Shown: positions 1 through 64,000 of the stretch, piece by piece
How positions within the stretch are numbered: position 1 is the stretch's first letter
Layout of the letters: each line of letters starts with the position of its first letter
NCBI RefSeq assembly: GCF_036429475.1
Contig: NZ_CP144125.1
Span: 2,993,521-3,057,520, forward strand
DNA: 64,000 nucleotides
Source of the DNA: Halalkalicoccus sp. CGA53
GTDB lineage: Archaea > Halobacteriota > Halobacteria > Halobacteriales > Halalkalicoccaceae
Reading direction: 5' to 3'
Notes under the pieces: model-generated
Told to the model about the DNA's origin: nothing
What the model saw: only the letters and a program-made list of their open reading frames with translations
Databases searched by the model: none
Made by a program: the position numbers and the translations under genes

Positions 1-75
1 GAGGAGGTACAGCCCGGCGTGGAGGACGTCGTGGAGGCGGTCCGGGCGGTCCGGGCGGTCCGGGCGGTCCGGTGA
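1..75 (+). CDS. 2-oxoacid dehydrogenase E1 beta subunit, C-terminal end only (partial)
   Basis: Frame 1 is open from the window edge to a TGA at 73-75. It encodes an acidic segment followed by AVR repeated four times. The E-D-V-V-E-A-V-R pattern resembles the extreme C-terminus of pyruvate/acetoin dehydrogenase E1 beta subunits, and the next gene is a lipoyl domain, which fits such an operon. The stop overlaps the GTG/ATG of the next gene, implying translational coupling. The AVR repeats come from a 9-bp tandem DNA repeat. With only 24 codons visible, the family call rests mainly on context. Confidence 0.5.
   Translation, partial: EEVQPGVEDVVEAVRAVRAVRAVR
33..71. repeat. 9-bp tandem repeat (unit gcggtccgg)
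   Basis: Four head-to-tail copies of a 9-bp unit lie at the 3' end of the E1-beta reading frame, each adding Ala-Val-Arg. The unit length keeps the frame, so copy number can vary without truncating the protein. Slippage is the likely origin. Confidence 0.85.
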
Positions 76-317
76 TGGTCGCGGTCGACGCCGGCACGAT
101 CTGGCCCGAGGACGCCGCGGACGTCGAGGAGGGGATCGTCGCCACGTGGTTCGTCCGCGACGGGTCGACCGTCGAGGAGGGCGATACGCTCTGTGAGGTC
201 CAGATCGAGAAGGTGAGCGTCGACGTGGTCGCGCCCGTCGGTGGGGTCGTAGAGAGGGAAGTCGGGGAGAACGAGCCGTTCGACCGGGAACGGACGCTCG
301 CGCGTATCGAACCCTGA
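72..317 (+). CDS. Stand-alone lipoyl (biotinyl-lipoyl) domain protein
   Basis: About 80 residues forming one lipoyl-attachment domain. It has the half-motif V-x-x-W-x-V-x-x-G-x-x-V-x-x-G-D, then the turn I-E-K-V with Lys47 (Lys46 from the ATG) as the predicted lipoylated residue, and a second V-x-x-G-x-V half. It would act as a swinging arm carrying acyl groups between the E1 and E3 components of a 2-oxoacid dehydrogenase. No catalytic E2 acyltransferase domain is fused, so this is a free lipoyl domain or the remains of an E2 gene. GTG at 72 and ATG at 75 are both possible starts; either overlaps the upstream stop. Confidence 0.75.
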   Translation: MMVAVDAGTIWPEDAADVEEGIVATWFVRDGSTVEEGDTLCEVQIEKVSVDVVAPVGGVVEREVGENEPFDRERTLARIEP

Positions 318-431
318 GATCGATCGCCCGCTTCGACGGGATCGGCGTCCGACCGGGCGGCCGCCGGGATGAGTAAAACGACTCTTTGAGTTATCAGGAA
401 ATATATATTTATTCGTCCCGAACGACCCGGC

Positions 432-1184
432 ATGCGACGACGAACCTTCCTGACCGCGACCTGTACCGCCACTGCGCTCGCGCTGGCCGGCTGCCTCTCT
501 GCGGACGACGCCGACGGACGGGATCCGCTCACGGCCGCCGGTGTCGAAGTCGACGTGGACGGATCGGAGGCGACGGCGACGATCCAGGTCGCCGGTACCG
601 GCGAGGCGGAGGCCGACCCGGACGTCGCCGTGCTGTCGGTCAGCGTCGAGGAGAGCGGCGACGACGCGGAGTCGGTGCGGAGCGGTCTGGCCGAGCGGAC
701 GACCGAACTCCGGGACGCGCTGATCGGCGCAGGTGTGGACGACGACGGTATCACGACGGGACGATACGACATTCGCGAGCGACGACGGGCACCCGGGTTC
801 GAGGGTGTGCACACCTATCGAGCCGAGGTGGACGACGTCGATTCGGTCGGCGAGGTGATCGACGCCGCCGTCGAGGGCGGCGCGGACGGCGTCGGCCGGG
901 TGACGTTCACACTGAGCAACGACCGGCGCGAGGCGGTAAGAGCAGAGGCATTGGAGGAGGCTATCGGATCCGCTCGCTCGGAAGCGGAGGTGATAGCGAG
1001 CGCGAAGGGCGTCGACCTGGTCGGGGTCGTCGCCGTCTCCACGACGGGTACGGATCTCCGTCCACATCGGGGGACGGTCGTCGAGACCGACGACGTCGCG
1101 GACGAGGCGGCCGCACCCACCGAGATCGACGAGGGTGCGGTCTCGGTCTCCGCACGAGTCGAGGTCGTCTACGCGATCGACTGA
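432..1184 (+). CDS. SIMPL (DUF541) domain lipoprotein
   Basis: 250 residues. An N-terminal R-R-R-x-F twin-arginine signal with lipobox L-A-G-C (Cys21) predicts a Tat-exported, lipid-anchored protein. The rest matches the SIMPL/DUF541 fold: a V-A-G-T-G-E-A start to the beta sheet, a long helix carrying R-T-T-E-L-R-D-A-L, then Y-R-A-E-V-x-D-V-D and a T-F-x-L-S core near residues 145-165. The molecular function of SIMPL proteins is poorly defined. It stands alone between the lipoyl gene and convergent icd. The upstream AT-rich stretch near 400-415 likely contains the promoter. Confidence 0.85.
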   Translation: MRRRTFLTATCTATALALAGCLSADDADGRDPLTAAGVEVDVDGSEATATIQVAGTGEAEADPDVAVLSVSVEESGDDAESVRSGLAERTTELRDALIGAGVDDDGITTGRYDIRERRRAPGFEGVHTYRAEVDDVDSVGEVIDAAVEGGADGVGRVTFTLSNDRREAVRAEALEEAIGSARSEAEVIASAKGVDLVGVVAVSTTGTDLRPHRGTVVETDDVADEAAAPTEIDEGAVSVSARVEVVYAID

Positions 1185-1304
1185 GGAGAGGCGCACGGGA
1201 TCGTTTCGACGTCTCGCGTCGAGAGTGTGAGGGACCGAAACGCGTTCGCCGAGAGCGTCTCGATGCCGTCAGATCCGCCGGGATCTGATCGCTCGATCCG
1301 GTGG

Positions 1305-2564
1305 CTACGCCAGCGTCTCGATGTTGGCGACGACCGCCTCGGCGAACTCGCTGGTCGCGACCTTCTCGCCGCCGTCGATCTGCCGGTGGAGGTCGTAGGT
1401 GACCGTCCCCTCGGAGATGGTCGCCTCGACCGCGTCGCGGACGAGCTGTCCGGCCTCCTCCCAACCGAGGTACTCGAGCATGAGCCGGCCCGAGAGGATC
1501 ATCGCCGTCGGGTTCACCTTGTCCTGACCCGCGTACTTCGGCGCGGAGCCGTGGACGGGCTCGGCGAGGCACCTGAGCTCGCCGAAGTTCGCGCCCGGTG
1601 CGATCCCCAGCCCGCCGATCTGTGCGCCGGCGGAGTCCGAGAGGTAGTCGCCGTTGAGGTTCGGCATCGCGAGCACGTCGTACTCGTCGGTGCGGGTGAG
1701 CAGCTGCTGGAGCATGTTGTCGGCGATCCGGTCGTTGACGACGACCACGCCATCGGGAACGTCGCCGTCGCGCTCCTCCCAGAGGGTGTCCTCGGTGATC
1801 ACCTCGTCGCCGTACTCCTCCTCTGCGACCTCGTAGCCCCAGTCGCGGAACTGCGCCTCGGTGAACTTCATGATGTTACCCTTGTGTACCAGGGTGACCG
1901 ACTCGCGGTCCTGTTCGAGCGCGTAGTCGATGGCGCGTCGGACGAGGCGCTTGGTCCCGAACTCGGTGATCGGCTTCAGGCCGAGGCCCACGGGCCCGTC
2001 GTGGATCGTGCCCTCGTAGCCCATCTCCTCCTCGACGAACCGTCGCACCTTTTCGACCTCCTCGGTGCCGGCCTCCCACTCGATACCGGCGTAGACGTCC
2101 TCGGTGTTCTCCCGGAAGGAGACCATGTCCATCTGTTCGGGGTTCTTCACGGGGGAGGGGACGCCGTCGATATAGTAGGTGGGTCGGACGTTCGCGTAGA
2201 GGTCGAGTTCCTTCCGGAGCGCGACGTTCAGCGATCGGAAGCCCGATCCGACGGGCGTCGTGAGCGGACCCTTGATCGCGACGCGGTACTCCCTGATCGC
2301 CTCGACGGTTTCGTCGGGTAAGTGTACGTCCTCGCCGTAGCGTTCTCTGGCGTGCTCTCCGGCGTACACCCGCATCCAGGAGATGTCGTGGCCGGTGGCG
2401 TCGGCGGCCGCCTCCAGTACCGTCTGGGCGGCGGGGGCGACGTCGACGCCGATGCCGTCGCCGTAGATGATCGGTACGATCGGCGTCTCCGGAACCGAGA
2501 GCGACTCGCCCTCGACGGTGATCGCCTCGCCCTCCTCGGGAACCTCGATCTGCTCGTAGCTCAT
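1305..2564 (-). CDS. icd: Isocitrate dehydrogenase (NADP-type)
   Basis: 419 residues, normal for archaeal/bacterial homodimeric Icd. It oxidatively decarboxylates isocitrate to 2-oxoglutarate in the TCA cycle. The substrate-binding segment F-R-E-N-T-E-D-V-Y-A-G is near residues 157-167, and the metal-binding N-L-N-G-D-Y-L-S-D motif and the G-A-N-F-G loop are near residues 305-335. The C-terminal P-T-A-M-I-L-S-G segment is intact. A TATA-like CTTATG lies about 30 nt upstream on the minus strand, suggesting a leaderless transcript. It converges with the SIMPL gene. Confidence 0.97.
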   Translation of the reverse strand: MSYEQIEVPEEGEAITVEGESLSVPETPIVPIIYGDGIGVDVAPAAQTVLEAAADATGHDISWMRVYAGEHARERYGEDVHLPDETVEAIREYRVAIKGPLTTPVGSGFRSLNVALRKELDLYANVRPTYYIDGVPSPVKNPEQMDMVSFRENTEDVYAGIEWEAGTEEVEKVRRFVEEEMGYEGTIHDGPVGLGLKPITEFGTKRLVRRAIDYALEQDRESVTLVHKGNIMKFTEAQFRDWGYEVAEEEYGDEVITEDTLWEERDGDVPDGVVVVNDRIADNMLQQLLTRTDEYDVLAMPNLNGDYLSDSAGAQIGGLGIAPGANFGELRCLAEPVHGSAPKYAGQDKVNPTAMILSGRLMLEYLGWEEAGQLVRDAVEATISEGTVTYDLHRQIDGGEKVATSEFAEAVVANIETLA

Positions 2565-2709
2565 TTCGTTTTACCGGTCGTCCATCCCGAGCATAAGGCC
2601 TCTCATTTCCGATTCGTCGGCAATCGAAGGACACCGGTCGCCTGTCGGGTTTCGGCGTCCGGCTCGCCGCTTCGCACACCGTTATACGCCCCCGAGCGAC
2701 AGGGCGGAT

Positions 2710-3582
2710 ATGCAGGTGATAGTCCACGGCGGAGCCGGCGGCGTCCCAGAGGAGCCAGAGTCGCGACAGGCGGTCCTCGACGACGCGGCGTCGGCCGGCG
2801 CGGCTCGGGAGAGACCGGTTGAGGCGGTCTGTGACGCCGTCGCGGTGCTCGAGTCCTCGCCCCGGTTCAACGCAGGTACGGGAGGCGCGGTCCAGAGCGA
2901 CGGGACCGTGCGAACGGATGCGGGGATCATGGCGGAGGACCGCTCCGTGGGCGCGGCCTGCTCGATGGAGGGCGTCGAGAACGCCGTAGCCGTCGCCCGG
3001 GCGGTCATGGAGGGGACGCCGCACGTCCTGCTCGCGGGAGACCGGGCCGTCGAGTTCGCCGCCGACTACGGTATCGAGACGGGCGTCGACTGCCTGACCG
3101 AGGAGACGAGAGCCCGATGGGAGGAGCTCGACCCGCCGGAAGGCGGTCCGAGCGAGCAGCTCGCGTGGGTCACAGAGCGCTTCGGGGGGACGACCGCCGA
3201 TCCCGCATCGGATCACGACACGGTCGGGGCGGTCGCGAGCGACGGCGAGCGTGTCGCGGCGGCCACTTCGACGGGCGGCCGATGGCTCGCACTGGCGGGG
3301 AGGGTCGGCGACGTCCCGCAGGTCGGCTCGGGGTTCTACGCCACGCCCGCGGGCGGGGCGAGCGCGACCGGCGCGGGCGAGGACATCGCGCGCGTGACGC
3401 TCTCGCGGCTGGCGGTCGACGGGCTCGAGGCGGGCGATACCCCTGAAACGGCGGCGGAGACCGCGATCGAGGAGTTCGAGTCGCTCACCGGCTCCACGGC
3501 CGGGATCATCGTCTGCGATGGGGAAGAAGTCGGCAGCGCGTACAACAGCGACGGGATGCAGATCGCCGTCGCGAACCGGTAG
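2710..3582 (+). CDS. Isoaspartyl peptidase / L-asparaginase (Ntn hydrolase)
   Basis: 290 residues. It starts with the family signature V-H-G-G-A-G and contains the autocleavage site H-D-T-V-G-A, with Thr171 as the predicted nucleophile exposed at the new N-terminus of the beta chain. The G-S-G-F-Y-A and S-A-T-G-A-G-E segments line the active site. The likely reaction is hydrolysis of isoaspartyl dipeptides or asparagine. TATA (ttata, 2682-2686) lies about 26 nt before the ATG, so the mRNA is probably leaderless. Substrate preference cannot be read from sequence. Confidence 0.92.
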   Translation: MQVIVHGGAGGVPEEPESRQAVLDDAASAGAARERPVEAVCDAVAVLESSPRFNAGTGGAVQSDGTVRTDAGIMAEDRSVGAACSMEGVENAVAVARAVMEGTPHVLLAGDRAVEFAADYGIETGVDCLTEETRARWEELDPPEGGPSEQLAWVTERFGGTTADPASDHDTVGAVASDGERVAAATSTGGRWLALAGRVGDVPQVGSGFYATPAGGASATGAGEDIARVTLSRLAVDGLEAGDTPETAAETAIEEFESLTGSTAGIIVCDGEEVGSAYNSDGMQIAVANR

Positions 3583-3642
3583 TGAGTGAGTCCCACGGGG
3601 ACGAGACGCAACGGCTTTGGGTCGGTCGTCGGTAGGGAACCC

Positions 3643-4533
3643 ATGAGCGACGTGGACCTCGACGGCGAACAGTACGAGAAACACCGGGAGGCGGGCGAGA
3701 TCCTCGCGCAGGTCCGCGAGGAGACGGCGGATCGAGTCGAGGTGGGCGAGAGCCACCTCGGGGTCGCGGAGTACGCCGAGGACCGGATCAGGGAGCTCGG
3801 TGGAAAGCCGGCGTTCCCGGTGAACATCTCGGTCGACGAGGAGGCAGCCCACGCCACGCCGGGGCCCGACGACGAGAGCACGTTCGGCGAGGAGATGATC
3901 AACCTCGACATCGGAGTCCACATCGACGGCTGGCTCGCGGACACCGCGATCACGGTCGACCTCTCGGGCAACGACGACCTGGTGACGGCGAGCGAGGAGG
4001 CGCTCTCCGCGGCGATCGACCGGGTAGAAGCCGGCGCGGACACCGGCGAGATCGGCGCGGCGATCGAGGAGACGATCACAGGCTACGGCTACAACCCGGT
4101 CGTGAATCTCTCGGGCCACGGTCTCGGCCACTGGGAACAGCACACGACGCCGAGTATCCCGAACAGAGCGGTCACACAGGGCGTCTCGATCGAGGTGGGT
4201 CAGGTGATCGCGATCGAGCCGTTCGCGACCGACGGCAGCGGCAAGGTCGGCGAGGGCACCGACGAGGAGATCTACTCGCTCGAACGCGAGGGCTCGGTCA
4301 GGAACCGGCAGGCGCGGGCGGTGCTCTCACAGATCACCGAGGAGTTCCGAACCCTGCCGTTCGCGACCCGCTGGCTCGACGAGCCACGCGCGGAGATGGC
4401 GCTCAGACGCCTCAAGAGCCAGGGGCTCGTCCACGGCTACCCCGTCCTGAAGGAGGAGGAAGGCCGCCTCGTCAGTCAGAAAGAACACACCGTCATCGTC
4501 ACCGAGGACGGCTGTGAAGTGACGACGCGGTAG
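3643..4533 (+). CDS. map: Methionine aminopeptidase type II
   Basis: 296 residues from the ATG at 3643. It removes the initiator Met from nascent proteins. The pita-bread fold carries the dinuclear metal ligands: Asp in L-D-I-G-V-H and in A-D-T-A-I-T, His in S-G-H-G-L-G-H, Glu in A-I-E-P-F and Glu near the C-terminus before H-T-V-I-V. The insert between residues about 200 and 265 with L-P-F-A-T-R-W marks type II, the archaeal form. An in-frame upstream GTG at 3586 was rejected because it adds a non-conserved, low-acid leader. It lies 60 nt after the peptidase gene and may be co-transcribed. Confidence 0.95.
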   Translation: MSDVDLDGEQYEKHREAGEILAQVREETADRVEVGESHLGVAEYAEDRIRELGGKPAFPVNISVDEEAAHATPGPDDESTFGEEMINLDIGVHIDGWLADTAITVDLSGNDDLVTASEEALSAAIDRVEAGADTGEIGAAIEETITGYGYNPVVNLSGHGLGHWEQHTTPSIPNRAVTQGVSIEVGQVIAIEPFATDGSGKVGEGTDEEIYSLEREGSVRNRQARAVLSQITEEFRTLPFATRWLDEPRAEMALRRLKSQGLVHGYPVLKEEEGRLVSQKEHTVIVTEDGCEVTTR

Positions 4534-4563
4534 GCGCGGCGAACGCCGTCGCTCCCGGGAGGC

Positions 4564-4761
4564 TCACGCGTTGTTCATCCGCTGACTCCGGCGTTCGCCA
4601 CAGCGGAGACAGCGGGTGATCCGGTAGGGCTCCCGGGAGTAGCGTGCGTTCTCGGCCTTGGTGCTCTCCGTTCTGAGCTCCAGCGAGACCTCGTGGTCGG
4701 TCTCCGCCTCGCACGCCGGACACCGCTCGGTCATCGTTTGTCGGGGTGGTCTGGTGGCCAT
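4564..4761 (-). CDS. Small zinc-ribbon protein (haloarchaeal DUF7835-like)
   Basis: 65 residues with two Cys pairs, C-P-A-C near residue 14 and C-L-R-C near residue 55, spaced as a zinc ribbon. An R-T-E-S-T-K segment between them is typical of a conserved haloarchaeal microprotein family; the DUF7835 name is from memory. The start at 4761 gives M-A-T-R; a longer in-frame start at 4827 would run through AT-rich promoter DNA and was rejected. The role is unknown; such proteins may bind nucleic acid or protein partners. Confidence 0.75.
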   Translation of the reverse strand: MATRPPRQTMTERCPACEAETDHEVSLELRTESTKAENARYSREPYRITRCLRCGERRSQRMNNA

Positions 4762-4949
4762 ACCGAGTATATATGTGATACAAAAACATAAATTAATCGT
4801 ATATTTAATCGGCGTCCCTCCCGGCACCGGGACCGGGTCGCCTAATGAGGTCGATTGTAGTCTCTCACCGGTGATCGCCGACCCGTACTGGCGATCACCG
4901 GTAATCGGTTGAAACCGTCCTTATAAGTCGTCGCTCGCGTACTGCGGGC
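4762..4949. promoter_or_regulatory. Divergent intergenic region with a perfect 13-bp inverted repeat
   Basis: The 13-bp arm accggtgatcgcc (4865-4877) is repeated as its exact reverse complement at 4888-4900, with a 10-nt loop. The HIT gene TATA box (ttataa, 4921-4926) follows 20 nt later and lies 24-29 nt before the HIT start. The other side (about 4780-4815) is unusually AT-rich and holds the zinc-ribbon gene promoter on the minus strand. The arm length and position just upstream of BRE/TATA suggest an operator; an RNA hairpin is unlikely because it lies before the expected start site. Confidence 0.6.
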
Positions 4950-5489
4950 ATGGAGCAGGTGTTCGCCCCGTGGCGGATCGAGTGGATCGAACGCGAGGAG
5001 CAGAACCCGGGGATCGAGGAGTGTGTCTTCTGCGAGCTCCCGGGACGGGGGGCCGATCGCGAGAGTCGGATCGTCGCGCGGAGCGAGCACTCGTTCGTCC
5101 TGCTGAACAACGCCCCCTACAACCCCGGGCACGTGATGGTGATCCCGTACCGCCACACAGGGGAGTACACCGACCTGGGAGAGGAGGAGCTGCTCGATCA
5201 CGCACGGCTGACACAGCGGACGATCGAGGCGTTCGACAGGGCGTTCGCCCCCGACGGCGTGAACACCGGCTGTAACCTCGGTCGGAGCGCGGGCGGGTCG
5301 ATCCGGGACCACCTCCACACCCACGTCGTTCCGCGCTGGGAGGGGGATACGAACTTCATGCCGGTCATCGGTGAGACGAAGGTGATCGTCGAGGGGCTCT
5401 CCGAGACCTACGACCGACTCCACGAGGCGTTCGCCGCGGCCGACGGCGCGACGGTCACCGACCGCGACCGAGCCGTTCGGTTCGGGTGA
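4950..5489 (+). CDS. HIT family nucleotide hydrolase/phosphorylase
   Basis: 179 residues. The histidine triad is His121-x-His123-x-His125-V-V. A C-V-F-C pair (Cys25, Cys28) and the upstream N-P-G-H-V-M-V-I-P strand match the Ap4A-phosphorylase-like HIT subgroup. Such enzymes hydrolyse or phosphorolyse dinucleoside polyphosphates or adenylated compounds. The R-W-x-G-D-x-N-F-M segment after the triad is characteristic of this branch. It is monocistronic with a well-placed TATA, and preceded by the inverted repeat described separately. Confidence 0.9.
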   Translation: MEQVFAPWRIEWIEREEQNPGIEECVFCELPGRGADRESRIVARSEHSFVLLNNAPYNPGHVMVIPYRHTGEYTDLGEEELLDHARLTQRTIEAFDRAFAPDGVNTGCNLGRSAGGSIRDHLHTHVVPRWEGDTNFMPVIGETKVIVEGLSETYDRLHEAFAAADGATVTDRDRAVRFG

Positions 5490-5555
5490 ATCACCTACGC
5501 TATCCGAGATAGCAGAGCGTTCAAATACCATCGGTACAGTGGAGTTAGATGCACC

Positions 5556-5927
5556 GTGGTCGCCACGGTACAAAGACAGTGGGATGTCATGATAGGATGG
5601 TTACGGACGATCCTCGCCCGGGATCACCGGGCGAGCGGACGCACTGACCGGCGGCCGACGACGGAGACGGCCGACGAAGCGATGCTGATCACCGACGACG
5701 AGATCGTCGTCCAGCTGCTGCTCGACAACGACGGCGTGATGTGGCAGTCCTCGATCGTCGAGGAGACCGACTGGTCGAAGGCGAAGGTGAGCCGGCTGCT
5801 CACCGGTCTGGACGACGACGGGCGGGTACGAAAACTCCCCCGTGGACGGCGCAACGTCATCTGCCACGAGTCCGTCGAGATGCCCGCAGAGCGGGCTGGC
5901 GGCCAGAACCTCAGACAGCGGAGCTGA
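5556..5927 (+). CDS. Winged-helix transcriptional regulator, MarR-like (DUF7343-type)
   Basis: 112-123 residues. The C-terminal 65 residues form a winged helix: an L-I-T-D-D-E-I-V helix, Q-S-S-I-V-E-E-T-D-W then S-K-A-K-V-S-R-L-L as recognition helix, and a basic wing L-P-R-G-R-R-N. A TATA-like caaatacc at 5522-5529 lies about 27 nt before the GTG at 5556, favouring that start; ATG at 5589 is the alternative. The N-terminus has a short hydrophobic W-L-R-T-I-L stretch of uncertain meaning. The target genes are unknown. Confidence 0.7.
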   Translation: MVATVQRQWDVMIGWLRTILARDHRASGRTDRRPTTETADEAMLITDDEIVVQLLLDNDGVMWQSSIVEETDWSKAKVSRLLTGLDDDGRVRKLPRGRRNVICHESVEMPAERAGGQNLRQRS

Positions 5928-5971
5928 GGTCGGCTCACGGTCTCGCGGTGTCGACGCCAGCGACGCGACGC

Positions 5972-7228
5972 TCAGCGCTCGCTCGGGATCCCGAAGGCGT
6001 ACATCGGCTCCGCGCTCGTCACCTCGACGGTGAGGAACTCACCGGGTTCGACGCCGTACTCGGACGCCTCCCGGACGATCACCTGCCGGTACGCCGAATC
6101 CCGACACTTCACCGAGTCCCCGGTACCCGGTTCGACCGCGAGCACCTCCCGGACCTGCCCGACGAGCCCCTCGTAGACCTCGGCGACGATCTCGCGCTTG
6201 AGCGCGCTCATCTCCCGCGAGCGCTCTTTCTTCACCGTCCCGCCGAGTCCCTTCATCGCCGCAGCGTCGGTTCCCGGCCGCTTCGAGAAGCGGGTGACGT
6301 TGATCTTCTCTGGTCGGACCTCACGTAGGAGGTCCATGCTCGCTTCGTGGTCCGCCTCGCCCTCGCTCGGAAAGCCGACGATGAAGTCCGTCGAGAGCGT
6401 CCAGTCTCTCACCCGAACATCGAACGTCTCGACCACCTCGCGAAACTCCCGGACCCGGTGCTGGCGGCGCATGTCCCCGAGAACCGCGTTCGACCCGCTC
6501 TGGACCGGGATGTGCAGGAAGTCGTAGAGCTTCTCCTCGCGTGCGAACACCTCGGCGAGCTCCTCGCGGATACCGTGAACACCCTTCGGGTTCGCCATCC
6601 CCACTCGAACCCGGAACTCGCCGTCGATCGCACAGATCTCCTCCAACAGCGTGTGCAGCTTCCGCTCGCCCGTGTCCCAGCCGTAGACGCCCGTGTCCTG
6701 ACCGGTCACGCGGATCTCGCGCGCCCCGGCGTGGACGAGCGCGCGCGCCTTCTCGACGTTCTCCTCGATCGGGGGCGAGTCGATCTTCCCGGTCGCTCGC
6801 TTCGTGATGCAGTACGAACAGTCGGACATACAGCCACGGGCGATCGGGAGGATACCGATCACGCCGTCGAGTACCGGTTCGGTATCGGGCGTCGTCGTCG
6901 GACACTCCCCACCGAGCACCGCCTGCGGCACCGCGTCCCAGTGGAGCACCTCGGCGTCGATCCCGGCGTTCGCGAACGCCTCGCCCTGCGCGAGCGCCAT
7001 ACAGCCGGTGACGATCAGGTCGGCGCTTTCGTCCTCTAGCTCGCCCGCCCGGCGGAGCATGTTCGTCTCCGTCTTCTCGACGACCGTGCAGGTGTTCAGG
7101 ATCGAGACGTCGGCCTCCTCGGGGCTCGGTACGGGATACGACCCGGCGTCGCGAAGCCGCCGCTCGATCTCGCGGCTCTCACCCCGGTTGGCCGTACAGC
7201 CGTACGTCTCGATGTGGTACCGCGCCAT
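5972..7228 (-). CDS. tRNA t6A37 methylthiotransferase (MtaB/CDKAL1-type radical SAM)
   Basis: 418 residues. The N-terminal methylthiotransferase domain has Cys11 in T-Y-G-C-T, Cys in N-T-C-T-V and Cys in V-T-G-C-M, three ligands of the auxiliary Fe-S cluster. The radical SAM motif is C-M-S-D-C-S-Y-C. A TRAM RNA-binding domain occupies roughly the last 60 residues. The M-A-R-Y-H-I-E-T-Y-G start and archaeal context indicate action on t6A at position 37 of ANN-decoding tRNAs rather than protein S12. Confidence 0.93.
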   Translation of the reverse strand: MARYHIETYGCTANRGESREIERRLRDAGSYPVPSPEEADVSILNTCTVVEKTETNMLRRAGELEDESADLIVTGCMALAQGEAFANAGIDAEVLHWDAVPQAVLGGECPTTTPDTEPVLDGVIGILPIARGCMSDCSYCITKRATGKIDSPPIEENVEKARALVHAGAREIRVTGQDTGVYGWDTGERKLHTLLEEICAIDGEFRVRVGMANPKGVHGIREELAEVFAREEKLYDFLHIPVQSGSNAVLGDMRRQHRVREFREVVETFDVRVRDWTLSTDFIVGFPSEGEADHEASMDLLREVRPEKINVTRFSKRPGTDAAAMKGLGGTVKKERSREMSALKREIVAEVYEGLVGQVREVLAVEPGTGDSVKCRDSAYRQVIVREASEYGVEPGEFLTVEVTSAEPMYAFGIPSER

Positions 7229-7313
7229 TCGTGGGGGAGTCCGGTTCCCGCGAGCAAAAGGCCGACGGTCTCACGGGGAAAGAGCTATTATCGGGTATCG
7301 AACAGCTCGAGTG

Positions 7314-8073
7314 ATGCACTCCAGACGAGACGTCCTCCTCGCGCTCGGCGCGGTCGCCGGATTCGGCTGTCTTTCGGGTTCGGAGCCCGGCGAGGGGGCC
7401 GAGACGAACGGGACGCCGGTCTCACGCGACGAGCGACCCGACCCCTCTCGACACGTCTCCGGGAGCGACGGCCGGTGGTCCTCGGTCGGATCAACGACGG
7501 GATCGCGGTCTGGATGGCCTACGCTGCGGTCGTGACGACCGAGGCCGGGAGGGTCTACGGCGTCTTCGAGCACTCGCTTCCCGCGAGAACCGAAGCCGCG
7601 CCGACCGTCGGGAGGGAGTACGTCTACGCCGGCGTGATGGCCGGCCACGTCCACGCGATCGATCCGAGCGGCACCGGCGACGGCTTCGCGGTCTGGTCGG
7701 CCTCAGTCGGTGGATTCGGCAGCCGCGACGGCCTCGCCTACGACCGCGAGCGCGTCTACGTCGCCGCCGGACCGGATCTCGTGACGCTCGACGCCGAGTC
7801 GGGAACCGAGAGCTGGTCGACCTCGCTCGGCGAGTCGGCGATAACCGCCCCGCTGGTGCCGGCGACACCGTCTTCGTCGGCGGCGAGTCACTGTTCGTGT
7901 TCGACCGAACGGGAGGGACCGGCATCGGCCCGCTCCGCTTCGGTACGGAACGGTTCTCCGAGACCTACGGCGAGAGCGTCGGTCGCGGTCCGATACTCGA
8001 CGACGGCATCCTCTACACCTCCGCGTTCACCGACGGGAGCACGCAGTTGCTACTCGCTTGCGAGGCGGCCTGA
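7314..8073 (+). pseudogene. PQQ-like beta-propeller lipoprotein, frameshifted
   Basis: The product is spread over three frames. Frame A from the ATG at 7314 gives a Tat-like S-R-R-D-V-L leader and lipobox-like F-G-C-L. Around 7480-7500 meaningful coding moves to a second frame, with propeller strands such as V-Y-G-V-F-E, A-G-V-M-A-G-H-V-H-A-I-D and R-V-Y-V-A-A-G. Around 7855-7865 it moves to a third, with D-T-V-F-V-G-G and G-I-L-Y-T-S-A, ending at TGA 8071-8073. The rejoined protein would be about 250 residues, shorter than intact relatives. Two independent frameshifts argue for a decayed gene, though sequencing error is possible. Confidence 0.75.
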
Positions 8074-8084
8074 CCGCCGAACGC

Positions 8085-8720
8085 TCACTCGGGTGCCCCC
8101 TCGAGGATCGCCACCCCGGACGACGCGCCGATCCGCTCGGCTCCCGCTTCGATCATCGCCAGCGCGTCCTCGTAGCTCCCGATCCCGCCGCTCGCTTTGA
8201 CGGGTAAGTACTCCGCGAGCAGCGAGACCGCCTCGACCGTCGCTCCGCCGGAGGCGAACCCTGTCGAGGTCTTCAACATCGCCGCATCCGCCTCGACGAC
8301 GGCCTCGGCAGCCCGCCGGATCTCGTCCTCACGCAACTCGCTCGTCTCGACGATCACCTTCACGGGGATCGGCACCGCCGCGACGAGTTCGGCGAGCCCC
8401 TCGCTCACCCGGTCGTCCGCGCCCGCGAGGAGCAACCCACGGTTGAGCACCACGTCGAGTTCGTCCGCGCCGTCGCGCCAGGCCTCGACGCCCTCGACTC
8501 GCTTGGCCTCCGCGCCGTTCTGCCCGTGAGGAAAGCCGATCACCGTCGCGATCGTCACCTCGGTGGCGTACTCGGCCGCCTCGGCGACGTAACACGGCGG
8601 GACGCAGGCGTTCATCCCGTACTCCGCTGCCTCGTCCAGTACCGAGTGAACGTCGTCGGGAGTCGTCTCGGGGCCGAGGACGGTGTGGTCGATCATCGGC
8701 GCCAGCGTCTCGCGATCCAT
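8085..8720 (-). CDS. deoC: Deoxyribose-phosphate aldolase
   Basis: 211 residues, class I aldolase TIM barrel. Visible signatures are I-D-H-T-V-L-G-P at the start, E-L-D-V-V-L-N with the catalytic Asp region, V-I-V-E-T in the middle and V-K-A-S-G-G-I-G with the Schiff-base lysine. It cleaves 2-deoxyribose-5-phosphate to acetaldehyde and glyceraldehyde-3-phosphate in nucleoside catabolism, which fits the nucleoside phosphorylase nearby at 9.96 kb. It is divergent from the DUF63 gene across about 90 bp. Confidence 0.96.
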
Positions 8721-8809
8721 GGACTCCGGAGGCGAGGGCGTGAGAAAAATCCACGGGGTGGACCGTGGACATCGGAACGCTCATTGCGTGCGGGCGACCC
8801 GCCTACGCC

Positions 8810-9616
8810 ATGGTGCTGCCAGAGGGCTTCGCCCTACCGCCGCCCGCCTACCTCCTGCCGCTCGCGCTCGCGACGGTCCTCGTCTGCGGGCTGCTCTTCA
8901 CGCGTCGTCCGACCGTCGGGGAGGCTACGGTGGTGGCGTTCGCGCCGTGGATGGCCGCCGGCGCCGGCCTCCACGTCCTCTACGTCACCGACCTCGCACC
9001 TCCGGTCTTCTCACCCCTCCTCGGCACGCCCGCGGTCTACGTCAGTACGTTCGCTCTCGCCGGTGCGATCTGGCTCGTGGCGAGCGAAATCTTCTCGGAT
9101 CGGGAACGGACCGATCGAGTGCTGGGAGCGACGGGTCTGCTCGCGGCGCTCGCCGCCGTGAGCACGGTGCTCGGGGCGGGCCTCGGAGGCCTCGACCCGT
9201 TCTGGCCGGCGGTCGCCGCCATCGGGTCGGTCGCGCTCACCGCGGCGACCTGGGTCGCCGTCCGGCGCGGGCTCCCCATGGTCGCGGAGACGACCGGACT
9301 CGTCGGCCTCCTGGTGGTGTTCGGCCACGTCCTCGACGGCGTCTCGACGGCGGTCGGGGTCGACCTGCTGGGTGCCGGCGAGCGATCACCGATCCCGCTC
9401 GCGATCATGGAGTTCGCGGAGGGGCTCGCGCCCGCCCTCGGCGGTGGCTGGCTGTTCGTCCTCGTGAAACTCGCGCTCGCCGTCGGCCTCACCTGGCTGT
9501 TCGTCGATTACGTCGAGGAGGCTCCGGCCGAGGGCTACCTCCTCCTCGGGCTCGTCGCCGCGGTCGGCCTCGGTCCGGGCGTCCACAACCTGCTGCTGTT
9601 CACGCTCGGCTGGTAA
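8810..9616 (+). CDS. DUF63 family polytopic membrane protein
   Basis: 268 residues from the ATG at 8810. It is hydrophobic throughout, with about seven or eight predicted membrane helices, and opens with the family-typical V-L-P-x-G-F-x-L-P-P segment. The H-V-L-D-G-V-S-T motif near the centre is conserved in DUF63. A GTG at 8765 would add 15 non-hydrophobic residues and was not chosen. The function is unknown; the family is archaeal. Confidence 0.85.
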   Translation: MVLPEGFALPPPAYLLPLALATVLVCGLLFTRRPTVGEATVVAFAPWMAAGAGLHVLYVTDLAPPVFSPLLGTPAVYVSTFALAGAIWLVASEIFSDRERTDRVLGATGLLAALAAVSTVLGAGLGGLDPFWPAVAAIGSVALTAATWVAVRRGLPMVAETTGLVGLLVVFGHVLDGVSTAVGVDLLGAGERSPIPLAIMEFAEGLAPALGGGWLFVLVKLALAVGLTWLFVDYVEEAPAEGYLLLGLVAAVGLGPGVHNLLLFTLGW

Positions 9617-9958
9617 GGTATCACGACCTGGATGGATCCGTCGTCGACCCGTGAGCGCGGTGGCGTCCCTCGATCGTGGAGAACCTCGTCGTGCGACGAC
9701 CGGTCGGCGTGGAGCCCTGTTACCGCGGGTTCGCGACGCTCCTCCCTGCGGGTGAACTCGAGTTCGTCACTCGTTCCAACCCCCGGGTGGTCTTCCGGCT
9801 CGGCGGTGACGAGGCCGTCGTCGAGGCCGAGCGCGTGGAGGGCGGCCACGCGACGTGGCGTCGATCCCGTTCGGTGTCGTCCTCTCGTCCCTCGGTCGGC
9901 GCGAGGAGCCCTGGTCGACGACCGACCGGTTTTTGACGGGACCGGTCGAAGCGCGCGT
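9617..9958. other. Intergenic region without a convincing gene
   Basis: 342 nt between the DUF63 and nucleoside phosphorylase genes. A GTG-started frame at 9676-9936 (86 codons) begins plausibly but ends in a basic, serine/arginine-rich tail unlike haloarchaeal proteins. It may be a decayed remnant or chance. A TATA-like tttttga near 9931 could serve the downstream gene. Confidence 0.4.
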
Positions 9959-10693
9959 ATGGCGAAACAGCCACACCTGCTGGTCGAGGAGGGCGACGTC
10001 CACGAGGTCGCGCTGATCCCGGGCGACCCCGAACGGGTCGATCGGATCGCCGGCCGCTGTGACTCACACGACCTCGTCGCCGAGAACCGCGAGTACCGTG
10101 TCGTGAACGCGACCTACGAGGGGACGGAGCTTTCGATCTGTTCGACCGGGATCGGCTGTCCCTCCGCGGCGATCGCGATCGAGGAACTCGAACGGGTGGG
10201 CGTCGAGACGGTCGTCCGGGTGGGTACCACGGGAGCGCTCCAGTCGGGGATCGAGATCGGGGACATGATCGTGGCGACCGGCGCGGCGAAGGAGGAGGGG
10301 ACGACGAAGCGCTACGAGTCAGAGACCTACCCGGCGGTACCCGACTACGACGTGCTCTCGGCGCTGGTCGACGCTTCGGAAAGGCGGGGCGAGGAGGTCC
10401 ACGTCGGCCCGATCGCCTCCGACGACGCGTTCTACGCCGAGACCGACGAGTACGTCGCCGACTGGGAGCGCGCGGGGATGCTCTCGGTGGAGATGGAGGC
10501 GGCGGCGGTCTTCTCGCTCGCTCGCCGGAAGGAGATGGCCGCCGGGGCGATCTGTACGGTCGACGGCAACCTCGTCGAGGGCACCCAGAAGGGCGAGACC
10601 GAGGACGAGGAACTGCCGGAGAAGGCGAAGGACAACGTCGAGCGGGCGATCGACATCTCGCTCGACGCGGTGACGACGCTCTTGTCCGACTAG
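9959..10693 (+). CDS. udp: Nucleoside phosphorylase (uridine phosphorylase type)
   Basis: 244 residues from the ATG at 9959. PNP/UDP phosphorylase family: L-I-P-G-D-P-E-R phosphate-binding segment, S-T-G-I-G-C-P-S, V-R-V-G-T-T-G-A-L-Q nucleoside pocket and the V-E-M-E-A-A-A purine/pyrimidine-site motif near residue 180. It cleaves nucleosides with phosphate to base plus (deoxy)ribose-1-phosphate, and could feed deoC 1.2 kb upstream after a mutase. Its stop codon overlaps the convergent zinc-ribbon gene by 4 bp. Confidence 0.92.
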   Translation: MAKQPHLLVEEGDVHEVALIPGDPERVDRIAGRCDSHDLVAENREYRVVNATYEGTELSICSTGIGCPSAAIAIEELERVGVETVVRVGTTGALQSGIEIGDMIVATGAAKEEGTTKRYESETYPAVPDYDVLSALVDASERRGEEVHVGPIASDDAFYAETDEYVADWERAGMLSVEMEAAAVFSLARRKEMAAGAICTVDGNLVEGTQKGETEDEELPEKAKDNVERAIDISLDAVTTLLSD

Positions 10694-10887
10694 AGGACGA
10701 CGAGCGCGACGAACAGGATCGAGACGGCCACGAGAGCGGCGAGGACCGCGAGTCCGACGCGCAGCCAGTCGCGGTCTCCCTCGTCGCCGCCGTGATACGG
10801 CGAGAGCACCGTGTTCCCACAGGAACGACACTTCTTCGGGTTCCGCCGGTGGACCGTCCCGCAGGCGTCGCACTTCCACTTCGACAT
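10690..10887 (-). CDS. Zinc-ribbon plus single-TM microprotein
   Basis: 65 residues. An N-terminal rubredoxin-like zinc ribbon, C-D-A-C (Cys7, Cys10) and C-R-S-C (Cys20, Cys23), is followed by a short acidic linker and one C-terminal membrane helix (about residues 42-65, ending A-L-V-V-L). Topology would place the zinc knuckle in the cytoplasm, anchored by its tail. It is not assignable to a function. Its 3' end overlaps udp by 4 bp, convergently. It lies just downstream of the GHMP-family gene but in the same direction, 31 nt away. Confidence 0.7.
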   Translation of the reverse strand: MSKWKCDACGTVHRRNPKKCRSCGNTVLSPYHGGDEGDRDWLRVGLAVLAALVAVSILFVALVVL

Positions 10888-10918
10888 ACTCGGCTCTCGC
10901 GGTCGAGCGGGGTAGCCG

Positions 10919-11884
10919 TTACGACCGTTCGATCCGTGCCCCCTCGTTTCTCGCGCGGACGACCCGGACGCTCCCGTCGACGTTGGCCGATTCGAGCGCC
11001 CGTTCGCCGGCCGCTCGTGCCGCCTCCGCTCGCTCGCTGTCGGTGACGGCGTAGACACACGGCCCCCACGAGGACTGTCCCGCACCGTCGACCGAGGGTG
11101 AGCCGTCGAGCGCGCGAACTATCCCTCCCACCGGCGGTCTGTAGACCCCACCCTGTTCGTCGGCGTACCAGGCGCCGTTGAGCCGACCGATCGACGAGAC
11201 CGCCCGCCCGAAGGTCGGGAGGTCGCCCTCCGCGATCGCCGGGAGGAGCCGCCGGGTGAGGATACCCGCGATCTCCTCGCCGATCCCGGGGCTCGCGCGC
11301 TCGACCACCGAACGCATGCTCGCGTCCTCGCTCTCGCCGTGTTCGCCGCGGCCCTCGGGGATCACGAGGAGGAAGCGCCACCTCTCCGGGACGTCGTGAC
11401 GGGCGAGGACCGCGGGCACCCGCCAGTCGCCCTCGCCGGGTGGGGCGGAGGTGAACCGCGTCGTCGGGTGACCGACGTCGGTCACGAACCCTCCGGACTC
11501 GAACGTTGCAACGCCGACGCCGCTCCGCCCGCCCCGTCCGAGGGCGGGAGCCGCCTCCCTGACGTCAACCTCCCGGTCGTACGCCGCCGCGACCGCCGCA
11601 TAGACGGCGAGCGCGAGCTGTGTCCCGCTCCCCAGGCCGACGTGTCTCGGGAGCCACCGCTCGACTGATACCGAGACACCGGAGAGGTCGAGTGCTCGAA
11701 GGCTGCGCCGGGCGTAGCGCTCCGCGAGCGGGTCGGGGGTCGAAAGCCCTTCGGCAGGATCGGCGGCGACGGAGAGCGAGGGCTCGGAGAGGGCGACGCC
11801 GACCCCGCCGTAGAGGCGTTCGTGGGCGAGCGAGAGGTTCTGGAAGCCGAAGTGGAGGCGAGCGCCGACGGTGACCCGGGCCAT
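10919..11884 (-). CDS. Beta-ribofuranosylaminobenzene 5'-phosphate synthase family (GHMP fold)
   Basis: 321 residues. GHMP-kinase-like fold with A-R-L-H-F-G-F at the N-terminus and the P-R-H-V-G-L-G-S-G-T-Q-L phosphate-binding loop near residues 90-102. A G-R-G-x-R-S-G-V-G-V-A-T-F segment is characteristic of beta-RFAP synthase. In methanogens this enzyme condenses p-hydroxybenzoate or p-aminobenzoate with PRPP in methanopterin synthesis. In this haloarchaeon the assignment is by family; mch at 61 kb is compatible with a C1 carrier pathway. Confidence 0.85.
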   Translation of the reverse strand: MARVTVGARLHFGFQNLSLAHERLYGGVGVALSEPSLSVAADPAEGLSTPDPLAERYARRSLRALDLSGVSVSVERWLPRHVGLGSGTQLALAVYAAVAAAYDREVDVREAAPALGRGGRSGVGVATFESGGFVTDVGHPTTRFTSAPPGEGDWRVPAVLARHDVPERWRFLLVIPEGRGEHGESEDASMRSVVERASPGIGEEIAGILTRRLLPAIAEGDLPTFGRAVSSIGRLNGAWYADEQGGVYRPPVGGIVRALDGSPSVDGAGQSSWGPCVYAVTDSERAEAARAAGERALESANVDGSVRVVRARNEGARIERS

Positions 11885-11930
11885 ACCGAGGTGTGGTGGC
11901 TCGTCCGAAAGCCGGTTTCGACGGCGGCAA

Positions 11931-12800
11931 CTACACCGACTCTGCGAGATCGACCGCCTCGCCGACCGCCGGGTCGTCGGCCTCGGCGAGCGGTGGGCGG
12001 ACCGCTGTCGATTCGATGATCCCGCGGTGGCCCAGCGCGGCCTTCGTCCCCGGGGCGAAGCCGTGGGGTGCGACGGCCGAAAAGAGCCCCGCTATCGCCT
12101 CGTGCAGTTCGTCGCCGCGGTCGCCGGACGGATCGGCGACCGCCTCCGCGAGCGTCTCGGGCACCGCGTTCGAGAGCGCGTTGATCCCGCCGTCGACGCC
12201 CATCCGGAGCGCCGGCACCAGCAGCGAGTCGTAGCCCTGGGTGACGAGGAACTCCTCGGGCGTCTCACGAACGAGCGTGAGGAGGTACTCGAGGTCCCCC
12301 GAGGAGTCCTTGAGGCCGACGACGGAGTCGTGGCCGGCAAGTGCCGCCACGGTCTCTGGCTCGATCCGCGTCCCGACACACTGTGGGATGTTGTAGAGCA
12401 CCAGCGGGAGCGGCGACTCCTCGGCGATCGGTTCGAGAAATCGCCGGTTGCCGTCCGGTCCGCTCGCCGTGTGGAAGTACGGCGCGGTGACGAGCGCGGC
12501 GTCGGCTCCCACCTCCGCCGCGTCGGCGACGAGTCGGTTCGTCTCCTCCACGCTCGGCGATGCAGCCCCTGCGATCACGGGCACCGACGAGCCCGCCACC
12601 GTCCGCTCGATCACGTGTGCGCGCTCTTCGCGCGTGAGGCTCGCGAACTCGCCGGTCGTCCCGCAGGGGACGAGGCCGTCGATCCCGCCCGACTGGAGGT
12701 GATCGAGCAGCGCGTCGAGCGAGTCGACGTCGACCTCGGTGCCCGAGAACGGGGTGACGATCGGACAGCTGATTCCGGTGAGCGCGTCGGTGAGGGTCAT
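11931..12800 (-). CDS. DHDPS/KDG-aldolase family lyase (DapA-like)
   Basis: 289 residues from the ATG at 12800. Class I aldolase TIM barrel: P-C-G-T-T-G-E near residue 45, Y-N-I-P near 135 and the Schiff-base Lys in G-L-K-D-S-S-G-D near residue 165. The family includes dihydrodipicolinate synthase, N-acetylneuraminate lyase and 2-keto-3-deoxygluconate aldolase. No dap gene lies nearby, so the substrate is unresolved. A longer open frame to 13160 lacks family similarity and was rejected. Confidence 0.85.
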   Translation of the reverse strand: MTLTDALTGISCPIVTPFSGTEVDVDSLDALLDHLQSGGIDGLVPCGTTGEFASLTREERAHVIERTVAGSSVPVIAGAASPSVEETNRLVADAAEVGADAALVTAPYFHTASGPDGNRRFLEPIAEESPLPLVLYNIPQCVGTRIEPETVAALAGHDSVVGLKDSSGDLEYLLTLVRETPEEFLVTQGYDSLLVPALRMGVDGGINALSNAVPETLAEAVADPSGDRGDELHEAIAGLFSAVAPHGFAPGTKAALGHRGIIESTAVRPPLAEADDPAVGEAVDLAESV

Positions 12801-13216
12801 ACGTCGTCGTTCGTGCCGAGCACCAAATACTGTGGGCTGCTGGCAATCGCTCGAACGGGATCGCTGTGATCGTCGGCCGGGCGGACCGACAGTTCCACGA
12901 TCACTCGGCTGCCCATCCGTCCCCTCCTCAGGTGGCGGAGTTCGTGGTGAAGCATACGTCGCGTGAGGAAATCCGGCCGCCCGTTCGAGAGGACCGTACC
13001 CGGCTCGGAACCGGCCCGCACCCAGAGTGTCCGCAACGTGAACGCGACGAAGGAGATCCCGAGCGCGTCGTGGACGAGGGCACCGGTCAGCAGTTCTGCC
13101 GGTGATATCCGCGGGCCGGCCGCCAGTAGGACGGCAGTGACGGCGGTCCCGACGGGACACGCGGTCACGACGGCGGCCGAACGTCGATCGGGCGGTTTCA
13201 GTTCCGTCGCCCTCAC
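12797..13216 (-). CDS. Hypothetical small membrane protein
   Basis: 139 residues if started at the GTG at 13216. Two hydrophobic segments (about residues 12-60) are followed by a charged C-terminal half with H-H-E-L-R-H-L-R-R. It overlaps the DapA-family start by 4 bp in the same direction, which supports a real coding unit. I do not recognise the family. Codon use looks haloarchaeal, but the start is uncertain and the N-terminal extension up to 13444 is poor. Confidence 0.4.
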
Positions 13217-13401
13217 CGGCAGTTCGAACCCGTTATCCGGAGCGGGGTCCACCAGACTCGATCTCGGTCGAGAAGGCCCGTATCGGTCGCGGTCACGGCG
13301 ATCGAGTATCGAGTGGCGAGGAGTCCGTTCGTGACTGGCCCTCGAGCGGGTTCCGAGAACGGTCGGTGTCCGCGCGGGAGTGTACTCCCGCCATCGGCAG
13401 G

Positions 13402-13407
13402 TATAAG
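13402..13407 (+). promoter_or_regulatory. TATA box of ilvD
   Basis: The sequence tataag sits 25-30 nt before the ilvD ATG at 13432, the spacing of a leaderless haloarchaeal promoter. The 13217-13401 stretch before it holds no convincing gene. Confidence 0.65.
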
Positions 13408-13431
13408 CCCGCGAAGTCGGTGCCGTTGGGT

Positions 13432-15165
13432 ATGAGTAACGCACCGCAGGAGCGTGCGAAGCGGGAGAAAGACGAGCGACTCAGGAGCCGCGAGGTCACC
13501 GAGGGACCGGAACGCGCCCCACACCGCGCGATGTTCAGGGCGATGGGCTTTGACGACGAGGACCTCGCCTCGCCGATGGTCGGCGTGGCGAACCCCGCTG
13601 CGGACGTCACCCCCTGTAACGTCCACCTCGACGACGTCGCGGAGGCGGCGATCGAAGGCGTGGACGGCTCGGGAGGGATGCCGATCGAGTTCGGGACGGT
13701 CGTGATCAGCGACGCGATCTCGATGGGCACCGAGGGGATGAAGGCGTCGCTGATCTCGCGGGAGCTGATCGCGGATTCGGTCGAACTCGTCGCCTTCGGC
13801 GAGCGTCTCGACGCGCTCGTCACCGTCGCGGGCTGTGACAAGAACCTCCCGGGGATGATGATGGCCGCGATACGGACGGACCTACCCTCCGTCTTCCTCT
13901 ACGGCGGCTCGATCATGCCGGGCGAACACGAGGGACGCGACGTCACGATCCAGAACGTCTTCGAGGGCGTCGGGGCCTACTCGCAGGGCGAGATGAGCGA
14001 GGAGGAACTGGACGACCTCGAGCGGCACGCCTGTCCCGGCGCGGGCTCCTGCGGCGGGATGTTCACCGCGAACACGATGGCCTCGATCTCGGAGGCGATC
14101 GGCCTCGCCCCGCTCGGAAGCGCCTCCCCACCCGCCGAGGACGACTCGCGCTACGAGGTCGCACGAGAGGCGGGGGAACTCGTCCTCGACTGCATCGAGG
14201 CGGACAGGAGACCCTCCGATATCGTCTCGAAGGCGAGCTTCGAGAACGCGATCGCGATCCAGGTCGCCCTCGGGGGGTCGACCAACGGCGTGCTCCACCT
14301 GCTCGCGATGGCGGCCGAGGCGGGGGTCGACCTCAGGATCGACGAGTTCGACGAGATATCGAAGCGCACGCCGAAGATCGCGAACCTCCAGCCAGGGGGC
14401 TCGAAGGTGATGACCGACCTCCACGAGCAGGGCGGGGTGCCGGTCGTGATCCGGCGGCTGCTGGAGGCTGGGCTGTTCCACGGCGACGCGATGACGGTGA
14501 CGGGGAGGACGATCGCTGAGGAACTGGAAGAACTCGACCTCCCCTCGGACGAGGAGGTCGATCCGGAACTCGTCAGACCCGTCTCCGATCCCTTCGACGC
14601 GGAGGGGGCGATTCGGATCCTGAAGGGGAACCTCGCGCCGGACGGCGCGGTGCTCAAGGTCACCGCGAAGGACGCGAAACACCACGTCGGCCCGGCGCGG
14701 ATCTTCGAGCGCGAGGAGGAGGCGATGGCCTACGTGCAGGAAGGAGAGATCGAAGCGGGCGACGTCCTCGTCATCAGGAACGAGGGGCCGCAGGGTGGGC
14801 CGGGGATGCGAGAGATGCTCGGCGTCACCGCCGCCGTCGTCGGCCAGGGCCACGAGGACGACGTCGCGATGGTGACCGACGGCCGCTTCTCGGGGGCGAC
14901 TCGCGGGCCGATGATCGGCCACGTCGCGCCGGAGGCGAGCGTCGGCGGCCCGATCGCCCTGCTGGAAGACGGCGACGAGGTGACGGTGGATATACCCGAG
15001 AGGACGCTCTCGGTCGATCTCACGGACGAAGAACTGGACGAACGGCGAGCGGCCTGGGAGCGTCCGGAGCCGACGTACACCGGTGGTGTACTCGCGAAGT
15101 ACGGGACGCTGTTCGACTCGGCAGCGAACGGCGCGGTCACCAACCCGGGCGTGAAACGCGAGTAG
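13432..15165 (+). CDS. ilvD: Dihydroxy-acid dehydratase
   Basis: 577 residues from the ATG at 13432. It converts 2,3-dihydroxyisovalerate and 2,3-dihydroxy-3-methylvalerate to 2-oxo acids in branched-chain amino acid synthesis. Fe-S and active-site segments are intact: D-V-T-P-C-N near residue 60, V-A-G-C-D-K-N near 130, [11 protein letters not shown] near 200, and [10 protein letters not shown] near 485. Length is normal. The 22-residue extension available upstream runs into promoter DNA and was rejected. Confidence 0.97.
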
Positions 15166-15172
15166 TCGCCCC

Positions 15173-15499
15173 TCAGCGCGAATCGTCAGTCCTCCGGTAG
15201 GCGTAGGCCGAGCCCACGAGGACTGTCACCGCGTAAAGCCCCGCGAACGACGGCGAGAGGAGGGCACCGATCGCCGCGAACCCGACCAGAACGAGGGAGG
15301 TCCCACCGACGACCGAGAGGTCACGTCCCGTCTGCGTCAGTTCGACGCGGCGGACCTGGAGTGGGTTCCACAGCCGGTGAGAGCGCTCCGGGTCGAAGAT
15401 CCAGACGAGACCGACGACTCCGAGATCGACGAGCGAGAGGACGCGAGCAGCGTCGAGAGCACGGCCCGAGAAATCCGACCGATGACACGACCGTATCAC
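15173..15499 (-). CDS. Hypothetical membrane protein, about four helices
   Basis: Up to 108 residues from a GTG at 15499. Hydrophobic segments at about residues 18-36, 62-80 and 83-100 suggest a small integral membrane protein; the middle holds W-x-x-P-L-Q-V-R-R-V-E-L-T. It converges with ilvD, 7 nt away. The start is weak because no ATG is available. No family recognised. Confidence 0.5.
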   Translation of the reverse strand: MIRSCHRSDFSGRALDAARVLSLVDLGVVGLVWIFDPERSHRLWNPLQVRRVELTQTGRDLSVVGGTSLVLVGFAAIGALLSPSFAGLYAVTVLVGSAYAYRRTDDSR

Positions 15500-15573
15500 A
15501 GGTGACCGGTGTGCCGGTCGCGAGAACCTGGGTCGGCCACCTCCACGAGGACGGGAACGAACGCGACCCGTAG

Positions 15574-15590
15574 AGGGCCGTCCGGGCCCT
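15574..15590. terminator. Possible hairpin terminator
   Basis: AGGGCC and its exact complement GGCCCT flank a 5-nt loop immediately 3' of the small minus-strand membrane gene. There is no T-run, so its terminator role is only suggested by position. Confidence 0.3.
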
Positions 15591-15751
15591 CACCGGTTTA
15601 CGACCACGAGCCCCGCCAGCGCGAGGACGATCGCGGCGATCCCGACCCCCGAGAGCCCGGTTCCGAACGTCAGGTCGGCGATCGTGTGGATCATCCCGAC
15701 GAACACGACGCCGAGCAGGAGCACGCTGTAGGCGATCCGACGCTTGTCCAT
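15590..15751 (-). CDS. 53-residue two-helix membrane microprotein
   Basis: Starts M-D-K-R-R and has two membrane helices (about residues 7-22 and 33-50), separated by a short loop with D-L-T-F-G-T-G, ending V-V-V-N-R. Positive residues at the N-terminus predict a cytoplasmic start. No family is recognised; the codon pattern and clean hairpin topology make it likely real. The region to the next gene (15752-16013) shows nothing else convincing except AT-rich promoter-like DNA near 15890-15900. Confidence 0.6.
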   Translation of the reverse strand: MDKRRIAYSVLLLGVVFVGMIHTIADLTFGTGLSGVGIAAIVLALAGLVVVNR

Positions 15752-16013
15752 GCGTGTCCCTGAGGCTCCGGGTTGCTTAACGGAACTGCCTGAGAGGGAC
15801 GTTCGTGGACCCGAATCCGGCGATCGCCGACTCGTACTCTCGGCCCCGTCGAACGATCACGGCCGTCCGGATGGAAGTTCGACGATCGTGTACTTTTATT
15901 CGGACGCACGGCGATCCCGCGACCGTGACGGGTGATCGACGGAGGGAGTGGGCTCGTGGATCGGCGGGTCCTCACGCTACTCCGGGGCGCGATTCGGCAG
16001 CGAGCGGGGTCGG

Positions 16014-18074
16014 ATGATACCGTTCGTCGCCGAGGGAGTGCTGTCGCCACCGTTCGAGGACCCGATCCTGATCTTCGGACTGGCGATGGTCGTCTTCCTC
16101 ACCGCGCCGCTGGTACTCGCGCGGTATCGCCTGCCCGGGATCGTCGGGATCATCCTCGTCGGGGCGGCGATCGGCCCCAACGGACTGGGACTGCTCGAAC
16201 GCGACGCCACGATCCAGCTGCTTGGCGAGGTCGGCCTGATCTACCTGATGTTCGTCGCCGGCCTGGAGATCAACCTCAACCGGTTCGTCGAGAACACGGA
16301 CAGGAGCGTCGTCTTCGGCCTGCTCTCGTTCGTCGTCCCGCAGGGCGTCGGGACCGTCGTCGGCGTCTATCTGCTTGGTCTGACGGTCCCGGCGGCCCTG
16401 CTGTTCGCCTCGATCTTCGCCTCGCACACGCTGCTCGCCTATCCGATAGTGAACCGTCTCGGGCTGGCGAAGAACGAAGCCGTGATGACCACCATCGGCG
16501 GGACGATCCTCACTGACACGCTCGCGTTGCTCGTGCTCGCCGTGGTGATCGCCGCCGAGGCGGGCGTCCTCGACGCGGCGTTCGGAGGTCGACTCGCGAT
16601 AGGACTCGCGCTCTTCTTCGTGGGGGTCTGGATCGTGGTGCCGCGGATCGGCGCGTGGTTCTTCCGGACGCTCAACGAGGAGAGCTACTTCGAGTTCCTC
16701 TTCGTGATGGTGGTGCTGTTCGCCTGTGCGTTTCTCGCCGAACTCGTCGGCGTCGAGCACATCATCGGAGCGTTCCTCGCCGGACTGGTGCTCAACCGGC
16801 TGATCCCCGAGACCGGCCCGCTGATGAACCGGATCGAGTTCGTCGGCAACGCGCTGTTCATCCCCTTCTTCTTGCTCTCGGTCGGGATGCTCGTCGACGT
16901 GCGCGTGGTCACCGAGAGTTCGGCCTCGGTCGTCATCGGCGGGTCGCTGATCGTCATGGTGATCGTGACGAAGGTCGCGGCGGCGTGGCTCACCGGCCGG
17001 ATCTACGGCTACAGCTCCGACGAAGTGCTGGGGATCTTCGCGCTCTCGGTGGGCCAGGCCGCGGCGGCCCTCGCCATCGTCGGTATCGGCTTCGACGCGG
17101 GCGTCCCCGGCTTCGACCAGACCATGATCAACGGCGTCGTCCTGATGATCCTCGTCGTCAGCCTGGTGAGCCCCGCTGCGATGGAGCGTGCCGGACGGGG
17201 GATCGCGAGCGAGCGCGAACGCGCCCCGTACGATCCGAGCGAGGCACCACAGCGGCTCCTCGTCCCGGTCTCGTCGGCCGCCGACCACGCAGAACGGCTG
17301 CTCGACGTGGCCTTGCTCGTTCGCAACCCCCGCACGGAGGAGCCGATCCGGACGCTCTCGGTGGTGAGACCCGGCGAGGACGCGGAACGCGACGTCGCGG
17401 ACGCCGAAGAACGGCTCTCGCGCCTCGGACGGTACGCCTCGGGCGCCGAGGTGGCCGTCGAGGGCCAGACGAGGGTAGACTACAACGTCGCCTCGGGCAT
17501 CGTCCGTGCGGCGGTCGAAAACCGCATCACGACCGTCGTGATCGGGTGGGACGGCGCCCGCTCGCGTCGCCAGCGCGTCTTCGGCGACGTGATCGATCAG
17601 GTGCTCCGACGGACGAAACAGCTCGTTCTCGTCGCCCGGGTGAGAGAGCCGCTCAACACCACGGATCGGATCGTGGTGCTGCTTCCCCCGGAGATCGAGC
17701 ACAACGCGGGCTTCCCGGAGGCGATCCACACCGTCAACCGGATCGCCGAGGCCACCGGCGCGGCCCTCCTCGCTGTGCCCGTCTCGGAGGGAGATGAGGA
17801 GTTCGACCGACTGCTCGCCGCGGTCGAACCCGAGGTCCCGACCGAGGTCCAGGGCGTCCCCGACTGGGCGGGCCTGCTCGCGCTGCTCAGGGACGACGTC
17901 CGGAAACGGGATCTCGTCGTCTGCGTGAGCGCTCGCCGTGACGCGATGGGCTGGCACCCCCAGCTCCAGACGCTGCCGAAGAGCATCTCGACGCTCGTCG
18001 ACGGCGATTTCGTCGTCGTCTACCCGGCGAGCGGCGCGCGTGCGGACGACCGGCGGTTCCTCCAGCTCAGCTGA
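16014..18074 (+). CDS. CPA2 cation:proton antiporter with C-terminal USP-like domain
   Basis: 686 residues from the ATG at 16014. The N-terminal about 400 residues form a KefB/NhaS-type antiporter with roughly 12-13 helices, including [12 protein letters not shown], the discontinuous-helix region I-F-A-S-H-T-L-L and [10 protein letters not shown]. The C-terminal 270 residues are cytoplasmic and resemble tandem universal-stress-protein domains (L-L-V-P-V-S-S, V-V-I-G-W-D-G). It exchanges Na+ or K+ for protons, important for pH and ion balance in a halophile. The regulator gene follows 45 nt later. Confidence 0.9.
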
Positions 18075-18119
18075 GCCGGCGACGACCGCGTTTAACCGGG
18101 TGGCGTTCGTGTGGCCACC

Positions 18120-18794
18120 ATGGCCACCATCGCGGAGTTCGACGTCGCGTCCGAGGAGTTCGCCCTCTCGGAGACGAGAGGAGAGGTTCCCGACGCCGAG
18201 TTCGAGGTCGAACGCGTCGTCGCACACGACCGGGACCGACTGATGCCGTTCGTCTGGATCAGCGCCGACGATCTCGACGCGATCGAGAGGGCGCTCGCGG
18301 AGGACCGAACGATCGCCGATCACGAGGTGATCGCGGACTTAGAGGACGAACGGCTCTATCGCATGGAGTGGATCGAGGACGTTCTCGTGATCGTCCACAT
18401 CCTCACCGAGGAGGAGGGGACGGTCCTGACGGCCTCCGGAAGGGACGACCGCTGGCACTTCCGCGTGCTCTTTCCCGATCACTCTGCGCTCTCGGCCACC
18501 CACGACTTCGCGCGGGACGCGGGGCTCGCCTTCGACGTGACGAAGGTGTACAAGCTCGACGACGACCGCGAGGGCCGGTTCGGGCTGAGCGAAGAACAGT
18601 ACAGCGCCCTCGTCGAGGCGACCGAGCGCGGCTACTTCGACGTCCCCCGGTCGACCTCGCTCGAGGAACTCGCCTCGGAGATGGGGATCAGTCACCAGTC
18701 GCTCTCCGAACGGCTCAGACGAGCTCAGCGGAGTCTCAACGAGAACACGATCCTGATCGGCGGCGCGGGCAGGGAACAGGAACTGCGCTACTGA
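18120..18794 (+). CDS. HTH_10 (bacterio-opsin activator-like) transcriptional regulator
   Basis: 224 residues from the ATG at 18120, with TATA-like tttaacc about 25 nt upstream. The N-terminal about 150 residues match the sensor-type domain found with HTH_10; the C-terminus has the HTH_10 signature L-S-E-E-Q-Y-x-A-L-V-E-A, G-Y-F-D-V-P-R and M-G-I-S-H-Q-S-L-S-E-R-L-R-R-A. Members of this haloarchaeal family control metabolic and stress genes. Adjacency suggests a link to the antiporter, but it has its own promoter. Confidence 0.88.
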   Translation: MATIAEFDVASEEFALSETRGEVPDAEFEVERVVAHDRDRLMPFVWISADDLDAIERALAEDRTIADHEVIADLEDERLYRMEWIEDVLVIVHILTEEEGTVLTASGRDDRWHFRVLFPDHSALSATHDFARDAGLAFDVTKVYKLDDDREGRFGLSEEQYSALVEATERGYFDVPRSTSLEELASEMGISHQSLSERLRRAQRSLNENTILIGGAGREQELRY

Positions 18795-18848
18795 AGAGGG
18801 GAGACCCCCGGTAAAGTCGCGGCTCGCGAACGTGCTCGCCACGCGAAA

Positions 18849-18929
18849 ATGGGGCCGCCGTCACTTCGCTCCGCTCGTGACGAGCCCCACGCGAACGAAG
18901 TGCGCGTGGGACGCCGAGCGTCGAACTCG
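18849..18929. repeat. tRNA-Pro 3'-end-derived fragments
   Basis: The 12-mer atggggccgccg at 18849-18860 is an exact copy of 19040-19051, the 3' acceptor end of tRNA-Pro. A 17-mer at 18913-18929 matches the tRNA T-arm segment 19048-19064 at 16 of 17 positions. Between and after them are hairpin-forming stretches such as gtcac...gtgac (18860-18881). The arrangement looks like an interrupted duplicate of the tRNA 3' half, of the kind left by integration at tRNA genes. The remaining bases of 18795-19040 hold no gene. Confidence 0.6.
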
Positions 18930-19040
18930 CCCAGACGTTCCTGCTCACTTCGCTCCACTTCGTTGCGCGGGCTGCGACTGGTCTGCTCGACGCTCGGCTC
19001 GTCACCGATTTACTGCTCGTTCGTTCGTCGCAAAATCGGA

Positions 19041-19111
19041 TGGGGCCGCCGAGAGTCGAACTCGGGTCCTACGCACCCCATGCGCAGAGGATACCACTAC
19101 CCCACGGCCCC
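19041..19111 (-). tRNA. tRNA-Pro(GGG)
   Basis: A full cloverleaf reads on the minus strand: acceptor GGGGCCG/CGGCCCC with discriminator A, D-arm GGGT...ATCC, anticodon stem TGCGC/GCGTA with loop ATGGGGT (anticodon GGG after U33), 4-nt variable loop, and T-stem CCGAG/CTCGG with loop TTCGACT. The 3' CCA is not encoded. 71 nt, no intron. Confidence 0.93.
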
Positions 19112-19159
19112 GCGTCTCCACCGAAGCCCGTTCCGGAGTTAAGCCCTTCGTTTCGCCGG

Positions 19160-20233
19160 TCAGTCCTCGGGTCGGGGGACCACGAGCTCTTCGTTGTCGC
19201 GCACCGCGAGGCTGTAGAGCGGGTCGTTCTCGTAGACAGCGACGCCCTCCTTTCGGGCGAGGACGTATCCCTCGTGCCTGCTCTCGACCGCCGAGAGGAC
19301 CTCGCCGTGCGGGCTCACGACCTCGGCGACGGTTTCTCCGATCCCGATCGCCTCACCGGGCTCGACACGGTGTCGGACGATTCCCGCCCGATCGGCGTGC
19401 GGCCCGACCGCCCGTCTGACCGGGAAGTCGACGGGAGGGCTATAGCCCGGATCGGCCGTCGAGACCGGTTCGGGGACGGAATCGAGCATGTCGAGTTCGA
19501 CGAGCGTTCTGAACACGCCAGCGAGACCGGCGGTCCGGGTATCCTCGTCGACGACGGAGTGTCCGCCGAGTTCGGGCGTGATCGCGGGGATACCGGCCCC
19601 GTTGAGCACCGACCCCGCAGTCGAGCGGTGCAGCCCTTCCTCGACGTACTCCTCGGCTGCGTACTCGGTGACGACCGGGAGACCGAACGCCTCCGCGAGC
19701 CGGTCGAGGTCGGTCGCGAGCGCCTCCGCCTCCGATTTCGACCGTCTCTCGCCGTAGAGCACCCGGTCGCGGATCGTGAACGGGACCGAGCCGACCTGCG
19801 CAGTGTGGAGGTCGAGGAGCGCGTCGGCGGACGCCGTGATCGCGTCGGAGAGCCGTCGGTCGATCACCTCCTGCACGCGCGGCGGGCGCGCGGAGTCGTG
19901 ATCGGCGTCGGGGAAAAAGCGGTTCGGGTCGTCGTCGTGGTAGTAGGAGGTCCGTTCGTTCCGTCTGAGCCCGGCCGGGTTCGTCGTCGGCATACAGACG
20001 AGCGTGCCGCGGATCGATGCCGGGTCGAGCGTTGTGAAGGCGTCCTGGGCGACCGCGAGCGCGGTCACCTCGTCGCCGTGGATCGCTGCCGTCACCCACA
20101 GCGTCGGCCCCCCGGTCTCGCCGGCGACGATCCCGATGGGGACTCGCTCCGGACCACCCGTGGGGAGTTCCGTGACCTCGAGGGTGCCGGTCGAACGCTC
20201 GCCTCGGTTCGCGTGTGCCGTTCCGATCTCCAT
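19160..20233 (-). CDS. Succinylglutamate desuccinylase/aspartoacylase family (M14-like) protein
   Basis: 357 residues. Zinc ligands are visible as A-A-I-H-G-D-E (His and Glu) near residue 53 and D-L-H-T near residue 145; R-N-E-R-T-S and N-R-F-F-P contribute substrate-binding arginines. The C-terminal about 80 residues form a lipoyl-like beta barrel (G-E-A-I-G-I-G-E-T-V-A-E-V). Such proteins remove acyl groups from amino acids or act on related amides; the substrate is unknown. tRNA-Pro lies 48 nt downstream. Confidence 0.88.
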   Translation of the reverse strand: MEIGTAHANRGERSTGTLEVTELPTGGPERVPIGIVAGETGGPTLWVTAAIHGDEVTALAVAQDAFTTLDPASIRGTLVCMPTTNPAGLRRNERTSYYHDDDPNRFFPDADHDSARPPRVQEVIDRRLSDAITASADALLDLHTAQVGSVPFTIRDRVLYGERRSKSEAEALATDLDRLAEAFGLPVVTEYAAEEYVEEGLHRSTAGSVLNGAGIPAITPELGGHSVVDEDTRTAGLAGVFRTLVELDMLDSVPEPVSTADPGYSPPVDFPVRRAVGPHADRAGIVRHRVEPGEAIGIGETVAEVVSPHGEVLSAVESRHEGYVLARKEGVAVYENDPLYSLAVRDNEELVVPRPED

Positions 20234-20280
20234 GTGGGGAGAGCGTTCCCGCGGGTGAAGTACGTCCGTGCGCCGGCAGT

Positions 20281-21150
20281 CTACACGAGCACCCGTTCGA
20301 GGTCGACGACCGTCCCCCGCTCCGCGTCCGGGTCGCCCACGACCCGTCCGAGACAGACGACAGACCCGTTCGGGGTGTAACAGGCGGCCAGCGGCTCGCC
20401 CTCCGGACCGACCTCGCTGTCGAGGACGCCCGGCGCGTAGACTGGCGCGCCCTCGGCCACTTCCCGGGCGGCGCTCTCGGCGATGGTGAGACGGGGGAGG
20501 TGGATGAGTGCCTCTTCGGCCGGTCGGAGGACCTCCCGCAGCGGTTCTTCCTCGCCCTCCTCGGCGAACGCGAGCGCGTCGGTCAGGTCGTGAAGCGTCA
20601 CGAGGTCCGAGTCGTCGAACGGATCGGTCCCGGTTCGTCTGAGATCGCCCATGTGTGCGCCCGTCCCGAGCGCGAGGCCCATGTCGTGACAGAGCTTCCT
20701 GACGTAGGTCCCGCTCTCACAGTGGATCCGGAGGAGCGCGCGTCGCTCTTCGAGATCCAGCAGGTCGAGGGCGTAGATCTCCCTGGTCCGCAGTCGTCGG
20801 GAGACCGCGCTCTTTCGCGGCGGTTTCTGGTAGAGCTCGCCCTCGAACTCCGAGAGTACCCGTTCGAGGTTCGCCGGCGCGTGTCCGTGCAGTTCGAGCA
20901 CGGCGACGTACTCCTTTCCCCCTTCGAGGAAGACCTGAGAGAGCCTGGTCGCGTCGCCGGTGAGGACGGGCAGACAGCCGGTGACCTTCGGGTCGAGCGT
21001 CCCCGCGTGGGCGGCCCGGCCCACTCCTGTCAGATCGCGAACCCAGGCGGCGACCTGGTGCGAACTCGGACCCGGCGGCTTGTCGAGGTTCACGACCCCG
21101 AACGTCCGCAGATCGTCGGTCGACCGCTCCTCGGGCGGTGGTCTGAGCAT
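20281..21150 (-). CDS. cbf5: tRNA/rRNA pseudouridine synthase Cbf5 (TruB family)
   Basis: 289 residues. Catalytic Asp53 lies in H-A-G-T-L-D-P-K-V-T-G; the N-terminal L-D-K-P-P-G-P-S-S-H motif and a C-terminal PUA domain (about residues 210-289) are present. It is the catalytic subunit of archaeal H/ACA ribonucleoproteins and can modify U55 of tRNA. It starts directly after the cmk stop with no gap, so the two are translationally coupled. Confidence 0.95.
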   Translation of the reverse strand: MLRPPPEERSTDDLRTFGVVNLDKPPGPSSHQVAAWVRDLTGVGRAAHAGTLDPKVTGCLPVLTGDATRLSQVFLEGGKEYVAVLELHGHAPANLERVLSEFEGELYQKPPRKSAVSRRLRTREIYALDLLDLEERRALLRIHCESGTYVRKLCHDMGLALGTGAHMGDLRRTGTDPFDDSDLVTLHDLTDALAFAEEGEEEPLREVLRPAEEALIHLPRLTIAESAAREVAEGAPVYAPGVLDSEVGPEGEPLAACYTPNGSVVCLGRVVGDPDAERGTVVDLERVLV

Positions 21151-21729
21151 TTAGAACTCGTAGCGGACGCCCTCGACCGGGAACGGCCCCTCGTCCGTCT
21201 CCGGGTCGTACGTTCGCGCGGCCGCCGCGAGCAGGTCGACTTCGGCCTCGACGCTCCAGCGCGAGGTGTTCACTACTAAATCGTAGATCGAGAGGTCGGT
21301 GATCTCGATCCCGTAGTACTCCCGGTAGCGTCGTGCCTCGCTTTCTGCGCGAGTGACCGACTCCTCTCTCGCTTCCTCCGGGGTCTTCTCCTCCCGATCA
21401 GCGACCCGTGCGGCTCGAACCGACAGCGGCGCGTCGAGCCAGATCCGCAGGTCGGCGTACTCCCCGGCCATCCACCCCGAGAGCCTCGCTTCGAGGACGA
21501 GGTCGTCCCGATCGCGTGCGGTCTCTCTGAGTCGCCTGTCCAGATCGCGGTCGATCGAGTCCTCGTTCTCGGCCAGACGGTTGAACTCGATCAGCGAGAG
21601 CCCGCGCTCTGCGGCCAGCTCCCGAAAGATGTCCCCGCCGCTCACGTGCTCGTAGCCGAGCGAGTCGGCGAGCCCGGCCGCGGCGGTGCTCTTCCCGCTC
21701 CCAGCGGGGCCGGAGACGGTCAGTAACAT
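21151..21729 (-). CDS. cmk: Cytidylate kinase
   Basis: 192 residues. The P-loop G-P-A-G-S-G-K-S-T is at residues 7-15; V-S-G-G-D-I-F-R matches the CMP-binding segment and the lid carries V-A-D-R-E-E-K. It phosphorylates CMP/dCMP with ATP. The second gene of the EMC3-cmk-cbf5 minus-strand block, conserved as a neighbourhood in haloarchaea (recalled, not checked here). Confidence 0.95.
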
Positions 21730-21790
21730 GTCTTCACTCCGTCGAACCGAGTGAAAGGGGTTGTGATCCGGTGGTGGCCCCCGGGGAAAA

Positions 21791-22723
21791 TCAGGTGCCC
21801 GTCGGGGTGAGGTTGATGTTGAGCGTCTTCCGTACGACCTGCGCGAACGCGATCGAGCAGACGACGTACCAGACGATCCACGCCTGCATCGGCCCGATCA
21901 CGCCGGTCCGCCAGCCGTTCTCAAGTTCGCCCGCGATCGGGAAGACGATCTGGCCGGCCTCGGTGAGCCCCCCCGGGTTGTCGAACACCCGCCAGTAGAG
22001 CCAGAGGAAGACGGGGATGGTGAAGAGCATGATCCAGACCATCGGCCGGAACTGGGCCTTGAACACGTCGATCTGGTCGCCCATCATCTCCATCTGCTCC
22101 TCCTGGATCCGATCGAGTTCCTCGTCGTCCTCGCGCTCTTTGGCCTTCTTCCGCCGTTCCTGGAGTGCCTTCATCTTCTCCTGGTGTTCGCCCATCACCG
22201 AGGTGTCCATCAGGTTCGCCTGCAAGAGCGCGGAGTAGAGGCCGGTGACCAGCGCGAGGACGAGGATCGTCGCGTAGAAGGGGACGACGGCGTCGATCGG
22301 CCCGATCAGGGTGTCCATCGTCCCGCCGACGAGGTCGCGCGCCGGGTTCCACCAGTAGCCGACGAACAGCAGGACGGTGGCGAGCCCCGCCGCCTTGTCC
22401 CACTGGGTCCAGCTGGTGTCCTCCTCGTCGTCTCGCGAGGCCTCCTCGGCCTCGCGTGCGGTCGTCGACTGAGAGGTGAGCCCCGACTCCTCAACCGCGG
22501 TTCGGACCTCATCGACGTCGCGCACGACGAACCCCTCCGATCCCTCGGTCAGGATCCCCGTCTGGATGATCCGACCCCACTGCCCGCTCGTGATCTCGGC
22601 CTTCACGTCGACCCAGGCGACCTCCCCGCTCTCGTCGGCGGCGCGCAACACCGTCGCGAGAGCGTCGGCCATCGCCTCGTCCTCCTCCATGAGGGTCGTC
22701 GCCTTCTCCGCTGTCCGTCCCAT
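21791..22723 (-). CDS. EMC3/TMCO1-family membrane protein (DUF106, archaeal YidC-like)
   Basis: 310 residues: a soluble N-terminal segment of about 125 residues, then three to five membrane helices with a long charged coiled coil between helices (about residues 190-225, [10 protein letters not shown]). This matches the Oxa1/YidC/EMC3 superfamily member of archaea, a membrane-protein insertase next to the ribosome. Its place beside adk and, ancestrally, secY is consistent with that role. The N-terminal domain is longer than in minimal members. Confidence 0.88.
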
Positions 22724-22773
22724 TACTCGGGAGGTGGACGCGACCCCGTATCAACCTTTCAGTTCCCGCATTC

Positions 22774-23394
22774 TCACGCCGTGGACTCGACCGCGTCGCG
22801 GATCCGCTCCCAGACCACCTCCGGTGAGCCCTCGCCGTCGACGGTGACGAACTCCTCGCGGTCGCTGTAGAACTCGATCACCGGCGCCGTGTTCTCCTCG
22901 AACACGCGCAGTCGCTCGCGCACGACGTCCTCCCGATCGTCCTCGCGCTGGATCAGCCGGTCGGCCACCGCCTCCTCTTCCGGCATGTCGAACTCGACGT
23001 GGTAGTTCTCGCCCGTCTCCGGATCGACCCGGCGGCCGGTCAGCCGACGGACGAGCTCCTCGCGGTCGACCTCCAGGTGCAAGATCACGTCGAGGTCGGC
23101 GATCCCGGCGAGAAAGGCCGCCTGGTCGTCGGTCCGGGGGTAGCCGTCGAGAACGAACCCCTCCGCGTTGCCGAGCGCCTCCTCGACGACCGCCTCCATC
23201 ACCTCGTCTGGGACGAGTTCGCCCGCGTCCATGTACTCGCCCGGGGTGCCGTAGGGCGTCTCCATCTCCTTGTTCTGTCTGAGCATGTCGCCCGTCGAGA
23301 CGTGATCGACGTCGTACTCGGCGGCGAGTCGCGTGCTCTGTGTGCCCTTGCCAGCGCCCGGCGGACCGAGGATCAGGATGTTCGGCTGCTCCAT
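22774..23394 (-). CDS. adk: Adenylate kinase
   Basis: 206 residues, bacterial-type long-lid Adk. P-loop G-P-P-G-A-G-K-G-T-Q at residues 9-18, V-S-T-G-D-M-L-R, G-Y-P-R-T AMP site and a lid near residues 120-155 with R-R-V-D-P-E-T-G. It converts AMP plus ATP to 2 ADP. A TATA-like gttttagg lies about 26 nt upstream. From recall of haloarchaeal genomes adk follows secY; here it has its own promoter and secY is 17 kb away. Confidence 0.97.
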   Translation of the reverse strand: MEQPNILILGPPGAGKGTQSTRLAAEYDVDHVSTGDMLRQNKEMETPYGTPGEYMDAGELVPDEVMEAVVEEALGNAEGFVLDGYPRTDDQAAFLAGIADLDVILHLEVDREELVRRLTGRRVDPETGENYHVEFDMPEEEAVADRLIQREDDREDVVRERLRVFEENTAPVIEFYSDREEFVTVDGEGSPEVVWERIRDAVESTA

Positions 23395-23442
23395 AGATGC
23401 ATAATTCGGGCCGACCCTAAAACCGTACGGAAATCCCCCGAT

Positions 23443-23595
23443 CTACTTCAGGTCGTAGCGGGCGATCTCGATCGAGCCACAGACCGGACAGGCGCGTTCG
23501 TCCGCTTCGGTCGTCGTCCCACAGTCACGACACTCCGAGAAGGGCTCCCCACTCGCGTCGGAGAGCGCGGATCGGAGGCGGGTCACGAGGGTCAT
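23443..23595 (-). CDS. 50-residue zinc-ribbon microprotein
   Basis: Starts M-T-L-V-T-R-L-R and holds C-R-D-C and C-P-V-C pairs, about 14 residues apart, ending I-E-I-A-R-Y-D-L-K. Typical of the haloarchaeal CPxCG-type small zinc proteins; function unknown. It lies 48 nt upstream of adk in the same direction. Confidence 0.75.
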   Translation of the reverse strand: MTLVTRLRSALSDASGEPFSECRDCGTTTEADERACPVCGSIEIARYDLK

Positions 23596-23634
23596 CGGTC
23601 AGGCGTACTCGGTAGCTCCCTATAACAGTTCTGG

Positions 23635-23781
23635 CTACCGGAGAGGTTTTGTCACGGGTATATCGTCGTTAGGTGGTGTGTAACGGACGGGACGAGTACC
23701 CCAGATCGCGTAGTCCCGAATCGGTCGATGTTCTATCAGGTCGATGCCAGCTTCGTCGCTGATCACGAGCACGTCAAATGT
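23635..23781 (-). pseudogene. Unidentified gene fragment
   Basis: 49 codons open on the minus strand reading T-F-D-V-L-V-I-S-D-E-A-G through Y-A-I-W-G-T-R to L-R and a TAG. The stretch looks protein-like but is preceded in frame by a stop and has no start codon, so it is probably the C-terminal remnant of a lost gene. Low confidence. The rest of 23596-24316, about 700 nt, shows no other convincing gene; its lower GC content suggests insertion scars. Confidence 0.3.
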
Positions 23782-24316
23782 CTAGTGTGAGTGAAAGATC
23801 ACCTGAACGGGTAGGTCACGGGATGCCAGAGGCACAGATCACGGGGCGTAACGGTGATCTACGGTAGTTGGTCTACCCGAGCAGGCTATCCCATTCGAAT
23901 ATCCTCAGTTTAATGAGCTTTTTGGCCGGTCTCGTCGATCGACGTTCTCGCTACGCGGGTTCACCCCTTTCGCCCCGTGGTGACCGGCCGTTGCCCCCGG
24001 GTTAGACCGGTGCCATCCCGGTTCCCGTCTTCGGGAGAGGTCGTCCAGCACTCTCGGTTCGCTACTACGGGAGAGTGAGGATCCACCGAACCAGTCCGAT
24101 CATACAGAGAGGTGGTGGGGAAGCTCACCGTCGGTAGTTCCGGGTTGGTCGTGCCGAAACGGCATATCTCGACCTCGTTAGCAGATTTGGATTTCCCACC
24201 GAGGAGCGGTACGTGCATCGTATCGGATCTCTCCGTCGCGTAACGCACGTCTCCGAAGCCGTGAGCGGATCTGATCCCCCATCATCTCACCTCTCCCGTG
24301 TTCGTGCGCCACTCGA

Positions 24317-24817
24317 TCACTGGACAACGACGGCGCCTTTCTGTCCGTTCGCCTGGTGTGGCGTGCAGTAGTACCGGTGGATGCCGTCGTCTTCGAACGT
24401 GTGTTCGAAGGTTTCACCCTCGCCGTCTTGCGTGTCGCTCTGGAACTCGCCGTCGGCGTGGGTGACGTCGTGCGAGCCGCCCTCGCCGGTCCACTCCCAG
24501 ACGACAGTCGTTCCGGCGTCGACGAGGATCGCCGGCGGGTCGAACCGCATCCCCGTCTCGCCCGCGCCGTTCATCACCGTCACCTCCTCCTCGCCGGTCA
24601 TGTCGAGGGTCCCCTCGTAGGTGTCGACGTCGTCGAACCAGTCGTCGTACTCCGGTTCGTCCTCGACGTACTCGCCCCCACCGTTCTCGTCGCCGTCGTC
24701 TCCGTTTCCGTCCCCATCGTCGTCGTCCGCACACCCGGCGAGGCCGGCCGCGAGCGCACCCGCGAGCGTGATCGTGAACGACCGACGGCCGATCCAGTCC
24801 GCGTTTCGGTTCGTCAT
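24317..24817 (-). CDS. Halocyanin-like blue copper lipoprotein with Gln in the axial position
   Basis: 166 residues. Tat signal G-R-R-S-F with lipobox L-A-G-C (Cys29), a long Asp/Gly linker to about residue 65, then a cupredoxin domain. Predicted type-1 copper ligands are His116, Cys151 and His154. The fourth, axial position, normally Met in halocyanins (C-x-P-H-x-x-x-G-M), is Gln159 here. Halocyanins carry electrons outside the membrane to terminal oxidases, fitting the cba oxidase 4 kb away. A Gln axial ligand usually lowers the potential (known from stellacyanins). Confidence 0.88.
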   Translation of the reverse strand: MTNRNADWIGRRSFTITLAGALAAGLAGCADDDDGDGNGDDGDENGGGEYVEDEPEYDDWFDDVDTYEGTLDMTGEEEVTVMNGAGETGMRFDPPAILVDAGTTVVWEWTGEGGSHDVTHADGEFQSDTQDGEGETFEHTFEDDGIHRYYCTPHQANGQKGAVVVQ

Positions 24818-25136
24818 CGTTGGGGCGATGGATTCCCGTCTGCAATAGTGTTCCGCTGACAGCTATCGAACCCGTCGTTGCGTCGCTGCTCTAACTCGAA
24901 TTCGTCCGGTCTGAACGGTGTAGAGGGGGACGGCTCGACAGCTCAGCAGGGCCTCGAGCGATACTATAAGCAGGATCCGGAACTTCTCTCTCGACGATTA
25001 GATCGTCGTAGCACCGTTACTGGACGAGGGTTCGTATCGAAACCGCGTTGTGAGGTCGTTCGTGGTCCCGAGAACGCCGAAAGTCGAGCGAAACCGTCAG
25101 TACCCTTATCTACGTGTGGGTGGGTAGACTGTCCTC
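24818..25136. promoter_or_regulatory. Divergent intergenic region, halocyanin / copper ATPase
   Basis: 319 nt with no convincing gene. A TATA-like ccttatct near 25103-25110 lies about 27 nt before the ATPase ATG, suggesting a leaderless transcript. An actataagc element at about 24962 could drive an upstream start. Copper-responsive control is plausible but no operator is recognised. Confidence 0.4.
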
Positions 25137-27584
25137 ATGGAGGGCTGTGACCTGTGTGGGTTACCCGTCGCGTCGTCTCCGATCACCGGAGCGGACGGGT
25201 CGGGGCGGTTCTGCTGTGGGGGCTGTCGCCAGGTCGCGGCCACGATCGACGATCTCGACGGCGTCGAGGTCCTTGAGGGCGACGGGAAAGGCAAAGAAGA
25301 CGAGGAGACGGTTCCAGCGGACGCGAGCGTCGCCTACTTCGCCGTCGACGGGATGCACTGTACCACCTGTGAGGCATTCCTTCGCTTCCAGGGGGAACGG
25401 ACCGAGGGCGTCTACCGTGTCGACGCGAACTACGGTCTCGAGTCCGCCCGCGTCCACTACGATTCCGATCGGCTGTCCGAGGAGGAGTTGGTCGACCGTC
25501 TCTCGGGATCGGGCTACACCGTCCGGCCTCGGAACGAGGGGTGGGGCGCGGACGCGAGACAGCGACGACAGCGAGCGACCGCACAGCGGCTGATCGTCGG
25601 CGGCTTCCTCACAATGCTCGTCATGCCGTGGTATTTCTTCTACCTGTACCCACAGTACCTCGGGATCGGCGACGGCCTGCTGGAGATGGGGAGGACGACG
25701 ACCGTCGGTATCTACTTCCCTCTCGTCGTGATCGGGGTCCTGAGCACCGTCGTGCTCGTCTACACCGGCTATCCCGTCCTCCGGGGCGCCTGGGTGAGCG
25801 TTCGCACTCGCCAGCCGAACATGGACCTGCTCGTCAGTGTCGCGGCCCTCGCCGCCTACGTCTACAGTGTCGTGGCGCTGGCGCTCGGTCGGACGCACCT
25901 GTACTTCGACGTCACTGTCATGGTGATAATGGTCGTCACCCTCGGACGGTACGTCGAGGGTCGGTTGCGACTCGATGCGACGGATCGCCTGTCGTCTATC
26001 GCGAGTGCTCGCGTCAACGAGACGACCCGGCTGCTCGAGAACGGCCGAGAGCGCGTTCCGGTGGACCGGCTTCGACCTGGCGACGGCGTCCTCGTCTCAC
26101 CCGGCGAGAGCGTCCCGCTGGACGGGCGAGTCGTCCAGGGCCGAGCGGACGTCGACGAGTCGGTGCTCACCGGGGAGTCGCTCCCGGCGACCAGAGCGGT
26201 CGGCGATCCGGTCGTCGGCGGGGCGACGGTTCTCGACGGGACGATCACCGTCGAGGTGGGACCGGAAGCGACCAGCACGATCGATCGAATCGCCGAGTCG
26301 ATGTGGGGGATCCAGAGCGGGTCCGGGGGGTCCCAGCGGTTCGCCGACGCGCTCGCGACGATCTTCGTGCCGGCGGTACTGGTGCTCGGGACTGCCGTGA
26401 CCGTCTGGCAACTCGTCACGGGCGTCCCCGTAGCAGGGGCGTTGCTGGCGGGGCTTACGGTCCTGCTCGTCTCGTGTCCGTGTGCGATGGGGCTCGCAAC
26501 GCCGCTTGCGATCTCCGGCGGGATCCGGGACGCCCTCGATCGGGGGATCGTGGTGACGAACGAGGTCGTGTTCGAGCGGGCACCGGACGCCGACGTCCTG
26601 ATCTTCGACAAGACCGGGACCCTGACCAGCGGCGAGATGGCGGTTGCGTCGGTCGTCGGCGACGATCGAACGCTCCGGCTGGCCGCCGCGGTCGAACGGC
26701 TCGCGACACATCCGGTCGCGGAGGCGATCCTCTCGGCGAACGACTGCACGAGCGAATCGCCCGGGACCGCGCGAACGGACGGCGGCACACGGCCTGAAGA
26801 CACCTGGGGAACCCCGGCGGAACTACCGCACCCCTCGGACGATACGCTGGCGTCGGTGTGCGGCTTTCGGACCCATCCCGGCGCCGGCGTGTCGGGCTTC
26901 GTCTCCGGCACCCGTGTCGTGGTCGGTACACCCGACCTCGTGCGAGCCGAGGTCGGCTCGATCGACGAGCACCTGGAGTCGTCGATCGAACGGGTTCGCG
27001 TCGGTGGCTCGCTCCCGATCGTCGTCGGCTGGGCGGGAAGAGCCCGTGGCGTCGTCGAGGTCGTCGATCGTGCCCGGGAGACGTGGTCGGCGGTCCTCGA
27101 CGGCTTCACCGAACGCGAGGTCGTCATCCTCACCGGGGACGACTCGTCGGCGACGGAGGAGTTCGCGAGCCACCCAGCGGTCGATCACGTCTTCACCGGC
27201 GTTCCGCCCGGCGGCAAGGCCGAGGCGGTGAGCGGCTTCGGGGCGAGCGGCACCACCGTAATGATCGGTGACGGGACCAACGACGCCCCCGCGCTCGCCG
27301 CAGCCGACCTCGGGATCGCGATGGGAGGCGGCACCGCCGACGCCTCGGACGCGGGCGACGCCGTCATCGTCGACAACGACCTCGAGCGGGTCGCCACGGT
27401 GTTCGACCTCGCTCGCGGGACCCGTCGACGTATTCGCGAGAACATCGCCTGGGCGTTGCTGTACAACGCGATCGCGATTCCACTGGCCGTCGTCGGGTTG
27501 ATCAACCCGTTCTTCGCGGCCGTCGCGATGGCGCTCAGCAGCCTGATCGTGGTGACGAACTCCCGCCGTTCCGTGATCCGCTAG
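25137..27584 (+). CDS. Copper-translocating P1B-type ATPase
   Basis: 815 residues. Order: a Cys-rich N-terminal segment (Cys4, Cys7, then F-C-C-G-G-C at 25-30), an HMA domain with C-T-T-C (Cys75, Cys78), membrane helices, actuator domain with T-G-E-S, the metal-channel C-P-C (447-449), phosphorylation site Asp491 in D-K-T-G-T, an H-P motif and G-D-G-T-N-D near 711. The F-C-C-G-G-C segment is typical of FixI/CcoI-type ATPases that deliver copper for haem-copper oxidase assembly rather than resistance. The cba oxidase operon downstream supports that role. Confidence 0.92.
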   Translation: MEGCDLCGLPVASSPITGADGSGRFCCGGCRQVAATIDDLDGVEVLEGDGKGKEDEETVPADASVAYFAVDGMHCTTCEAFLRFQGERTEGVYRVDANYGLESARVHYDSDRLSEEELVDRLSGSGYTVRPRNEGWGADARQRRQRATAQRLIVGGFLTMLVMPWYFFYLYPQYLGIGDGLLEMGRTTTVGIYFPLVVIGVLSTVVLVYTGYPVLRGAWVSVRTRQPNMDLLVSVAALAAYVYSVVALALGRTHLYFDVTVMVIMVVTLGRYVEGRLRLDATDRLSSIASARVNETTRLLENGRERVPVDRLRPGDGVLVSPGESVPLDGRVVQGRADVDESVLTGESLPATRAVGDPVVGGATVLDGTITVEVGPEATSTIDRIAESMWGIQSGSGGSQRFADALATIFVPAVLVLGTAVTVWQLVTGVPVAGALLAGLTVLLVSCPCAMGLATPLAISGGIRDALDRGIVVTNEVVFERAPDADVLIFDKTGTLTSGEMAVASVVGDDRTLRLAAAVERLATHPVAEAILSANDCTSESPGTARTDGGTRPEDTWGTPAELPHPSDDTLASVCGFRTHPGAGVSGFVSGTRVVVGTPDLVRAEVGSIDEHLESSIERVRVGGSLPIVVGWAGRARGVVEVVDRARETWSAVLDGFTEREVVILTGDDSSATEEFASHPAVDHVFTGVPPGGKAEAVSGFGASGTTVMIGDGTNDAPALAAADLGIAMGGGTADASDAGDAVIVDNDLERVATVFDLARGTRRRIRENIAWALLYNAIAIPLAVVGLINPFFAAVAMALSSLIVVTNSRRSVIR

Positions 27585-27647
27585 GTGGCACGGAGCCGGA
27601 TCGGCCGGACGGGTCGGGGGATTCTACGGGTTTCCGTGGTGGGTGAG

Positions 27648-28352
27648 CTACGACTCGCGGACGCTCGTGATCTGTCGACGGAGCGTGTCTCCGTCCTCGT
27701 CCCGGTACTCGACGGCGAACTGGTAGCCCGCCTCCGTCTCCCTGAGCTGATCGGTCCCGACTTCGAAACGGTACGGTGGTTCGTCGGCCTCCGCGATCAC
27801 CTCCCCCTCCACTATCGCCACCACGTGATCGACGTGCCGGGTGTCGTGGACCTCGCAGGTCACGAGGTCGTCGACCGGTCCCTCACACCGGAGTTCGCCA
27901 CGGACGTCCCCGCCCTCGTCCGAACCGACGGAGCCGAAGTCGAGGAGCATGAACCCCGGTGTTGAGAGCGCCAGCACGATCACCAGCGTGAAGAAGACGG
28001 AGAGGTTGATCTTCCCGCCGTTTCGAGCCAGCGTCCGGACGAACGGGCTGTTCGCGCTCCGACGGAGTTCGAGGACCAGCGGAACGATCACGAAGTGCGT
28101 GAGCGGCCCCCAGAACAACAGCAGGAAGCCGTAGGCCATCACGAAGTAGAGGAACGTCCAGTCCGGTCGGACCGACAGCAGGACGGCTCCACCCGCCCAG
28201 GCGCACAGTCCGAGAAAGAGGAGGGCGCCGCTTTTCAGCCACCGCCACACGGGCGTGTTGGCGTAGTAGACGCTCAGCATGTCCCGCCACATCTGCGTGA
28301 GATACCACCGGAGCGTCTCGGACGGTCCGTCGACGGTGGCCGGCTTCTTCAT
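27648..28352 (-). CDS. Unassigned membrane protein next to the oxidase operon
   Basis: 234 residues. Three membrane helices are visible (about residues 42-60, 68-95 and 115-136), with a W-R-D-M-L-S-V-Y-Y-A-N-T-P-V-W-R N-terminal segment and a C-terminal about 95-residue soluble domain containing C-E-G-P-V-D-D-L-V-T-C-E-V-H-D-T, predicted outside. Two Cys and two His in that domain could bind copper. It lies 115 nt downstream of oxidase subunit I, has a TATA-like element about 28 nt before its own start, and is likely an accessory factor. The family is not recognised. Confidence 0.65.
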   Translation of the reverse strand: MKKPATVDGPSETLRWYLTQMWRDMLSVYYANTPVWRWLKSGALLFLGLCAWAGGAVLLSVRPDWTFLYFVMAYGFLLLFWGPLTHFVIVPLVLELRRSANSPFVRTLARNGGKINLSVFFTLVIVLALSTPGFMLLDFGSVGSDEGGDVRGELRCEGPVDDLVTCEVHDTRHVDHVVAIVEGEVIAEADEPPYRFEVGTDQLRETEAGYQFAVEYRDEDGDTLRRQITSVRES

Positions 28353-28467
28353 CCGTCTACACGTTCCCGCTGCGGTTGTTTAGTGTTGGGGGCGCGTACC
28401 ATCGTGGTGGAATCGGACCCGGTTCGACTGTGGTTTGACTGTGGGTCGACGTCGGGTCTCGACGGGG

Positions 28468-30198
28468 TCACTGGCCGATCGACCAGAGCTGGGTCAACAG
28501 GAACCAGTTGAGGACGTACAGCAGCACGAACGTGGCCATGAAGATCAGGCAGATCCCGAACGTCCCCCGCATGTCGATGGCGTGGATCGACTCGCCACCG
28601 TCGGTCCTGAACTCGCCCTCGGGGAGCAGTCCACCGTCGTCGCCGTCCGCGAGTGGCTCGCCGAAGAGGATCGAACCGACCGCGACCAGGACGAACAGGA
28701 CGCCCGCCAGGATGGCCAGCACCGCGAAGATACCGAAGACGTTCATGAACGGGGCCGCCGCCGAGAGGCTGAACGTGGTCCCCGGGATCTCCTCGACGAC
28801 GCTCGAGGTCCGCCGCGGGACGCCGTAGAGGATCCCCGCGTAGATCATCATCATGACCGCGATCCCGAAGGCACCGGCGTACGCGTACGGGATCGCCGAC
28901 GCCAACCGATCCGAGACGAAGTCGCGGCGGAACATCGTCTTGATGACGAAGAATATCAGCCCCATGAACGCGAGCGTCGTCCCGAGCGCGACGGTCCCGT
29001 GGAAGTGGCCGACCGTCGCGAACGTGTTGTGCCAGGTCATGTTGAGCTGGATCTGTCCCATCAGGACGCCAGTGATCCCGCCGACGAACCCGAACAGGAT
29101 GATGCTGAAGATCACCGACGAGAACACCGGGTTTCGCCACGGTGCGCCGGTCAGCCAGCCGAAGAGCCCGCCGCCGAGCCCGCGTCGGCGTCGCCCGGCT
29201 TCGAGGCCGGCGGGGATCGCGAAGGCGTGGATGAGACTCGCGAACGCTGCCCCGTAGAACGCGTAGGAGGTGTTCCAGACCCGCCAGCCGACCGAGAGAC
29301 CGGGATCGACCATGAGGTGGTGTGCTGCGCCCAGGTTGATGAAAAAGAGGTAGAGGATGAACGCCGTCCGCGAGACCTTCTCCGAGACGACGACGGCACC
29401 GCCGACGACGTGCGTGAGGAAGTACCAGACGGTGACCATCGCCACGAGGTTGATCTGCTGTGTGCCGTGGCCGACGATCCAGTAGAGGTGACGGTAGAGC
29501 CCGACGTCGATCGAGCCGATGAGGCCGATCCTCCAGGAGAGCGCGTAGCCGAACGCGGCCAACCCGCCCAGGATCGCCTCGAAGGCGATGATGCTCGTGA
29601 TGAACGCCCCGAAGGTGACCAGCGGCAGCGATCCCGACGACTGGCGCGTCTCCCTCCAGATCGTCAGGAAGAAGGGGAGCGCGGCGATCGTCGCTCCGAG
29701 CAGGAAGACGATCGCGCTCGCGTAGAACCACTGGGACACCTCGAGGGGGACGTACGCCGTGAGCAGCGGCGCGTCGCCGGTCGGCCCCATCCGCCAGATC
29801 GAGACGTTCACCCCGATCGCACCGACGACCATCGTCGCCCACCCGAGTCCGGCCACCTTCGTGATGGGGAGCCGGCGACCGAGCACCATCGGACCGCCGA
29901 CGTAGAGGATCGCGATCTCCATGAACACCATCCAGAAGATGAGGATGTTCCACGCGTGGAGGCTGAGGTGGACGTAGTAGCCGTCGAACTCGCCGATCAG
30001 GCCGATCAGCTCCCAGCGGGTCAGCGCGACGGTCGTCGCGAAGATACCGCCGACGACGAGCGCGATCACGGCCGTCAGCCCGAACAGTTTGACGAACACC
30101 TCGGCCGATCGGTGGATCTCGAGTCCGGTGACCGAACACGTCCGGAAGCCCTCCCGGTCGTACTCGTTCTCGAAGAGGTCGCGAAGCGTTCCGCTCAT
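28468..30198 (-). CDS. cbaA: Cytochrome c oxidase subunit I, ba3 (cba) type
   Basis: 576 residues, about 13 membrane helices. Haem-copper oxidase signatures include H-A-W-N-I-L, W-I-V-G-H-G-T-Q-Q-I-N, the V-W-Y-F-L-T-H segment and W-H-N-T-F-A-T-V-G-H-F-H-G. It reduces O2 at the haem-CuB site. The absence of A-family K/D-channel motifs and similarity to the Natronomonas cba subunit place it in the B-type. Stop and start of the adjacent subunit II gene abut at 30198/30199. Confidence 0.93.
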   Translation of the reverse strand: MSGTLRDLFENEYDREGFRTCSVTGLEIHRSAEVFVKLFGLTAVIALVVGGIFATTVALTRWELIGLIGEFDGYYVHLSLHAWNILIFWMVFMEIAILYVGGPMVLGRRLPITKVAGLGWATMVVGAIGVNVSIWRMGPTGDAPLLTAYVPLEVSQWFYASAIVFLLGATIAALPFFLTIWRETRQSSGSLPLVTFGAFITSIIAFEAILGGLAAFGYALSWRIGLIGSIDVGLYRHLYWIVGHGTQQINLVAMVTVWYFLTHVVGGAVVVSEKVSRTAFILYLFFINLGAAHHLMVDPGLSVGWRVWNTSYAFYGAAFASLIHAFAIPAGLEAGRRRRGLGGGLFGWLTGAPWRNPVFSSVIFSIILFGFVGGITGVLMGQIQLNMTWHNTFATVGHFHGTVALGTTLAFMGLIFFVIKTMFRRDFVSDRLASAIPYAYAGAFGIAVMMMIYAGILYGVPRRTSSVVEEIPGTTFSLSAAAPFMNVFGIFAVLAILAGVLFVLVAVGSILFGEPLADGDDGGLLPEGEFRTDGGESIHAIDMRGTFGICLIFMATFVLLYVLNWFLLTQLWSIGQ

Positions 30199-30741
30199 CT
30201 ACGGCTCCCTCACGACGAACCGTTCCTGCATGCTGTTGTGTCCCGGCCCACAGAACTCGTTACAGATGACCCGGTAGCTGCCGGGTTCCTCGAACGTCAT
30301 CGGGACGACCCACTCCCGGTCCGGGAAGATCTGTAAGTTGATCTGCTGGCTCAGCGAGTGTTCGGGTCTGACGGAGAAGCCGTGCTGGACGTCGTACGCC
30401 CCGAGGTGGACGTCGTACTCCCTATCGACCTCAAGTTCGACCGGGAGTCCGTCCCAGAAGAACCGCCCGCCGGCGATGAAGACGTCGTCGCCCGGCGGTA
30501 CGATCCCGTCCTCACCCTCCTCGGCGGCCTCCTTGTACTCGTCGACCTTCGCCCGATACTCCTCCGGTGTCACCTCGTAGGTGTCCCCGATCGGGTTCTG
30601 ATCGCCGAACTGCGTGAACCCGGCCATCCAGGCGAAGATACCGAGCGACCAGGCGCCGGCGATCCCCAGCCAGATACCCTCGCGGCGGTTGATCGGATGG
30701 TCCCACCAGTTCTCGTCCGGCGGTCCGAGTGGTCCTGCCAT
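30199..30741 (-). CDS. cbaB: Cytochrome c oxidase subunit II, cba type
   Basis: 180 residues: one N-terminal membrane helix (about 24-44), then a cupredoxin CuA domain with H-G-F-S-V near residue 128 and C-N-E-F-C-G-P-G-H-N-x-M near residues 158-169. These hold the two Cys, two His and Met of the binuclear CuA. It accepts electrons from a halocyanin-type donor and passes them to subunit I. Confidence 0.93.
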   Translation of the reverse strand: MAGPLGPPDENWWDHPINRREGIWLGIAGAWSLGIFAWMAGFTQFGDQNPIGDTYEVTPEEYRAKVDEYKEAAEEGEDGIVPPGDDVFIAGGRFFWDGLPVELEVDREYDVHLGAYDVQHGFSVRPEHSLSQQINLQIFPDREWVVPMTFEEPGSYRVICNEFCGPGHNSMQERFVVREP

Positions 30742-30745
30742 CGGA

Positions 30746-30892
30746 TCACCCCGGTGGCGCGGAGAAGATGTCGATCACGCCCCAGCCCACGTACGACAGG
30801 GCGAAAAACAGCAGTGCGAGGGCGGCTAGCAACCAGATCCGGTCGTACAGCAACTGCATCGTGGGCACGTCGTCTCTGTTCGATTCTTTCAT
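30746..30892 (-). CDS. cbaD: Small cba oxidase subunit (CbaD-like)
   Basis: 48 residues, one membrane helix (about 17-38) after an M-K-E-S-N-R-D-D-V-P leader. It is the first gene of the operon, 4 nt before cbaB. Small single-helix proteins occupy this place in known haloarchaeal cba operons; the symbol is from that context. A TATA-like ctattttaag lies about 36 nt upstream (30925-30934). Confidence 0.7.
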   Translation of the reverse strand: MKESNRDDVPTMQLLYDRIWLLAALALLFFALSYVGWGVIDIFSAPPG

Positions 30893-31128
30893 GAAGGATG
30901 GGCAACACTGGGACGGGCTCTCTTAAAATAGTTTCCCCGATGGTGTTCGCCCGGAAGAGGCGGGATCGGTGAACGACGGTCTTCGACTCTCCGCAGTGCC
31001 CCGTCGACTCCGTATCCGTACCGTCCGAAACCGCGACGGCCCCTCATCAGTCGACGTCAGACGTACTCGGATCGACGAGGAGAATCGAATCCTCTCCGCT
31101 AGCCCGGGCTGCGTCACAACCACTGGCG

Positions 31129-31620
31129 TCACTCCCGATCGACCCACAGCAGGTACGAGAGAAGCACGAGGAGGATCAGTTCCGTCACCTTGGCGACCGA
31201 TGCGATCGTGTCGTTCCGGAGGTGGTGTCCCAGACTCTCTGCGACCCCCACCTCCTCGTGTCCGTGGCCGGCGAGGTGTGGCCAGAACGCGCCGTGGTCG
31301 AGGACGGTGTGCCAGGCGACGTAGCCCGCGACGTAGACCACCATCAGGCAGGCACCCGCGGCGTACAGCGGTCGTCGTCGGATTCCGAGATACCCGAGTA
31401 CGGCACCGGCGAGAAGGGCACCGCCCGTGAGGACGAACAGCGGCGGTCGTGGGTCGTATATCGTCCCCAACTCGGCGTACAGGAGCATCGTCGAGAGCCC
31501 GTACTGGGGATGGAGGAGGTGGATCCAGGCGACGAGCAGGACGAGCAGTCCGGCGACCCGGCGGACCGTTCGACGCCGCGTATCGTTCGCGTCCGGGTCA
31601 CCTGACACCTGTCGACCCAT
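31129..31620 (-). CDS. Unassigned four-helix membrane protein, His-rich loop
   Basis: 163 residues from the ATG at 31620 (TTG at 31623 also possible). Four membrane helices: about residues 22-36, 58-78, 85-104 and 143-160. A loop between helices 3 and 4 carries many histidines, including H-L-A-G-H-G-H-E-E and L-G-H-H-L. A minus-strand TATA-like gtatagat lies about 26-33 nt upstream. It sits just upstream of the cba operon in the same direction, across 236 nt. The loop could bind metal; no family recognised. Confidence 0.6.
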   Translation of the reverse strand: MGRQVSGDPDANDTRRRTVRRVAGLLVLLVAWIHLLHPQYGLSTMLLYAELGTIYDPRPPLFVLTGGALLAGAVLGYLGIRRRPLYAAGACLMVVYVAGYVAWHTVLDHGAFWPHLAGHGHEEVGVAESLGHHLRNDTIASVAKVTELILLVLLSYLLWVDRE

Positions 31621-32104
31621 CAAACGAGAGTCACACGTGGGGGATATCTATACGTTTCGTACGCGCGATGGACCGCGATACGCTCTCGGGTATCCCGTCA
31701 TAGGTGACCCGAGCCCCATCTCGGGATCCGGATGGATCACCCGACGTCGTACACGAGTGGTACCCACGTGACCGACCGAGGTCCTCGCTCGGTGAATCGG
31801 CGGTCTTACCGTCGGGGCTTCCGTTACACCTCGGAATCCACGAGAGGATCGTACAGATCGCCGTCGAGCGAGAGAGCAGTCCCGAGCGATCTCGAATCGC
31901 GGGGAGGAGTTATCACCGATCGGCTCGAACCGTCCTCCGTGGTGATGGCGTCGATGGCGAGCACGGCGAGTAGCCAGGCGGTGGGAAACGTCCCTCCGAC
32001 ACCGCCCGCTCTCGAGTGTACGATAGAGTACCACCCTGGTACCGCGCGAGACCGACGCACCACCGCATCGATGTTTCAGTCGGGACGTCGAGTCACGATC
32101 GATC
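31621..32104. other. Intergenic region without a convincing gene
   Basis: About 480 nt. Open frames here are serine/arginine-rich and lack the acidic composition of the neighbours. A 79-codon minus-strand frame (31824-32063) has a short hydrophobic stretch but no other support. The region separates divergent membrane-protein genes. Confidence 0.4.
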
Positions 32105-32965
32105 ATGGTCGGTAACCGTCCCCCGTCGCCCGACGCCGCTGCGACGGCGATGACGACCTGGCCCTCTACTGTGGATCACGCCGTGTTCGTCGGCGGAACG
32201 ACGCTCCAGCACGCCGATCTGGCGCTCTTCTTCCTCGTCGGGCTCCTCGCGGGCGCCCACTGTCTGGGCATGTGTGGCCCGCTCGTGACGACGTACGCGG
32301 ACCGAATCGGTGCGAGCGGACGCGGGCGGCGCGGGGACGTGCTGACCGTCTACGAGGTCCGCCAGCACACGCTGTTCAACCTCGGTCGAGCCGCGAGCTA
32401 CGCGCTGCTGGGTGGTCTGTTCGCTCTGATCGGCGGCGTGGCGTTCGCCTCCGTCGACGTGGTCGGAGCCGTCGGCGATGTCGTCCGGGGGACCGCGGGA
32501 GTGCTGGTCGGCGGTGCGATCGTCGCCAGTGGCGTCTACTACCTCACGGGTCGGACCGACGTGACCCACAGAGTACCGATCGTCGGCTCCCTGTTCAGTC
32601 GGGTGTTCGCCGCGCTCTCGAATCGGATCGATCGGCTCGCGAACTCCCCCGGAATCGTCGGTCTCGGCGCGATCCACGGGCTCCTGCCCTGTCCGATCAT
32701 CTACCCCGCCTACCTCTACGCGTTCGCACTCGGGGATCCGCTCAGGGGGTTCCTCTCGCTCGCAGTGCTCGGTCTCGGGACGATCCCGACCCTGTTCGCC
32801 TACGCGACGATCCTCGGATCGGTCGGGACGGCTCGACGGGTCCAGCTACATCGGGCCCTCGGCCTCGCGTTCGTGGTCCTCGGGTACGTCCCGCTCCAGC
32901 ACGGCCTGATGCTCTTCGGGATCCACCTCCCGCACCCGCCGATCCCGTTCTACCAGCCGCTGTGA
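32105..32965 (+). CDS. UreH/TauE-like membrane protein (urease accessory UreH_2 type)
   Basis: 286 residues, about six helices. The signature G-A-H-C-L-G-M-C-G-P-L near residue 50 and a second G-L-L-P-C-P-I-I-Y segment near residue 197 match the UreH_2 group within the LysE/DsbD-like superfamily. Bacterial relatives sit beside ccoI/ccoS and act in copper handling during cbb3 oxidase assembly. Presence here with the copper ATPase and cba oxidase suggests a similar role. ATG at 32150 is an alternative start. Confidence 0.85.
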   Translation: MVGNRPPSPDAAATAMTTWPSTVDHAVFVGGTTLQHADLALFFLVGLLAGAHCLGMCGPLVTTYADRIGASGRGRRGDVLTVYEVRQHTLFNLGRAASYALLGGLFALIGGVAFASVDVVGAVGDVVRGTAGVLVGGAIVASGVYYLTGRTDVTHRVPIVGSLFSRVFAALSNRIDRLANSPGIVGLGAIHGLLPCPIIYPAYLYAFALGDPLRGFLSLAVLGLGTIPTLFAYATILGSVGTARRVQLHRALGLAFVVLGYVPLQHGLMLFGIHLPHPPIPFYQPL

Positions 32966-33212
32966 GGGTCCCGGAACCGAAACTCGAACCGCGACCGGAA
33001 CCGGTAGCCCGGCGGTGTCCGTCGACGTAGTGATTCGGGATCCGTTCCGGCTCGTGGACGGGCCAGCGCGACTGGTACAGCCAGCGGCCGAATGAGCCGG
33101 TCGTGGCGTACACGAGCTGTCACGACTGCTACCCCCGATAGGGAGCGGCCGCGTTAGAAATCGATAGCGTTCTCTCACGGCGTGTAGAGAGCGTACCCAA
33201 GCACGGATGATC
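32966..33212. other. Left flank of the integration site: remnant of a secY-downstream segment
   Basis: Positions 33081-33212 align without gaps to 40242-40373 with about 73% identity by hand count. The minus-strand translation V-T-A-R-V-R-H-D-R-L-I-R-P-L resembles the N-terminus of the zinc-ribbon protein at 40093-40293, but no start codon or zinc motif survives. I read it as a degraded copy of the segment that follows the secY 3' end. Confidence 0.55.
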
Positions 33213-33240
33213 GGCGTTATCTGCCGAACATCTGGCGCAT
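33213..33240. repeat. Left attachment site (28-bp direct repeat, attL)
   Basis: Exact 28-bp copy of 40374-40401. The right copy holds the last 24 bases of secY including its stop codon; this left copy is not attached to a secY gene. It lies 45 bp before the integrase start, as expected for an element end. Confidence 0.85.
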
Positions 33241-33257
33241 ATTCGTCTGATAAAGCC

Positions 33258-33263
33258 TATAAT
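33258..33263 (+). promoter_or_regulatory. TATA box of the integrase gene
   Basis: tataat lies 22-27 nt before the integrase ATG and 17 bp inside the left repeat, so integrase transcription starts within the element, at the attachment region. Confidence 0.65.
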
Positions 33264-33284
33264 CTGGGCTGGTGTAGGTAGAAT

Positions 33285-34565
33285 ATGGCTAACGTGAACG
33301 ACACCAACAACACCCGAGGAAAGCTCGAAAGCCAGTGGAGACTGCTTCGAGAGGCCGATATCGACAATCGAGATCGAAATGCGATCGAAGATTTCGTGAG
33401 ACTTCATCGTCAGAACGTCGAAAACCGTGCTCTCCTTACACTTTACACCGACCTGAGCACACTCAGAAACGCCTCCGAACGGGCAGACACCCCTCTGGTA
33501 GACATGAAAATGGGTGACGTGCGACGACTTCTGGGAAAACTCGTCGCCCCGAAGGACCAGGGAGGTTACGACCTCGACCCCCAGGGAACTGGGATCTTCG
33601 GGTACAAGCGAGCGCTCAGAATCTTCTTTCAGTGGCTCGACCAACAACCCGACTTTGGGGATTTCGGGTTCTATGAACACATCGAACTCCCCTCGCATAA
33701 CGTAGAACGCGTGAGCGAGGACCAAGTCCCCACGGAGGAAGAAGTCGAAGAACTCAAAGCTGGAGCTGTAAACGCACGGGATAAAGCCCTAATCGAGTTT
33801 CTCGCAGATACCGCCGCACGGATCTCCCTGGCCTCTCAACTGCGGGTTGGCGACGTCTATGACCTCGACACGGATCGACCGCACTACAAACCTAACTCGA
33901 ATGGGATCAATCACAAAGACGCACCCCTCAGACGGTATCCGATCCTCTACAGTCAGGTGGATCTCCGATCGTATCTCGCACAGCATCACATCGATCCCAG
34001 AGATGAAGCCCCTCTCTGGCACGTTCTTCACGGATACGATCGGATGGAACCGGAGAAGGGTGCCCTGAGCAGCGATCGTATTCGTAGCATGCTCAGGGAA
34101 TGCAAGAGTCGAGCCGATATCCAAAAGCCGGTCAACCCTCACAACTTCCGACACACGGCCATTACCCGACTCTCTAGGGCGGGATACACCCCGAAAGAGA
34201 TTCAGCACATCGCTGGTTGGGCCGACGATCGGATGCTCGAGGCATACGATCACACGACCGACATCGAGCGTAATGATCAGATCCGAATCCGTGCAGGCCT
34301 CATCGACGAGACGGATACCGGAACAGCCCCACCCAGACCGAAGACGTGCGAAAACTGTCGGGAGCAGCTCAACCCGAGTTCCCGCTTCTGTCCCAGATGC
34401 GGTACAGCCACGACAGAAAAGGCGCGTACGGCTGTAGAGGACCAAGAGGATCGGTTCTTCAGATCCGGGCTCGAGGCAGAGGGAGAGCTGACCGAGGCTG
34501 TCCGAGAGTTCCGTCGGCTCATTTCCGAATACCCCACCCTGAGAGCCGCCGTTTTGGACGACTGA
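33285..34565 (+). CDS. Tyrosine recombinase/integrase with C-terminal zinc ribbon
   Basis: 426 residues. An N-terminal SAM-like core-binding domain (about 20-150) precedes the catalytic domain. Predicted active-site residues are Arg179 (A-A-R-I-S), His286 and Arg289 (H-N-F-R-H), His308 or Trp312 (H-I-A-G-W) and the nucleophile Tyr321 (E-A-Y-D-H). After the catalytic domain comes a zinc ribbon (Cys355, Cys358, Cys369, Cys372) and an acidic helical tail. The set is complete, so the enzyme is probably active. Position beside the left repeat makes it the recombinase of this element. Confidence 0.92.
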   Translation: MANVNDTNNTRGKLESQWRLLREADIDNRDRNAIEDFVRLHRQNVENRALLTLYTDLSTLRNASERADTPLVDMKMGDVRRLLGKLVAPKDQGGYDLDPQGTGIFGYKRALRIFFQWLDQQPDFGDFGFYEHIELPSHNVERVSEDQVPTEEEVEELKAGAVNARDKALIEFLADTAARISLASQLRVGDVYDLDTDRPHYKPNSNGINHKDAPLRRYPILYSQVDLRSYLAQHHIDPRDEAPLWHVLHGYDRMEPEKGALSSDRIRSMLRECKSRADIQKPVNPHNFRHTAITRLSRAGYTPKEIQHIAGWADDRMLEAYDHTTDIERNDQIRIRAGLIDETDTGTAPPRPKTCENCREQLNPSSRFCPRCGTATTEKARTAVEDQEDRFFRSGLEAEGELTEAVREFRRLISEYPTLRAAVLDD

Positions 34566-34573
34566 CTCTACAC

Positions 34574-34723
34574 TCATATGAGACTCTTTCTTTCGTCGAG
34601 CACCGCGAGCGTACGCTCGGCGTCTCTCGCGATCGGAAGTGAAGATTTTTCGAGCCGTTCTAACAGCTCCCGGTTCGATTCTATCATCGCTATCGGTAAC
34701 TCCGGTCGTGCCGCTTCGCTCAT
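34574..34723 (-). CDS. Small hypothetical protein convergent to the integrase
   Basis: 49 residues, M-S-E-A-A-R start, mostly helical and charged (E-S-N-R-E-L-L-E-R-L-E-K). It ends 8 nt from the integrase stop. Length and composition suit a small DNA-binding or excisionase-like partner, but no motif proves that. The opposite-strand frame here is serine/arginine-rich and less likely. Confidence 0.45.
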   Translation of the reverse strand: MSEAARPELPIAMIESNRELLERLEKSSLPIARDAERTLAVLDERKSLI

Positions 34724-35075
34724 TCGACCACCTCTGAGTCGTCCGCGTTCAGGATTGGTTCGAGGCAGGGTTCTCACTCGACGAGCGAGAGTTGGATTTG
34801 TCGCTTGTTAGTCGATGCTTCCGCTGGTGTTTCTCTTCTCGTGACTTTCATTGTCCGTCGGATGAGCCTTTAAGGAGGCCAACCCGAACGAGCTGGATCG
34901 AACCATAGGCGATTTCCGACGAAATCGTCCGAAAGTACTTTGTCCACTCACAGGCCAGTGGAGAGTACAGGGCTGGGTCGATCCGACCCGTTCCTTTGCT
35001 TCGCACGCCGGTGACCGAGTTCCTTGGACGGGGATGGTCGCTGGCGTCGAACGATACGTTCCCATAGCTCCTTCT
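34724..35075. other. Intergenic region in the element
   Basis: 352 nt. A minus-strand frame (34808-35065, 85 codons) is open but lacks acidic composition or motifs. No repeat or RNA gene is recognised. Confidence 0.35.
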
Positions 35076-35228
35076 CTATTCTTGGGCTTCGTCGACCTCG
35101 TCGGGGTCGTACTGTTCTACCATCTTCTGGAGTAGTTCATCGTACGATTCACCACCTCTCTTCTTCGATTTCACCAACTGTCGGGTAGAGCGCGAGCAGG
35201 GAATTCTCGACTCGGTTCGGTTCGACAT
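35076..35228 (-). CDS. Small RHH/VapB-like protein (haloarchaeal DUF7557-like)
   Basis: 50 residues: M-S-N-R-T-E-S-R-I-P-C start, a basic K-S-K-K-R turn, then G-E-S-Y-D-E-L-L-Q-K-M-V-E-Q-Y helix and an acidic tail. The pattern strand-basic turn-G-E-S-Y/F-D-E-hydrophobic helix is typical of short haloarchaeal ribbon-helix-helix antitoxin-like proteins. It is divergent from the 35315 gene; the shared 86-bp region carries a TATA-like element for each direction. Confidence 0.7.
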   Translation of the reverse strand: MSNRTESRIPCSRSTRQLVKSKKRGGESYDELLQKMVEQYDPDEVDEAQE

Positions 35229-35314
35229 GTCACTGCCAGTTACCGGCACGTATCGCGCCGATAAAGTTATTTCGGACAGCGTGGTCGAAGTTTGTAGGAG
35301 GAAACCGACGAATC

Positions 35315-35956
35315 ATGGTAGAGGAGGATAAACTGGATTTCACCGATTTGTTCGCTGGAGATGAAGAAGCGGAGGACATCGAATGGGAAGGTATCGAGCT
35401 CGAAAAGCGACCACGCGGGATCCTTTCACACACCGATCGAGAATTCCTTTGGGGGCTACGCGAATACGCACACGCACAATCGGAGTCGAATCGCAAGCAA
35501 GACATCCGCGAGCGGGTTATCAACGCGCTCTACGATTATCCACTCCTCGCTGTACTTTTGGACGAGGGCGAACGAGACAAGATCTTTCAGGAAGAAACAA
35601 ACGAGGAAGATCTCAATAGATGTCTCGAGTGGATCATCACGTTCATCTATCTCGGTCTCGGACAGGACGAGGATCGATTCGAGGACCTGATCGAGAGGGG
35701 AATCTACTTCGGGGCGAACTTCGACAAAGACGGGCGCTGGGTCGGCGAAGCGACCGACGTCGAGGTCTCCATCGACATCGAATACAATCCTGATGTCGAC
35801 AAACTCTACAATCAGCTTCAGCAAGGAGAGGGTGATGAACTAAGTCCGGCCGAGATTGGAGTTCTCGTTCAAGCGGGGAAACTCGATGCTGACGATCTCG
35901 GTGAGTTAGAGGATTCGGAGCCGAAGTTTCCACGCGTATCTACTGGGCTGAATTAG
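35315..35956 (+). CDS. Acidic protein of unknown function, accessory-genome type
   Basis: 213 residues, very acidic at both ends. The central part, S-H-T-D-R-E-F-L-W-G-L-R-E-Y then R-K-Q-D-I-R-E-R-V-I-N-A-L, looks like a family I have seen repeatedly in haloarchaeal mobile regions, but no function is known to me. A C-terminal L-S-P-A-E-I-G-V-L-V-Q-A-G segment may be a small helical domain. An aggagg at 35296-35301 precedes the ATG by 13 nt, unlike most genes here, so this transcript probably has a leader. Confidence 0.7.
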   Translation: MVEEDKLDFTDLFAGDEEAEDIEWEGIELEKRPRGILSHTDREFLWGLREYAHAQSESNRKQDIRERVINALYDYPLLAVLLDEGERDKIFQEETNEEDLNRCLEWIITFIYLGLGQDEDRFEDLIERGIYFGANFDKDGRWVGEATDVEVSIDIEYNPDVDKLYNQLQQGEGDELSPAEIGVLVQAGKLDADDLGELEDSEPKFPRVSTGLN

Positions 35957-36087
35957 TGAATGGGTTGATCTACATCGACAGGAACAATCCACGGGCACAA
36001 AGGTAAACGAGGTCGATGGGAGCCACCTCGAGCGCTTTATCCAGGGGACCGTGCGGCCTGAAGCTTTTCAACTCCTTCCCAAAGCCT

Positions 36088-36543
36088 CTACTCTCCGGTA
36101 TCCTCTGGAACAACCGTAAAGCCGAGGGTTCGGAAGTGGTCTGGATCAAAGGTGAACATGTGCTTGATGTCGCGTTCGGCGGCGAGTACACCGCTCATGT
36201 GGTCGGTGAACGAGATCTCGTGGTCGTCATAATGACGAAACTGATCGAGCGCGGCGTCAAAGTCCGTCTCATCGGGGTGAATGACGATAGTTGCTGACTG
36301 TTGAACCCATCCGATCGCGGTGGTGGCGGCCTTGTGATTGCGGTGACTAAGAATGAGTGTCGCCAGTTCATCGAGCACGTACGTGGACGTGTACAGCGGT
36401 CGATACACCGCATCACCGGTGCCGATCGCCTTGAAGACCGACGTCGCGCGTTCGTGGCGCTGTGCCGTCTCTACGAACCGTGCGTAGAACGCTCCAGTGT
36501 CGATAAACAAGGTTAGTGCACCGGGCGTATCACTGTCCGACAC
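36088..36543 (-). CDS. PIN-domain ribonuclease toxin (VapC-like)
   Basis: 151 residues. PIN signature: L-F-I-D-T-G-A with Asp15, S-T-Y-V-L-D-E with a central acidic pair, and the S-F-T-D-H near residue 114 with the third acidic residue. Such enzymes cleave specific RNAs when free of antitoxin. It starts 3 nt after the upstream winged-helix gene stop, forming an operon. The 35957-36087 stretch after it is empty. Confidence 0.87.
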   Translation of the reverse strand: MSDSDTPGALTLFIDTGAFYARFVETAQRHERATSVFKAIGTGDAVYRPLYTSTYVLDELATLILSHRNHKAATTAIGWVQQSATIVIHPDETDFDAALDQFRHYDDHEISFTDHMSGVLAAERDIKHMFTFDPDHFRTLGFTVVPEDTGE

Positions 36544-36546
36544 CTA

Positions 36547-36909
36547 TCAGCCCTCGCCGTAGAGAACGTCGTCGATCTCGGTTTCATCAACCGGGTCCTC
36601 GGGCGCGAGGAGCGGCTTGTCGCTGAAGAGTGGATCGTTGGGGTCGATCTCTGGAGGGTGTTCGGGAGTGGGTTCATCGTCGATGAGCCACCACACAACC
36701 GCGCCTGCCCCAACCTGCCGGCGCGCGACGAGCCCCTGATCACGAAGCTCTAAAAGCTTCTGCCGAGCGGCTTCGGCGGAGCATCCGAGCGTCTCGCCGA
36801 CCTCTTTTGCGGTCGCGATTGGCGAGTCACTCTCCTGAAGGATGCCGATGACGTCCTTCAGCGCGATCTCCTCGACGAACTGCCCACTCTTGTTTCGTTT
36901 GCGTCCCAT
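36547..36909 (-). CDS. Winged-helix antitoxin-like partner of the PIN protein
   Basis: 120 residues from the ATG at 36909, with a minus-strand TATA (ctatag) about 25 nt upstream. The N-terminal about 75 residues form a winged helix (T-A-K-E-V-G-E-T-L-G-C-S-A-E-A-A-R-Q-K-L); the C-terminal 45 are acidic and proline-rich, suited to wrap the toxin. Typical VapB proteins are shorter ribbon-helix-helix or AbrB types, so this is a less common pairing. Function as antitoxin is inferred from context. Confidence 0.75.
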   Translation of the reverse strand: MGRKRNKSGQFVEEIALKDVIGILQESDSPIATAKEVGETLGCSAEAARQKLLELRDQGLVARRQVGAGAVVWWLIDDEPTPEHPPEIDPNDPLFSDKPLLAPEDPVDETEIDDVLYGEG

Positions 36910-37230
36910 GTAGGACTCTACGGAGGTCACCACTATAGCCCTGTTGGTGCGCGGCAAATGGGGAGGGTTATCGCTTATGGGTGCGTAACAACTAGCAGGG
37001 ATAGATCGGCTCCTCGAGGCATGTTCTTCGTCCGAGAATGGCCGGGTAATGCCAATATGGATTAGCAAGAGAACTCATACATTTGGCTACATAATATCTA
37101 TTGACTGTCAGGACCGGCGTGCGAGATACACGGCGCGTATTCATCACGGGATAATGCCGCACGGTTGGATCGCGATACCTATTGTCCCACCAACTACTTC
37201 CCTCGCTGGCTACAACTAGCGGGTAAGACA
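36910..37230. promoter_or_regulatory. Divergent intergenic region
   Basis: 321 nt with no gene. It is AT-richer than flanking DNA (about 37035-37105), including a tacataatatc element near 37088 that may be the promoter of the reductase gene, with a long leader of about 110 nt. The TATA of the winged-helix gene is at its left end. Confidence 0.4.
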
Positions 37231-38013
37231 ATGTCTCTAGCTCAGCCGACGGTCGACAGTCAGTCGGACACAGCACTCGACGGAAAGACTATCGTCGTGA
37301 CCGGTGCCTCGCGCGGTATCGGTCGCGGTATTGCAGAGGAGTTGGGAGCTCACGGGGGGAATATTGCGGTCAACTACCGGTCCTCGGATGGCGAGGCAAC
37401 GGACGTCGCCAGTCTCATCGACGAGACAGCTGGAGAGGCCATCACGGTGCAGGGTGACGTTGCGAACTTCGAGGTCATGCAGACGATGGCCGACCGTGTC
37501 CGCGACGAGTTCGGTGCAGTCGATGTGCTGGTGAATAACGCCGGAATTACGATGGATTGCTCGTTCGAGAGGATGACCCCCGAGGAGTGGCAGTCCGTTA
37601 TCGGCACCAACCTGACAGGCGTTTTTAACGCGACCAAGGCATTCTACGAGGACATCAAGGAAGCCGACGACGGCCGTATTGTCAACATCTCCAGCCTCGT
37701 CGGTGAGGAGGGGAACTTCGGTCAGGCGAACTACGCCGCTTCGAAGGCAGGCGTCCACGGCCTCACCATGACGCTTGCGAAGGAGCTGGCCCCGTCAGGG
37801 TCGACCGCGAACTGCGTCTCGCCAGGCTTCACCGAGACTGACATGCTCGCCGGCGTGTCCGAGACGATTCGGGAGAACATCCGCGACGACATCCCACTTT
37901 CCTGCTTTGCTCAACCCGAGGACATTGCGGCCCTCGTCCGGTTTCTCGCGTCCGCGGAGTCGGGGCACATCACGGGACAGGTCCTGTCGGTCTCCGGCGG
38001 ACACAACCTCTAA
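37231..38013 (+). CDS. SDR oxidoreductase, PhaB/FabG-like (acetoacetyl-CoA reductase type)
   Basis: 260 residues from the ATG at 37231. Classical SDR: T-G-A-S-R-G-I-G near residue 27, N-N-A-G near 104, a catalytic Ser in I-S-S-L-V-G and Y-A-A-S-K, and S-P-G-F-T-E-T-D-M near the C-terminus. Arg and Ser in V-N-Y-R-S-S predict NADPH use. Closest remembered relatives are haloarchaeal PhaB acetoacetyl-CoA reductases of PHA synthesis, but no other pha gene is here. It is element cargo. Confidence 0.85.
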   Translation: MSLAQPTVDSQSDTALDGKTIVVTGASRGIGRGIAEELGAHGGNIAVNYRSSDGEATDVASLIDETAGEAITVQGDVANFEVMQTMADRVRDEFGAVDVLVNNAGITMDCSFERMTPEEWQSVIGTNLTGVFNATKAFYEDIKEADDGRIVNISSLVGEEGNFGQANYAASKAGVHGLTMTLAKELAPSGSTANCVSPGFTETDMLAGVSETIRENIRDDIPLSCFAQPEDIAALVRFLASAESGHITGQVLSVSGGHNL

Positions 38014-38287
38014 AGGGGCCGTCTTTCTGCCGAGTTGCCAAACTCGATAGGTATTCGTGGCCTGATGCGTAGAGCCTCTCCATGTAGCAGGCTGTTTCTG
38101 TCATAAATTGATTCTATCTGTCCGTTGAAGACGTGAGTAGACTCGCAACTTCAGGCTCGAAGCCACACTTACCTTATCTGCCAGAGCGCCGGAGGCGCGA
38201 CGCGGCGGTCGACCGTAGCGGCCATCGCGGACGCTCCGCCGTGGGCACCAGGTTAAAAAAGGTCATTCGTTGATCGTTTCGGCCGGT
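38014..38287. other. Intergenic region in the element
   Basis: 274 nt between convergent genes. No gene is seen. The segment 38180-38250 is GC-rich with several ggcg/cgcc inverted pieces that could form RNA structure at transcript ends. Confidence 0.3.
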
Positions 38288-39487
38288 TCAGTGCGAGTGC
38301 CGCTCTTCCTCCCACCAGGCCTCGGCCTCCGCCTGCTGTTCCTCGGGAAGATCCTTCCAGAAGGAGTTATTGTGGAAGTTCTGGAGGTCGTCGACCTCGT
38401 CCGGGCTGCGCTCGAAGAGCGCGCCGCTGGCGAGCTCGGCGTGGAGGTTGTCGAACATGAACTTCGCATGGCGAACCAGCTGGCCGCGTGACGCGTTATT
38501 CAGCTCCGACGCCTGACCTCGCTGCTCGATCAGGATGCTGCCGCGACCGGCTACCCCGTGTGCGTTACGGGCGATGTTCACGGTGGTGCCGCCGGGATAT
38601 CGGGAGACGTTCCCGTTCGCCCGGCCCTGGACGCCGTCTCGGAGGGCCGCGACGCCTCGCTTCGAGAGGTCGACCGCCTCGTCCGGCGCAGCTTCGTTGT
38701 ACGGCCAGGCCATCGAGACGTTGATCATGTCGCAGTCGTCGTCGTAGTAGGTGAACTGCGTGTGCCAGTCGACGACGAGATCGGCGCCGACCTCCTCGAC
38801 CTTGTCGAGCATCGCCTGGGTCTCCGGCGAGGGGTTCTCGTCCGGAATCCCGACATCGGCGTCGAAGGCATCCGGATCGACCTGGGCGAGGGTCTGGTCG
38901 TCGAACTGGAAGTAGTGCTGGCGGTTCGGGTCGACCGGACCGCACTGGGTCGTCGGCTGCCACCACGAGGCGTACGGGTTATCGTGGCATTCGCTCTCGG
39001 GGCGCGCGTTCGACCGCGTGGGGGTCTCGTTGTCACCGGCTGGCGCCCAGCCGTCCGGGTTGTGCCGCGGGATGACGTGGATCGTCACCTCGTCCAGGAT
39101 GTCGTCGTTCCCCCGGCCGTTCCCGAGCACCTGCAGGACGTCGAGCGCGGCCTCGGTGCCGGGCTGCTCGTCGCCGTGCTGCTGGGTGGTGTGGAAGACG
39201 TGGAAGTCCCCGCTGCCGATCGTCGCGTACGGGATCGGTCGACCCTCCCAGGTCTCGCCGATCTCTTCGTACTCGACGTTCGATCGGTTCTCGAGTCTGT
39301 GGAGTCGGTCGTAGAGCTGTTCGTTCGATAGGAAGCCTTGGTAGTTCTCCGCGGCCGTCTCCGGCGGGAACGGACCATTCGGCGTGATCTTGTCACAGTC
39401 GGCGACAGCTGTCCCAGTGACGGCGATACCGAGTGTACTCGCCGCAGCGATACCTCCTACGCTCTGAAGTATGTGGCGCCTTTTCAT
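38288..39487 (-). CDS. Tat-exported M14 zinc carboxypeptidase
   Basis: 399 residues. R-R-H-I-L-Q-S-V and a hydrophobic stretch ending near A-V-A-D at residue 30 predict a Tat signal without lipobox. The M14 zinc ligands are His104 and Glu107 (Q-Q-H-G-D-E-Q) and His242 (V-D-W-H-T), with P-N-R (187-189) in the substrate site and E-Q-R-G as a likely catalytic Glu. It would release C-terminal residues from peptides outside the cell. A ctataag element lies about 30 nt upstream on the minus strand. Confidence 0.88.
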   Translation of the reverse strand: MKRRHILQSVGGIAAASTLGIAVTGTAVADCDKITPNGPFPPETAAENYQGFLSNEQLYDRLHRLENRSNVEYEEIGETWEGRPIPYATIGSGDFHVFHTTQQHGDEQPGTEAALDVLQVLGNGRGNDDILDEVTIHVIPRHNPDGWAPAGDNETPTRSNARPESECHDNPYASWWQPTTQCGPVDPNRQHYFQFDDQTLAQVDPDAFDADVGIPDENPSPETQAMLDKVEEVGADLVVDWHTQFTYYDDDCDMINVSMAWPYNEAAPDEAVDLSKRGVAALRDGVQGRANGNVSRYPGGTTVNIARNAHGVAGRGSILIEQRGQASELNNASRGQLVRHAKFMFDNLHAELASGALFERSPDEVDDLQNFHNNSFWKDLPEEQQAEAEAWWEEERHSH

Positions 39488-39600
39488 GGCGTACCAAGAA
39501 CCACATAATAGATGTGCTTATAGATTTGCAAAGATCAAAATGGATGTATTTACGAGGTCTTAATAACTCAATAAAGGATAATAATGAAAATTTATATCCG

Positions 39601-40096
39601 CTAATGTATAAATTTTCCGGAAGATCTACAGAGCGTAGAATGGCAAGTTTGCTTCTGTGCCTGGACGAACTCCAGGAACAGGTCGAGGAATTCGTCCGGC
39701 TCGAGGTTCGATTCTGCGAATCGGACGTTGATCCCTTCGATTCCCTTCTTATCGAACGGCGTCGATATCGGCTCGCCAGTCTCGTAAGGACGCATGTCGG
39801 GGAATCACGGTTGGATGAGGAGTTCGCCTTCCGTTCCCCGTGCCCATAGGCACTGATTCTGAGCTCGTAGAGTCGATCACCTCCGACAGAATCCGTCAGC
39901 CGCGGTGCGATCCCACTCTTCTGGTACGAAAGAGTGAGCGTCCAGGATTCGCTGCCGATCGGAACCTCGATCTCCCCCGAGAAACCATTGAATCCGGCGT
40001 GAGGAGCTTCGAAAGGATCCAGTACGGGCACAACCCATGCTTGGTGAAGACGAGGTTCCCCTCGCACTCGTGCGGGGCTGACTCCACCTGGGTCAC
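39601..40096 (-). pseudogene. Decayed gene of a haloarchaeal conserved family (DUF7845-like)
   Basis: Coherent protein pieces lie in different frames: the start M-T-Q-V-E-S-A-P-H-E through A-K/S-K-L-L-T-P; then G-E-I-E-V-P-I-G-S-E-S-W-T-L-T-L and Y-E-L-R-I-S-A-Y-G-H-G; then P-D-M-R-P-Y-E-T-G-E-P-I-S-T-P-F to a stop at 39601. At least two frameshifts plus an in-frame TGA before F-P-D-M break it, and the C-terminal half is missing. I recognise the pieces as a common haloarchaeal family that I recall as DUF7845 (unverified). GTG at 40096 overlaps the zinc-ribbon gene stop. The 39488-39600 stretch is AT-rich and empty. Confidence 0.7.
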
Positions 40097-40293
40097 GGTA
40101 GACCCCCCTCGGGAGAGCCCCGAAGCAGACGAGTGTCACAGTAAGGACAGAAGAATCTGCGAGCACCAGGAACGAAGACGACTCGAATCGAGCGTCCGCA
40201 GGAGTGATTCGGGCACTCCGTCGTCGTTTCATTCGTTTCACCCAGCGGCCGAGCGGGTTGGTCGTGCCGCGCTCGCGCCGTCACGACGCCCAC
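40093..40293 (-). CDS. Small zinc-ribbon protein at the right end of the element
   Basis: 66 residues from a GTG. An N-terminal basic segment is followed by C-P-N-H-S-C-G (two Cys) and F-F-C-P-Y-C (two Cys), a zinc ribbon of about 25 residues. Its stop overlaps the start of the decayed downstream gene by 4 bp (GTGA), showing they were an operon. The first third lies within the segment repeated at the left end of the element. Function unknown. Confidence 0.6.
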   Translation of the reverse strand: MGVVTARARHDQPARPLGETNETTTECPNHSCGRSIRVVFVPGARRFFCPYCDTRLLRGSPEGGLP

Positions 40294-40373
40294 CCCCGAC
40301 GGGGACCGGCTGCCTTAGAAACCGATAGATGTTTCTCGGAGGGTGTAGAGAACTTAAAGAAGCACAGATAATA

Positions 40374-40401
40374 GGCGTTATCTGCCGAACATCTGGCGCA
40401 T
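40374..40401. repeat. Right attachment site (attR) overlapping the secY 3' end
   Basis: 28-bp exact copy of 33213-33240. It begins 4 bp beyond the secY stop codon and covers the last seven sense codons of the gene (I-R-Q-M-F-G-R region), so recombination here restores secY. Confidence 0.85.
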
Positions 40402-41841
40402 CATCGGGTGCATCTCCATGAGTTGCTCCTCGGCGATCTCCTCGTAGAGCTTGTACGTGATCGACACTGCCAGCAGCAGGCCCGTCCCGTCGACGTTCCC
40501 GATCGTGCCGAGCATGTTCGCCATCACGGCGAGCCCGCCGACCAGCGCGCCCCCGATGACGGTCACCTGCGGGATGTATCTGGCGAGGACCTTCTCGTAG
40601 ACCCCGACGTTCTGTCGGAAACCGGGGATCTGCATCCCCGTGTTCTGGATCTGCTGGGCGGTCGCTTCCGGCCCCATGTTCGTCGTCTCGACCCAGAAGA
40701 TCGCGAAGATCGCACTCCCAACGATCATGAACGTCAGATCCACGAACACCCGGATCGCGATCATCCACGGTTCGGCGGTGGTCGTCCCGAGCCACCACAT
40801 CCACTCCGTCGGGCCCATGATCGGGCTGAAGTAGTAGAAGAAACCGGAGACCGCCTGCCCGTCCGAGTAGACCCCGAGCGCGGCGGGCATCCCCGCCCAC
40901 TGGCTGTCGAGGATCCGGCCGAGGAACTGGATGTTCATCTGGAGCGCCCGGACGAGGATGATCGGCAGGACGCTCGCGTAGATCAGCTTCACCGGGAACC
41001 GACCCCGCGCACCCTTCACCCGAGCGTGCGAGAGCGGGATCTCCACCCGGACGGACTCGGCGTAGATGACGATCGCGAAGATCACCAACGTGGTGAGGAT
41101 CGCGAGCAGTTGCACCTCGGTGAACAACAGCGCGACGACCCCCTCGGAGGTCAGCGGCGAGGGCATCTCCCGGCTTCCCAGCAGGATGCCGATCCACACC
41201 GCGAGGAAGCCCGGCTGATCGCCCAGACCCTCCCAGGCGAACACCCCGCCCAGGAGCGCCTGGCTCACCCCGGCGATGATGAACAGCCCGATCCCCGAGC
41301 CGACACCCCACTTCGAGACGATCTCGTCCATGAACAGGATCAGGATCCCGCCGATCATGATCTGGGTGAACATCAGCCACTGCACCGTCGAGGTGCCGTA
41401 CGCGGCCGCCGATTCGGGACCCACTGGAAGGAAGCCGCCGAAAAACACCATCGGGAACGCGGTGAGCGCGGTCATCACGATCACCAGCAGCTTCTGGAGT
41501 CCCTGATAGAGCACCTGGTCCCGCGGGTCGTTCGTATCTAACCCGAGGAGACCGGCCCCGCCCAGCAGCTGGAGCACGATGCTCGCGGTGACGATCGGTC
41601 CGATGCCGACCTGCATGATCGAGCCGTGTTCGCCAGCGAGGATCGTGCGGAACTGCCCGAAGAGGTCGTCGCCGATCTCGGTGCCGGGCAGCCCCCAGAG
41701 GGTGATGTTAGTGAGGAAAAAGTATACGACCAGCACCCCGGCGGTCCACCCGAGCTTTCGCTTGAAGGGGACGTGCCCCTCCGGCCGGGTGACACCGGGC
41801 ATTCGTGTGAGGACCGGTTCGGCGGTCTCCTTCCAGCTCAT
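40378..41841 (-). CDS. secY: Protein translocase subunit SecY
   Basis: 487 residues, ten membrane helices. It is the channel of the Sec machinery. The plug region, the G-P-I-V-T-A-S-I-V-L-Q-L-L helix and the R-G-R-F-P-V-K loop are normal. It is the last gene of the ribosomal run, 3 nt after rpl15. Its final codons form half of the element's attachment site, yet the protein appears full length. Confidence 0.97.
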   Translation of the reverse strand: MSWKETAEPVLTRMPGVTRPEGHVPFKRKLGWTAGVLVVYFFLTNITLWGLPGTEIGDDLFGQFRTILAGEHGSIMQVGIGPIVTASIVLQLLGGAGLLGLDTNDPRDQVLYQGLQKLLVIVMTALTAFPMVFFGGFLPVGPESAAAYGTSTVQWLMFTQIMIGGILILFMDEIVSKWGVGSGIGLFIIAGVSQALLGGVFAWEGLGDQPGFLAVWIGILLGSREMPSPLTSEGVVALLFTEVQLLAILTTLVIFAIVIYAESVRVEIPLSHARVKGARGRFPVKLIYASVLPIILVRALQMNIQFLGRILDSQWAGMPAALGVYSDGQAVSGFFYYFSPIMGPTEWMWWLGTTTAEPWMIAIRVFVDLTFMIVGSAIFAIFWVETTNMGPEATAQQIQNTGMQIPGFRQNVGVYEKVLARYIPQVTVIGGALVGGLAVMANMLGTIGNVDGTGLLLAVSITYKLYEEIAEEQLMEMHPMMRQMFGR

Positions 41842-41844
41842 TGC

Positions 41845-42354
41845 TTACCCGTCGTCGGGTGTGGGGGTATCAGTACTTTGTGGTTCGGCGTCTTCGCCCT
41901 CTTGCGATTTCCTAGCTCTATCGGAGAGGTTCGCCGAGCCACCGGCCTCTTCGATCAGTTCGACTGCGCCCGCCGTGAACGCGTCGGCGGTGACTTCCAA
42001 ACTGTTTCTGACCTGTCCGCCGCCGAGGACCTTCACGACGTCGACCGCGTGGCCGTCGTCGACGAAGTCCCGGGCATCGAACCGGTAGCCGTCGTCGGTC
42101 TCCTCGGCGAGGCCCTCGGCGACGTAGAGCGCGGCGTCCTCGTCGAGTTTCTGGACGCGGACCTCACGGACCTCCGCTTTCGCCTTCTCCGGGCGCTTGA
42201 AGCCGTGTTTCCCGAGCGGGCCGTAGTTGTGGAACTCGTGTTTCGAGCGACCGGCACGCCCGCGACCGCCGCGGTTTCCGGCACCGCGGCGGTTCTTGTG
42301 CGTGCCGCCGCCGTGTGTACGCGAGCCGCGCTGTCTGCGCTTCTTCGAGGTCAT
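41845..42354 (-). CDS. rpl15: 50S ribosomal protein uL15
   Basis: 169 residues. N-terminal K-K-R-R-Q-R-G-S-R-T-H-G-G-G-T-H and R-R-G-A-G-N-R-G-G-R-G-R-A-G basic RNA-binding extension and a globular V-L-G-G-G-Q-V core. A polar acidic tail of about 25 residues ends the protein. Start overlaps the rpl30 stop by 4 bp. Confidence 0.96.
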   Translation of the reverse strand: MTSKKRRQRGSRTHGGGTHKNRRGAGNRGGRGRAGRSKHEFHNYGPLGKHGFKRPEKAKAEVREVRVQKLDEDAALYVAEGLAEETDDGYRFDARDFVDDGHAVDVVKVLGGGQVRNSLEVTADAFTAGAVELIEEAGGSANLSDRARKSQEGEDAEPQSTDTPTPDDG

Positions 42355-42815
42355 CGCATCGCCTCCAGGAGCTCGTCGATCTCCTCTGTCGTGTGCTTGC
42401 CGAGCTGGCCGCCGTCGGTCCGGGGGTGTTTGATCCCCTTGTGCCCGCCGCGTGGCGGGTGGAGCCGGAACACCGGCGAGAGACCCTCGTCTCTGAGCGT
42501 CGTCTCCTCGTCGACCAGAGCGGCCGCGAGCGCTGAGACGTCGTCGTAGGTCGTGTTTTCCGCGATCCACTCGTCGTCGATCTCCGCACTTCCCTCCTCC
42601 GGCTCGCCGCGCCGCCGGACGAGCTGTTCGACGGCCTCCTGACTCGGCTGGCCGATGGCGACGAAGTCGTTGACCTTCGCGACCATCCCACGGTACGTGT
42701 CGGTCTCGGGGACGAGCGTGCAGTGGTTCACGCGGTGGAGGTTGAGCATCCCGAGCGTGTCGCGGACGCTCTGGGACATGTTCACCTCGCCGCGAAGCTG
42801 GACGACCGCCTGCAT
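42351..42815 (-). CDS. rpl30: 50S ribosomal protein uL30
   Basis: 154 residues, the long archaeal/eukaryotic form. Opens M-Q-A-V-V-Q-L-R-G and contains the L-N-L-H-R-V-N-H-C-T core and the H-P-P-R-G-G C-terminal segment. One-base overlap with the rps5 stop. Confidence 0.96.
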   Translation of the reverse strand: MQAVVQLRGEVNMSQSVRDTLGMLNLHRVNHCTLVPETDTYRGMVAKVNDFVAIGQPSQEAVEQLVRRRGEPEEGSAEIDDEWIAENTTYDDVSALAAALVDEETTLRDEGLSPVFRLHPPRGGHKGIKHPRTDGGQLGKHTTEEIDELLEAMR

Positions 42816-43459
42816 CAGTCGCTCGCCTCCCGTCTGACTTCGGCCGCCCTGTCGGGCACCCGCGCCCGCGAGGCGTTCTGTAAGGCGTTGTACGTCGCCT
42901 TCGCGAGGTTGATCGTCGTCCGGGTGTTGCCGTGGCTCTTCGTCCAGGCGTCCTCGATCCCCGCGAGCTCGAGGATGTGTCGAACGGTCGGCGCCGCCGC
43001 CAGCCCGAGCCCCTTCGGCGCGGGCATGATCTCGACGGTGACGCTGCCGGCCTTGCCGGTCGCCTTCCGTAGCAGCGAGTGCTGACCGCCGGCGCGGTCC
43101 TCCCAGGAGCCGCTGCCGCGCTCGACCTTGATGATGTTCAGCTTCGCGATACCGATCGCCTTCTGGATGGCGCCGCCGACCTGATCGTCACGCCCCTCGG
43201 CGTAGCCGACGAAGCCGTCGCGGTTGCCGACCGCACAGACACAGCGGAACTTGACTCGCCGACCGGAGTCGGTCATCCGCTGGACCATGTTGATGTCGAG
43301 CACCTCGTCCTCGAGTCCGGGAAGGAGCTGGTCGACGATCTCGGTCTCCTTCAGCGGCAGCCCGGAGTCGAGCGCCTGCTCCATCGACGTGATATCGCCG
43401 TCTCTGACCTTCCGGCCGAGACGGGTTCGGGGCTCCCATCCGTTGTTGTTTCTCGCCAT
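42815..43459 (-). CDS. rps5: 30S ribosomal protein uS5
   Basis: 214 residues. The double-stranded RNA-binding part contains [11 protein letters not shown] and the [16 protein letters not shown] segment. It shapes the decoding centre and mRNA entry. One-base overlaps with both neighbours. Confidence 0.96.
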
Positions 43460-44016
43460 CAGTGGGTCTCCTCCATGATCGCCTCGCGCACCTCGTCGAA
43501 GTGCGCGGGCAGCTCCGTCGCGTCGAACTCGCCGGAGTAGAGCGGCTCGTCGAGCGACTCGGCGTACGCCGCGATATGCTCGCCGCGGGTTCGCTCCCAG
43601 TCAGCGAGCACGCTGTCGTTGTGCGGGACCTCGAGTCCCGCGTCGATCGCGCCCTCCTGCACCGCGAACACCTTGCTGCCGGGCGTCGCCGTGTGCAGGC
43701 CGATGTCCAGCACCGCCTCCTCGACGCCGGCCTCTATCGCGCGTTTCCCCGCGAGCAGCCCGGTGAGGTACGCCGCCGAGAGGTTCCCCGTGGGCGCCTC
43801 CCAGCCGTACTCCGCGAGGTCCGCGGAGTGTGCGCTCGCGAGCGTCTCGTCTCCCTGTGGGCCGGTCGCGATCAGCTGCGCCCTGATGTGCTTGTTCGAC
43901 GGCCGGGCGACGAGCCTGGCCTTACCGGATTTCAACAGGCGCAACCTCTGGTGGTAGTCCGTCCTGACCTCTCGGCGCCGACGCATCGGCACCTTGTATC
44001 GTGGTCCTGTAGCCAT
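43459..44016 (-). CDS. rpl18: 50S ribosomal protein uL18
   Basis: 185 residues. Signature [20 protein letters not shown] near the N-terminus and a typical 5S-rRNA-binding core. One-base overlap with rpl19e. Confidence 0.96.
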
Positions 44017-44465
44017 TATTCGTCTCCGTATCGCTCCTCGATGAACGTCTCCATGTATCTGACACTCCTGAACTCGCCGCCGCCCGCCTTCGCGTACAGC
44101 GCTCTGTACTGCGTCGGGGTCAGCTCGCCCTCGTCTCTGAGCTCGCGCAGCCGCCTGCGCTGGGCCCGGATGCGGCTCTGCCAGTCCTCCTTTCGGCCCT
44201 GGCGCGCGCCGGCTTTCCCCTTTCGCTTCCCCGGCCCCTTCAGGTGGCCGTAGGCCCGCTTCGCGTTGCGCTCTCGCGCCCGTCCGCGGGAGTTACCCTT
44301 CTCCTCCTTCGCCCTGATCGACCCCTGGTCGACCAGGTCGCGGATCTCCTCTCTCGTGATCGCGTTCGCGATCTCGCCCTGTGCGTCGGGGTCGAGCCAC
44401 ACGCGGTTCTTCCCCACGCCGAGGACGTCCGCAGCCAGTCGTTTCTGTGCTTTCAGATCACTCAT
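44016..44465 (-). CDS. rpl19e: 50S ribosomal protein eL19
   Basis: 149 residues; [10 protein letters not shown] start, G-K-N-R-V-W-L-D-P, and a long basic helix with [15 protein letters not shown]. An archaeal/eukaryotic protein without bacterial counterpart. It overlaps rpl32e by 8 bp. Confidence 0.96.
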
Positions 44466-45159
44466 CCGAACTCACCTCGACCTCCTCGTAGGTCGGATTC
44501 AGCACGCGGATCCCCGCCTCCTCGGCGGCCTCTTCGATCCGCTCTCGCTTCCGCCCGCCGACGGTCGAGCCGATACGGATCGCTTCGGTGTCGCCGTCGA
44601 CACCGTCGACCTCGCCTGGCGTGTGCACGAGTACCTCGTCGAAGCCGCTCGGGTGCTTTCCTCGAACGGCCTCCGGTGTCCGGAAGCCCGCCTCGACGAC
44701 GGGCCCGCGGCTCTTCATCCGGCGGCGCTGCTTCGAGAGGTTTCCACGCGGTTTGCGCCACGACTCGGGCGTCCGCTTTTTCATGTGGTAGTCCTGGCGC
44801 TTGAACGCCGGCTTCCCCTCGCGTGCCCGCTGGGTGAGCAGCCGCGACTCCTCGTCGCCGAGATCGGGCGTCTTCTCCGCGTGTCCGCGGGGACGCAGTT
44901 CGGTCTCGACGTCCTCGTCTTCGACCTCTTCTTCCGGCGGCGCGTCGTCTTCGATCTCCGCCTCGGCCTCCTCGTCGATCTCGAGGCCGCCGACGTCGGC
45001 CTTGATACGCGCCGCGAGCGCGTTGCCGATACCCTCGACCTCCGCGAGTTCGGCCTGGCTCGCCGCCTGGACGTCCTCGACGGACTCGTAGCCGGCCTCG
45101 CGCAAGGCCTCGGCTTTCGACTCGCCGACGCCGCTGATCTCCTCTAGCGTCTCCGCCAT
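44458..45159 (-). CDS. rpl32e: 50S ribosomal protein eL32 with N-terminal helix-hairpin-helix extension
   Basis: 233 residues, about twice the core length. The first about 55 residues are a helix-hairpin-helix ([14 protein letters not shown] and [12 protein letters not shown]), followed by an acidic linker (to about residue 95) and the L32e core with [11 protein letters not shown]. Such extensions are known in haloarchaeal L32e. Confidence 0.95.
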
Positions 45160-45160
45160 C

Positions 45161-45697
45161 TCAGACCGCCTCCGTCTTCGGTTTCTGCGTGATGTAGACG
45201 CCGTCCTGGAAGACGCGCGTGTCCTTGTCGTTTATCCGGGTGAGCTGTTCGATGTCGGCGGCCGTCTGGCCGACGTGCTCCTTGTTCGGCCCCGAGAGGA
45301 CGAGGTCGTCGCCGTCGACCTGCACCACGGTATCGCCGTGGATCGTCGTCCGCCGGGAGGCACGCTCGCCGAGGAAGTTCTCGATGACGACGTCCTCGCC
45401 CTCCACGTTCACCTGCATCGGGAAGTGCGAGTAGACGACCTCCATCTTGTACTCCCAGCCCTCGGTGACGCCGTGGAAGGCGTTCTCGAGGTGGCTCTCG
45501 AACGTACCGACCGTCGCGTTCGTCTTCGCGTTCTCCGTGTCGCTCTCGATGACGACGTGTTCGTCGTCGACCGTCACCCTCACGTCGGGGTACCAGAGCC
45601 GGCGAGTGACCTCACCCTCCGGCCCCGAGACGGTCACGTCGAGGTGGTCGACGCTCACGTCGACCTCGTCCGGGATCTCGAGTTCAATTCGTGTCAT
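45161..45697 (-). CDS. rpl6: 50S ribosomal protein uL6
   Basis: 178 residues from the ATG at 45697. Two L6 repeats; the [16 protein letters not shown] segment near residue 140 is the family signature. An in-frame upstream extension to 45829 has no family similarity and overlaps rps8. Confidence 0.96.
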
Positions 45698-45699
45698 TG

Positions 45700-46092
45700 T
45701 TAGTAGACGTACGCGATCACCTGGCCGCCGACGCCCGCCTCGCGGGCCTCGTAGTGGCTCATGATGCCGTGGCTGGTCGTGACGATGAGCGTCCCGTAGT
45801 CGCGGGCGGGGAGATAGCGCTTCTCCCACTTCTCGAACTCGTCTGCGCCCGCCGAGTAGCGGGGCTTGACCGCACCACAGCGGTTTATCGCACCTTTCAG
45901 TTCGACCTCGAACGTGCCTGCGCGACCGTCCTCGGTGTACTCGAAGCCCGCGATGTAGCCGCGGTCGTAGAGCACTTCCAGGACGGCCCCGATCTGGTTC
46001 GAGGCGGGCTGTACCGTATGCGAGAGGTGTCCGACGCTCTCGGCGTTGTTCAACCCCGAGAGCGCGTTGCTGAACGGATCTGTCGTCGTCAT
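45700..46092 (-). CDS. rps8: 30S ribosomal protein uS8
   Basis: 130 residues with the C-terminal signature G-T-L-I-V-T-T-S-H-G-I-M-S-H. Binds the central domain of 16S rRNA. Two nt separate it from rpl6 and one from rps14. Confidence 0.96.
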   Translation of the reverse strand: MTTTDPFSNALSGLNNAESVGHLSHTVQPASNQIGAVLEVLYDRGYIAGFEYTEDGRAGTFEVELKGAINRCGAVKPRYSAGADEFEKWEKRYLPARDYGTLIVTTSHGIMSHYEAREAGVGGQVIAYVY

Positions 46093-46093
46093 A

Positions 46094-46270
46094 TTAGCTG
46101 TACTTCTTGAATCCCATCTCGCGGGCGATCTCTCTGAAACACTGTCGACAGAGCCAGATGTCGTACTTGCCTACTAAGCCCTGTTTCCGGTCACAGCGCT
46201 GGCAGGCACGCTCCTGGCCCGTCTCGCGCGTCTCCTCGACGCCCGCCGATTCGGTCTCTGATTCACTCAT
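46094..46270 (-). CDS. rps14: 30S ribosomal protein uS14, zinc type
   Basis: 58 residues. Zinc ligands C-Q-R-C and C-R-Q-C are visible around W-L; the end [13 protein letters not shown] matches the family. The N-terminal about 20 residues are an acidic extension. It overlaps the rpl5 stop by 8 bp. Confidence 0.95.
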
Positions 46271-46799
46271 CTGTTATCTCCACGTCGAACTCGCTCTCGA
46301 GGTACGCGATCGCGTCCTCGGCGGTGAGCCGGTGGTCCTGTGGGATCGACCGGGTCCGGACGTCGCGTTTCGCGACCCGATACCCCGGCCGAACCATGTT
46401 CACGGTGACGTCGAGGCCGTAGATCCCCACCGTGGGATCGTACTCCTGGCCCTCGAACTCGGTGTGTTCCTCGATGCCGAAGCTGACGTTGCCGGTCTGG
46501 TCGAACTGGTTCCGCGAGATCGATCCGAGCGGCAGCGCGTCCGCGAGGAACTCGCGGGCGGCCTCGTCGCGAAGCGTTACCTTCGCGCCGATCGGATCGC
46601 CCTGGCGCAGCCCGAACTCGGGCACCGTCTTCTTCGCCTGCGTTCTGACCGACGCCTGACCCGTGAGGTCCTCGAGGATCTCCTCGGCGTGGCCGAGTTC
46701 GCGGCCGCCGGTGCCGACGCCCATGTGGACGACGACCTTCTCGACGACCGGTTCTCGCATCGCGTGGAACTCGCCCTCGGACTCCGATTCGCTGCTCAT
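46263..46799 (-). CDS. rpl5: 50S ribosomal protein uL5
   Basis: 178 residues. Start region [14 protein letters not shown] and the core segments for 5S rRNA and tRNA P-site contacts ([13 protein letters not shown]). It overlaps rps4e by 4 bp. Confidence 0.96.
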
Positions 46800-47509
46800 T
46801 CGGCCTCACCTCCGTCGTCCGTGAAGTTCTCGTCGATCACGACGACGTACTCCTCTACCGTCTCGAAGCCGCCGTCCTCGCTCTCGACCGACACCGTGTT
46901 CGGCGCCGACGAGCGGATCACGTCGATCGACTCCACTCGTCCGATCACGCCGGCGTGCTGGCCCTGCACCGCGGTGACCAGCGCGCCCTCCTCGTACTCG
47001 AAGTGTGCGAGAACGGCGTCGTCCTCGAAGCCGATGACGATCGAGTCGCCCGTTGCGTACTCGCGTCCCTCGTCCTCGAGCCTGAGCGTGCGGCCGTCGT
47101 GCAGCTGGAGCTGGGTCGCCCCGCCCTTGACGGTTCGCTTGTCGACGATCTTCCCGAGTTTGCCGTCGGCGTCGTCCTCGGGGATCGGCGTCAGCGCGAG
47201 CCGACCGCCCTCGTCGGGGAACACCCGGTAGTACTCGCCGCGCTCGGTGAACCCGAGGATGTCGAACATCCCGATCGGGCGTCTGACGTCGCGGATCGGC
47301 TCGCCGTTGACCAGTACCGTACCCTGGTTGACGGCGTACGTTGCCTCGCGTTTCGAATCGACGTAGCCGAGGACGTCACGGAGCAGGATCAGGAGCGGGA
47401 CGCCCGCCTCGCCGTGGGGGCCCGCCGTCGCCTTCACCGTGTACGTCGCGGTCTTCCGCTCGACCGGCCACGATTTCGGTACCGAGAGTCGTTTCTGGTG
47501 GTTACTCAT
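46796..47509 (-). CDS. rps4e: 30S ribosomal protein eS4
   Basis: 237 residues from the ATG at 47509. The signature [11 protein letters not shown], an S4 RNA-binding domain and a KOW-like C-terminal region are present. An upstream in-frame extension to 47761 runs within rpl24 and was rejected. Confidence 0.96.
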
Positions 47510-47858
47510 CGTCACTCTCCAGTCGTGTCTCGCGAACCGTATCCGAGAGGTCGAGCGCCGTGATCCGGACGTTGCTCGGATCGACCGGTCGGGGGACCTC
47601 CTCGCCGTCTGCCTTCTCGACGGTGACGCCCTCGACGTGGACGACGCTCCCCTTGAGGTCGACGCGGAGGACCTCGCCCTCCTCGCCCGCGAAGTCGCCG
47701 CGGAGCACCTCGACGGTGTCGCCCGCGTTGATCCGCGTCCGGCGCGTGCCGTGATCCTCACGGAGCTCGGCCGAGAGCGTGGCGTGCACCTGCTTGTGGC
47801 GCTCGTGCAGCGGCGCCTCGGCGGTCGCGGTTCGCTGTTTGCGTGGTTGTTTGCTCAT
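47502..47858 (-). CDS. rpl24: 50S ribosomal protein uL24
   Basis: 118 residues with the KOW motif [16 protein letters not shown] near the middle. An early assembly protein near the tunnel exit. Overlaps rps4e by 8 bp. Confidence 0.95.
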
Positions 47859-47862
47859 TGTA

Positions 47863-48261
47863 CTAGACGATCATCGTCGCGGTGCTCGCGATCGGTCCGA
47901 ACCGTTCGGCGACCTCGCGCGCGATCGGTCCCTTGATCTCCGTTCCTCGGGGATCGCCGACGTCGTCGATGACGACCGCGGCGTTGTCCTCGAACTTCAC
48001 GCGGGTGCCGTCCGGCCGCCGGATCGGCTTGCGTTGGCGGATGATCACCGCCTCGACCACCTGGCGGCGCATCTCGGGCGTCCCCTTGGTGACCGAGACG
48101 GTGATCTTGTCGCCGACGCCCGCCTTCGGGTGCCGGTTCTTCGTCCCGTGGTAGCCGGCGACGCTGATCAGCTTCAGCTCGCGGGCACCGGTGTTGTCGA
48201 CGCAGTTGAGCAGCGAGCCCTTCGCGAGCCCGCGGGTGACGTCGGCTTTCAGCGCCTCCAT
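47863..48261 (-). CDS. rpl14: 50S ribosomal protein uL14
   Basis: 132 residues from the ATG at 48261 (GTG at 48264 possible). Signature [12 protein letters not shown] and [13 protein letters not shown]. Overlaps the rps17 stop. Confidence 0.96.
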
Positions 48262-48674
48262 CACGCCTCACTCTCCTCGTCGACACCGGGGTCGGCCGCC
48301 TCCACCTCGTCGAACCGGGTCGATCCCTCCGCCTCCTCGGCGGGGGTGACCTCGACGACGACGTGGCTCTTCGTCTTCGAGAGCGGCCGTGTCTCTGCTA
48401 TCTTCACGCGGTCGCCGACCGAGATGGGCTCGAGCACGCCCGGCACGTGTGCCGGGACGCGCGAGCGACGTTTCATGTACCGATCGTACTTGCGTACGGG
48501 AACGTCGTACTCTCGTTCGACGACCACGGTCTTCTCCATGTCCGCGCTCGCGACGACTCCCTCGAGGATCTGGCCTCGGACGGGGAGCTCGCCGTAGAAC
48601 GGACACTTCTCGTAGTCGTACGTGTCCGGATTCTCTGGCTCCGGTGGGTTCTTTACGTCTAATCCTATCGCCAT
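48261..48674 (-). CDS. rps17: 30S ribosomal protein uS17
   Basis: 137 residues. OB-fold core with [20 protein letters not shown] and [16 protein letters not shown]; an acidic tail of about 25 residues follows. Confidence 0.96.
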
Positions 48675-49063
48675 GGTGAATCACCTGTGGTCTCGGTGCG
48701 TCGTGCGGGCCGTGAGAGCAGTCGGTCCCCATCGACCGTAACGGAAGCCTCGGAGTCGCGGGTAGCGCGCCTACCGGCGCGAGCGTGCCCGCCGGCACGA
48801 TCCCGTTCCCCCGCGGTCTCGTCCCCCTCTCGGGAGAGCGCGGCGTCATCTGTGGGTAGCGTGAACTCGAAGACGCTGCCCGCCTTCGGCACCTGGCGCA
48901 CCCGAGACTCCCCGTTCGAGTCGGAGTGGACGTGGACCGTCTTCATCGACTCGATCACGACGATCCCCGAGATGCCGATCAGGTCGGCGTTCTCGGCGTC
49001 GACTACCCGTACGGGCAGTCCGTTGAGCTCGTGTCGCGGGAGCGTCTCGGGTGTGAGCGCCAT
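48665..49063 (-). CDS. rnp1: RNase P protein component 1 (Rpp29/Pop4 homologue)
   Basis: 132 residues. Matches archaeal Rnp1: L-N-G-L-P-V-R-V-V-D-A, G-I-S-G-I-V-V-I-E-S-M-K-T and V-P-K-A-G-S-V-F-E-F. It helps RNase P RNA process tRNA 5' ends. A glycine/arginine-rich insert of about 30 residues (about 79-107) separates the barrel from the conserved V-T-V-D-G-D-R-L-L end. It overlaps rps17 by 10 bp and rpl29 by 1 bp. Confidence 0.9.
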   Translation of the reverse strand: MALTPETLPRHELNGLPVRVVDAENADLIGISGIVVIESMKTVHVHSDSNGESRVRQVPKAGSVFEFTLPTDDAALSREGDETAGERDRAGGHARAGRRATRDSEASVTVDGDRLLSRPARRTETTGDSPWR

Positions 49064-49269
49064 TATTCGTCGTCCTCTTCCTCTCGCTGGATCGTCTTGA
49101 TCCGGGCGATCGTCCGCTTCAGTTCGCCGATCCGGCCGGGGTTCTCCGGCGCGCCGCCGGCGGCCTGCACCGCCTTCATGTTGAGCAGCTCGGTCTCGAG
49201 CTCCTCGAGTTCGGCCGCGCGCTCGGCGGCGGTCATGTCGCGGATCTCCTCGGTGTAGAGGATCGCCAT
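49063..49269 (-). CDS. rpl29: 50S ribosomal protein uL29
   Basis: 68 residues, a two-helix bundle; I-R-D-M-T-A-A-E start and [13 protein letters not shown] signature. Located at the exit tunnel near SRP and SecY sites. One-base overlaps on both sides. Confidence 0.95.
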
Positions 49270-50195
49270 CAGTCCTCGCCCCCGTCGTCGGCTTCCATCT
49301 CGGCGACGATCCGGGCCGCCTCGGCCTCGACGTCCTCGTCGAGCTCCTCGCTCTCGTCCGCTTCGACCTCCTCCGCGACCTCTTCGACGATCTCCTCGTC
49401 GACGGCCCCGGCCTCGATCGGCTCCTCGCCCTCGACGAGCTCCTCTTCGACCACACCCTCGTCGATCTCGCCGCCGGTTTCGGCACCGGCGCCCTGGGCT
49501 GCGGCCTCGACCTCGCCGAGGTCCTCGCCGACCTTGTCGAGCGCGTCGGAGATGTCCTCGCCGGCGCCGATCGGCTCGGCGACCAGCGAGGAGGTGTCCG
49601 CGTCGTCGTGGATGCGGAAGTCGTCGGGGAGTCGCGCGCCCGGCGGGATGATCTTCACGGTCACGCCGATCGTGCCGAGTTTCATCACGGAGACGGCCTG
49701 GCCGTGGTCCACGATCTCCTGGGCGGGCTCGCCGTTGTGCTTGATGTACCCGCGGTTGAACTTCTCGACGCGGCCGCGCGCGCCCGTGACCTTCCCGGAG
49801 AGGACGATCTCGGCGCCGAGCGCGCCCGCGTCCATGATCCGGTCGATCGTCGTGTGACCGGCCTTGCGGAAGTACCACCCTCGTTCGAGGGCGTTCGCCA
49901 GCCGCGACGCGACGATCTGTGCGTTCAGGTCCGGCTCGTCGACCTCCTGGACGTCGATCTGGGGGTCGTCGAGGTCGAAGCGCTCCTGGAGCTCCCGGGT
50001 GACCTTCCGGATGTTCTTCCCGCCCTTGCCGATCACCATGCCGGGTTTCTCGGCCTTGAGCACGATCTGCGTGCCCATCGGGGTCTTCGCGACCTCCATA
50101 CCGCCGTAGCCGGCGCGCTCGAGCTCCTCTAGGAAGAACTCGTTGATCTGTGAGCGCTGGAGTCCGGTCTCGATGAACTGGTGTTCGTCTGCCAT
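49269..50195 (-). CDS. rps3: 30S ribosomal protein uS3 with long acidic tail
   Basis: 308 residues. KH domain with [10 protein letters not shown] near residue 57 and the C-terminal S3 domain ending near residue 205. The last about 100 residues are a low-complexity Glu/Asp/Ala tail. The core is normal; the tail length is typical only of some haloarchaea. Confidence 0.95.
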
Positions 50196-50885
50196 CTACT
50201 GCTCACCTCCCTCCTCGGTCTCGTCCGAGTCGGACGCGCTCGCCGCCGGTTCCTCCGAGTCCGCCTCGTCGTCCCCGTCGTCGGCCACGTCCTCCTCGCC
50301 GCTCGGTTCCTCGTCGTCCTCGCCGTCCTCCGTCTCCTCGTCGTCGACCTCCTCGTCATCGTGGTCGTCCGCTTCGTCTGCCTCGTCCGACTCGTCTTCT
50401 TCCCCGTCGGCTTCGATCGCGTCGAGGGCCTCCTCGGCTTCGAGGACGAGTTCGACGTCCACGAGGGGAGTGTTCCACTCGGTCGCCCGTCCCATCGCGC
50501 GGGGCTTTCGACCGGGTGACTCGCCGACCTTGTGGGCGGCGACGTGGGCGATGGTCATCTCCTCGCCCTCGAACCCCTGGTGGTCGGCGTTGCCGATACC
50601 GTTCTCGAGCAGGTCGAGAAAGGCCTCGCTCGCCTTCTTCGGGAAGCGACCGGCGTCCCAGCCTTTCAGGTTCTTCCGGTGACCGACCCCGGAGTTGTGG
50701 GACTTGAAGGGCACCGCCGCCTCCTCGGCGACGACCCGTTCGAGGTACGAGACGGCCTCGCCCGCGCGCATCCCCTTGATCTCCCGGGCGATCTCCTTCG
50801 AGTGTTTGTGGCTCATCGGGCGCTCGCGGAGCATCGCCTTCGCGCTCCGGTCTGGCTCGACCTCCACTGAGTAGCTGATTCCCAT
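50196..50885 (-). CDS. rpl22: 50S ribosomal protein uL22 with acidic C-terminal extension
   Basis: 229 residues. The first about 155 are the L22 core ([32 protein letters not shown]). The remaining about 75 are almost only Asp, Glu, Ser and Ala. The tail follows the tunnel-proximal domain and would project from the surface. Abuts rps3 directly. Confidence 0.95.
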
Positions 50886-50894
50886 TCTGTCACC

Positions 50895-51317
50895 TCATTT
50901 CAGCGGCACGAACTTCGAGGAGCGGGTCGCCCCGATCCCTGCCTGTCCGTGCTCGACTGACGTCCGCGTGAGCTGGAACTCGCCGAGGTAGTGTCCGAGC
51001 ATCTCGGGTCGGATCTCGACGCGCTCGAACTCCTGGCCGGTGTGGACCGCGAATGTGAGCCCGACCATCACCGGCAGCACCGGCATGTCGCGCAGGTGCG
51101 TCCGGATCGGGTCGTTCGCCGTCCCCTCGTCGGTCGCCTCCTCGGCCTGTTCGAGCAGTTTCCGCTGCTCCGCGGTGAATCCGCGCACGATGCTCCGCCG
51201 CTGGCGGGCGGGTAACAGTTCCGCGACCTCGTCTACGTCCATCGACTGCAGCTCCTCGAGCGTGTGACCGCGGTAGGTGAACTCACCCTCGCGGCCGGTT
51301 CGGTAGTCCGTGCTCAT
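50895..51317 (-). CDS. rps19: 30S ribosomal protein uS19
   Basis: 140 residues. Signature [14 protein letters not shown] near residue 73 and [11 protein letters not shown]. Head protein of the small subunit. Overlaps rpl2 by 4 bp. Confidence 0.96.
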
Positions 51318-52045
51318 TTCTTTCTCCCTCCCTTGCCGCCGCGGCCGGTCCGTCGCGAGGCGATGTCGCCGACCTTGCGGCCAGGCGGTGCGTCACGCGA
51401 GACGGACTTCGGGCGACCGGGGTGCTGTCGGCCGCCGCCACCGAACGGGTGGTCGACGGCGTTCATCGCCACACCGCGCACCTTCGGCCACTTGCCGCCG
51501 CGTGCGCGCATCTTGTGGTACTTCTTCCCGGCCTTCACGATCGGTTTCTCCGTGCGGCCGCCACCGGCGACGACGCCGATCGTCGCTCTGCACTGCGGGT
51601 CCAGTCGCTTCATCTGTCCGCTCGGCAGCTGGACGACCGCCGCGTTCCGGTCGTGGGTGATCAGGTTCGCGCTCGTCCCGCCCGCGCGGGCGAACTTGCC
51701 GCCGTCGCCCGGCTGGCGCTCGACGTTGCAGACCGGCACGCCCTCGGGGATCTCCGCCAGCGGGAGCGTGTTGCCCGGCTTGATCTCCGCACTGATCCCG
51801 ATCTGGATCTCCTCGCCGACGGCCACGCCCTCGGGGGCGAGGACGAGTCGGCGGTCGCCGTCGTCGAACTCGACGTCCGCGACCGGCGCCGATCGCGCGG
51901 GATCGTGTTCGATCCCGACGACGGTTCCGGTCACCAGATCCGCGCCTTCCTTTCGGTGGGAGAGGTCGGCCTTGTACCGGTGCGACGGCGCGCGGAACGT
52001 CGGCGTGCCGCGCCCTCGTCGCTGGCCTTGAATGCGTCGTCCCAT
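51314..52045 (-). CDS. rpl2: 50S ribosomal protein uL2
   Basis: 243 residues. [11 protein letters not shown] start, the peptidyl-transferase-proximal H-P-F-G-G-G-G-R segment near residue 200 and the basic C-terminus. Universal large-subunit protein. Confidence 0.97.
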
Positions 52046-52046
52046 C

Positions 52047-52298
52047 TCAGAACACCCCGATCCGTGAGGCGACTTCCTGTGCGTCGTCGTCGTCTCCGAG
52101 ACGCACGACCGCCTTCTTCTGTCCTTGCATGGTAATCTGTGTGTTCACGCTCTCGACGGAGACGTCGTAGCGCTCCGCGACCGCCTCCTCGATCTCGGTC
52201 TTCGTCGCCTCGAGGCCGACGATGAACTGGAGCTTGTTCTCGAAGTCCATGTCGTTCATCGCCTTCTCCGTGACGAGCGGGTGGACGATGACGCTCAT
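52047..52298 (-). CDS. rpl23: 50S ribosomal protein uL23
   Basis: 83 residues with H-P-L-V-T-E-K-A and the L-Q-F-I-V core. It forms the docking site for SRP at the exit tunnel. Overlaps rpl4 by 4 bp. Confidence 0.96.
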
Positions 52299-53047
52299 CG
52301 GTCCGCTACCTCCTCGAGTGCGCTCTCGGTCCAGACCGTCAGTCGACCCGGGAGCGTCCCCGGTGCCAGATCCTCCGCGCTGACGTTCGCCGCCGTGGCG
52401 ACGTCGACGCCCGCGAGGTTCCGGGCCGCCTTCGACGGGCCGGCCTCGCTGGAGGTGACGAAGAGGATCGACGTGGGCTCCTTGTACTTCCGACCGCGCA
52501 GTTTCCCCTGCCCGGCACGGACGTGTCGGCCCTCGTCGGCGCGCACGACATCGTCGTGGGCACCGACCGCCTCGAGGAACGAGACGACCTCCTTCGTCTT
52601 CAGCAGCTCCTCGAACTCGTCGGAGACGACGAGCGGGAGCGCCAGCTCCTCGTCGAAGCGGTGGCCGCGTTCGGCGACGCGCTCTGCGTCGGCGGTGGCG
52701 GCGATGGCGCTTCTGACCGCGAGCTTTCGCTCTTTGGTGTTGATGTCCTGTGATCGGTCCTTCTCCGCCTTCGGCGGGTGGGCCTTGCGGCCGCTCACGG
52801 TCTGCGGGACGCGTCGTCCGCGCCCGCGCGAGCGCGGGACGTGTGCGAGACCGCGGCCGGAGCCCGGTGACTCCGCCGAGGTCCGCATCCCCGCGTGCTC
52901 GTCCGCGCCGTAGGGCTGAGTGCGGTTCGCCTGCGCGGCGAGCACCGCCCGCTTGATCAGGTCCGGACGGTACGGCGTCTCGAAGACTGCGGGGAGGTCG
53001 ACCTCGCCCGCTTCGGCACCGTCCGTGTCGTAGACTGTTGCGTTCAT
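52295..53047 (-). CDS. rpl4: 50S ribosomal protein uL4
   Basis: 250 residues. Core segments A-N-R-T-Q-P-Y-G, R-S-R-G-R-G-R-R-V-P-Q-T and R-R-A... extended tunnel loop are present. Lies directly after rpl3. Confidence 0.96.
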   Translation of the reverse strand: MNATVYDTDGAEAGEVDLPAVFETPYRPDLIKRAVLAAQANRTQPYGADEHAGMRTSAESPGSGRGLAHVPRSRGRGRRVPQTVSGRKAHPPKAEKDRSQDINTKERKLAVRSAIAATADAERVAERGHRFDEELALPLVVSDEFEELLKTKEVVSFLEAVGAHDDVVRADEGRHVRAGQGKLRGRKYKEPTSILFVTSSEAGPSKAARNLAGVDVATAANVSAEDLAPGTLPGRLTVWTESALEEVADR

Positions 53048-53048
53048 G

Positions 53049-54059
53049 TTATCCCTGCTGTGATGCCGTCGAGACGTGGCGCACCTCGGGGTCGAGGCGC
53101 GGCTGGTCGTTCGGGCGTACCGCCGGGCGGAACCTGACCAAGCGCTTTTTCGGGCCCGGCAGCGAGCCCTTGATCAGCGCGTAGGGGCCTTCGACCTCGC
53201 CGTAGTTGACGAACCCACCCTCGGGGGCGATGCCGTCGTCGGCGATGTCGATCAGGCGCTTGTTCAGTTCCGTCCGCTGGTGGTAGCCGGTCTGTCCCTG
53301 CTGGGGGACCGTCGAGCGCACCCGGGAGGGGTTCCACGGACCGAGGTTGCCGATCCGTCGTCGCCAGCCCTGGCGGGCGTGTTTGCCCTTGCGCTTCTGG
53401 ACGCCCCAGCGCTTGACGGGACCCTGGGTCCCCTTCCCCTTCGTGATGCCGCCGACGTCGACGTACTCGCCGGGGCGGAACACGTCCGTCGCGGCGTGCT
53501 CGCCGCCCTCGTCGAGCAGGTCGAAGCCGAACTCCGCCCGCTCGACGAGGCTGCCGCCGCCGATGCGCGTCTCCATCACGTGGGGTCGCTTCTGTGGGAC
53601 GGCCTTGAGCACGGCGGGGGTCGTGTGGGTGATCATCCGCAGGTCGTCGACCCGACCCTCGTCGATCGCCGCGCGCAGCTCGTCTTCCGCCTCTTCGTCG
53701 TACTCCGCCGGGAGGTCGAGCGCCCGGTCGAGTTCGTCGTCGAACTCGTCGGTCCAGACCTCGCCGACGGGTCGCGTTCCGTACGGCGTCTGTTCGTAGG
53801 CTCTGAGTGCGACCGCGCGCATGGGCGGGGTCTCCACGATGGTGACGGGGACGGTCTGTTCCATCCCTTCGACGGGCGAGTTCGCCTCGTCGTTGATCAT
53901 CACCACGTGGGTCATGCCGGTCTTGTAGCCGGCGAAGCCCTGCAGCCCCGGCTGTCCGTCGTCGTCCGGCCAGGACCGGAAGCGGGGGACCTCGCTGGTC
54001 GCTCGCTTCCGCGGGCCGAAGCCCATCGAGCCTTTGCGTGGTGTGTGTGGTTGTGCCAT
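53049..54059 (-). CDS. rpl3: 50S ribosomal protein uL3
   Basis: 336 residues, archaeal length. M-A-Q-P-H-T-P-R-K-G-S-M-G-F start, G-F-A-G-Y-K-T-G-M-T-H and a W-R-R-R-I-G-N-L-G-P-W segment in the tunnel-side loop. First ribosomal gene of the run. Confidence 0.97.
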   Translation of the reverse strand: MAQPHTPRKGSMGFGPRKRATSEVPRFRSWPDDDGQPGLQGFAGYKTGMTHVVMINDEANSPVEGMEQTVPVTIVETPPMRAVALRAYEQTPYGTRPVGEVWTDEFDDELDRALDLPAEYDEEAEDELRAAIDEGRVDDLRMITHTTPAVLKAVPQKRPHVMETRIGGGSLVERAEFGFDLLDEGGEHAATDVFRPGEYVDVGGITKGKGTQGPVKRWGVQKRKGKHARQGWRRRIGNLGPWNPSRVRSTVPQQGQTGYHQRTELNKRLIDIADDGIAPEGGFVNYGEVEGPYALIKGSLPGPKKRLVRFRPAVRPNDQPRLDPEVRHVSTASQQG

Positions 54060-54061
54060 TC

Positions 54062-54907
54062 TTACTCCTCCGTGAGCGACAGACAGGCGAGCGCGGCGAA
54101 CATCGCCTCCTCCGTTCGCACGACCTCGCTGCCCTGGTTCGGGATCACGTTTAACCAGAGGTCGAACCCCCCAGCGGGTTCGACGTCGTCTCCCGACCGC
54201 TCGACCACCTCGGGTTCTACCCCGAGGATCTCCGGCAGCCCTCTCGCGGGCGAGCCGAAGGCGACGGTCGTCCCGTCGCCCTCGACCCGTCCGGCCAGCG
54301 TCCGCAGCCGAGAGACGGTGAGCGGTTCACCGAACCTCGACGTCGCGATACGGACGCCGGCGTCCTCACGGCCGAGCGCCGCCTGAAGGTCCACACGCTC
54401 GACTGCGAGCCCCGTGGGCTCGTCCACCAGCCGTGCGCGGACCGGTCGTCGCGAAGAGATCCTGACGGTGACGCGCTCCCCCTCGGCGACCTCCATTTCT
54501 TTCGGCACGCCGAGTGAGATCGGGTGTTGCAGTCCGCAAGTGACCCGAACGCGGTCATCAGGTCCGACCTCGGTCACGATTCCCTGTCTTAACGACCCCG
54601 GATCGGTGGATCCGGAGCCGGTCCGTGAGAGGGCGCGAAGCGGCGGCAGGACGCCCGCGAACTCCAGTTCGTCCCGCCGCCCCCACGCCTCCTTTCGGAG
54701 GTAGGGGGGCGTCGCGGCGTACTTCAGTACGGTTTCGACGAACCCGCCGCCCCACCGTCCCTCCCCTCCCCCGTCGGGGAAGACCGAGAGCCGGTCCGCC
54801 CGGAAGACCGTCGCCGCGCGGGCGACGGTGCCGAGTTTGCGAGTCGCCTCGCGTTTGTCCTCGGCTTCGCGGACGATGGACGACGGCACGAGTACGCTGA
54901 CGGTCAT
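54062..54907 (-). CDS. Putative SPOUT RNA methyltransferase (DUF171 family)
   Basis: 281 residues. The SPOUT knot is spread over the N-terminal (V-L-V-P-S-S-I) and C-terminal (W-L-N-V-I-P-N-Q-G-S-E-V-V-R-T-E-E-A) halves, with an OB-like insert near residues 105-165. Archaeal relatives precede rpl3 and are proposed to methylate rRNA uridine N3 at the peptidyl transferase region. It lies 2 nt before rpl3 and is the first gene of the operon. Confidence 0.85.
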   Translation of the reverse strand: MTVSVLVPSSIVREAEDKREATRKLGTVARAATVFRADRLSVFPDGGGEGRWGGGFVETVLKYAATPPYLRKEAWGRRDELEFAGVLPPLRALSRTGSGSTDPGSLRQGIVTEVGPDDRVRVTCGLQHPISLGVPKEMEVAEGERVTVRISSRRPVRARLVDEPTGLAVERVDLQAALGREDAGVRIATSRFGEPLTVSRLRTLAGRVEGDGTTVAFGSPARGLPEILGVEPEVVERSGDDVEPAGGFDLWLNVIPNQGSEVVRTEEAMFAALACLSLTEE

Positions 54908-55106
54908 GCCGTGACGCTTTCACGCCGTCTCACTAGACTGTGCCGGTCGTACCCGACGCACTCGTAAAAGGATAGCGGATTCAGCGGACGCTGTGAGGCC
55001 GTCTCACGCGTGAAATCGGCTGCGGATCGGTCGTCCGAGCGCGGCGCGATTCGGTCGTTCCGCAACTCTTATACGGTGACCGACGGTTAGTGGGAACTGC
55101 AACAGG

Positions 55107-55177
55107 GCGCTGGTAGTGTAGTGGTATCACGTGACCTTGCCATGGTCACAACCTGGGTTCAAATCCCAGCCAGCGCA
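55107..55177 (+). tRNA. tRNA-Gly(GCC)
   Basis: Acceptor GCGCTGG/CCAGCGC with discriminator A, D-arm with AGTGGT, anticodon stem around loop TTGCCAT (anticodon GCC after U33) and T-stem CTGGG/CCCAG with loop TTCAAAT. 71 nt without encoded CCA, no intron. Confidence 0.95.
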
Positions 55178-55328
55178 CTTCTACGGCGAACAACCCGGAC
55201 AGCGATGCCGAGCGTCCGCGAGGCTCGCTGTCTACACCGTGAGCCACGAATGCGGTATCTGGCGATTCGAATCAGGGAGTGAACGGCCGATACGTTCATA
55301 ACAGTTTAGACACGTTAGTAGATCGGAT

Positions 55329-56075
55329 ATGTTTGGTGAATCCAACGGAGTCAGTCGGCGGCGGTTCGTTCGTGGGACAGTCGCTGCCGGTATCGGTGTC
55401 GTCGCTATTACGGGAGCTACCCCGGCCGCGGCGGAAGAATCGAACTCGGTCGACCTCTACGCGAACGAGGACGAACTCGTCGGGAGCATCACGCTTTCCG
55501 GTGGCGAGGAGGGCCTCGAAGTGACGTACGACCTCGACGAGGACAGCGAGTGGTCGATCGTCGAGACACACCTCCACGTCGGTGATATCGACGACGTGAC
55601 GAACCCGGGTGGAAACCCCCGACCGGGACACTTCGAGTACTCCTCCGAACACGAGTTAGAGGACGAGACGGCCTCCGTCACTCACCTGGTCGAGACCGAC
55701 GAGGAGGGCGAGGTGGACGTCGCCGCACACGCCGAACTCGCCATGGTAGTCGAGGAAGACGACGAGGAAGAAGACGAAGAAAACGGAGATGAGGGAGAAG
55801 AGGAAGGCGACGAAGAAGACGCAGAGATAGCGCAAGAGAACGGGGACGACAACGGAGACGACGAGGAGGAGACGGGAGACGGCGAGGAGGGCGAAGACGA
55901 AGAAGAGGACGGCGACGATGAAGAAGAGGAAGGCGACGATGAAGAAGAGGACGAAGAGGAGGTCGTCACCGTCTCCGCGTGGGCCGACGGTGATCGGATC
56001 AGCGACGGGAGAGGCCGCGGGAACGGGCGGGGCAGTTGGGCGACGTACTTCACGTACGACCTCGACGCAGAGTAA
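55329..56075 (+). CDS. Tat-secreted protein interrupted by a long acidic repeat tract
   Basis: 248 residues. S-R-R-R-F-V-R-G and hydrophobic stretch ending A-A-A-E (about residue 36) give a Tat signal without lipobox. A beta-rich domain with E-T-H-L-H-V-G-D follows to about residue 138. A Glu/Asp/Gly tract of about 70 residues comes next, then a last beta segment V-S-A-W-A-D-G-D-R and W-A-T-Y-F-T-Y. The two flanks look like halves of one secreted beta domain known from other prokaryotes. Function unknown. Confidence 0.75.
   Translation: MFGESNGVSRRRFVRGTVAAGIGVVAITGATPAAAEESNSVDLYANEDELVGSITLSGGEEGLEVTYDLDEDSEWSIVETHLHVGDIDDVTNPGGNPRPGHFEYSSEHELEDETASVTHLVETDEEGEVDVAAHAELAMVVEEDDEEEDEENGDEGEEEGDEEDAEIAQENGDDNGDDEEETGDGEEGEDEEEDGDDEEEEGDDEEEDEEEVVTVSAWADGDRISDGRGRGNGRGSWATYFTYDLDAE
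55755..55965. repeat. Imperfect gac/gaa/gag microsatellite in coding sequence
   Basis: About 210 bp of purine-rich codons, almost all GAA, GAG, GAC, GAT with some GGA/GGC, on the plus strand. It encodes the acidic tract of the secreted protein. The unit period of 3 keeps the frame, so its length can change by slippage. Confidence 0.8.
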
Positions 56076-56418
56076 GTGCCCGATCGGCAGTTTTTTCGGA
56101 GGCACCACCGCCGACCGTGAGCGTGACACGGAGGCGTAGATCGAACGGCCAGTCCGTGGCCCGTTTTCTTCGCGCATTCGTACCGTCCGCGGACGACCTC
56201 CGAGTCGATAGGAGGTCGTGTGCCCGCTTCTCGACGTCCACCCACCTCAGTCGGCTCACGCGAGCGTGTGTTCAACGACCCACGCGAGCCGCGAATACGG
56301 TCCGCTGGATTTGAGCTCCGGTCGACCGCTTCCTCGCTCACTCCGCTTCGCTCCGTTCGAAAGACTGCACTCTCCCTGATTCAAATCTCACCCGGCGATG
56401 GAGCGATCGAGCCGTCGA
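56076..56418. other. Intergenic region without a convincing gene
   Basis: 343 nt between convergent genes. It contains a tRNA T-arm-like ggatttgag at about 56308 and gattcaaatc at about 56380, separated by cttcgctcc-type repeats, similar in style to the fragments beside tRNA-Pro but too weak to call. Confidence 0.35.
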
Positions 56419-57654
56419 TCAAGACACCGGCCGGCCGGACGATCGCTGGGCGACCGGTAGTCGGGTCGCTATCGCGATCATGAGGGTGCCGACACCGGCG
56501 AGGAGGAGAAACAGTTCGTTGAAGAACCCGAGTTCTGCGACCGCTCCAAAGAGAATCGGGCTCACTGATCCCGTCGCAAAGACGACCGTCCGAAGGATGC
56601 CGAAGCCCGTTCCCTCCACGTCCGACGGGAGGGCGTCGACGAGATATGACTCCGTAGCCGTTTCGAATCCGAGAAGCGTCCCGAGCAGGATCGAGATCGC
56701 GATCAGGGCCGGGACGCTTCCGACGAACGGAAGACCGAGGAGCATGACGACGGCGACGGCGACGATGGGGAAGGCGTACTTGACGTTCCAGCGGTCGTAG
56801 ATCATCCCCGAGAGTGGGTGGACGAGGGCCGACCCCGCGAAGTGCAGGCCGAACAGCGCGCTCGCAACGGTCGGAGAGAGTCCCTTCTCGTCGATCAAAT
56901 ACGTCGGATAGAACCCCGTAAACGCCTGCCAGATGAAGATGCCGAGGACCAGGACCAGCGTTGCCATGACGACCGACGGATCGCGCAGCGCCGAGAGGAG
57001 CGTACGGACGGTGTCACGGGTGAAGGTATCGACCGCACCAGTCCCGGCGGTAGAGTGCTTTGAAAGGGTTACCCACAGCGCCACGGCGACGAGGACGAAC
57101 ACCGGGATGGTGAAGCCCAATCCGTACTGCCAGCCGACGAGAACCGCGATCGTGCCCGCGATCGGGGGTAGCATCGCCTGTCCGATCGCCGGCGCGGAGT
57201 TCGTGACGCCGGCTGCGGTACCGTACCCTCGAGGATAGAGGCCGACGATCGCGGTAAAGCGGGCTATCGCGTAGAATCCGACTCCGAATCCGAAGAGTGC
57301 CGTAGCGAGGAACAGCGCGGTACGCGATCGAGCCAGGACGATCGATACGAGAGCGCTCGCCGAAAGCAGCAGGCTCATCGTGAGCGTAATCCGTTCGCCG
57401 ATCCGGTCCGCCAGAATGCCGCCGGGGAGTTGTCCGATGGCGTACGCGGCGAATAGAACCGTAAGGAGCGTTCCGGCGTCGACGAGGTCTAACGCGTAAG
57501 CCTCACGGAGCTGGGGGAGCACCACGGGATAGATCATCCTCGCCCCGACCGAGATCCCCCATCCGACCGCTATCGCGAGTAGGACCCTTCCCCGTCCACC
57601 GCCCTGGAGCTTCCGTACCTCGACGCCGAGAGCAGAGAGAGACACACGATTCAT
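56419..57654 (-). CDS. Major facilitator superfamily transporter
   Basis: 411 residues, 12 helices. The loop 2-3 motif G-I-L-A-D-R-I-G-E-R is the MFS signature and a second half-repeat has G-M-I-Y-D-R-W. An R-M-I-Y-P-V-V-L-P segment near residue 40 resembles the oxalate/monocarboxylate branch. The substrate cannot be deduced. Starts after an AT-rich spacer. Confidence 0.9.
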   Translation of the reverse strand: MNRVSLSALGVEVRKLQGGGRGRVLLAIAVGWGISVGARMIYPVVLPQLREAYALDLVDAGTLLTVLFAAYAIGQLPGGILADRIGERITLTMSLLLSASALVSIVLARSRTALFLATALFGFGVGFYAIARFTAIVGLYPRGYGTAAGVTNSAPAIGQAMLPPIAGTIAVLVGWQYGLGFTIPVFVLVAVALWVTLSKHSTAGTGAVDTFTRDTVRTLLSALRDPSVVMATLVLVLGIFIWQAFTGFYPTYLIDEKGLSPTVASALFGLHFAGSALVHPLSGMIYDRWNVKYAFPIVAVAVVMLLGLPFVGSVPALIAISILLGTLLGFETATESYLVDALPSDVEGTGFGILRTVVFATGSVSPILFGAVAELGFFNELFLLLAGVGTLMIAIATRLPVAQRSSGRPVS

Positions 57655-58168
57655 CGATAATTGTAGGGACCGGTTGTTTCGCGCGCCGCATTAATTGGAC
57701 GATTCGACACCGACTGGATCGGCATCTCCTCACCAGGAGTACGTTCGTCCGACTACGGTTCGACTGGTTCCGGTTGCAGGGTTCCTGAATCGCACACAGC
57801 GCGCTTCTATCGTTGTCGGTGTCTCGGTACTCGAGTGAGTCCGGTGATCGTCGGCAGTCCGACCGGCGGTGCGGTCGCACTCAGCGTGTAGCTCGGTTCG
57901 AGGAGGGACGAGGAAACGACGTGAACGAGACGGGTTCCCGAGGAGGAGACACCGGTTCGGACAGCCGAATTCACGGAGAAGCAGGAGCGAAACGGTGACG
58001 ACGTTCCGAACGCGAGTGTACGATTCGGCCGGGAGAGGGTGCTCACCGAGCGGTACGGAGCCACCACTGGACTACCCCTACAGACCCGGACGATCACCGG
58101 CGACCGCGGGCGAGGACCACGACCGGGAAGCACGCTCCGGTGTCGTGAAATCGGATCGTCGGCGTCGA
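57655..58168. other. Intergenic region without a convincing gene
   Basis: 514 nt. Frames present are serine/arginine-rich and lack haloarchaeal composition. AT-richer DNA at 57655-57700 is probably the promoter of the MFS gene on the minus strand. No repeats or RNA genes are seen. Confidence 0.4.
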
Positions 58169-58768
58169 TCACTCCTCGGGACCGTCGCTCGATCGTTCGT
58201 TCTCGGGGAACGGACTCCGACCCAGTCGTCCCTCGACGAAGGAGGCGAAGTCGGCGGCGAACGCCTCGACCTCGGCCCAGTCGGTGTACTCGTAGTCTCG
58301 GGAGGTGTCTACGTCGCCCGTCGCGCCATTCGCGATCCGTTTCATCAGCAGCCGCTTCAGGAAACCGTACTTCGAGTAGCGGAGCGCGCCGTCGAACAGC
58401 CCGATCCGATCGGGCCGCCAGTCCGTCGCCTCGAGGAAATCGTCCACGTACTTCGCCGCCTCCGCCCGTCGTTCCGGGTCGTCGGCGGCCGACGAGAGCG
58501 AGAGCTGGAAGAACCCCGTCGGACGGGTTCGGAGCTCGTCCACGTTCGTGGCGACGAACTCCCAAACCCCGGAGTGGTGCGTACCGGCGTGGACCGACGA
58601 TCCGACCAGGGCGGCGTCGAACCCCTCGAGCGAGAGCTCCTCGGGGACCGATCCGAGGTCCACCGTCGTGACGTCGTGGCCGCGCTCGCCGATCGTCTCT
58701 GCGAGTCGCGTCGCGACCGTCGCCGTCTGGCCCTCTCCCGTGCCGTAACCGACCAGAACCGATGCCAT
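58169..58768 (-). CDS. Flavodoxin-domain protein, HemG-like
   Basis: 199 residues. FMN-binding P-loop V-G-Y-G-T-G-E-G-Q-T near residues 6-16, G-S-S-V-H-A-G near 56-62 and a C-terminal T-D-W-A-E-V-E-A-F. Resembles menaquinone-dependent protoporphyrinogen oxidase HemG and related flavodoxins. Haem demand from the cba oxidase makes a role in haem synthesis possible but unproven. Confidence 0.82.
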   Translation of the reverse strand: MASVLVGYGTGEGQTATVATRLAETIGERGHDVTTVDLGSVPEELSLEGFDAALVGSSVHAGTHHSGVWEFVATNVDELRTRPTGFFQLSLSSAADDPERRAEAAKYVDDFLEATDWRPDRIGLFDGALRYSKYGFLKRLLMKRIANGATGDVDTSRDYEYTDWAEVEAFAADFASFVEGRLGRSPFPENERSSDGPEE

Positions 58769-58947
58769 CCGTGCCGTCTACGACCGTCACGCGGATAAAA
58801 TCACGACCCCCGGTAACTGTCACGACGGACTCCCACTCGATGCCGAACACCCCCACCGGTCGCTCTCGTCATCTCGTGTCGTGAGTACGGTCACGGAGCG
58901 TGTACCCCCTCGCGAACGGAGTGGCGAGGAGTGTGGGCCTCGGTCGA

Positions 58948-59247
58948 TCAGTCCTCGTCGTCCGTCAGTCGCCTGAGGGTGGTGTAGAGGATGACGAACA
59001 TCACGACGAAGACGACGAGACCCTGTACGACTTTCGTGAGCCGATCCTTCTCACCGGGTTCGTCCTCCCCTCCGGTTGGCCTCTCCTCTTCCTCGTGTGG
59101 CGTCGTTTCCTCCTCTTCTGTCGTCTCGTCGACCGCCTCGAGGATCGAATCGCGCAACGGCGACTCCATGCCCGCTTTCACGGCCTCCCTGACGAGCCAC
59201 TGGACGGACTCGCGTTCTAACCCCGACTCGTCGCTCGTCTGTCTCAT
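58948..59247 (-). CDS. Tail-anchored acidic membrane protein
   Basis: 99 residues from the ATG at 59247. The N-terminal 40 are helical, then a Glu/Thr/Pro-rich linker, and one C-terminal helix (about 74-92) with R-R-L-T-D-D-E-D end. Topology of a tail-anchored protein. Function unknown; the longer frame to 59445 is basic and unlikely. Confidence 0.6.
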   Translation of the reverse strand: MRQTSDESGLERESVQWLVREAVKAGMESPLRDSILEAVDETTEEEETTPHEEEERPTGGEDEPGEKDRLTKVVQGLVVFVVMFVILYTTLRRLTDDED

Positions 59248-59342
59248 CGGACCCGACCTCCGACCGTCGTTCGATTCTCTGTCATGAGGATCGGTCGAGG
59301 GTACACGATCCACGCGGATAACTGTTGTACCGGAATGGGAAA

Positions 59343-60167
59343 TCAGACGAGCGGTCCCGGCGACGCGTCGGTACCCTCGCCCTCGCCGTCGCACACCGGA
59401 TCGTTCCCCTCGAACAGGTTCGCCGACGAGTCGACCACGGAACACGGGCCGAGGCCGTTCTCCGGAAGCGAGTTACCCCGCACTACGTTTCCCTCCGAGT
59501 TCGTTAGCGCGAGGCCGTGTTCGTCGTTTCCGGTCGAGACGTTCTCCGCGATCAGGTTCGCCGTCGAGTCGAGGAGGTCGATCCCCGAGCGTTCACAGCC
59601 GGTGACGGTGTTTCCAGACAGCAGGTTCCGATCGGCCTCGAAACAGACGAGGCCGGTCGTCGCGTCGGTGACCGTGGTCCGCCGGACGGTCGAGTTCGAG
59701 GTCGCACTCACCTCGATCCCGGAGAGGCGGGGACTCGTGACGGTGGTGTCCACCACGGTGCCGCCCCGCACACTGTCGAACACGACCCCGGACCGGCTGT
59801 CGGCCACGGTCAGGCTCCTGACGACGACCTCGTGATCGAGGACGAGAACCGCTGGGTCGCCACCCGCGATGGTGTGACCGCCGCCGTCGAAGTCCACGGC
59901 GGCGACGTCGACGACGATGCAGAGCTCCCCCTCGGCAACCGTGACGTCACGCGTGAGGACGTACTCGCCCGGCTCCGTGATCCTCGTGGGACCGGTGACC
60001 GGCGTCGGATCGGCCTCCGATCCGAACCGATCCGCCCGCGCATCCGCGCCGGTGCTCCCGAGAACGCCGGTCGTGATCGCGCTCGCGGCGACGGACGCCG
60101 CCGATCGTCGCAGGTAGGTACGACGGGTCGTCCGCTTTCCGCAGGTTCGTTCGTGGTCCCCCGACAT
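59343..60167 (-). CDS. Tat-exported right-handed beta-helix (NosD-like) protein
   Basis: 274 residues from the ATG at 60167. R-R-T-Y-L-R-R-S and a hydrophobic stretch indicate a Tat signal. The rest is beta-helix repeats with N-x-I/V-x-x-N spacing (N-L-L-S-G-N-T-V, N-L-I-A-E-N-V, N-V-V-R-G-N-S-L), typical of NosD/carbohydrate-binding periplasmic repeat proteins. The substrate is unknown; it may bind or cleave cell-surface sugars. Confidence 0.8.
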   Translation of the reverse strand: MSGDHERTCGKRTTRRTYLRRSAASVAASAITTGVLGSTGADARADRFGSEADPTPVTGPTRITEPGEYVLTRDVTVAEGELCIVVDVAAVDFDGGGHTIAGGDPAVLVLDHEVVVRSLTVADSRSGVVFDSVRGGTVVDTTVTSPRLSGIEVSATSNSTVRRTTVTDATTGLVCFEADRNLLSGNTVTGCERSGIDLLDSTANLIAENVSTGNDEHGLALTNSEGNVVRGNSLPENGLGPCSVVDSSANLFEGNDPVCDGEGEGTDASPGPLV

Positions 60168-60344
60168 GGACGAAACACGTCCGGCAGCCGTATCAACTAG
60201 TGTCACTAGTGCTGACCTTCGGACAGTGTCGATCGACTGATCGGAGCGAGCCCAACCGAGATCCAGTCCCGACGCGGGTGACGGACCGCGAGCGCTCTCC
60301 GAGTCCGATACGTTTAGGCCGCCGAGCGTACAGGAGTATCCGAT

Positions 60345-60653
60345 ATGGACGAACAGGAGACGGTCGCCGCGTTCGTCGAGGCCCACGACATCGACAGCGA
60401 CCCGGAGTACTGGATCCTGGATCTCGTCGCGGAGGTCGGGGAGGTCGCGAGCGACGCGACGAGATCCACCCGATGGGGCGAGGATCCCGATGCGATCGAG
60501 GTGAAACCCGACGAGATCGGCGACGCGTACTTCTCGCTGCTCGCGACCGCGGAGTCACTGGGGATCGACGCGAGCGAGGCGCTCGCCGAGTCGCTCGCGA
60601 AGTACGAGTCACGGGTAGAGGAGACCGGAAACGCCTCCTCCGGCGAGCGGTAG
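60345..60653 (+). CDS. MazG-like nucleotide pyrophosphohydrolase
   Basis: 102 residues. E-V-G-E-V-A-S-D-A and D-E-I-G-D-A-Y-F-S-L-L give the E-x-x-E...E-x-x-D metal-binding pattern of the MazG fold. It would hydrolyse noncanonical or excess NTPs. TATA-like gtttagg near 60312 lies about 30 nt before the ATG. Confidence 0.85.
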   Translation: MDEQETVAAFVEAHDIDSDPEYWILDLVAEVGEVASDATRSTRWGEDPDAIEVKPDEIGDAYFSLLATAESLGIDASEALAESLAKYESRVEETGNASSGER

Positions 60654-60721
60654 TCCCCCGGCCGGGCCGGGGTTCAGGTGCGTGCGGTGAGACTAAACGC
60701 GGAGCGGACGAGGGTCGAGCC

Positions 60722-61033
60722 ATGACAGCGATCGGCTTCCTCAGCGTCGCACCGGTTCGGGAAGGAAGCATGGCCGGCGAGGTGGCGAAGGCCGTCGACG
60801 CCCTCGAGGCATTCGAGGTCGCCTACGAGACGACGCCGATGGGAACCGTGATCGAGGCCGAAGAGATCGACGAGCTGTTCGCCGCCGCACAGGCCGCCCA
60901 CGAGGCGGTCGACGGCGACCGCGTGAGCACGGTGCTCAAGATCGACCACAAACGCGGCCGGGACGCGAGCGCGGCGGAGAAGGTGGAGGCGGTCGAACGC
61001 GAACTCGATCGCGAGGCCCGGAGCGAACGCTGA
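60722..61033 (+). CDS. MTH1187 (YqgV-like) thiamine-binding protein
   Basis: 103 residues, ferredoxin-like fold. Conserved segments are G-F-L-S-V-A-P-V-R-E, Y-E-T-T-P-M-G-T-V-I-E-A and V-L-K-I-D-H-K-R-G. Structures of this family bind thiamine or related small molecules; the physiological role is unclear. Located 38 nt before mch. Confidence 0.88.
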   Translation: MTAIGFLSVAPVREGSMAGEVAKAVDALEAFEVAYETTPMGTVIEAEEIDELFAAAQAAHEAVDGDRVSTVLKIDHKRGRDASAAEKVEAVERELDREARSER

Positions 61034-61070
61034 CCGGCACGCACATTACACCCGCCAGAGAAGCGCCGAC

Positions 61071-62012
61071 ATGGACAGTCTCAATCGACTGGCGCTCGAA
61101 CTGGTCGACGAGGCGATCGACTTCGCCGACACGCTCAACGTCGGCGTCGTCGACCTCGACTGCGGGGCGACCGTCCTCGACTTCGGCGTCGAGCAGGCGG
61201 GCGGGATCGAAGCCGGCCTGTTGCTCAGCGAGATCCAGACCGCTGGGCTGGCGACCGTGAGTTCGCGTCTCGGCGAGGTCGCGGGCGCGCCGATTCCGGA
61301 GATCGAACTCACGACCGACCACCCGGCGATCGCGCTGCTCGGATCACAGAAGGCGGGCTGGGAGGTGAGCGTCGACGGCTACGAGGCGCTCGGGAGCGGC
61401 CCCGCACGGGCGCTCGTCGGCGAGGAGGAGGAGTTCGTCCAGCTCGGCTACCACGACGCCTTCGAGTTCGCCGTGTTGGCGCTCGAAGCCGGCGAACTCC
61501 CGACCGACGCCATCGCGGAGCACGTCGCGGCGCTCGCCGACGTCGAGCCCGAGAGCGTCTTCCTCCCGACGGTTCCCACCGCGAGCGTCGCGGGGAGCGT
61601 CACGGTCGCCGCCCGGGCGGCCGAACTCGCGCTCTTCCGGCTGCTCGAACTCGGCTACGACCCGCTCGACGTGCTGAGCGCGACCGCGAGCGCGCCGGTC
61701 GCCCCGGTCGCCGCGAGCGAGCAGGAGGCGATCGGCCGGACGAACGACGCGCTCGCCTACGGTGGCCGCGTCCACCTGGCCGTCCGCGAGGAGAGCGACG
61801 TCTTCGCCGAGCTTCCCTCCACCGCGGCCGACGAGTACGGCCGGCCGTTCACCGAGGTGTTCGCCGACGCGGACTGGACGTTCTCGGAGGTGCCCGAGAG
61901 CGTCTTCGCCCCCGCGCAGGTGACCGTCGACGTCGTCGGCGGTCCGACGACGGTCCACGGCGAGCGGGACGAAGAGCTACTGGAAGCGAGCTTCGAACTC
62001 CGATGCGGCTGA
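61071..62012 (+). CDS. mch: Methenyltetrahydromethanopterin cyclohydrolase
   Basis: 313 residues, normal length. N-terminal S-L-N-R-L-A-L-E-L-V-D and central Q-L-G-Y-H-D-A-F-E-F and the E-S-V-F-L-P-T-V-P-T segment match Mch. It interconverts methenyl- and formyl-tetrahydropterin in C1 metabolism. Haloarchaea keep this gene although they lack methanogenesis. Its end overlaps the next gene by 10 bp. Confidence 0.93.
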   Translation: MDSLNRLALELVDEAIDFADTLNVGVVDLDCGATVLDFGVEQAGGIEAGLLLSEIQTAGLATVSSRLGEVAGAPIPEIELTTDHPAIALLGSQKAGWEVSVDGYEALGSGPARALVGEEEEFVQLGYHDAFEFAVLALEAGELPTDAIAEHVAALADVEPESVFLPTVPTASVAGSVTVAARAAELALFRLLELGYDPLDVLSATASAPVAPVAASEQEAIGRTNDALAYGGRVHLAVREESDVFAELPSTAADEYGRPFTEVFADADWTFSEVPESVFAPAQVTVDVVGGPTTVHGERDEELLEASFELRCG

Positions 62013-62482
62013 AGGCGGTCCCACCGCCGCCACCATCGCACGACTCGCTGGCCGCGATCACCGAGGCGGGGCCGCTCGTCCCGGAACCGAGGGAGGCGGT
62101 CCGGTCGTCGCTATCCGACCGGGTAGAGTGGGTCTCGACCCGCGAGGGAGAGGCGTGGGTCGCGCTCGCGCTGATCCTCGGGCTGCTCCACGAGAGCGAG
62201 GAGGGGATCTACCGCCCGCGGGAACCGCCATCGGATGGGGAACTCCGAGAGCGGTTCGTCGCGGGCGTCTACGGGGCCAGGGAACTACTGGCGGCGATCC
62301 GTGAGGAAGGGCCGCTCGCCCCGACGGCGCTCGTTGAACGCGTCCCGATCCCGCCGTGGGAACGACGACGCCACGCCGATCCGGAAGCGGTCCACCGCGA
62401 GCGGATCTGCCGATCGATCGGGTGGCTGGATTTATATGACTCCGTGGAGTACGAAGGAGAAGAATATCATTTGACATTATGA
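62003..62482 (+). CDS. Hypothetical protein coupled to mch
   Basis: 159 residues, mostly helical, beginning M-R-L-K-A-V-P-P-P-P-P-S. Segments G-E-A-W-V-A-L-A-L-I-L-G-L-L and R-I-C-R-S-I-G-W-L are hydrophobic but not membrane-like. It overlaps mch by 10 bp and the HAD gene by 4 bp, so the three are tightly coupled. I do not recognise the family. Confidence 0.7.
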   Translation: MRLKAVPPPPPSHDSLAAITEAGPLVPEPREAVRSSLSDRVEWVSTREGEAWVALALILGLLHESEEGIYRPREPPSDGELRERFVAGVYGARELLAAIREEGPLAPTALVERVPIPPWERRRHADPEAVHRERICRSIGWLDLYDSVEYEGEEYHLTL

Positions 62483-63195
62483 CGCCGATCCACGCCGTGC
62501 TCTTCGACCTCGACGGCACACTCTGTGAGTACCGCCGGAGCAACGACGAACTACTCGAGATCGCGTTCGGCCGTCTCGGCCTCAAGACGCCGTTTTCCGG
62601 AGAGGAGTACTACGACCGGTTCGACGAACTGTACCACGAGCGGGGGGCTATCGGCGACCTCGGGGCGTTCCGCGAGCGGTGTTTCGCCTCGCTCGCCGAC
62701 GACGCGGGTCTCGACCCGGAGGTCGGCCGCGATGCCGCGCGCATCTACACCCGAGAGCGCGATCCGGGTAACGTGCGGCCGCTCTCCGGCGCACGCGAGG
62801 CGCTCGAACGGACGGCGAGACGCTACCCGATCGGCCTGATCACGAACGGCCCGCCCGACTCACAGGACAGGAAGCTCGCGGCGCTGGGCTTCCGCGACGC
62901 GTTCGAGACGGTGGTCTACGCGGGCTACGACACGCCCGCGAAGCCCGACCCGACGCCGTTTCACCGCGCGCTCGACGCCATCGACGTCACGCCGGAGCGG
63001 GCAGTCCACGTCGGTGACTCGCTCAGGGCGGACGTCGCCGGTGCACACGCCGCCGGTCTCTCGAGTACGTGGGTGTCGAACGGCTCCGTGGACGAACGAC
63101 CGCCCGGTCCGATCCCCGACTACGTGATCCGGACGCCCGGCGACCTGCTCACGCCGCCGTGGAGCACCGAAAGCGACATTCGCAACGGCCGCTGA
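62479..63195 (+). CDS. HAD-superfamily hydrolase
   Basis: 238 residues. Motif I D-L-D-G-T near residue 11 with nucleophile Asp, motif II I-T-N-G-P near 115, motif III Lys in A-K-P-D-P and motif IV V-G-D-S-L-R-A-D. A cap domain inserts after motif I. A phosphatase for a small metabolite; substrate unknown. Possible partner in C1 or cofactor metabolism from its operon. Confidence 0.9.
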   Translation: MTPIHAVLFDLDGTLCEYRRSNDELLEIAFGRLGLKTPFSGEEYYDRFDELYHERGAIGDLGAFRERCFASLADDAGLDPEVGRDAARIYTRERDPGNVRPLSGAREALERTARRYPIGLITNGPPDSQDRKLAALGFRDAFETVVYAGYDTPAKPDPTPFHRALDAIDVTPERAVHVGDSLRADVAGAHAAGLSSTWVSNGSVDERPPGPIPDYVIRTPGDLLTPPWSTESDIRNGR

Positions 63196-63204
63196 AATCG
63201 GGTG

Positions 63205-63702
63205 ATGGGAGGGAGACGACGGCCCGATCGCGACGGCTCCGAGGGGCCGCTCGATGTCGAGGACGAGATGAACGTCTTCTCTCGCGGGCTCTCCCCGCTC
63301 GTTCCGGCACGCCTCGCCAGGGCGGGGCTCTCGGTCTCGGTCGAGACCGACCGCGAGGAGTACGCCGTCGGCGACGCCGTGGGGATCACGATCGAGATAC
63401 GCAACCGACTCCCGCTGCCAGTCGAGGTGCCGACCGAGGGCCGTCGGATCTGGGGCTGGACGGTCGACGGGCTGCTCGCCGCGAGCGACGAGCCGTTGTA
63501 CAGGTCGACTCGCCCGAACAGCGTCGAACTGCGGGCGAATCAGACGATCACGGTCGAACGCTCCTGGGACGGCCGGTTCAAGCGAAGCGGCTCGCCGACC
63601 CGCTGGGTGCCGGCGGCGCCGGGCGAGTACGAGATCGGTGCGTTCGTCGCCACGACCCCGCGAACGCGGGACTCGACGACCGTGCGACTCTACTCGCGGT
63701 GA
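63205..63702 (+). CDS. BsuPI-like intracellular proteinase inhibitor domain protein
   Basis: 165 residues from the ATG at 63205. The central Y-A-V-G-D-A-V-G-I-T-I-E-I-R-N segment and W-x-W-T-V-D-G turn fit the BsuPI immunoglobulin-like fold. First about 40 residues are basic and variable; an internal Met at residue 23 may be the true start. No signal peptide. Role unknown. Its stop overlaps a convergent gene by 13 bp. Confidence 0.65.
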   Translation: MGGRRRPDRDGSEGPLDVEDEMNVFSRGLSPLVPARLARAGLSVSVETDREEYAVGDAVGITIEIRNRLPLPVEVPTEGRRIWGWTVDGLLAASDEPLYRSTRPNSVELRANQTITVERSWDGRFKRSGSPTRWVPAAPGEYEIGAFVATTPRTRDSTTVRLYSR

Positions 63703-64000
63703 AGGTGGCAGGCTGCGAAGTGTTCGCCGGCCCCGTACTCCGACTCGACGGTGTAGTGCGGCCTGCTGAGCGCACAGATGCTCGTCTCCTCGAACGTCCG
63801 CCGGAGCCGGTCGGCGGCCTCCTCCCACCGACCCTCGGCGAGCATCGCGGTCGCCTCGTCGATCACACGTCCGGGCTCGCCCGCCGGGCGCGTCCCGTCG
63901 AAGAACTCCCGGTCGACGACCGCCTCGGCCTCCGACAGCGGCACCGACTCGTCCTCGTCGATCCCGCCCTCCCGGATCGTGAACGACCGCCGGCGCACCC
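63690..64000 (-). CDS. Peptide/nickel ABC transporter ATP-binding protein, C-terminal part (partial)
   Basis: The frame is open to the window edge; 102 residues visible. The end C-A-L-S-R-P-H-Y followed by E-Y-G-A-G-E-H-F-A-A-C-H-L-H-R matches the Cys/His-rich C-terminus of oligopeptide/dipeptide importer ATPases, with the long helical insert usual in haloarchaea before it. No Walker motif is visible because the gene begins outside the window. Confidence 0.6.
   Translation of the reverse strand, partial: VRRRSFTIREGGIDEDESVPLSEAEAVVDREFFDGTRPAGEPGRVIDEATAMLAEGRWEEAADRLRRTFEETSICALSRPHYTVESEYGAGEHFAACHLHRE

Follow-up and report, generated by a model that had tools for sequence, protein, structure and literature searches.

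A 7.2-kb element at the 3' end of secY in Halalkalicoccus and a haloarchaeal integrase family probably dedicated to this site

The usual docking sites of archaeal integrases are tRNA genes, and a tyrosine integrase enclosed between two copies of the end of a protein gene raises the question of whether such a gene can be a regular target of integration. The case arose in a window of 64,000 nucleotides from Halalkalicoccus sp. CGA53 (NZ_CP144125.1, positions 2,993,521 to 3,057,520), where the 28-mer GGCGTTATCTGCCGAACATCTGGCGCAT occurs as an exact direct repeat at positions 33213-33240 and 40374-40401. By a rough estimate, the chance expectation of a 28-bp repeat in 64 kb is ~1e-8, and a search of the whole 4.04-Mb genome found the sequence in these two places only, even with 3 mismatches, which shows that it is not a dispersed repeat. 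The right copy reads ATG CGC CAG ATG TTC GGC AGA TAA followed by CGCC: the last seven sense codons and the stop of secY, as originally predicted, plus 4 nt. It forms the putative in-gene core (attL, 40374-40401, minus strand) at the end of an intact secY of 487 aa (40378-41841, minus strand; PF00344, 4.6e-65; TIGR00967, 9e-95). The left copy, the putative attR core (33213-33240, minus strand), is free-standing and close to the integrase start, at a measured distance of 44 bp. In the secY sense, the core is ATGCGCCAG-ATGTTC-GGCAGATAACGCC, with ATGTTC at 33226-33231 in the free copy and at 40387-40392 in the gene. The window thus has an integrase gene adjoining one att site and direct repeats at both junctions, one of them completing secY. 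Within the enclosed 7.2 kb (33213-40401), the G+C content is 53-63% in comparison with 63-68% around it. A tRNA is not the target, the tRNAs of the window being found only at 19041 and 55107, and an Rfam search of 32-41 kb gave no match.

The integrase (33285-34565, plus strand, 426 aa; PF00589, 9.6e-18) carries a C-terminal zinc ribbon. The prediction of a complete tyrosine recombinase with its catalytic residues held, R179, K211, H286, R289 and Y321 being invariant in the clade alignment. Downstream of it lie an ORF of 213 aa with no family match (35315-35956, plus strand); a PIN-domain protein, likely the toxin of a toxin-antitoxin pair (36088-36543, minus strand; PF01850, 1.2e-9); and, directly upstream of the PIN gene, a winged-helix protein that is likely an antitoxin or regulator (36547-36909, minus strand; PF04703, 2e-4), with a weak match to AbiEi_4 and one to the transcriptional regulator phrog_18890 (2.3e-10). 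The remaining genes encode a FabG-like short-chain dehydrogenase (37231-38013, plus strand; PF13561, 1.2e-59; phrog_3142, 1.3e-57) and an M14 zinc carboxypeptidase with a Tat-like signal and the N terminus MKRR (38288-39487, minus strand; PF00246, 1.7e-18). Parts of 38.0-38.2 and 39.6-40.2 kb appear non-coding. By its gene content, the element is no provirus: neither virion nor replication genes were recognised among the Pfam-type and phrog matches, and it is thus a genomic-island-like member of its family or a decayed one.

We searched 392 genomes of the order, sampled as one genome per species, with an alignment of the integrase. The top clade comprised eleven clearly separated genomes which, together with Halobellus captivus and an IMG/VR record, formed one clade of 13 with support 100/100; the window integrase falls inside it. 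This clade A spans several haloarchaeal families. In nine elements, a free secY 3' end lies upstream of the integrase gene on the opposite strand, and the arrangement is the same throughout, with secY itself on the far side at a distance of 7-46 kb. Besides the window, these are the elements of Halobellus captivus (27.5 kb between integrase side and secY), Natronoglomus (14.8 kb) and QS_1_68_20 (G017; 36.3 kb), and of the genomes G354 (18 kb), G083 (34 kb), G301 (46 kb), G255 (10 kb) and G383 (28 kb). The free copy has the same position relative to the integrase in all eight of the other genomes. Genome G001 contains a 77-kb element of reversed geometry, with the integrase on the secY side. 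The search for secY ends beside integrases of this family elsewhere thus gave eight genomes with the same geometry, the reversed G001 and an element on a plasmid described below. The original prediction had called the target unusual; the use of a protein-gene end stands, but the case is recurrent in haloarchaea and no one-off. Among 16 weaker homologues from sister clades, no secY end was seen beside the integrase.

The comparison revealed an attachment-site anatomy beyond what had been described for the window. In the secY sense, all nine elements show the layout P(10)-25 bp-ATGTTC-12 bp-P'(10), in which the 10-bp arms, with the consensus CAGATNTTAG, are inverted relative to each other on the integrase and secY sides. 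The integrase start lies 18 bp from the P arm in 8/9 elements and 22 bp in G383, and the 12-bp spacing of P' from ATGTTC is kept also in G001. In the window, arm P is CAGATTATAG (33257-33266, minus strand; secY sense), 25 bp from ATGTTC and 18 bp from the integrase ATG, and arm P' is CTATTATCTG (40365-40374, minus strand; secY sense), 12 bp from ATGTTC. The two arms of one element are more alike than shuffled partners (permutation p=0.007, eight elements), and we consider the inverted arms candidate integrase-binding sites. The core common to both ends is as short as GCGCGAGATGTTC in Halobellus, and this shortest form therefore bounds the crossover; in elements other than that of the window, the end-to-end identity is as little as 13-21 bp. 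Apart from three chance matches, a search across the order with the secY-side core and arm returned the window and G001 alone, the low number being explained by the variation of the arms. We had considered 33239-33266 as an inverted second core, with an invertible segment between the secY core and the integrase-side core. This reading was dropped once further elements had been compared, as they showed the similarity to consist of inverted arms with constant spacing.

Not all members of clade A are found at secY. The integrase of G205 has no secY copy upstream and has another target. A 26-kb clade member on plasmid p163 of Halorubrum sp. BOL3-1 (L144:22391-48506) carries a secY tail, MRQMFGNE-stop, at its P' end. 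It is inserted at a site outside secY, and the chromosomal secY is uninterrupted; the site appears intergenic because the joined flanks do not restore a long ORF. These two cases show that clade A is able to use other sites. In G161 (L163), an element end of the clade A type follows secY, and at a distance of 7 kb downstream stands an incomplete second secY (aa 128-486); no integrase was seen among the ORFs between them. A second secY-end copy in G165 was rejected as a chance match inside an ORF.

The anatomy suggests how the elements may insert. The circular form would carry an attP of the layout above, its middle mimicking the last codons of secY, and the integrase would pair this attP with the secY end (attB) and exchange strands inside GCGNNANATGTTC. 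After insertion, secY would end in element-supplied codons, the stop and the P' arm, while the displaced original end would stay as the free copy beside the integrase gene on the far side. We infer strand exchange, excision and the role of the arms in integrase binding from sequence comparisons. The polarity can be followed in relatives of the carriers. The secY of G013 is uninterrupted and runs into DNA whose counterpart in G301 is found 46 kb away, on the outer side of the free copy; the free copy of G301 (tail FGNE-stop) is identical over its first 32 nt to the G013 secY end, and the flank past it continues as the downstream DNA of the G013 gene (88% over 0.9 kb). The G301 secY itself now ends in FGSE-stop. 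Similarly, the free copy of G001 keeps MFGGR-stop, the tail of several congeners, and its gene ends in MFGD-stop. The tails in these two cases show the free copy to be the old secY end and the tail of the gene to be newly acquired. SecY is unchanged in the window, whose old and new tails are identical over 28 bp. The earlier claim that insertion restores the end of secY accordingly applies to the window, but the last codons are often replaced elsewhere.

Uninterrupted sites combining secY and the flank were found for relatives of three carriers, the evidence being sequence in the case of G301 and gene order in the cases of G383 and G255; G205 has the downstream genes and their order in common with the latter two and no insert. 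The check proposed for the window, a search for secY joined to the flank without the insert, gave such sites in these relatives of other carriers and none for the window genome, no sampled relative being close enough; the left flank of the window element is itself probably a remnant of an older element. G009, of the same genus, was rejected as an empty site, because the space between its two secY ends holds a 0.94-kb insert of its own. This insert (L064:697-1683) is an RHH-PIN module between the secY end and a free copy; it contains no integrase and lacks the clade A arms.

The prediction of a site-specific insertion at secY is supported by the clade-wide target, the geometry and the empty sites in relatives. 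We put the probability at about 0.93 that 33213-40401 is a site-specifically integrated mobile element and that its integrase belongs to a haloarchaeal family dedicated to the secY 3' end. The similarity of the two ends is not limited to the repeat: in imperfect form it reaches ~190 bp past both copies of the 28-mer (33020-33212 versus 40193-40373, 77%), which could indicate a tandem duplication of the secY 3' region or a homologous, Campbell-type recombination via a captured secY tail, with the integrase as a passenger. We regard such an origin as highly improbable. Perfect identity is confined to the 28-mer, the 13-21 bp common to the ends of other elements are too short for ordinary homologous recombination, and integrase, arms and spacing are kept together across haloarchaeal families; the end of a second element explains the long similarity better. 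A different doubt concerns the present state of the site-specifically integrated element, which could be a dead remnant of a once-mobile insertion no longer able to excise. The lack of recognised replication and virion genes and the partly non-coding appearance of 38.0-38.2 and 39.6-40.2 kb fit this. Against these stand the full-length integrase with its catalytic residues, the identity of the cores over 28 bp and the fit of both arms to the consensus, and we hold the loss of mobility to be a possible but less probable state.

The long similarity also bears on what the element met on insertion. Aligned to 40180-40374, the left flank at 33020-33212 gave a score of 65 against a shuffled maximum of 22. 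The secY-proximal element end (40193-40364, minus strand) resembles both this flank and the ends of other clade members: the right arm region scored 24 with G161 and 23 with G083 (shuffled maximum 16) and marginally, 20 versus 18-19 in shuffles, with G354 and p163. In G218 (L171), two elements stand in tandem: after the free secY end of an element of the second lineage described below come the arm and the end of a clade A element similar to that of G301. Because the right arm resembles other element ends and because of this tandem, we lean towards 33020-33212 (minus strand) being the end of an older element, with a decayed arm (CGATCATCCG), over host DNA carried by the element. In that case, a related element probably already stood at the secY end when the window element arrived. 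Under a competing account, to which we give less credence, 33020-33212 is native DNA downstream of secY that was copied in the element and no older tandem remnant exists. The segment directly follows a secY end, the element could have captured a host terminator region, and the similarity of the left flank to the elements of G161, G083, G354 and p163 was not above shuffles. That the right copy resembles element ends in other families, clearly in G161 and G083 and marginally in G354 and p163, and that G218 has a tandem array at secY speak for the older element end instead. A DsbD-like gene of the left flank was not found beside secY in G008, whose assembly is without secY, or in other relatives, and the ba3 oxidase and DsbD genes further left are located elsewhere in relatives; the outer junction is therefore not ancestral and has a complex history. 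The cluster of ba3-type oxidase, DsbD and copper ATPase genes at 25140-32965 of the window is rearranged in comparison with G008 and G016, where the ATPase gene comes directly after DsbD.

Integration at secY is not confined to clade A. A secY 3' end pattern occurred at least twice on the same strand in ~32/392 genomes and on opposite strands in 11, as counted by hand from the match table, and few matches were found with the reversed-pattern control. One of these genomes, G362, led to an integrase (L164:1674-2804) that showed no BLASTP similarity to the window integrase. Of 20 genomes with integrases of this type (L169-L187 besides L164), which we call clade B, 16 had either the end of secY within 1 kb upstream of the integrase gene or a free-standing secY end close to it. 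Fourteen of the 20 clade B genomes were among the 43 with the doubled pattern, giving a hypergeometric p of ~1e-10 that is post hoc, as the family was found through the same pattern. The clade A integrase gene is distal to secY and faces it, whereas that of clade B is mostly found just downstream of secY in the same reading direction. We think it very likely that the secY 3' end is a general haloarchaeal integration hotspot comparable to tRNA genes, used in ~25/392 sampled genomes by at least two integrase lineages without detectable similarity, and that proviruses, defence islands and toxin-antitoxin modules accumulate there, at times in tandem, and rewrite the last SecY residues.

The cargo of related elements is diverse. 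An IMG/VR record encoding a terminase, a portal protein, a major head protein and a tape-measure protein has the same integrase region as G301, with complete identity, and these genes mark the G301 element as a tailed provirus; one portal hit suggests that the QS_1 element is a provirus as well. The element of Halobellus captivus (L103/L104) carries Cas8b, Cas5 and Cas1, genes of a type I-B CRISPR-Cas system, and that of Natronoglomus (L102) HsdM, HsdS and HsdR of type I restriction.

Archaeal integration at protein-gene 3' ends is already established (PMC6563490, PMC8371274). Krupovic et al. (2019) described 14 insertions of thaumarchaeal elements at the 3'-distal ends of assorted genes (PMC6563490); like clade A, these combine a tyrosine recombinase, a protein-gene 3' end and short att repeats, and in NitEve-E2 element sequence takes the place of the stop codon, as in the secY elements. 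Unlike those assorted targets, with secY unmentioned in the text, a single gene is targeted by the whole of clade A across several families. Badel et al. (2021) list coding genes entered by haloviruses and other archaeal elements, namely BJ1 in HMG-CoA reductase, Msmi-Pro1 and NitGar-E6; these share the protein-gene integration with the window element but are single cases, and secY is absent from the review, which names recombination at non-tRNA sites, their dyad symmetry and their essential positions as open and untested (PMC8371274). The SNJ2-type integrases of pleolipoviruses are likewise haloarchaeal tyrosine integrases with an attP that restores the target's 3' end (PMC8371274), the target being the 3' end of a tRNA gene; the phage-collection matches of the window integrase at E<=1e-5 included no SNJ2 records. 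In bacterial genomic islands identified with TIGER and Integrase-On-Demand, attP also restores a protein-gene end, and the main text does not name secY (PMC12884075). Our search of the literature, mainly of open-access main texts and as such no proof of novelty, for secY with integrase, provirus or hotspot gave no report of a recurrent secY target.

The secY elements provide enough natural replicates at one archaeal protein-gene site to read the att anatomy from sequence, and they document an essential membrane protein whose tail is repeatedly altered by mobile elements. They define an attB in a universal single-copy gene, usable for haloarchaeal integration vectors, and add a new site at which proviruses and defence islands overlooked by tRNA-based searches can be sought. 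A further fixed site may exist among distant relatives of the integrase: two homologues, one elsewhere in the same genome (L134, C2:2087414-2088646) and one in G364 (L125), have in common the upstream stretch ATGGA.GTACGTCTTTCA.CACCTG, which is possibly another target gene end.
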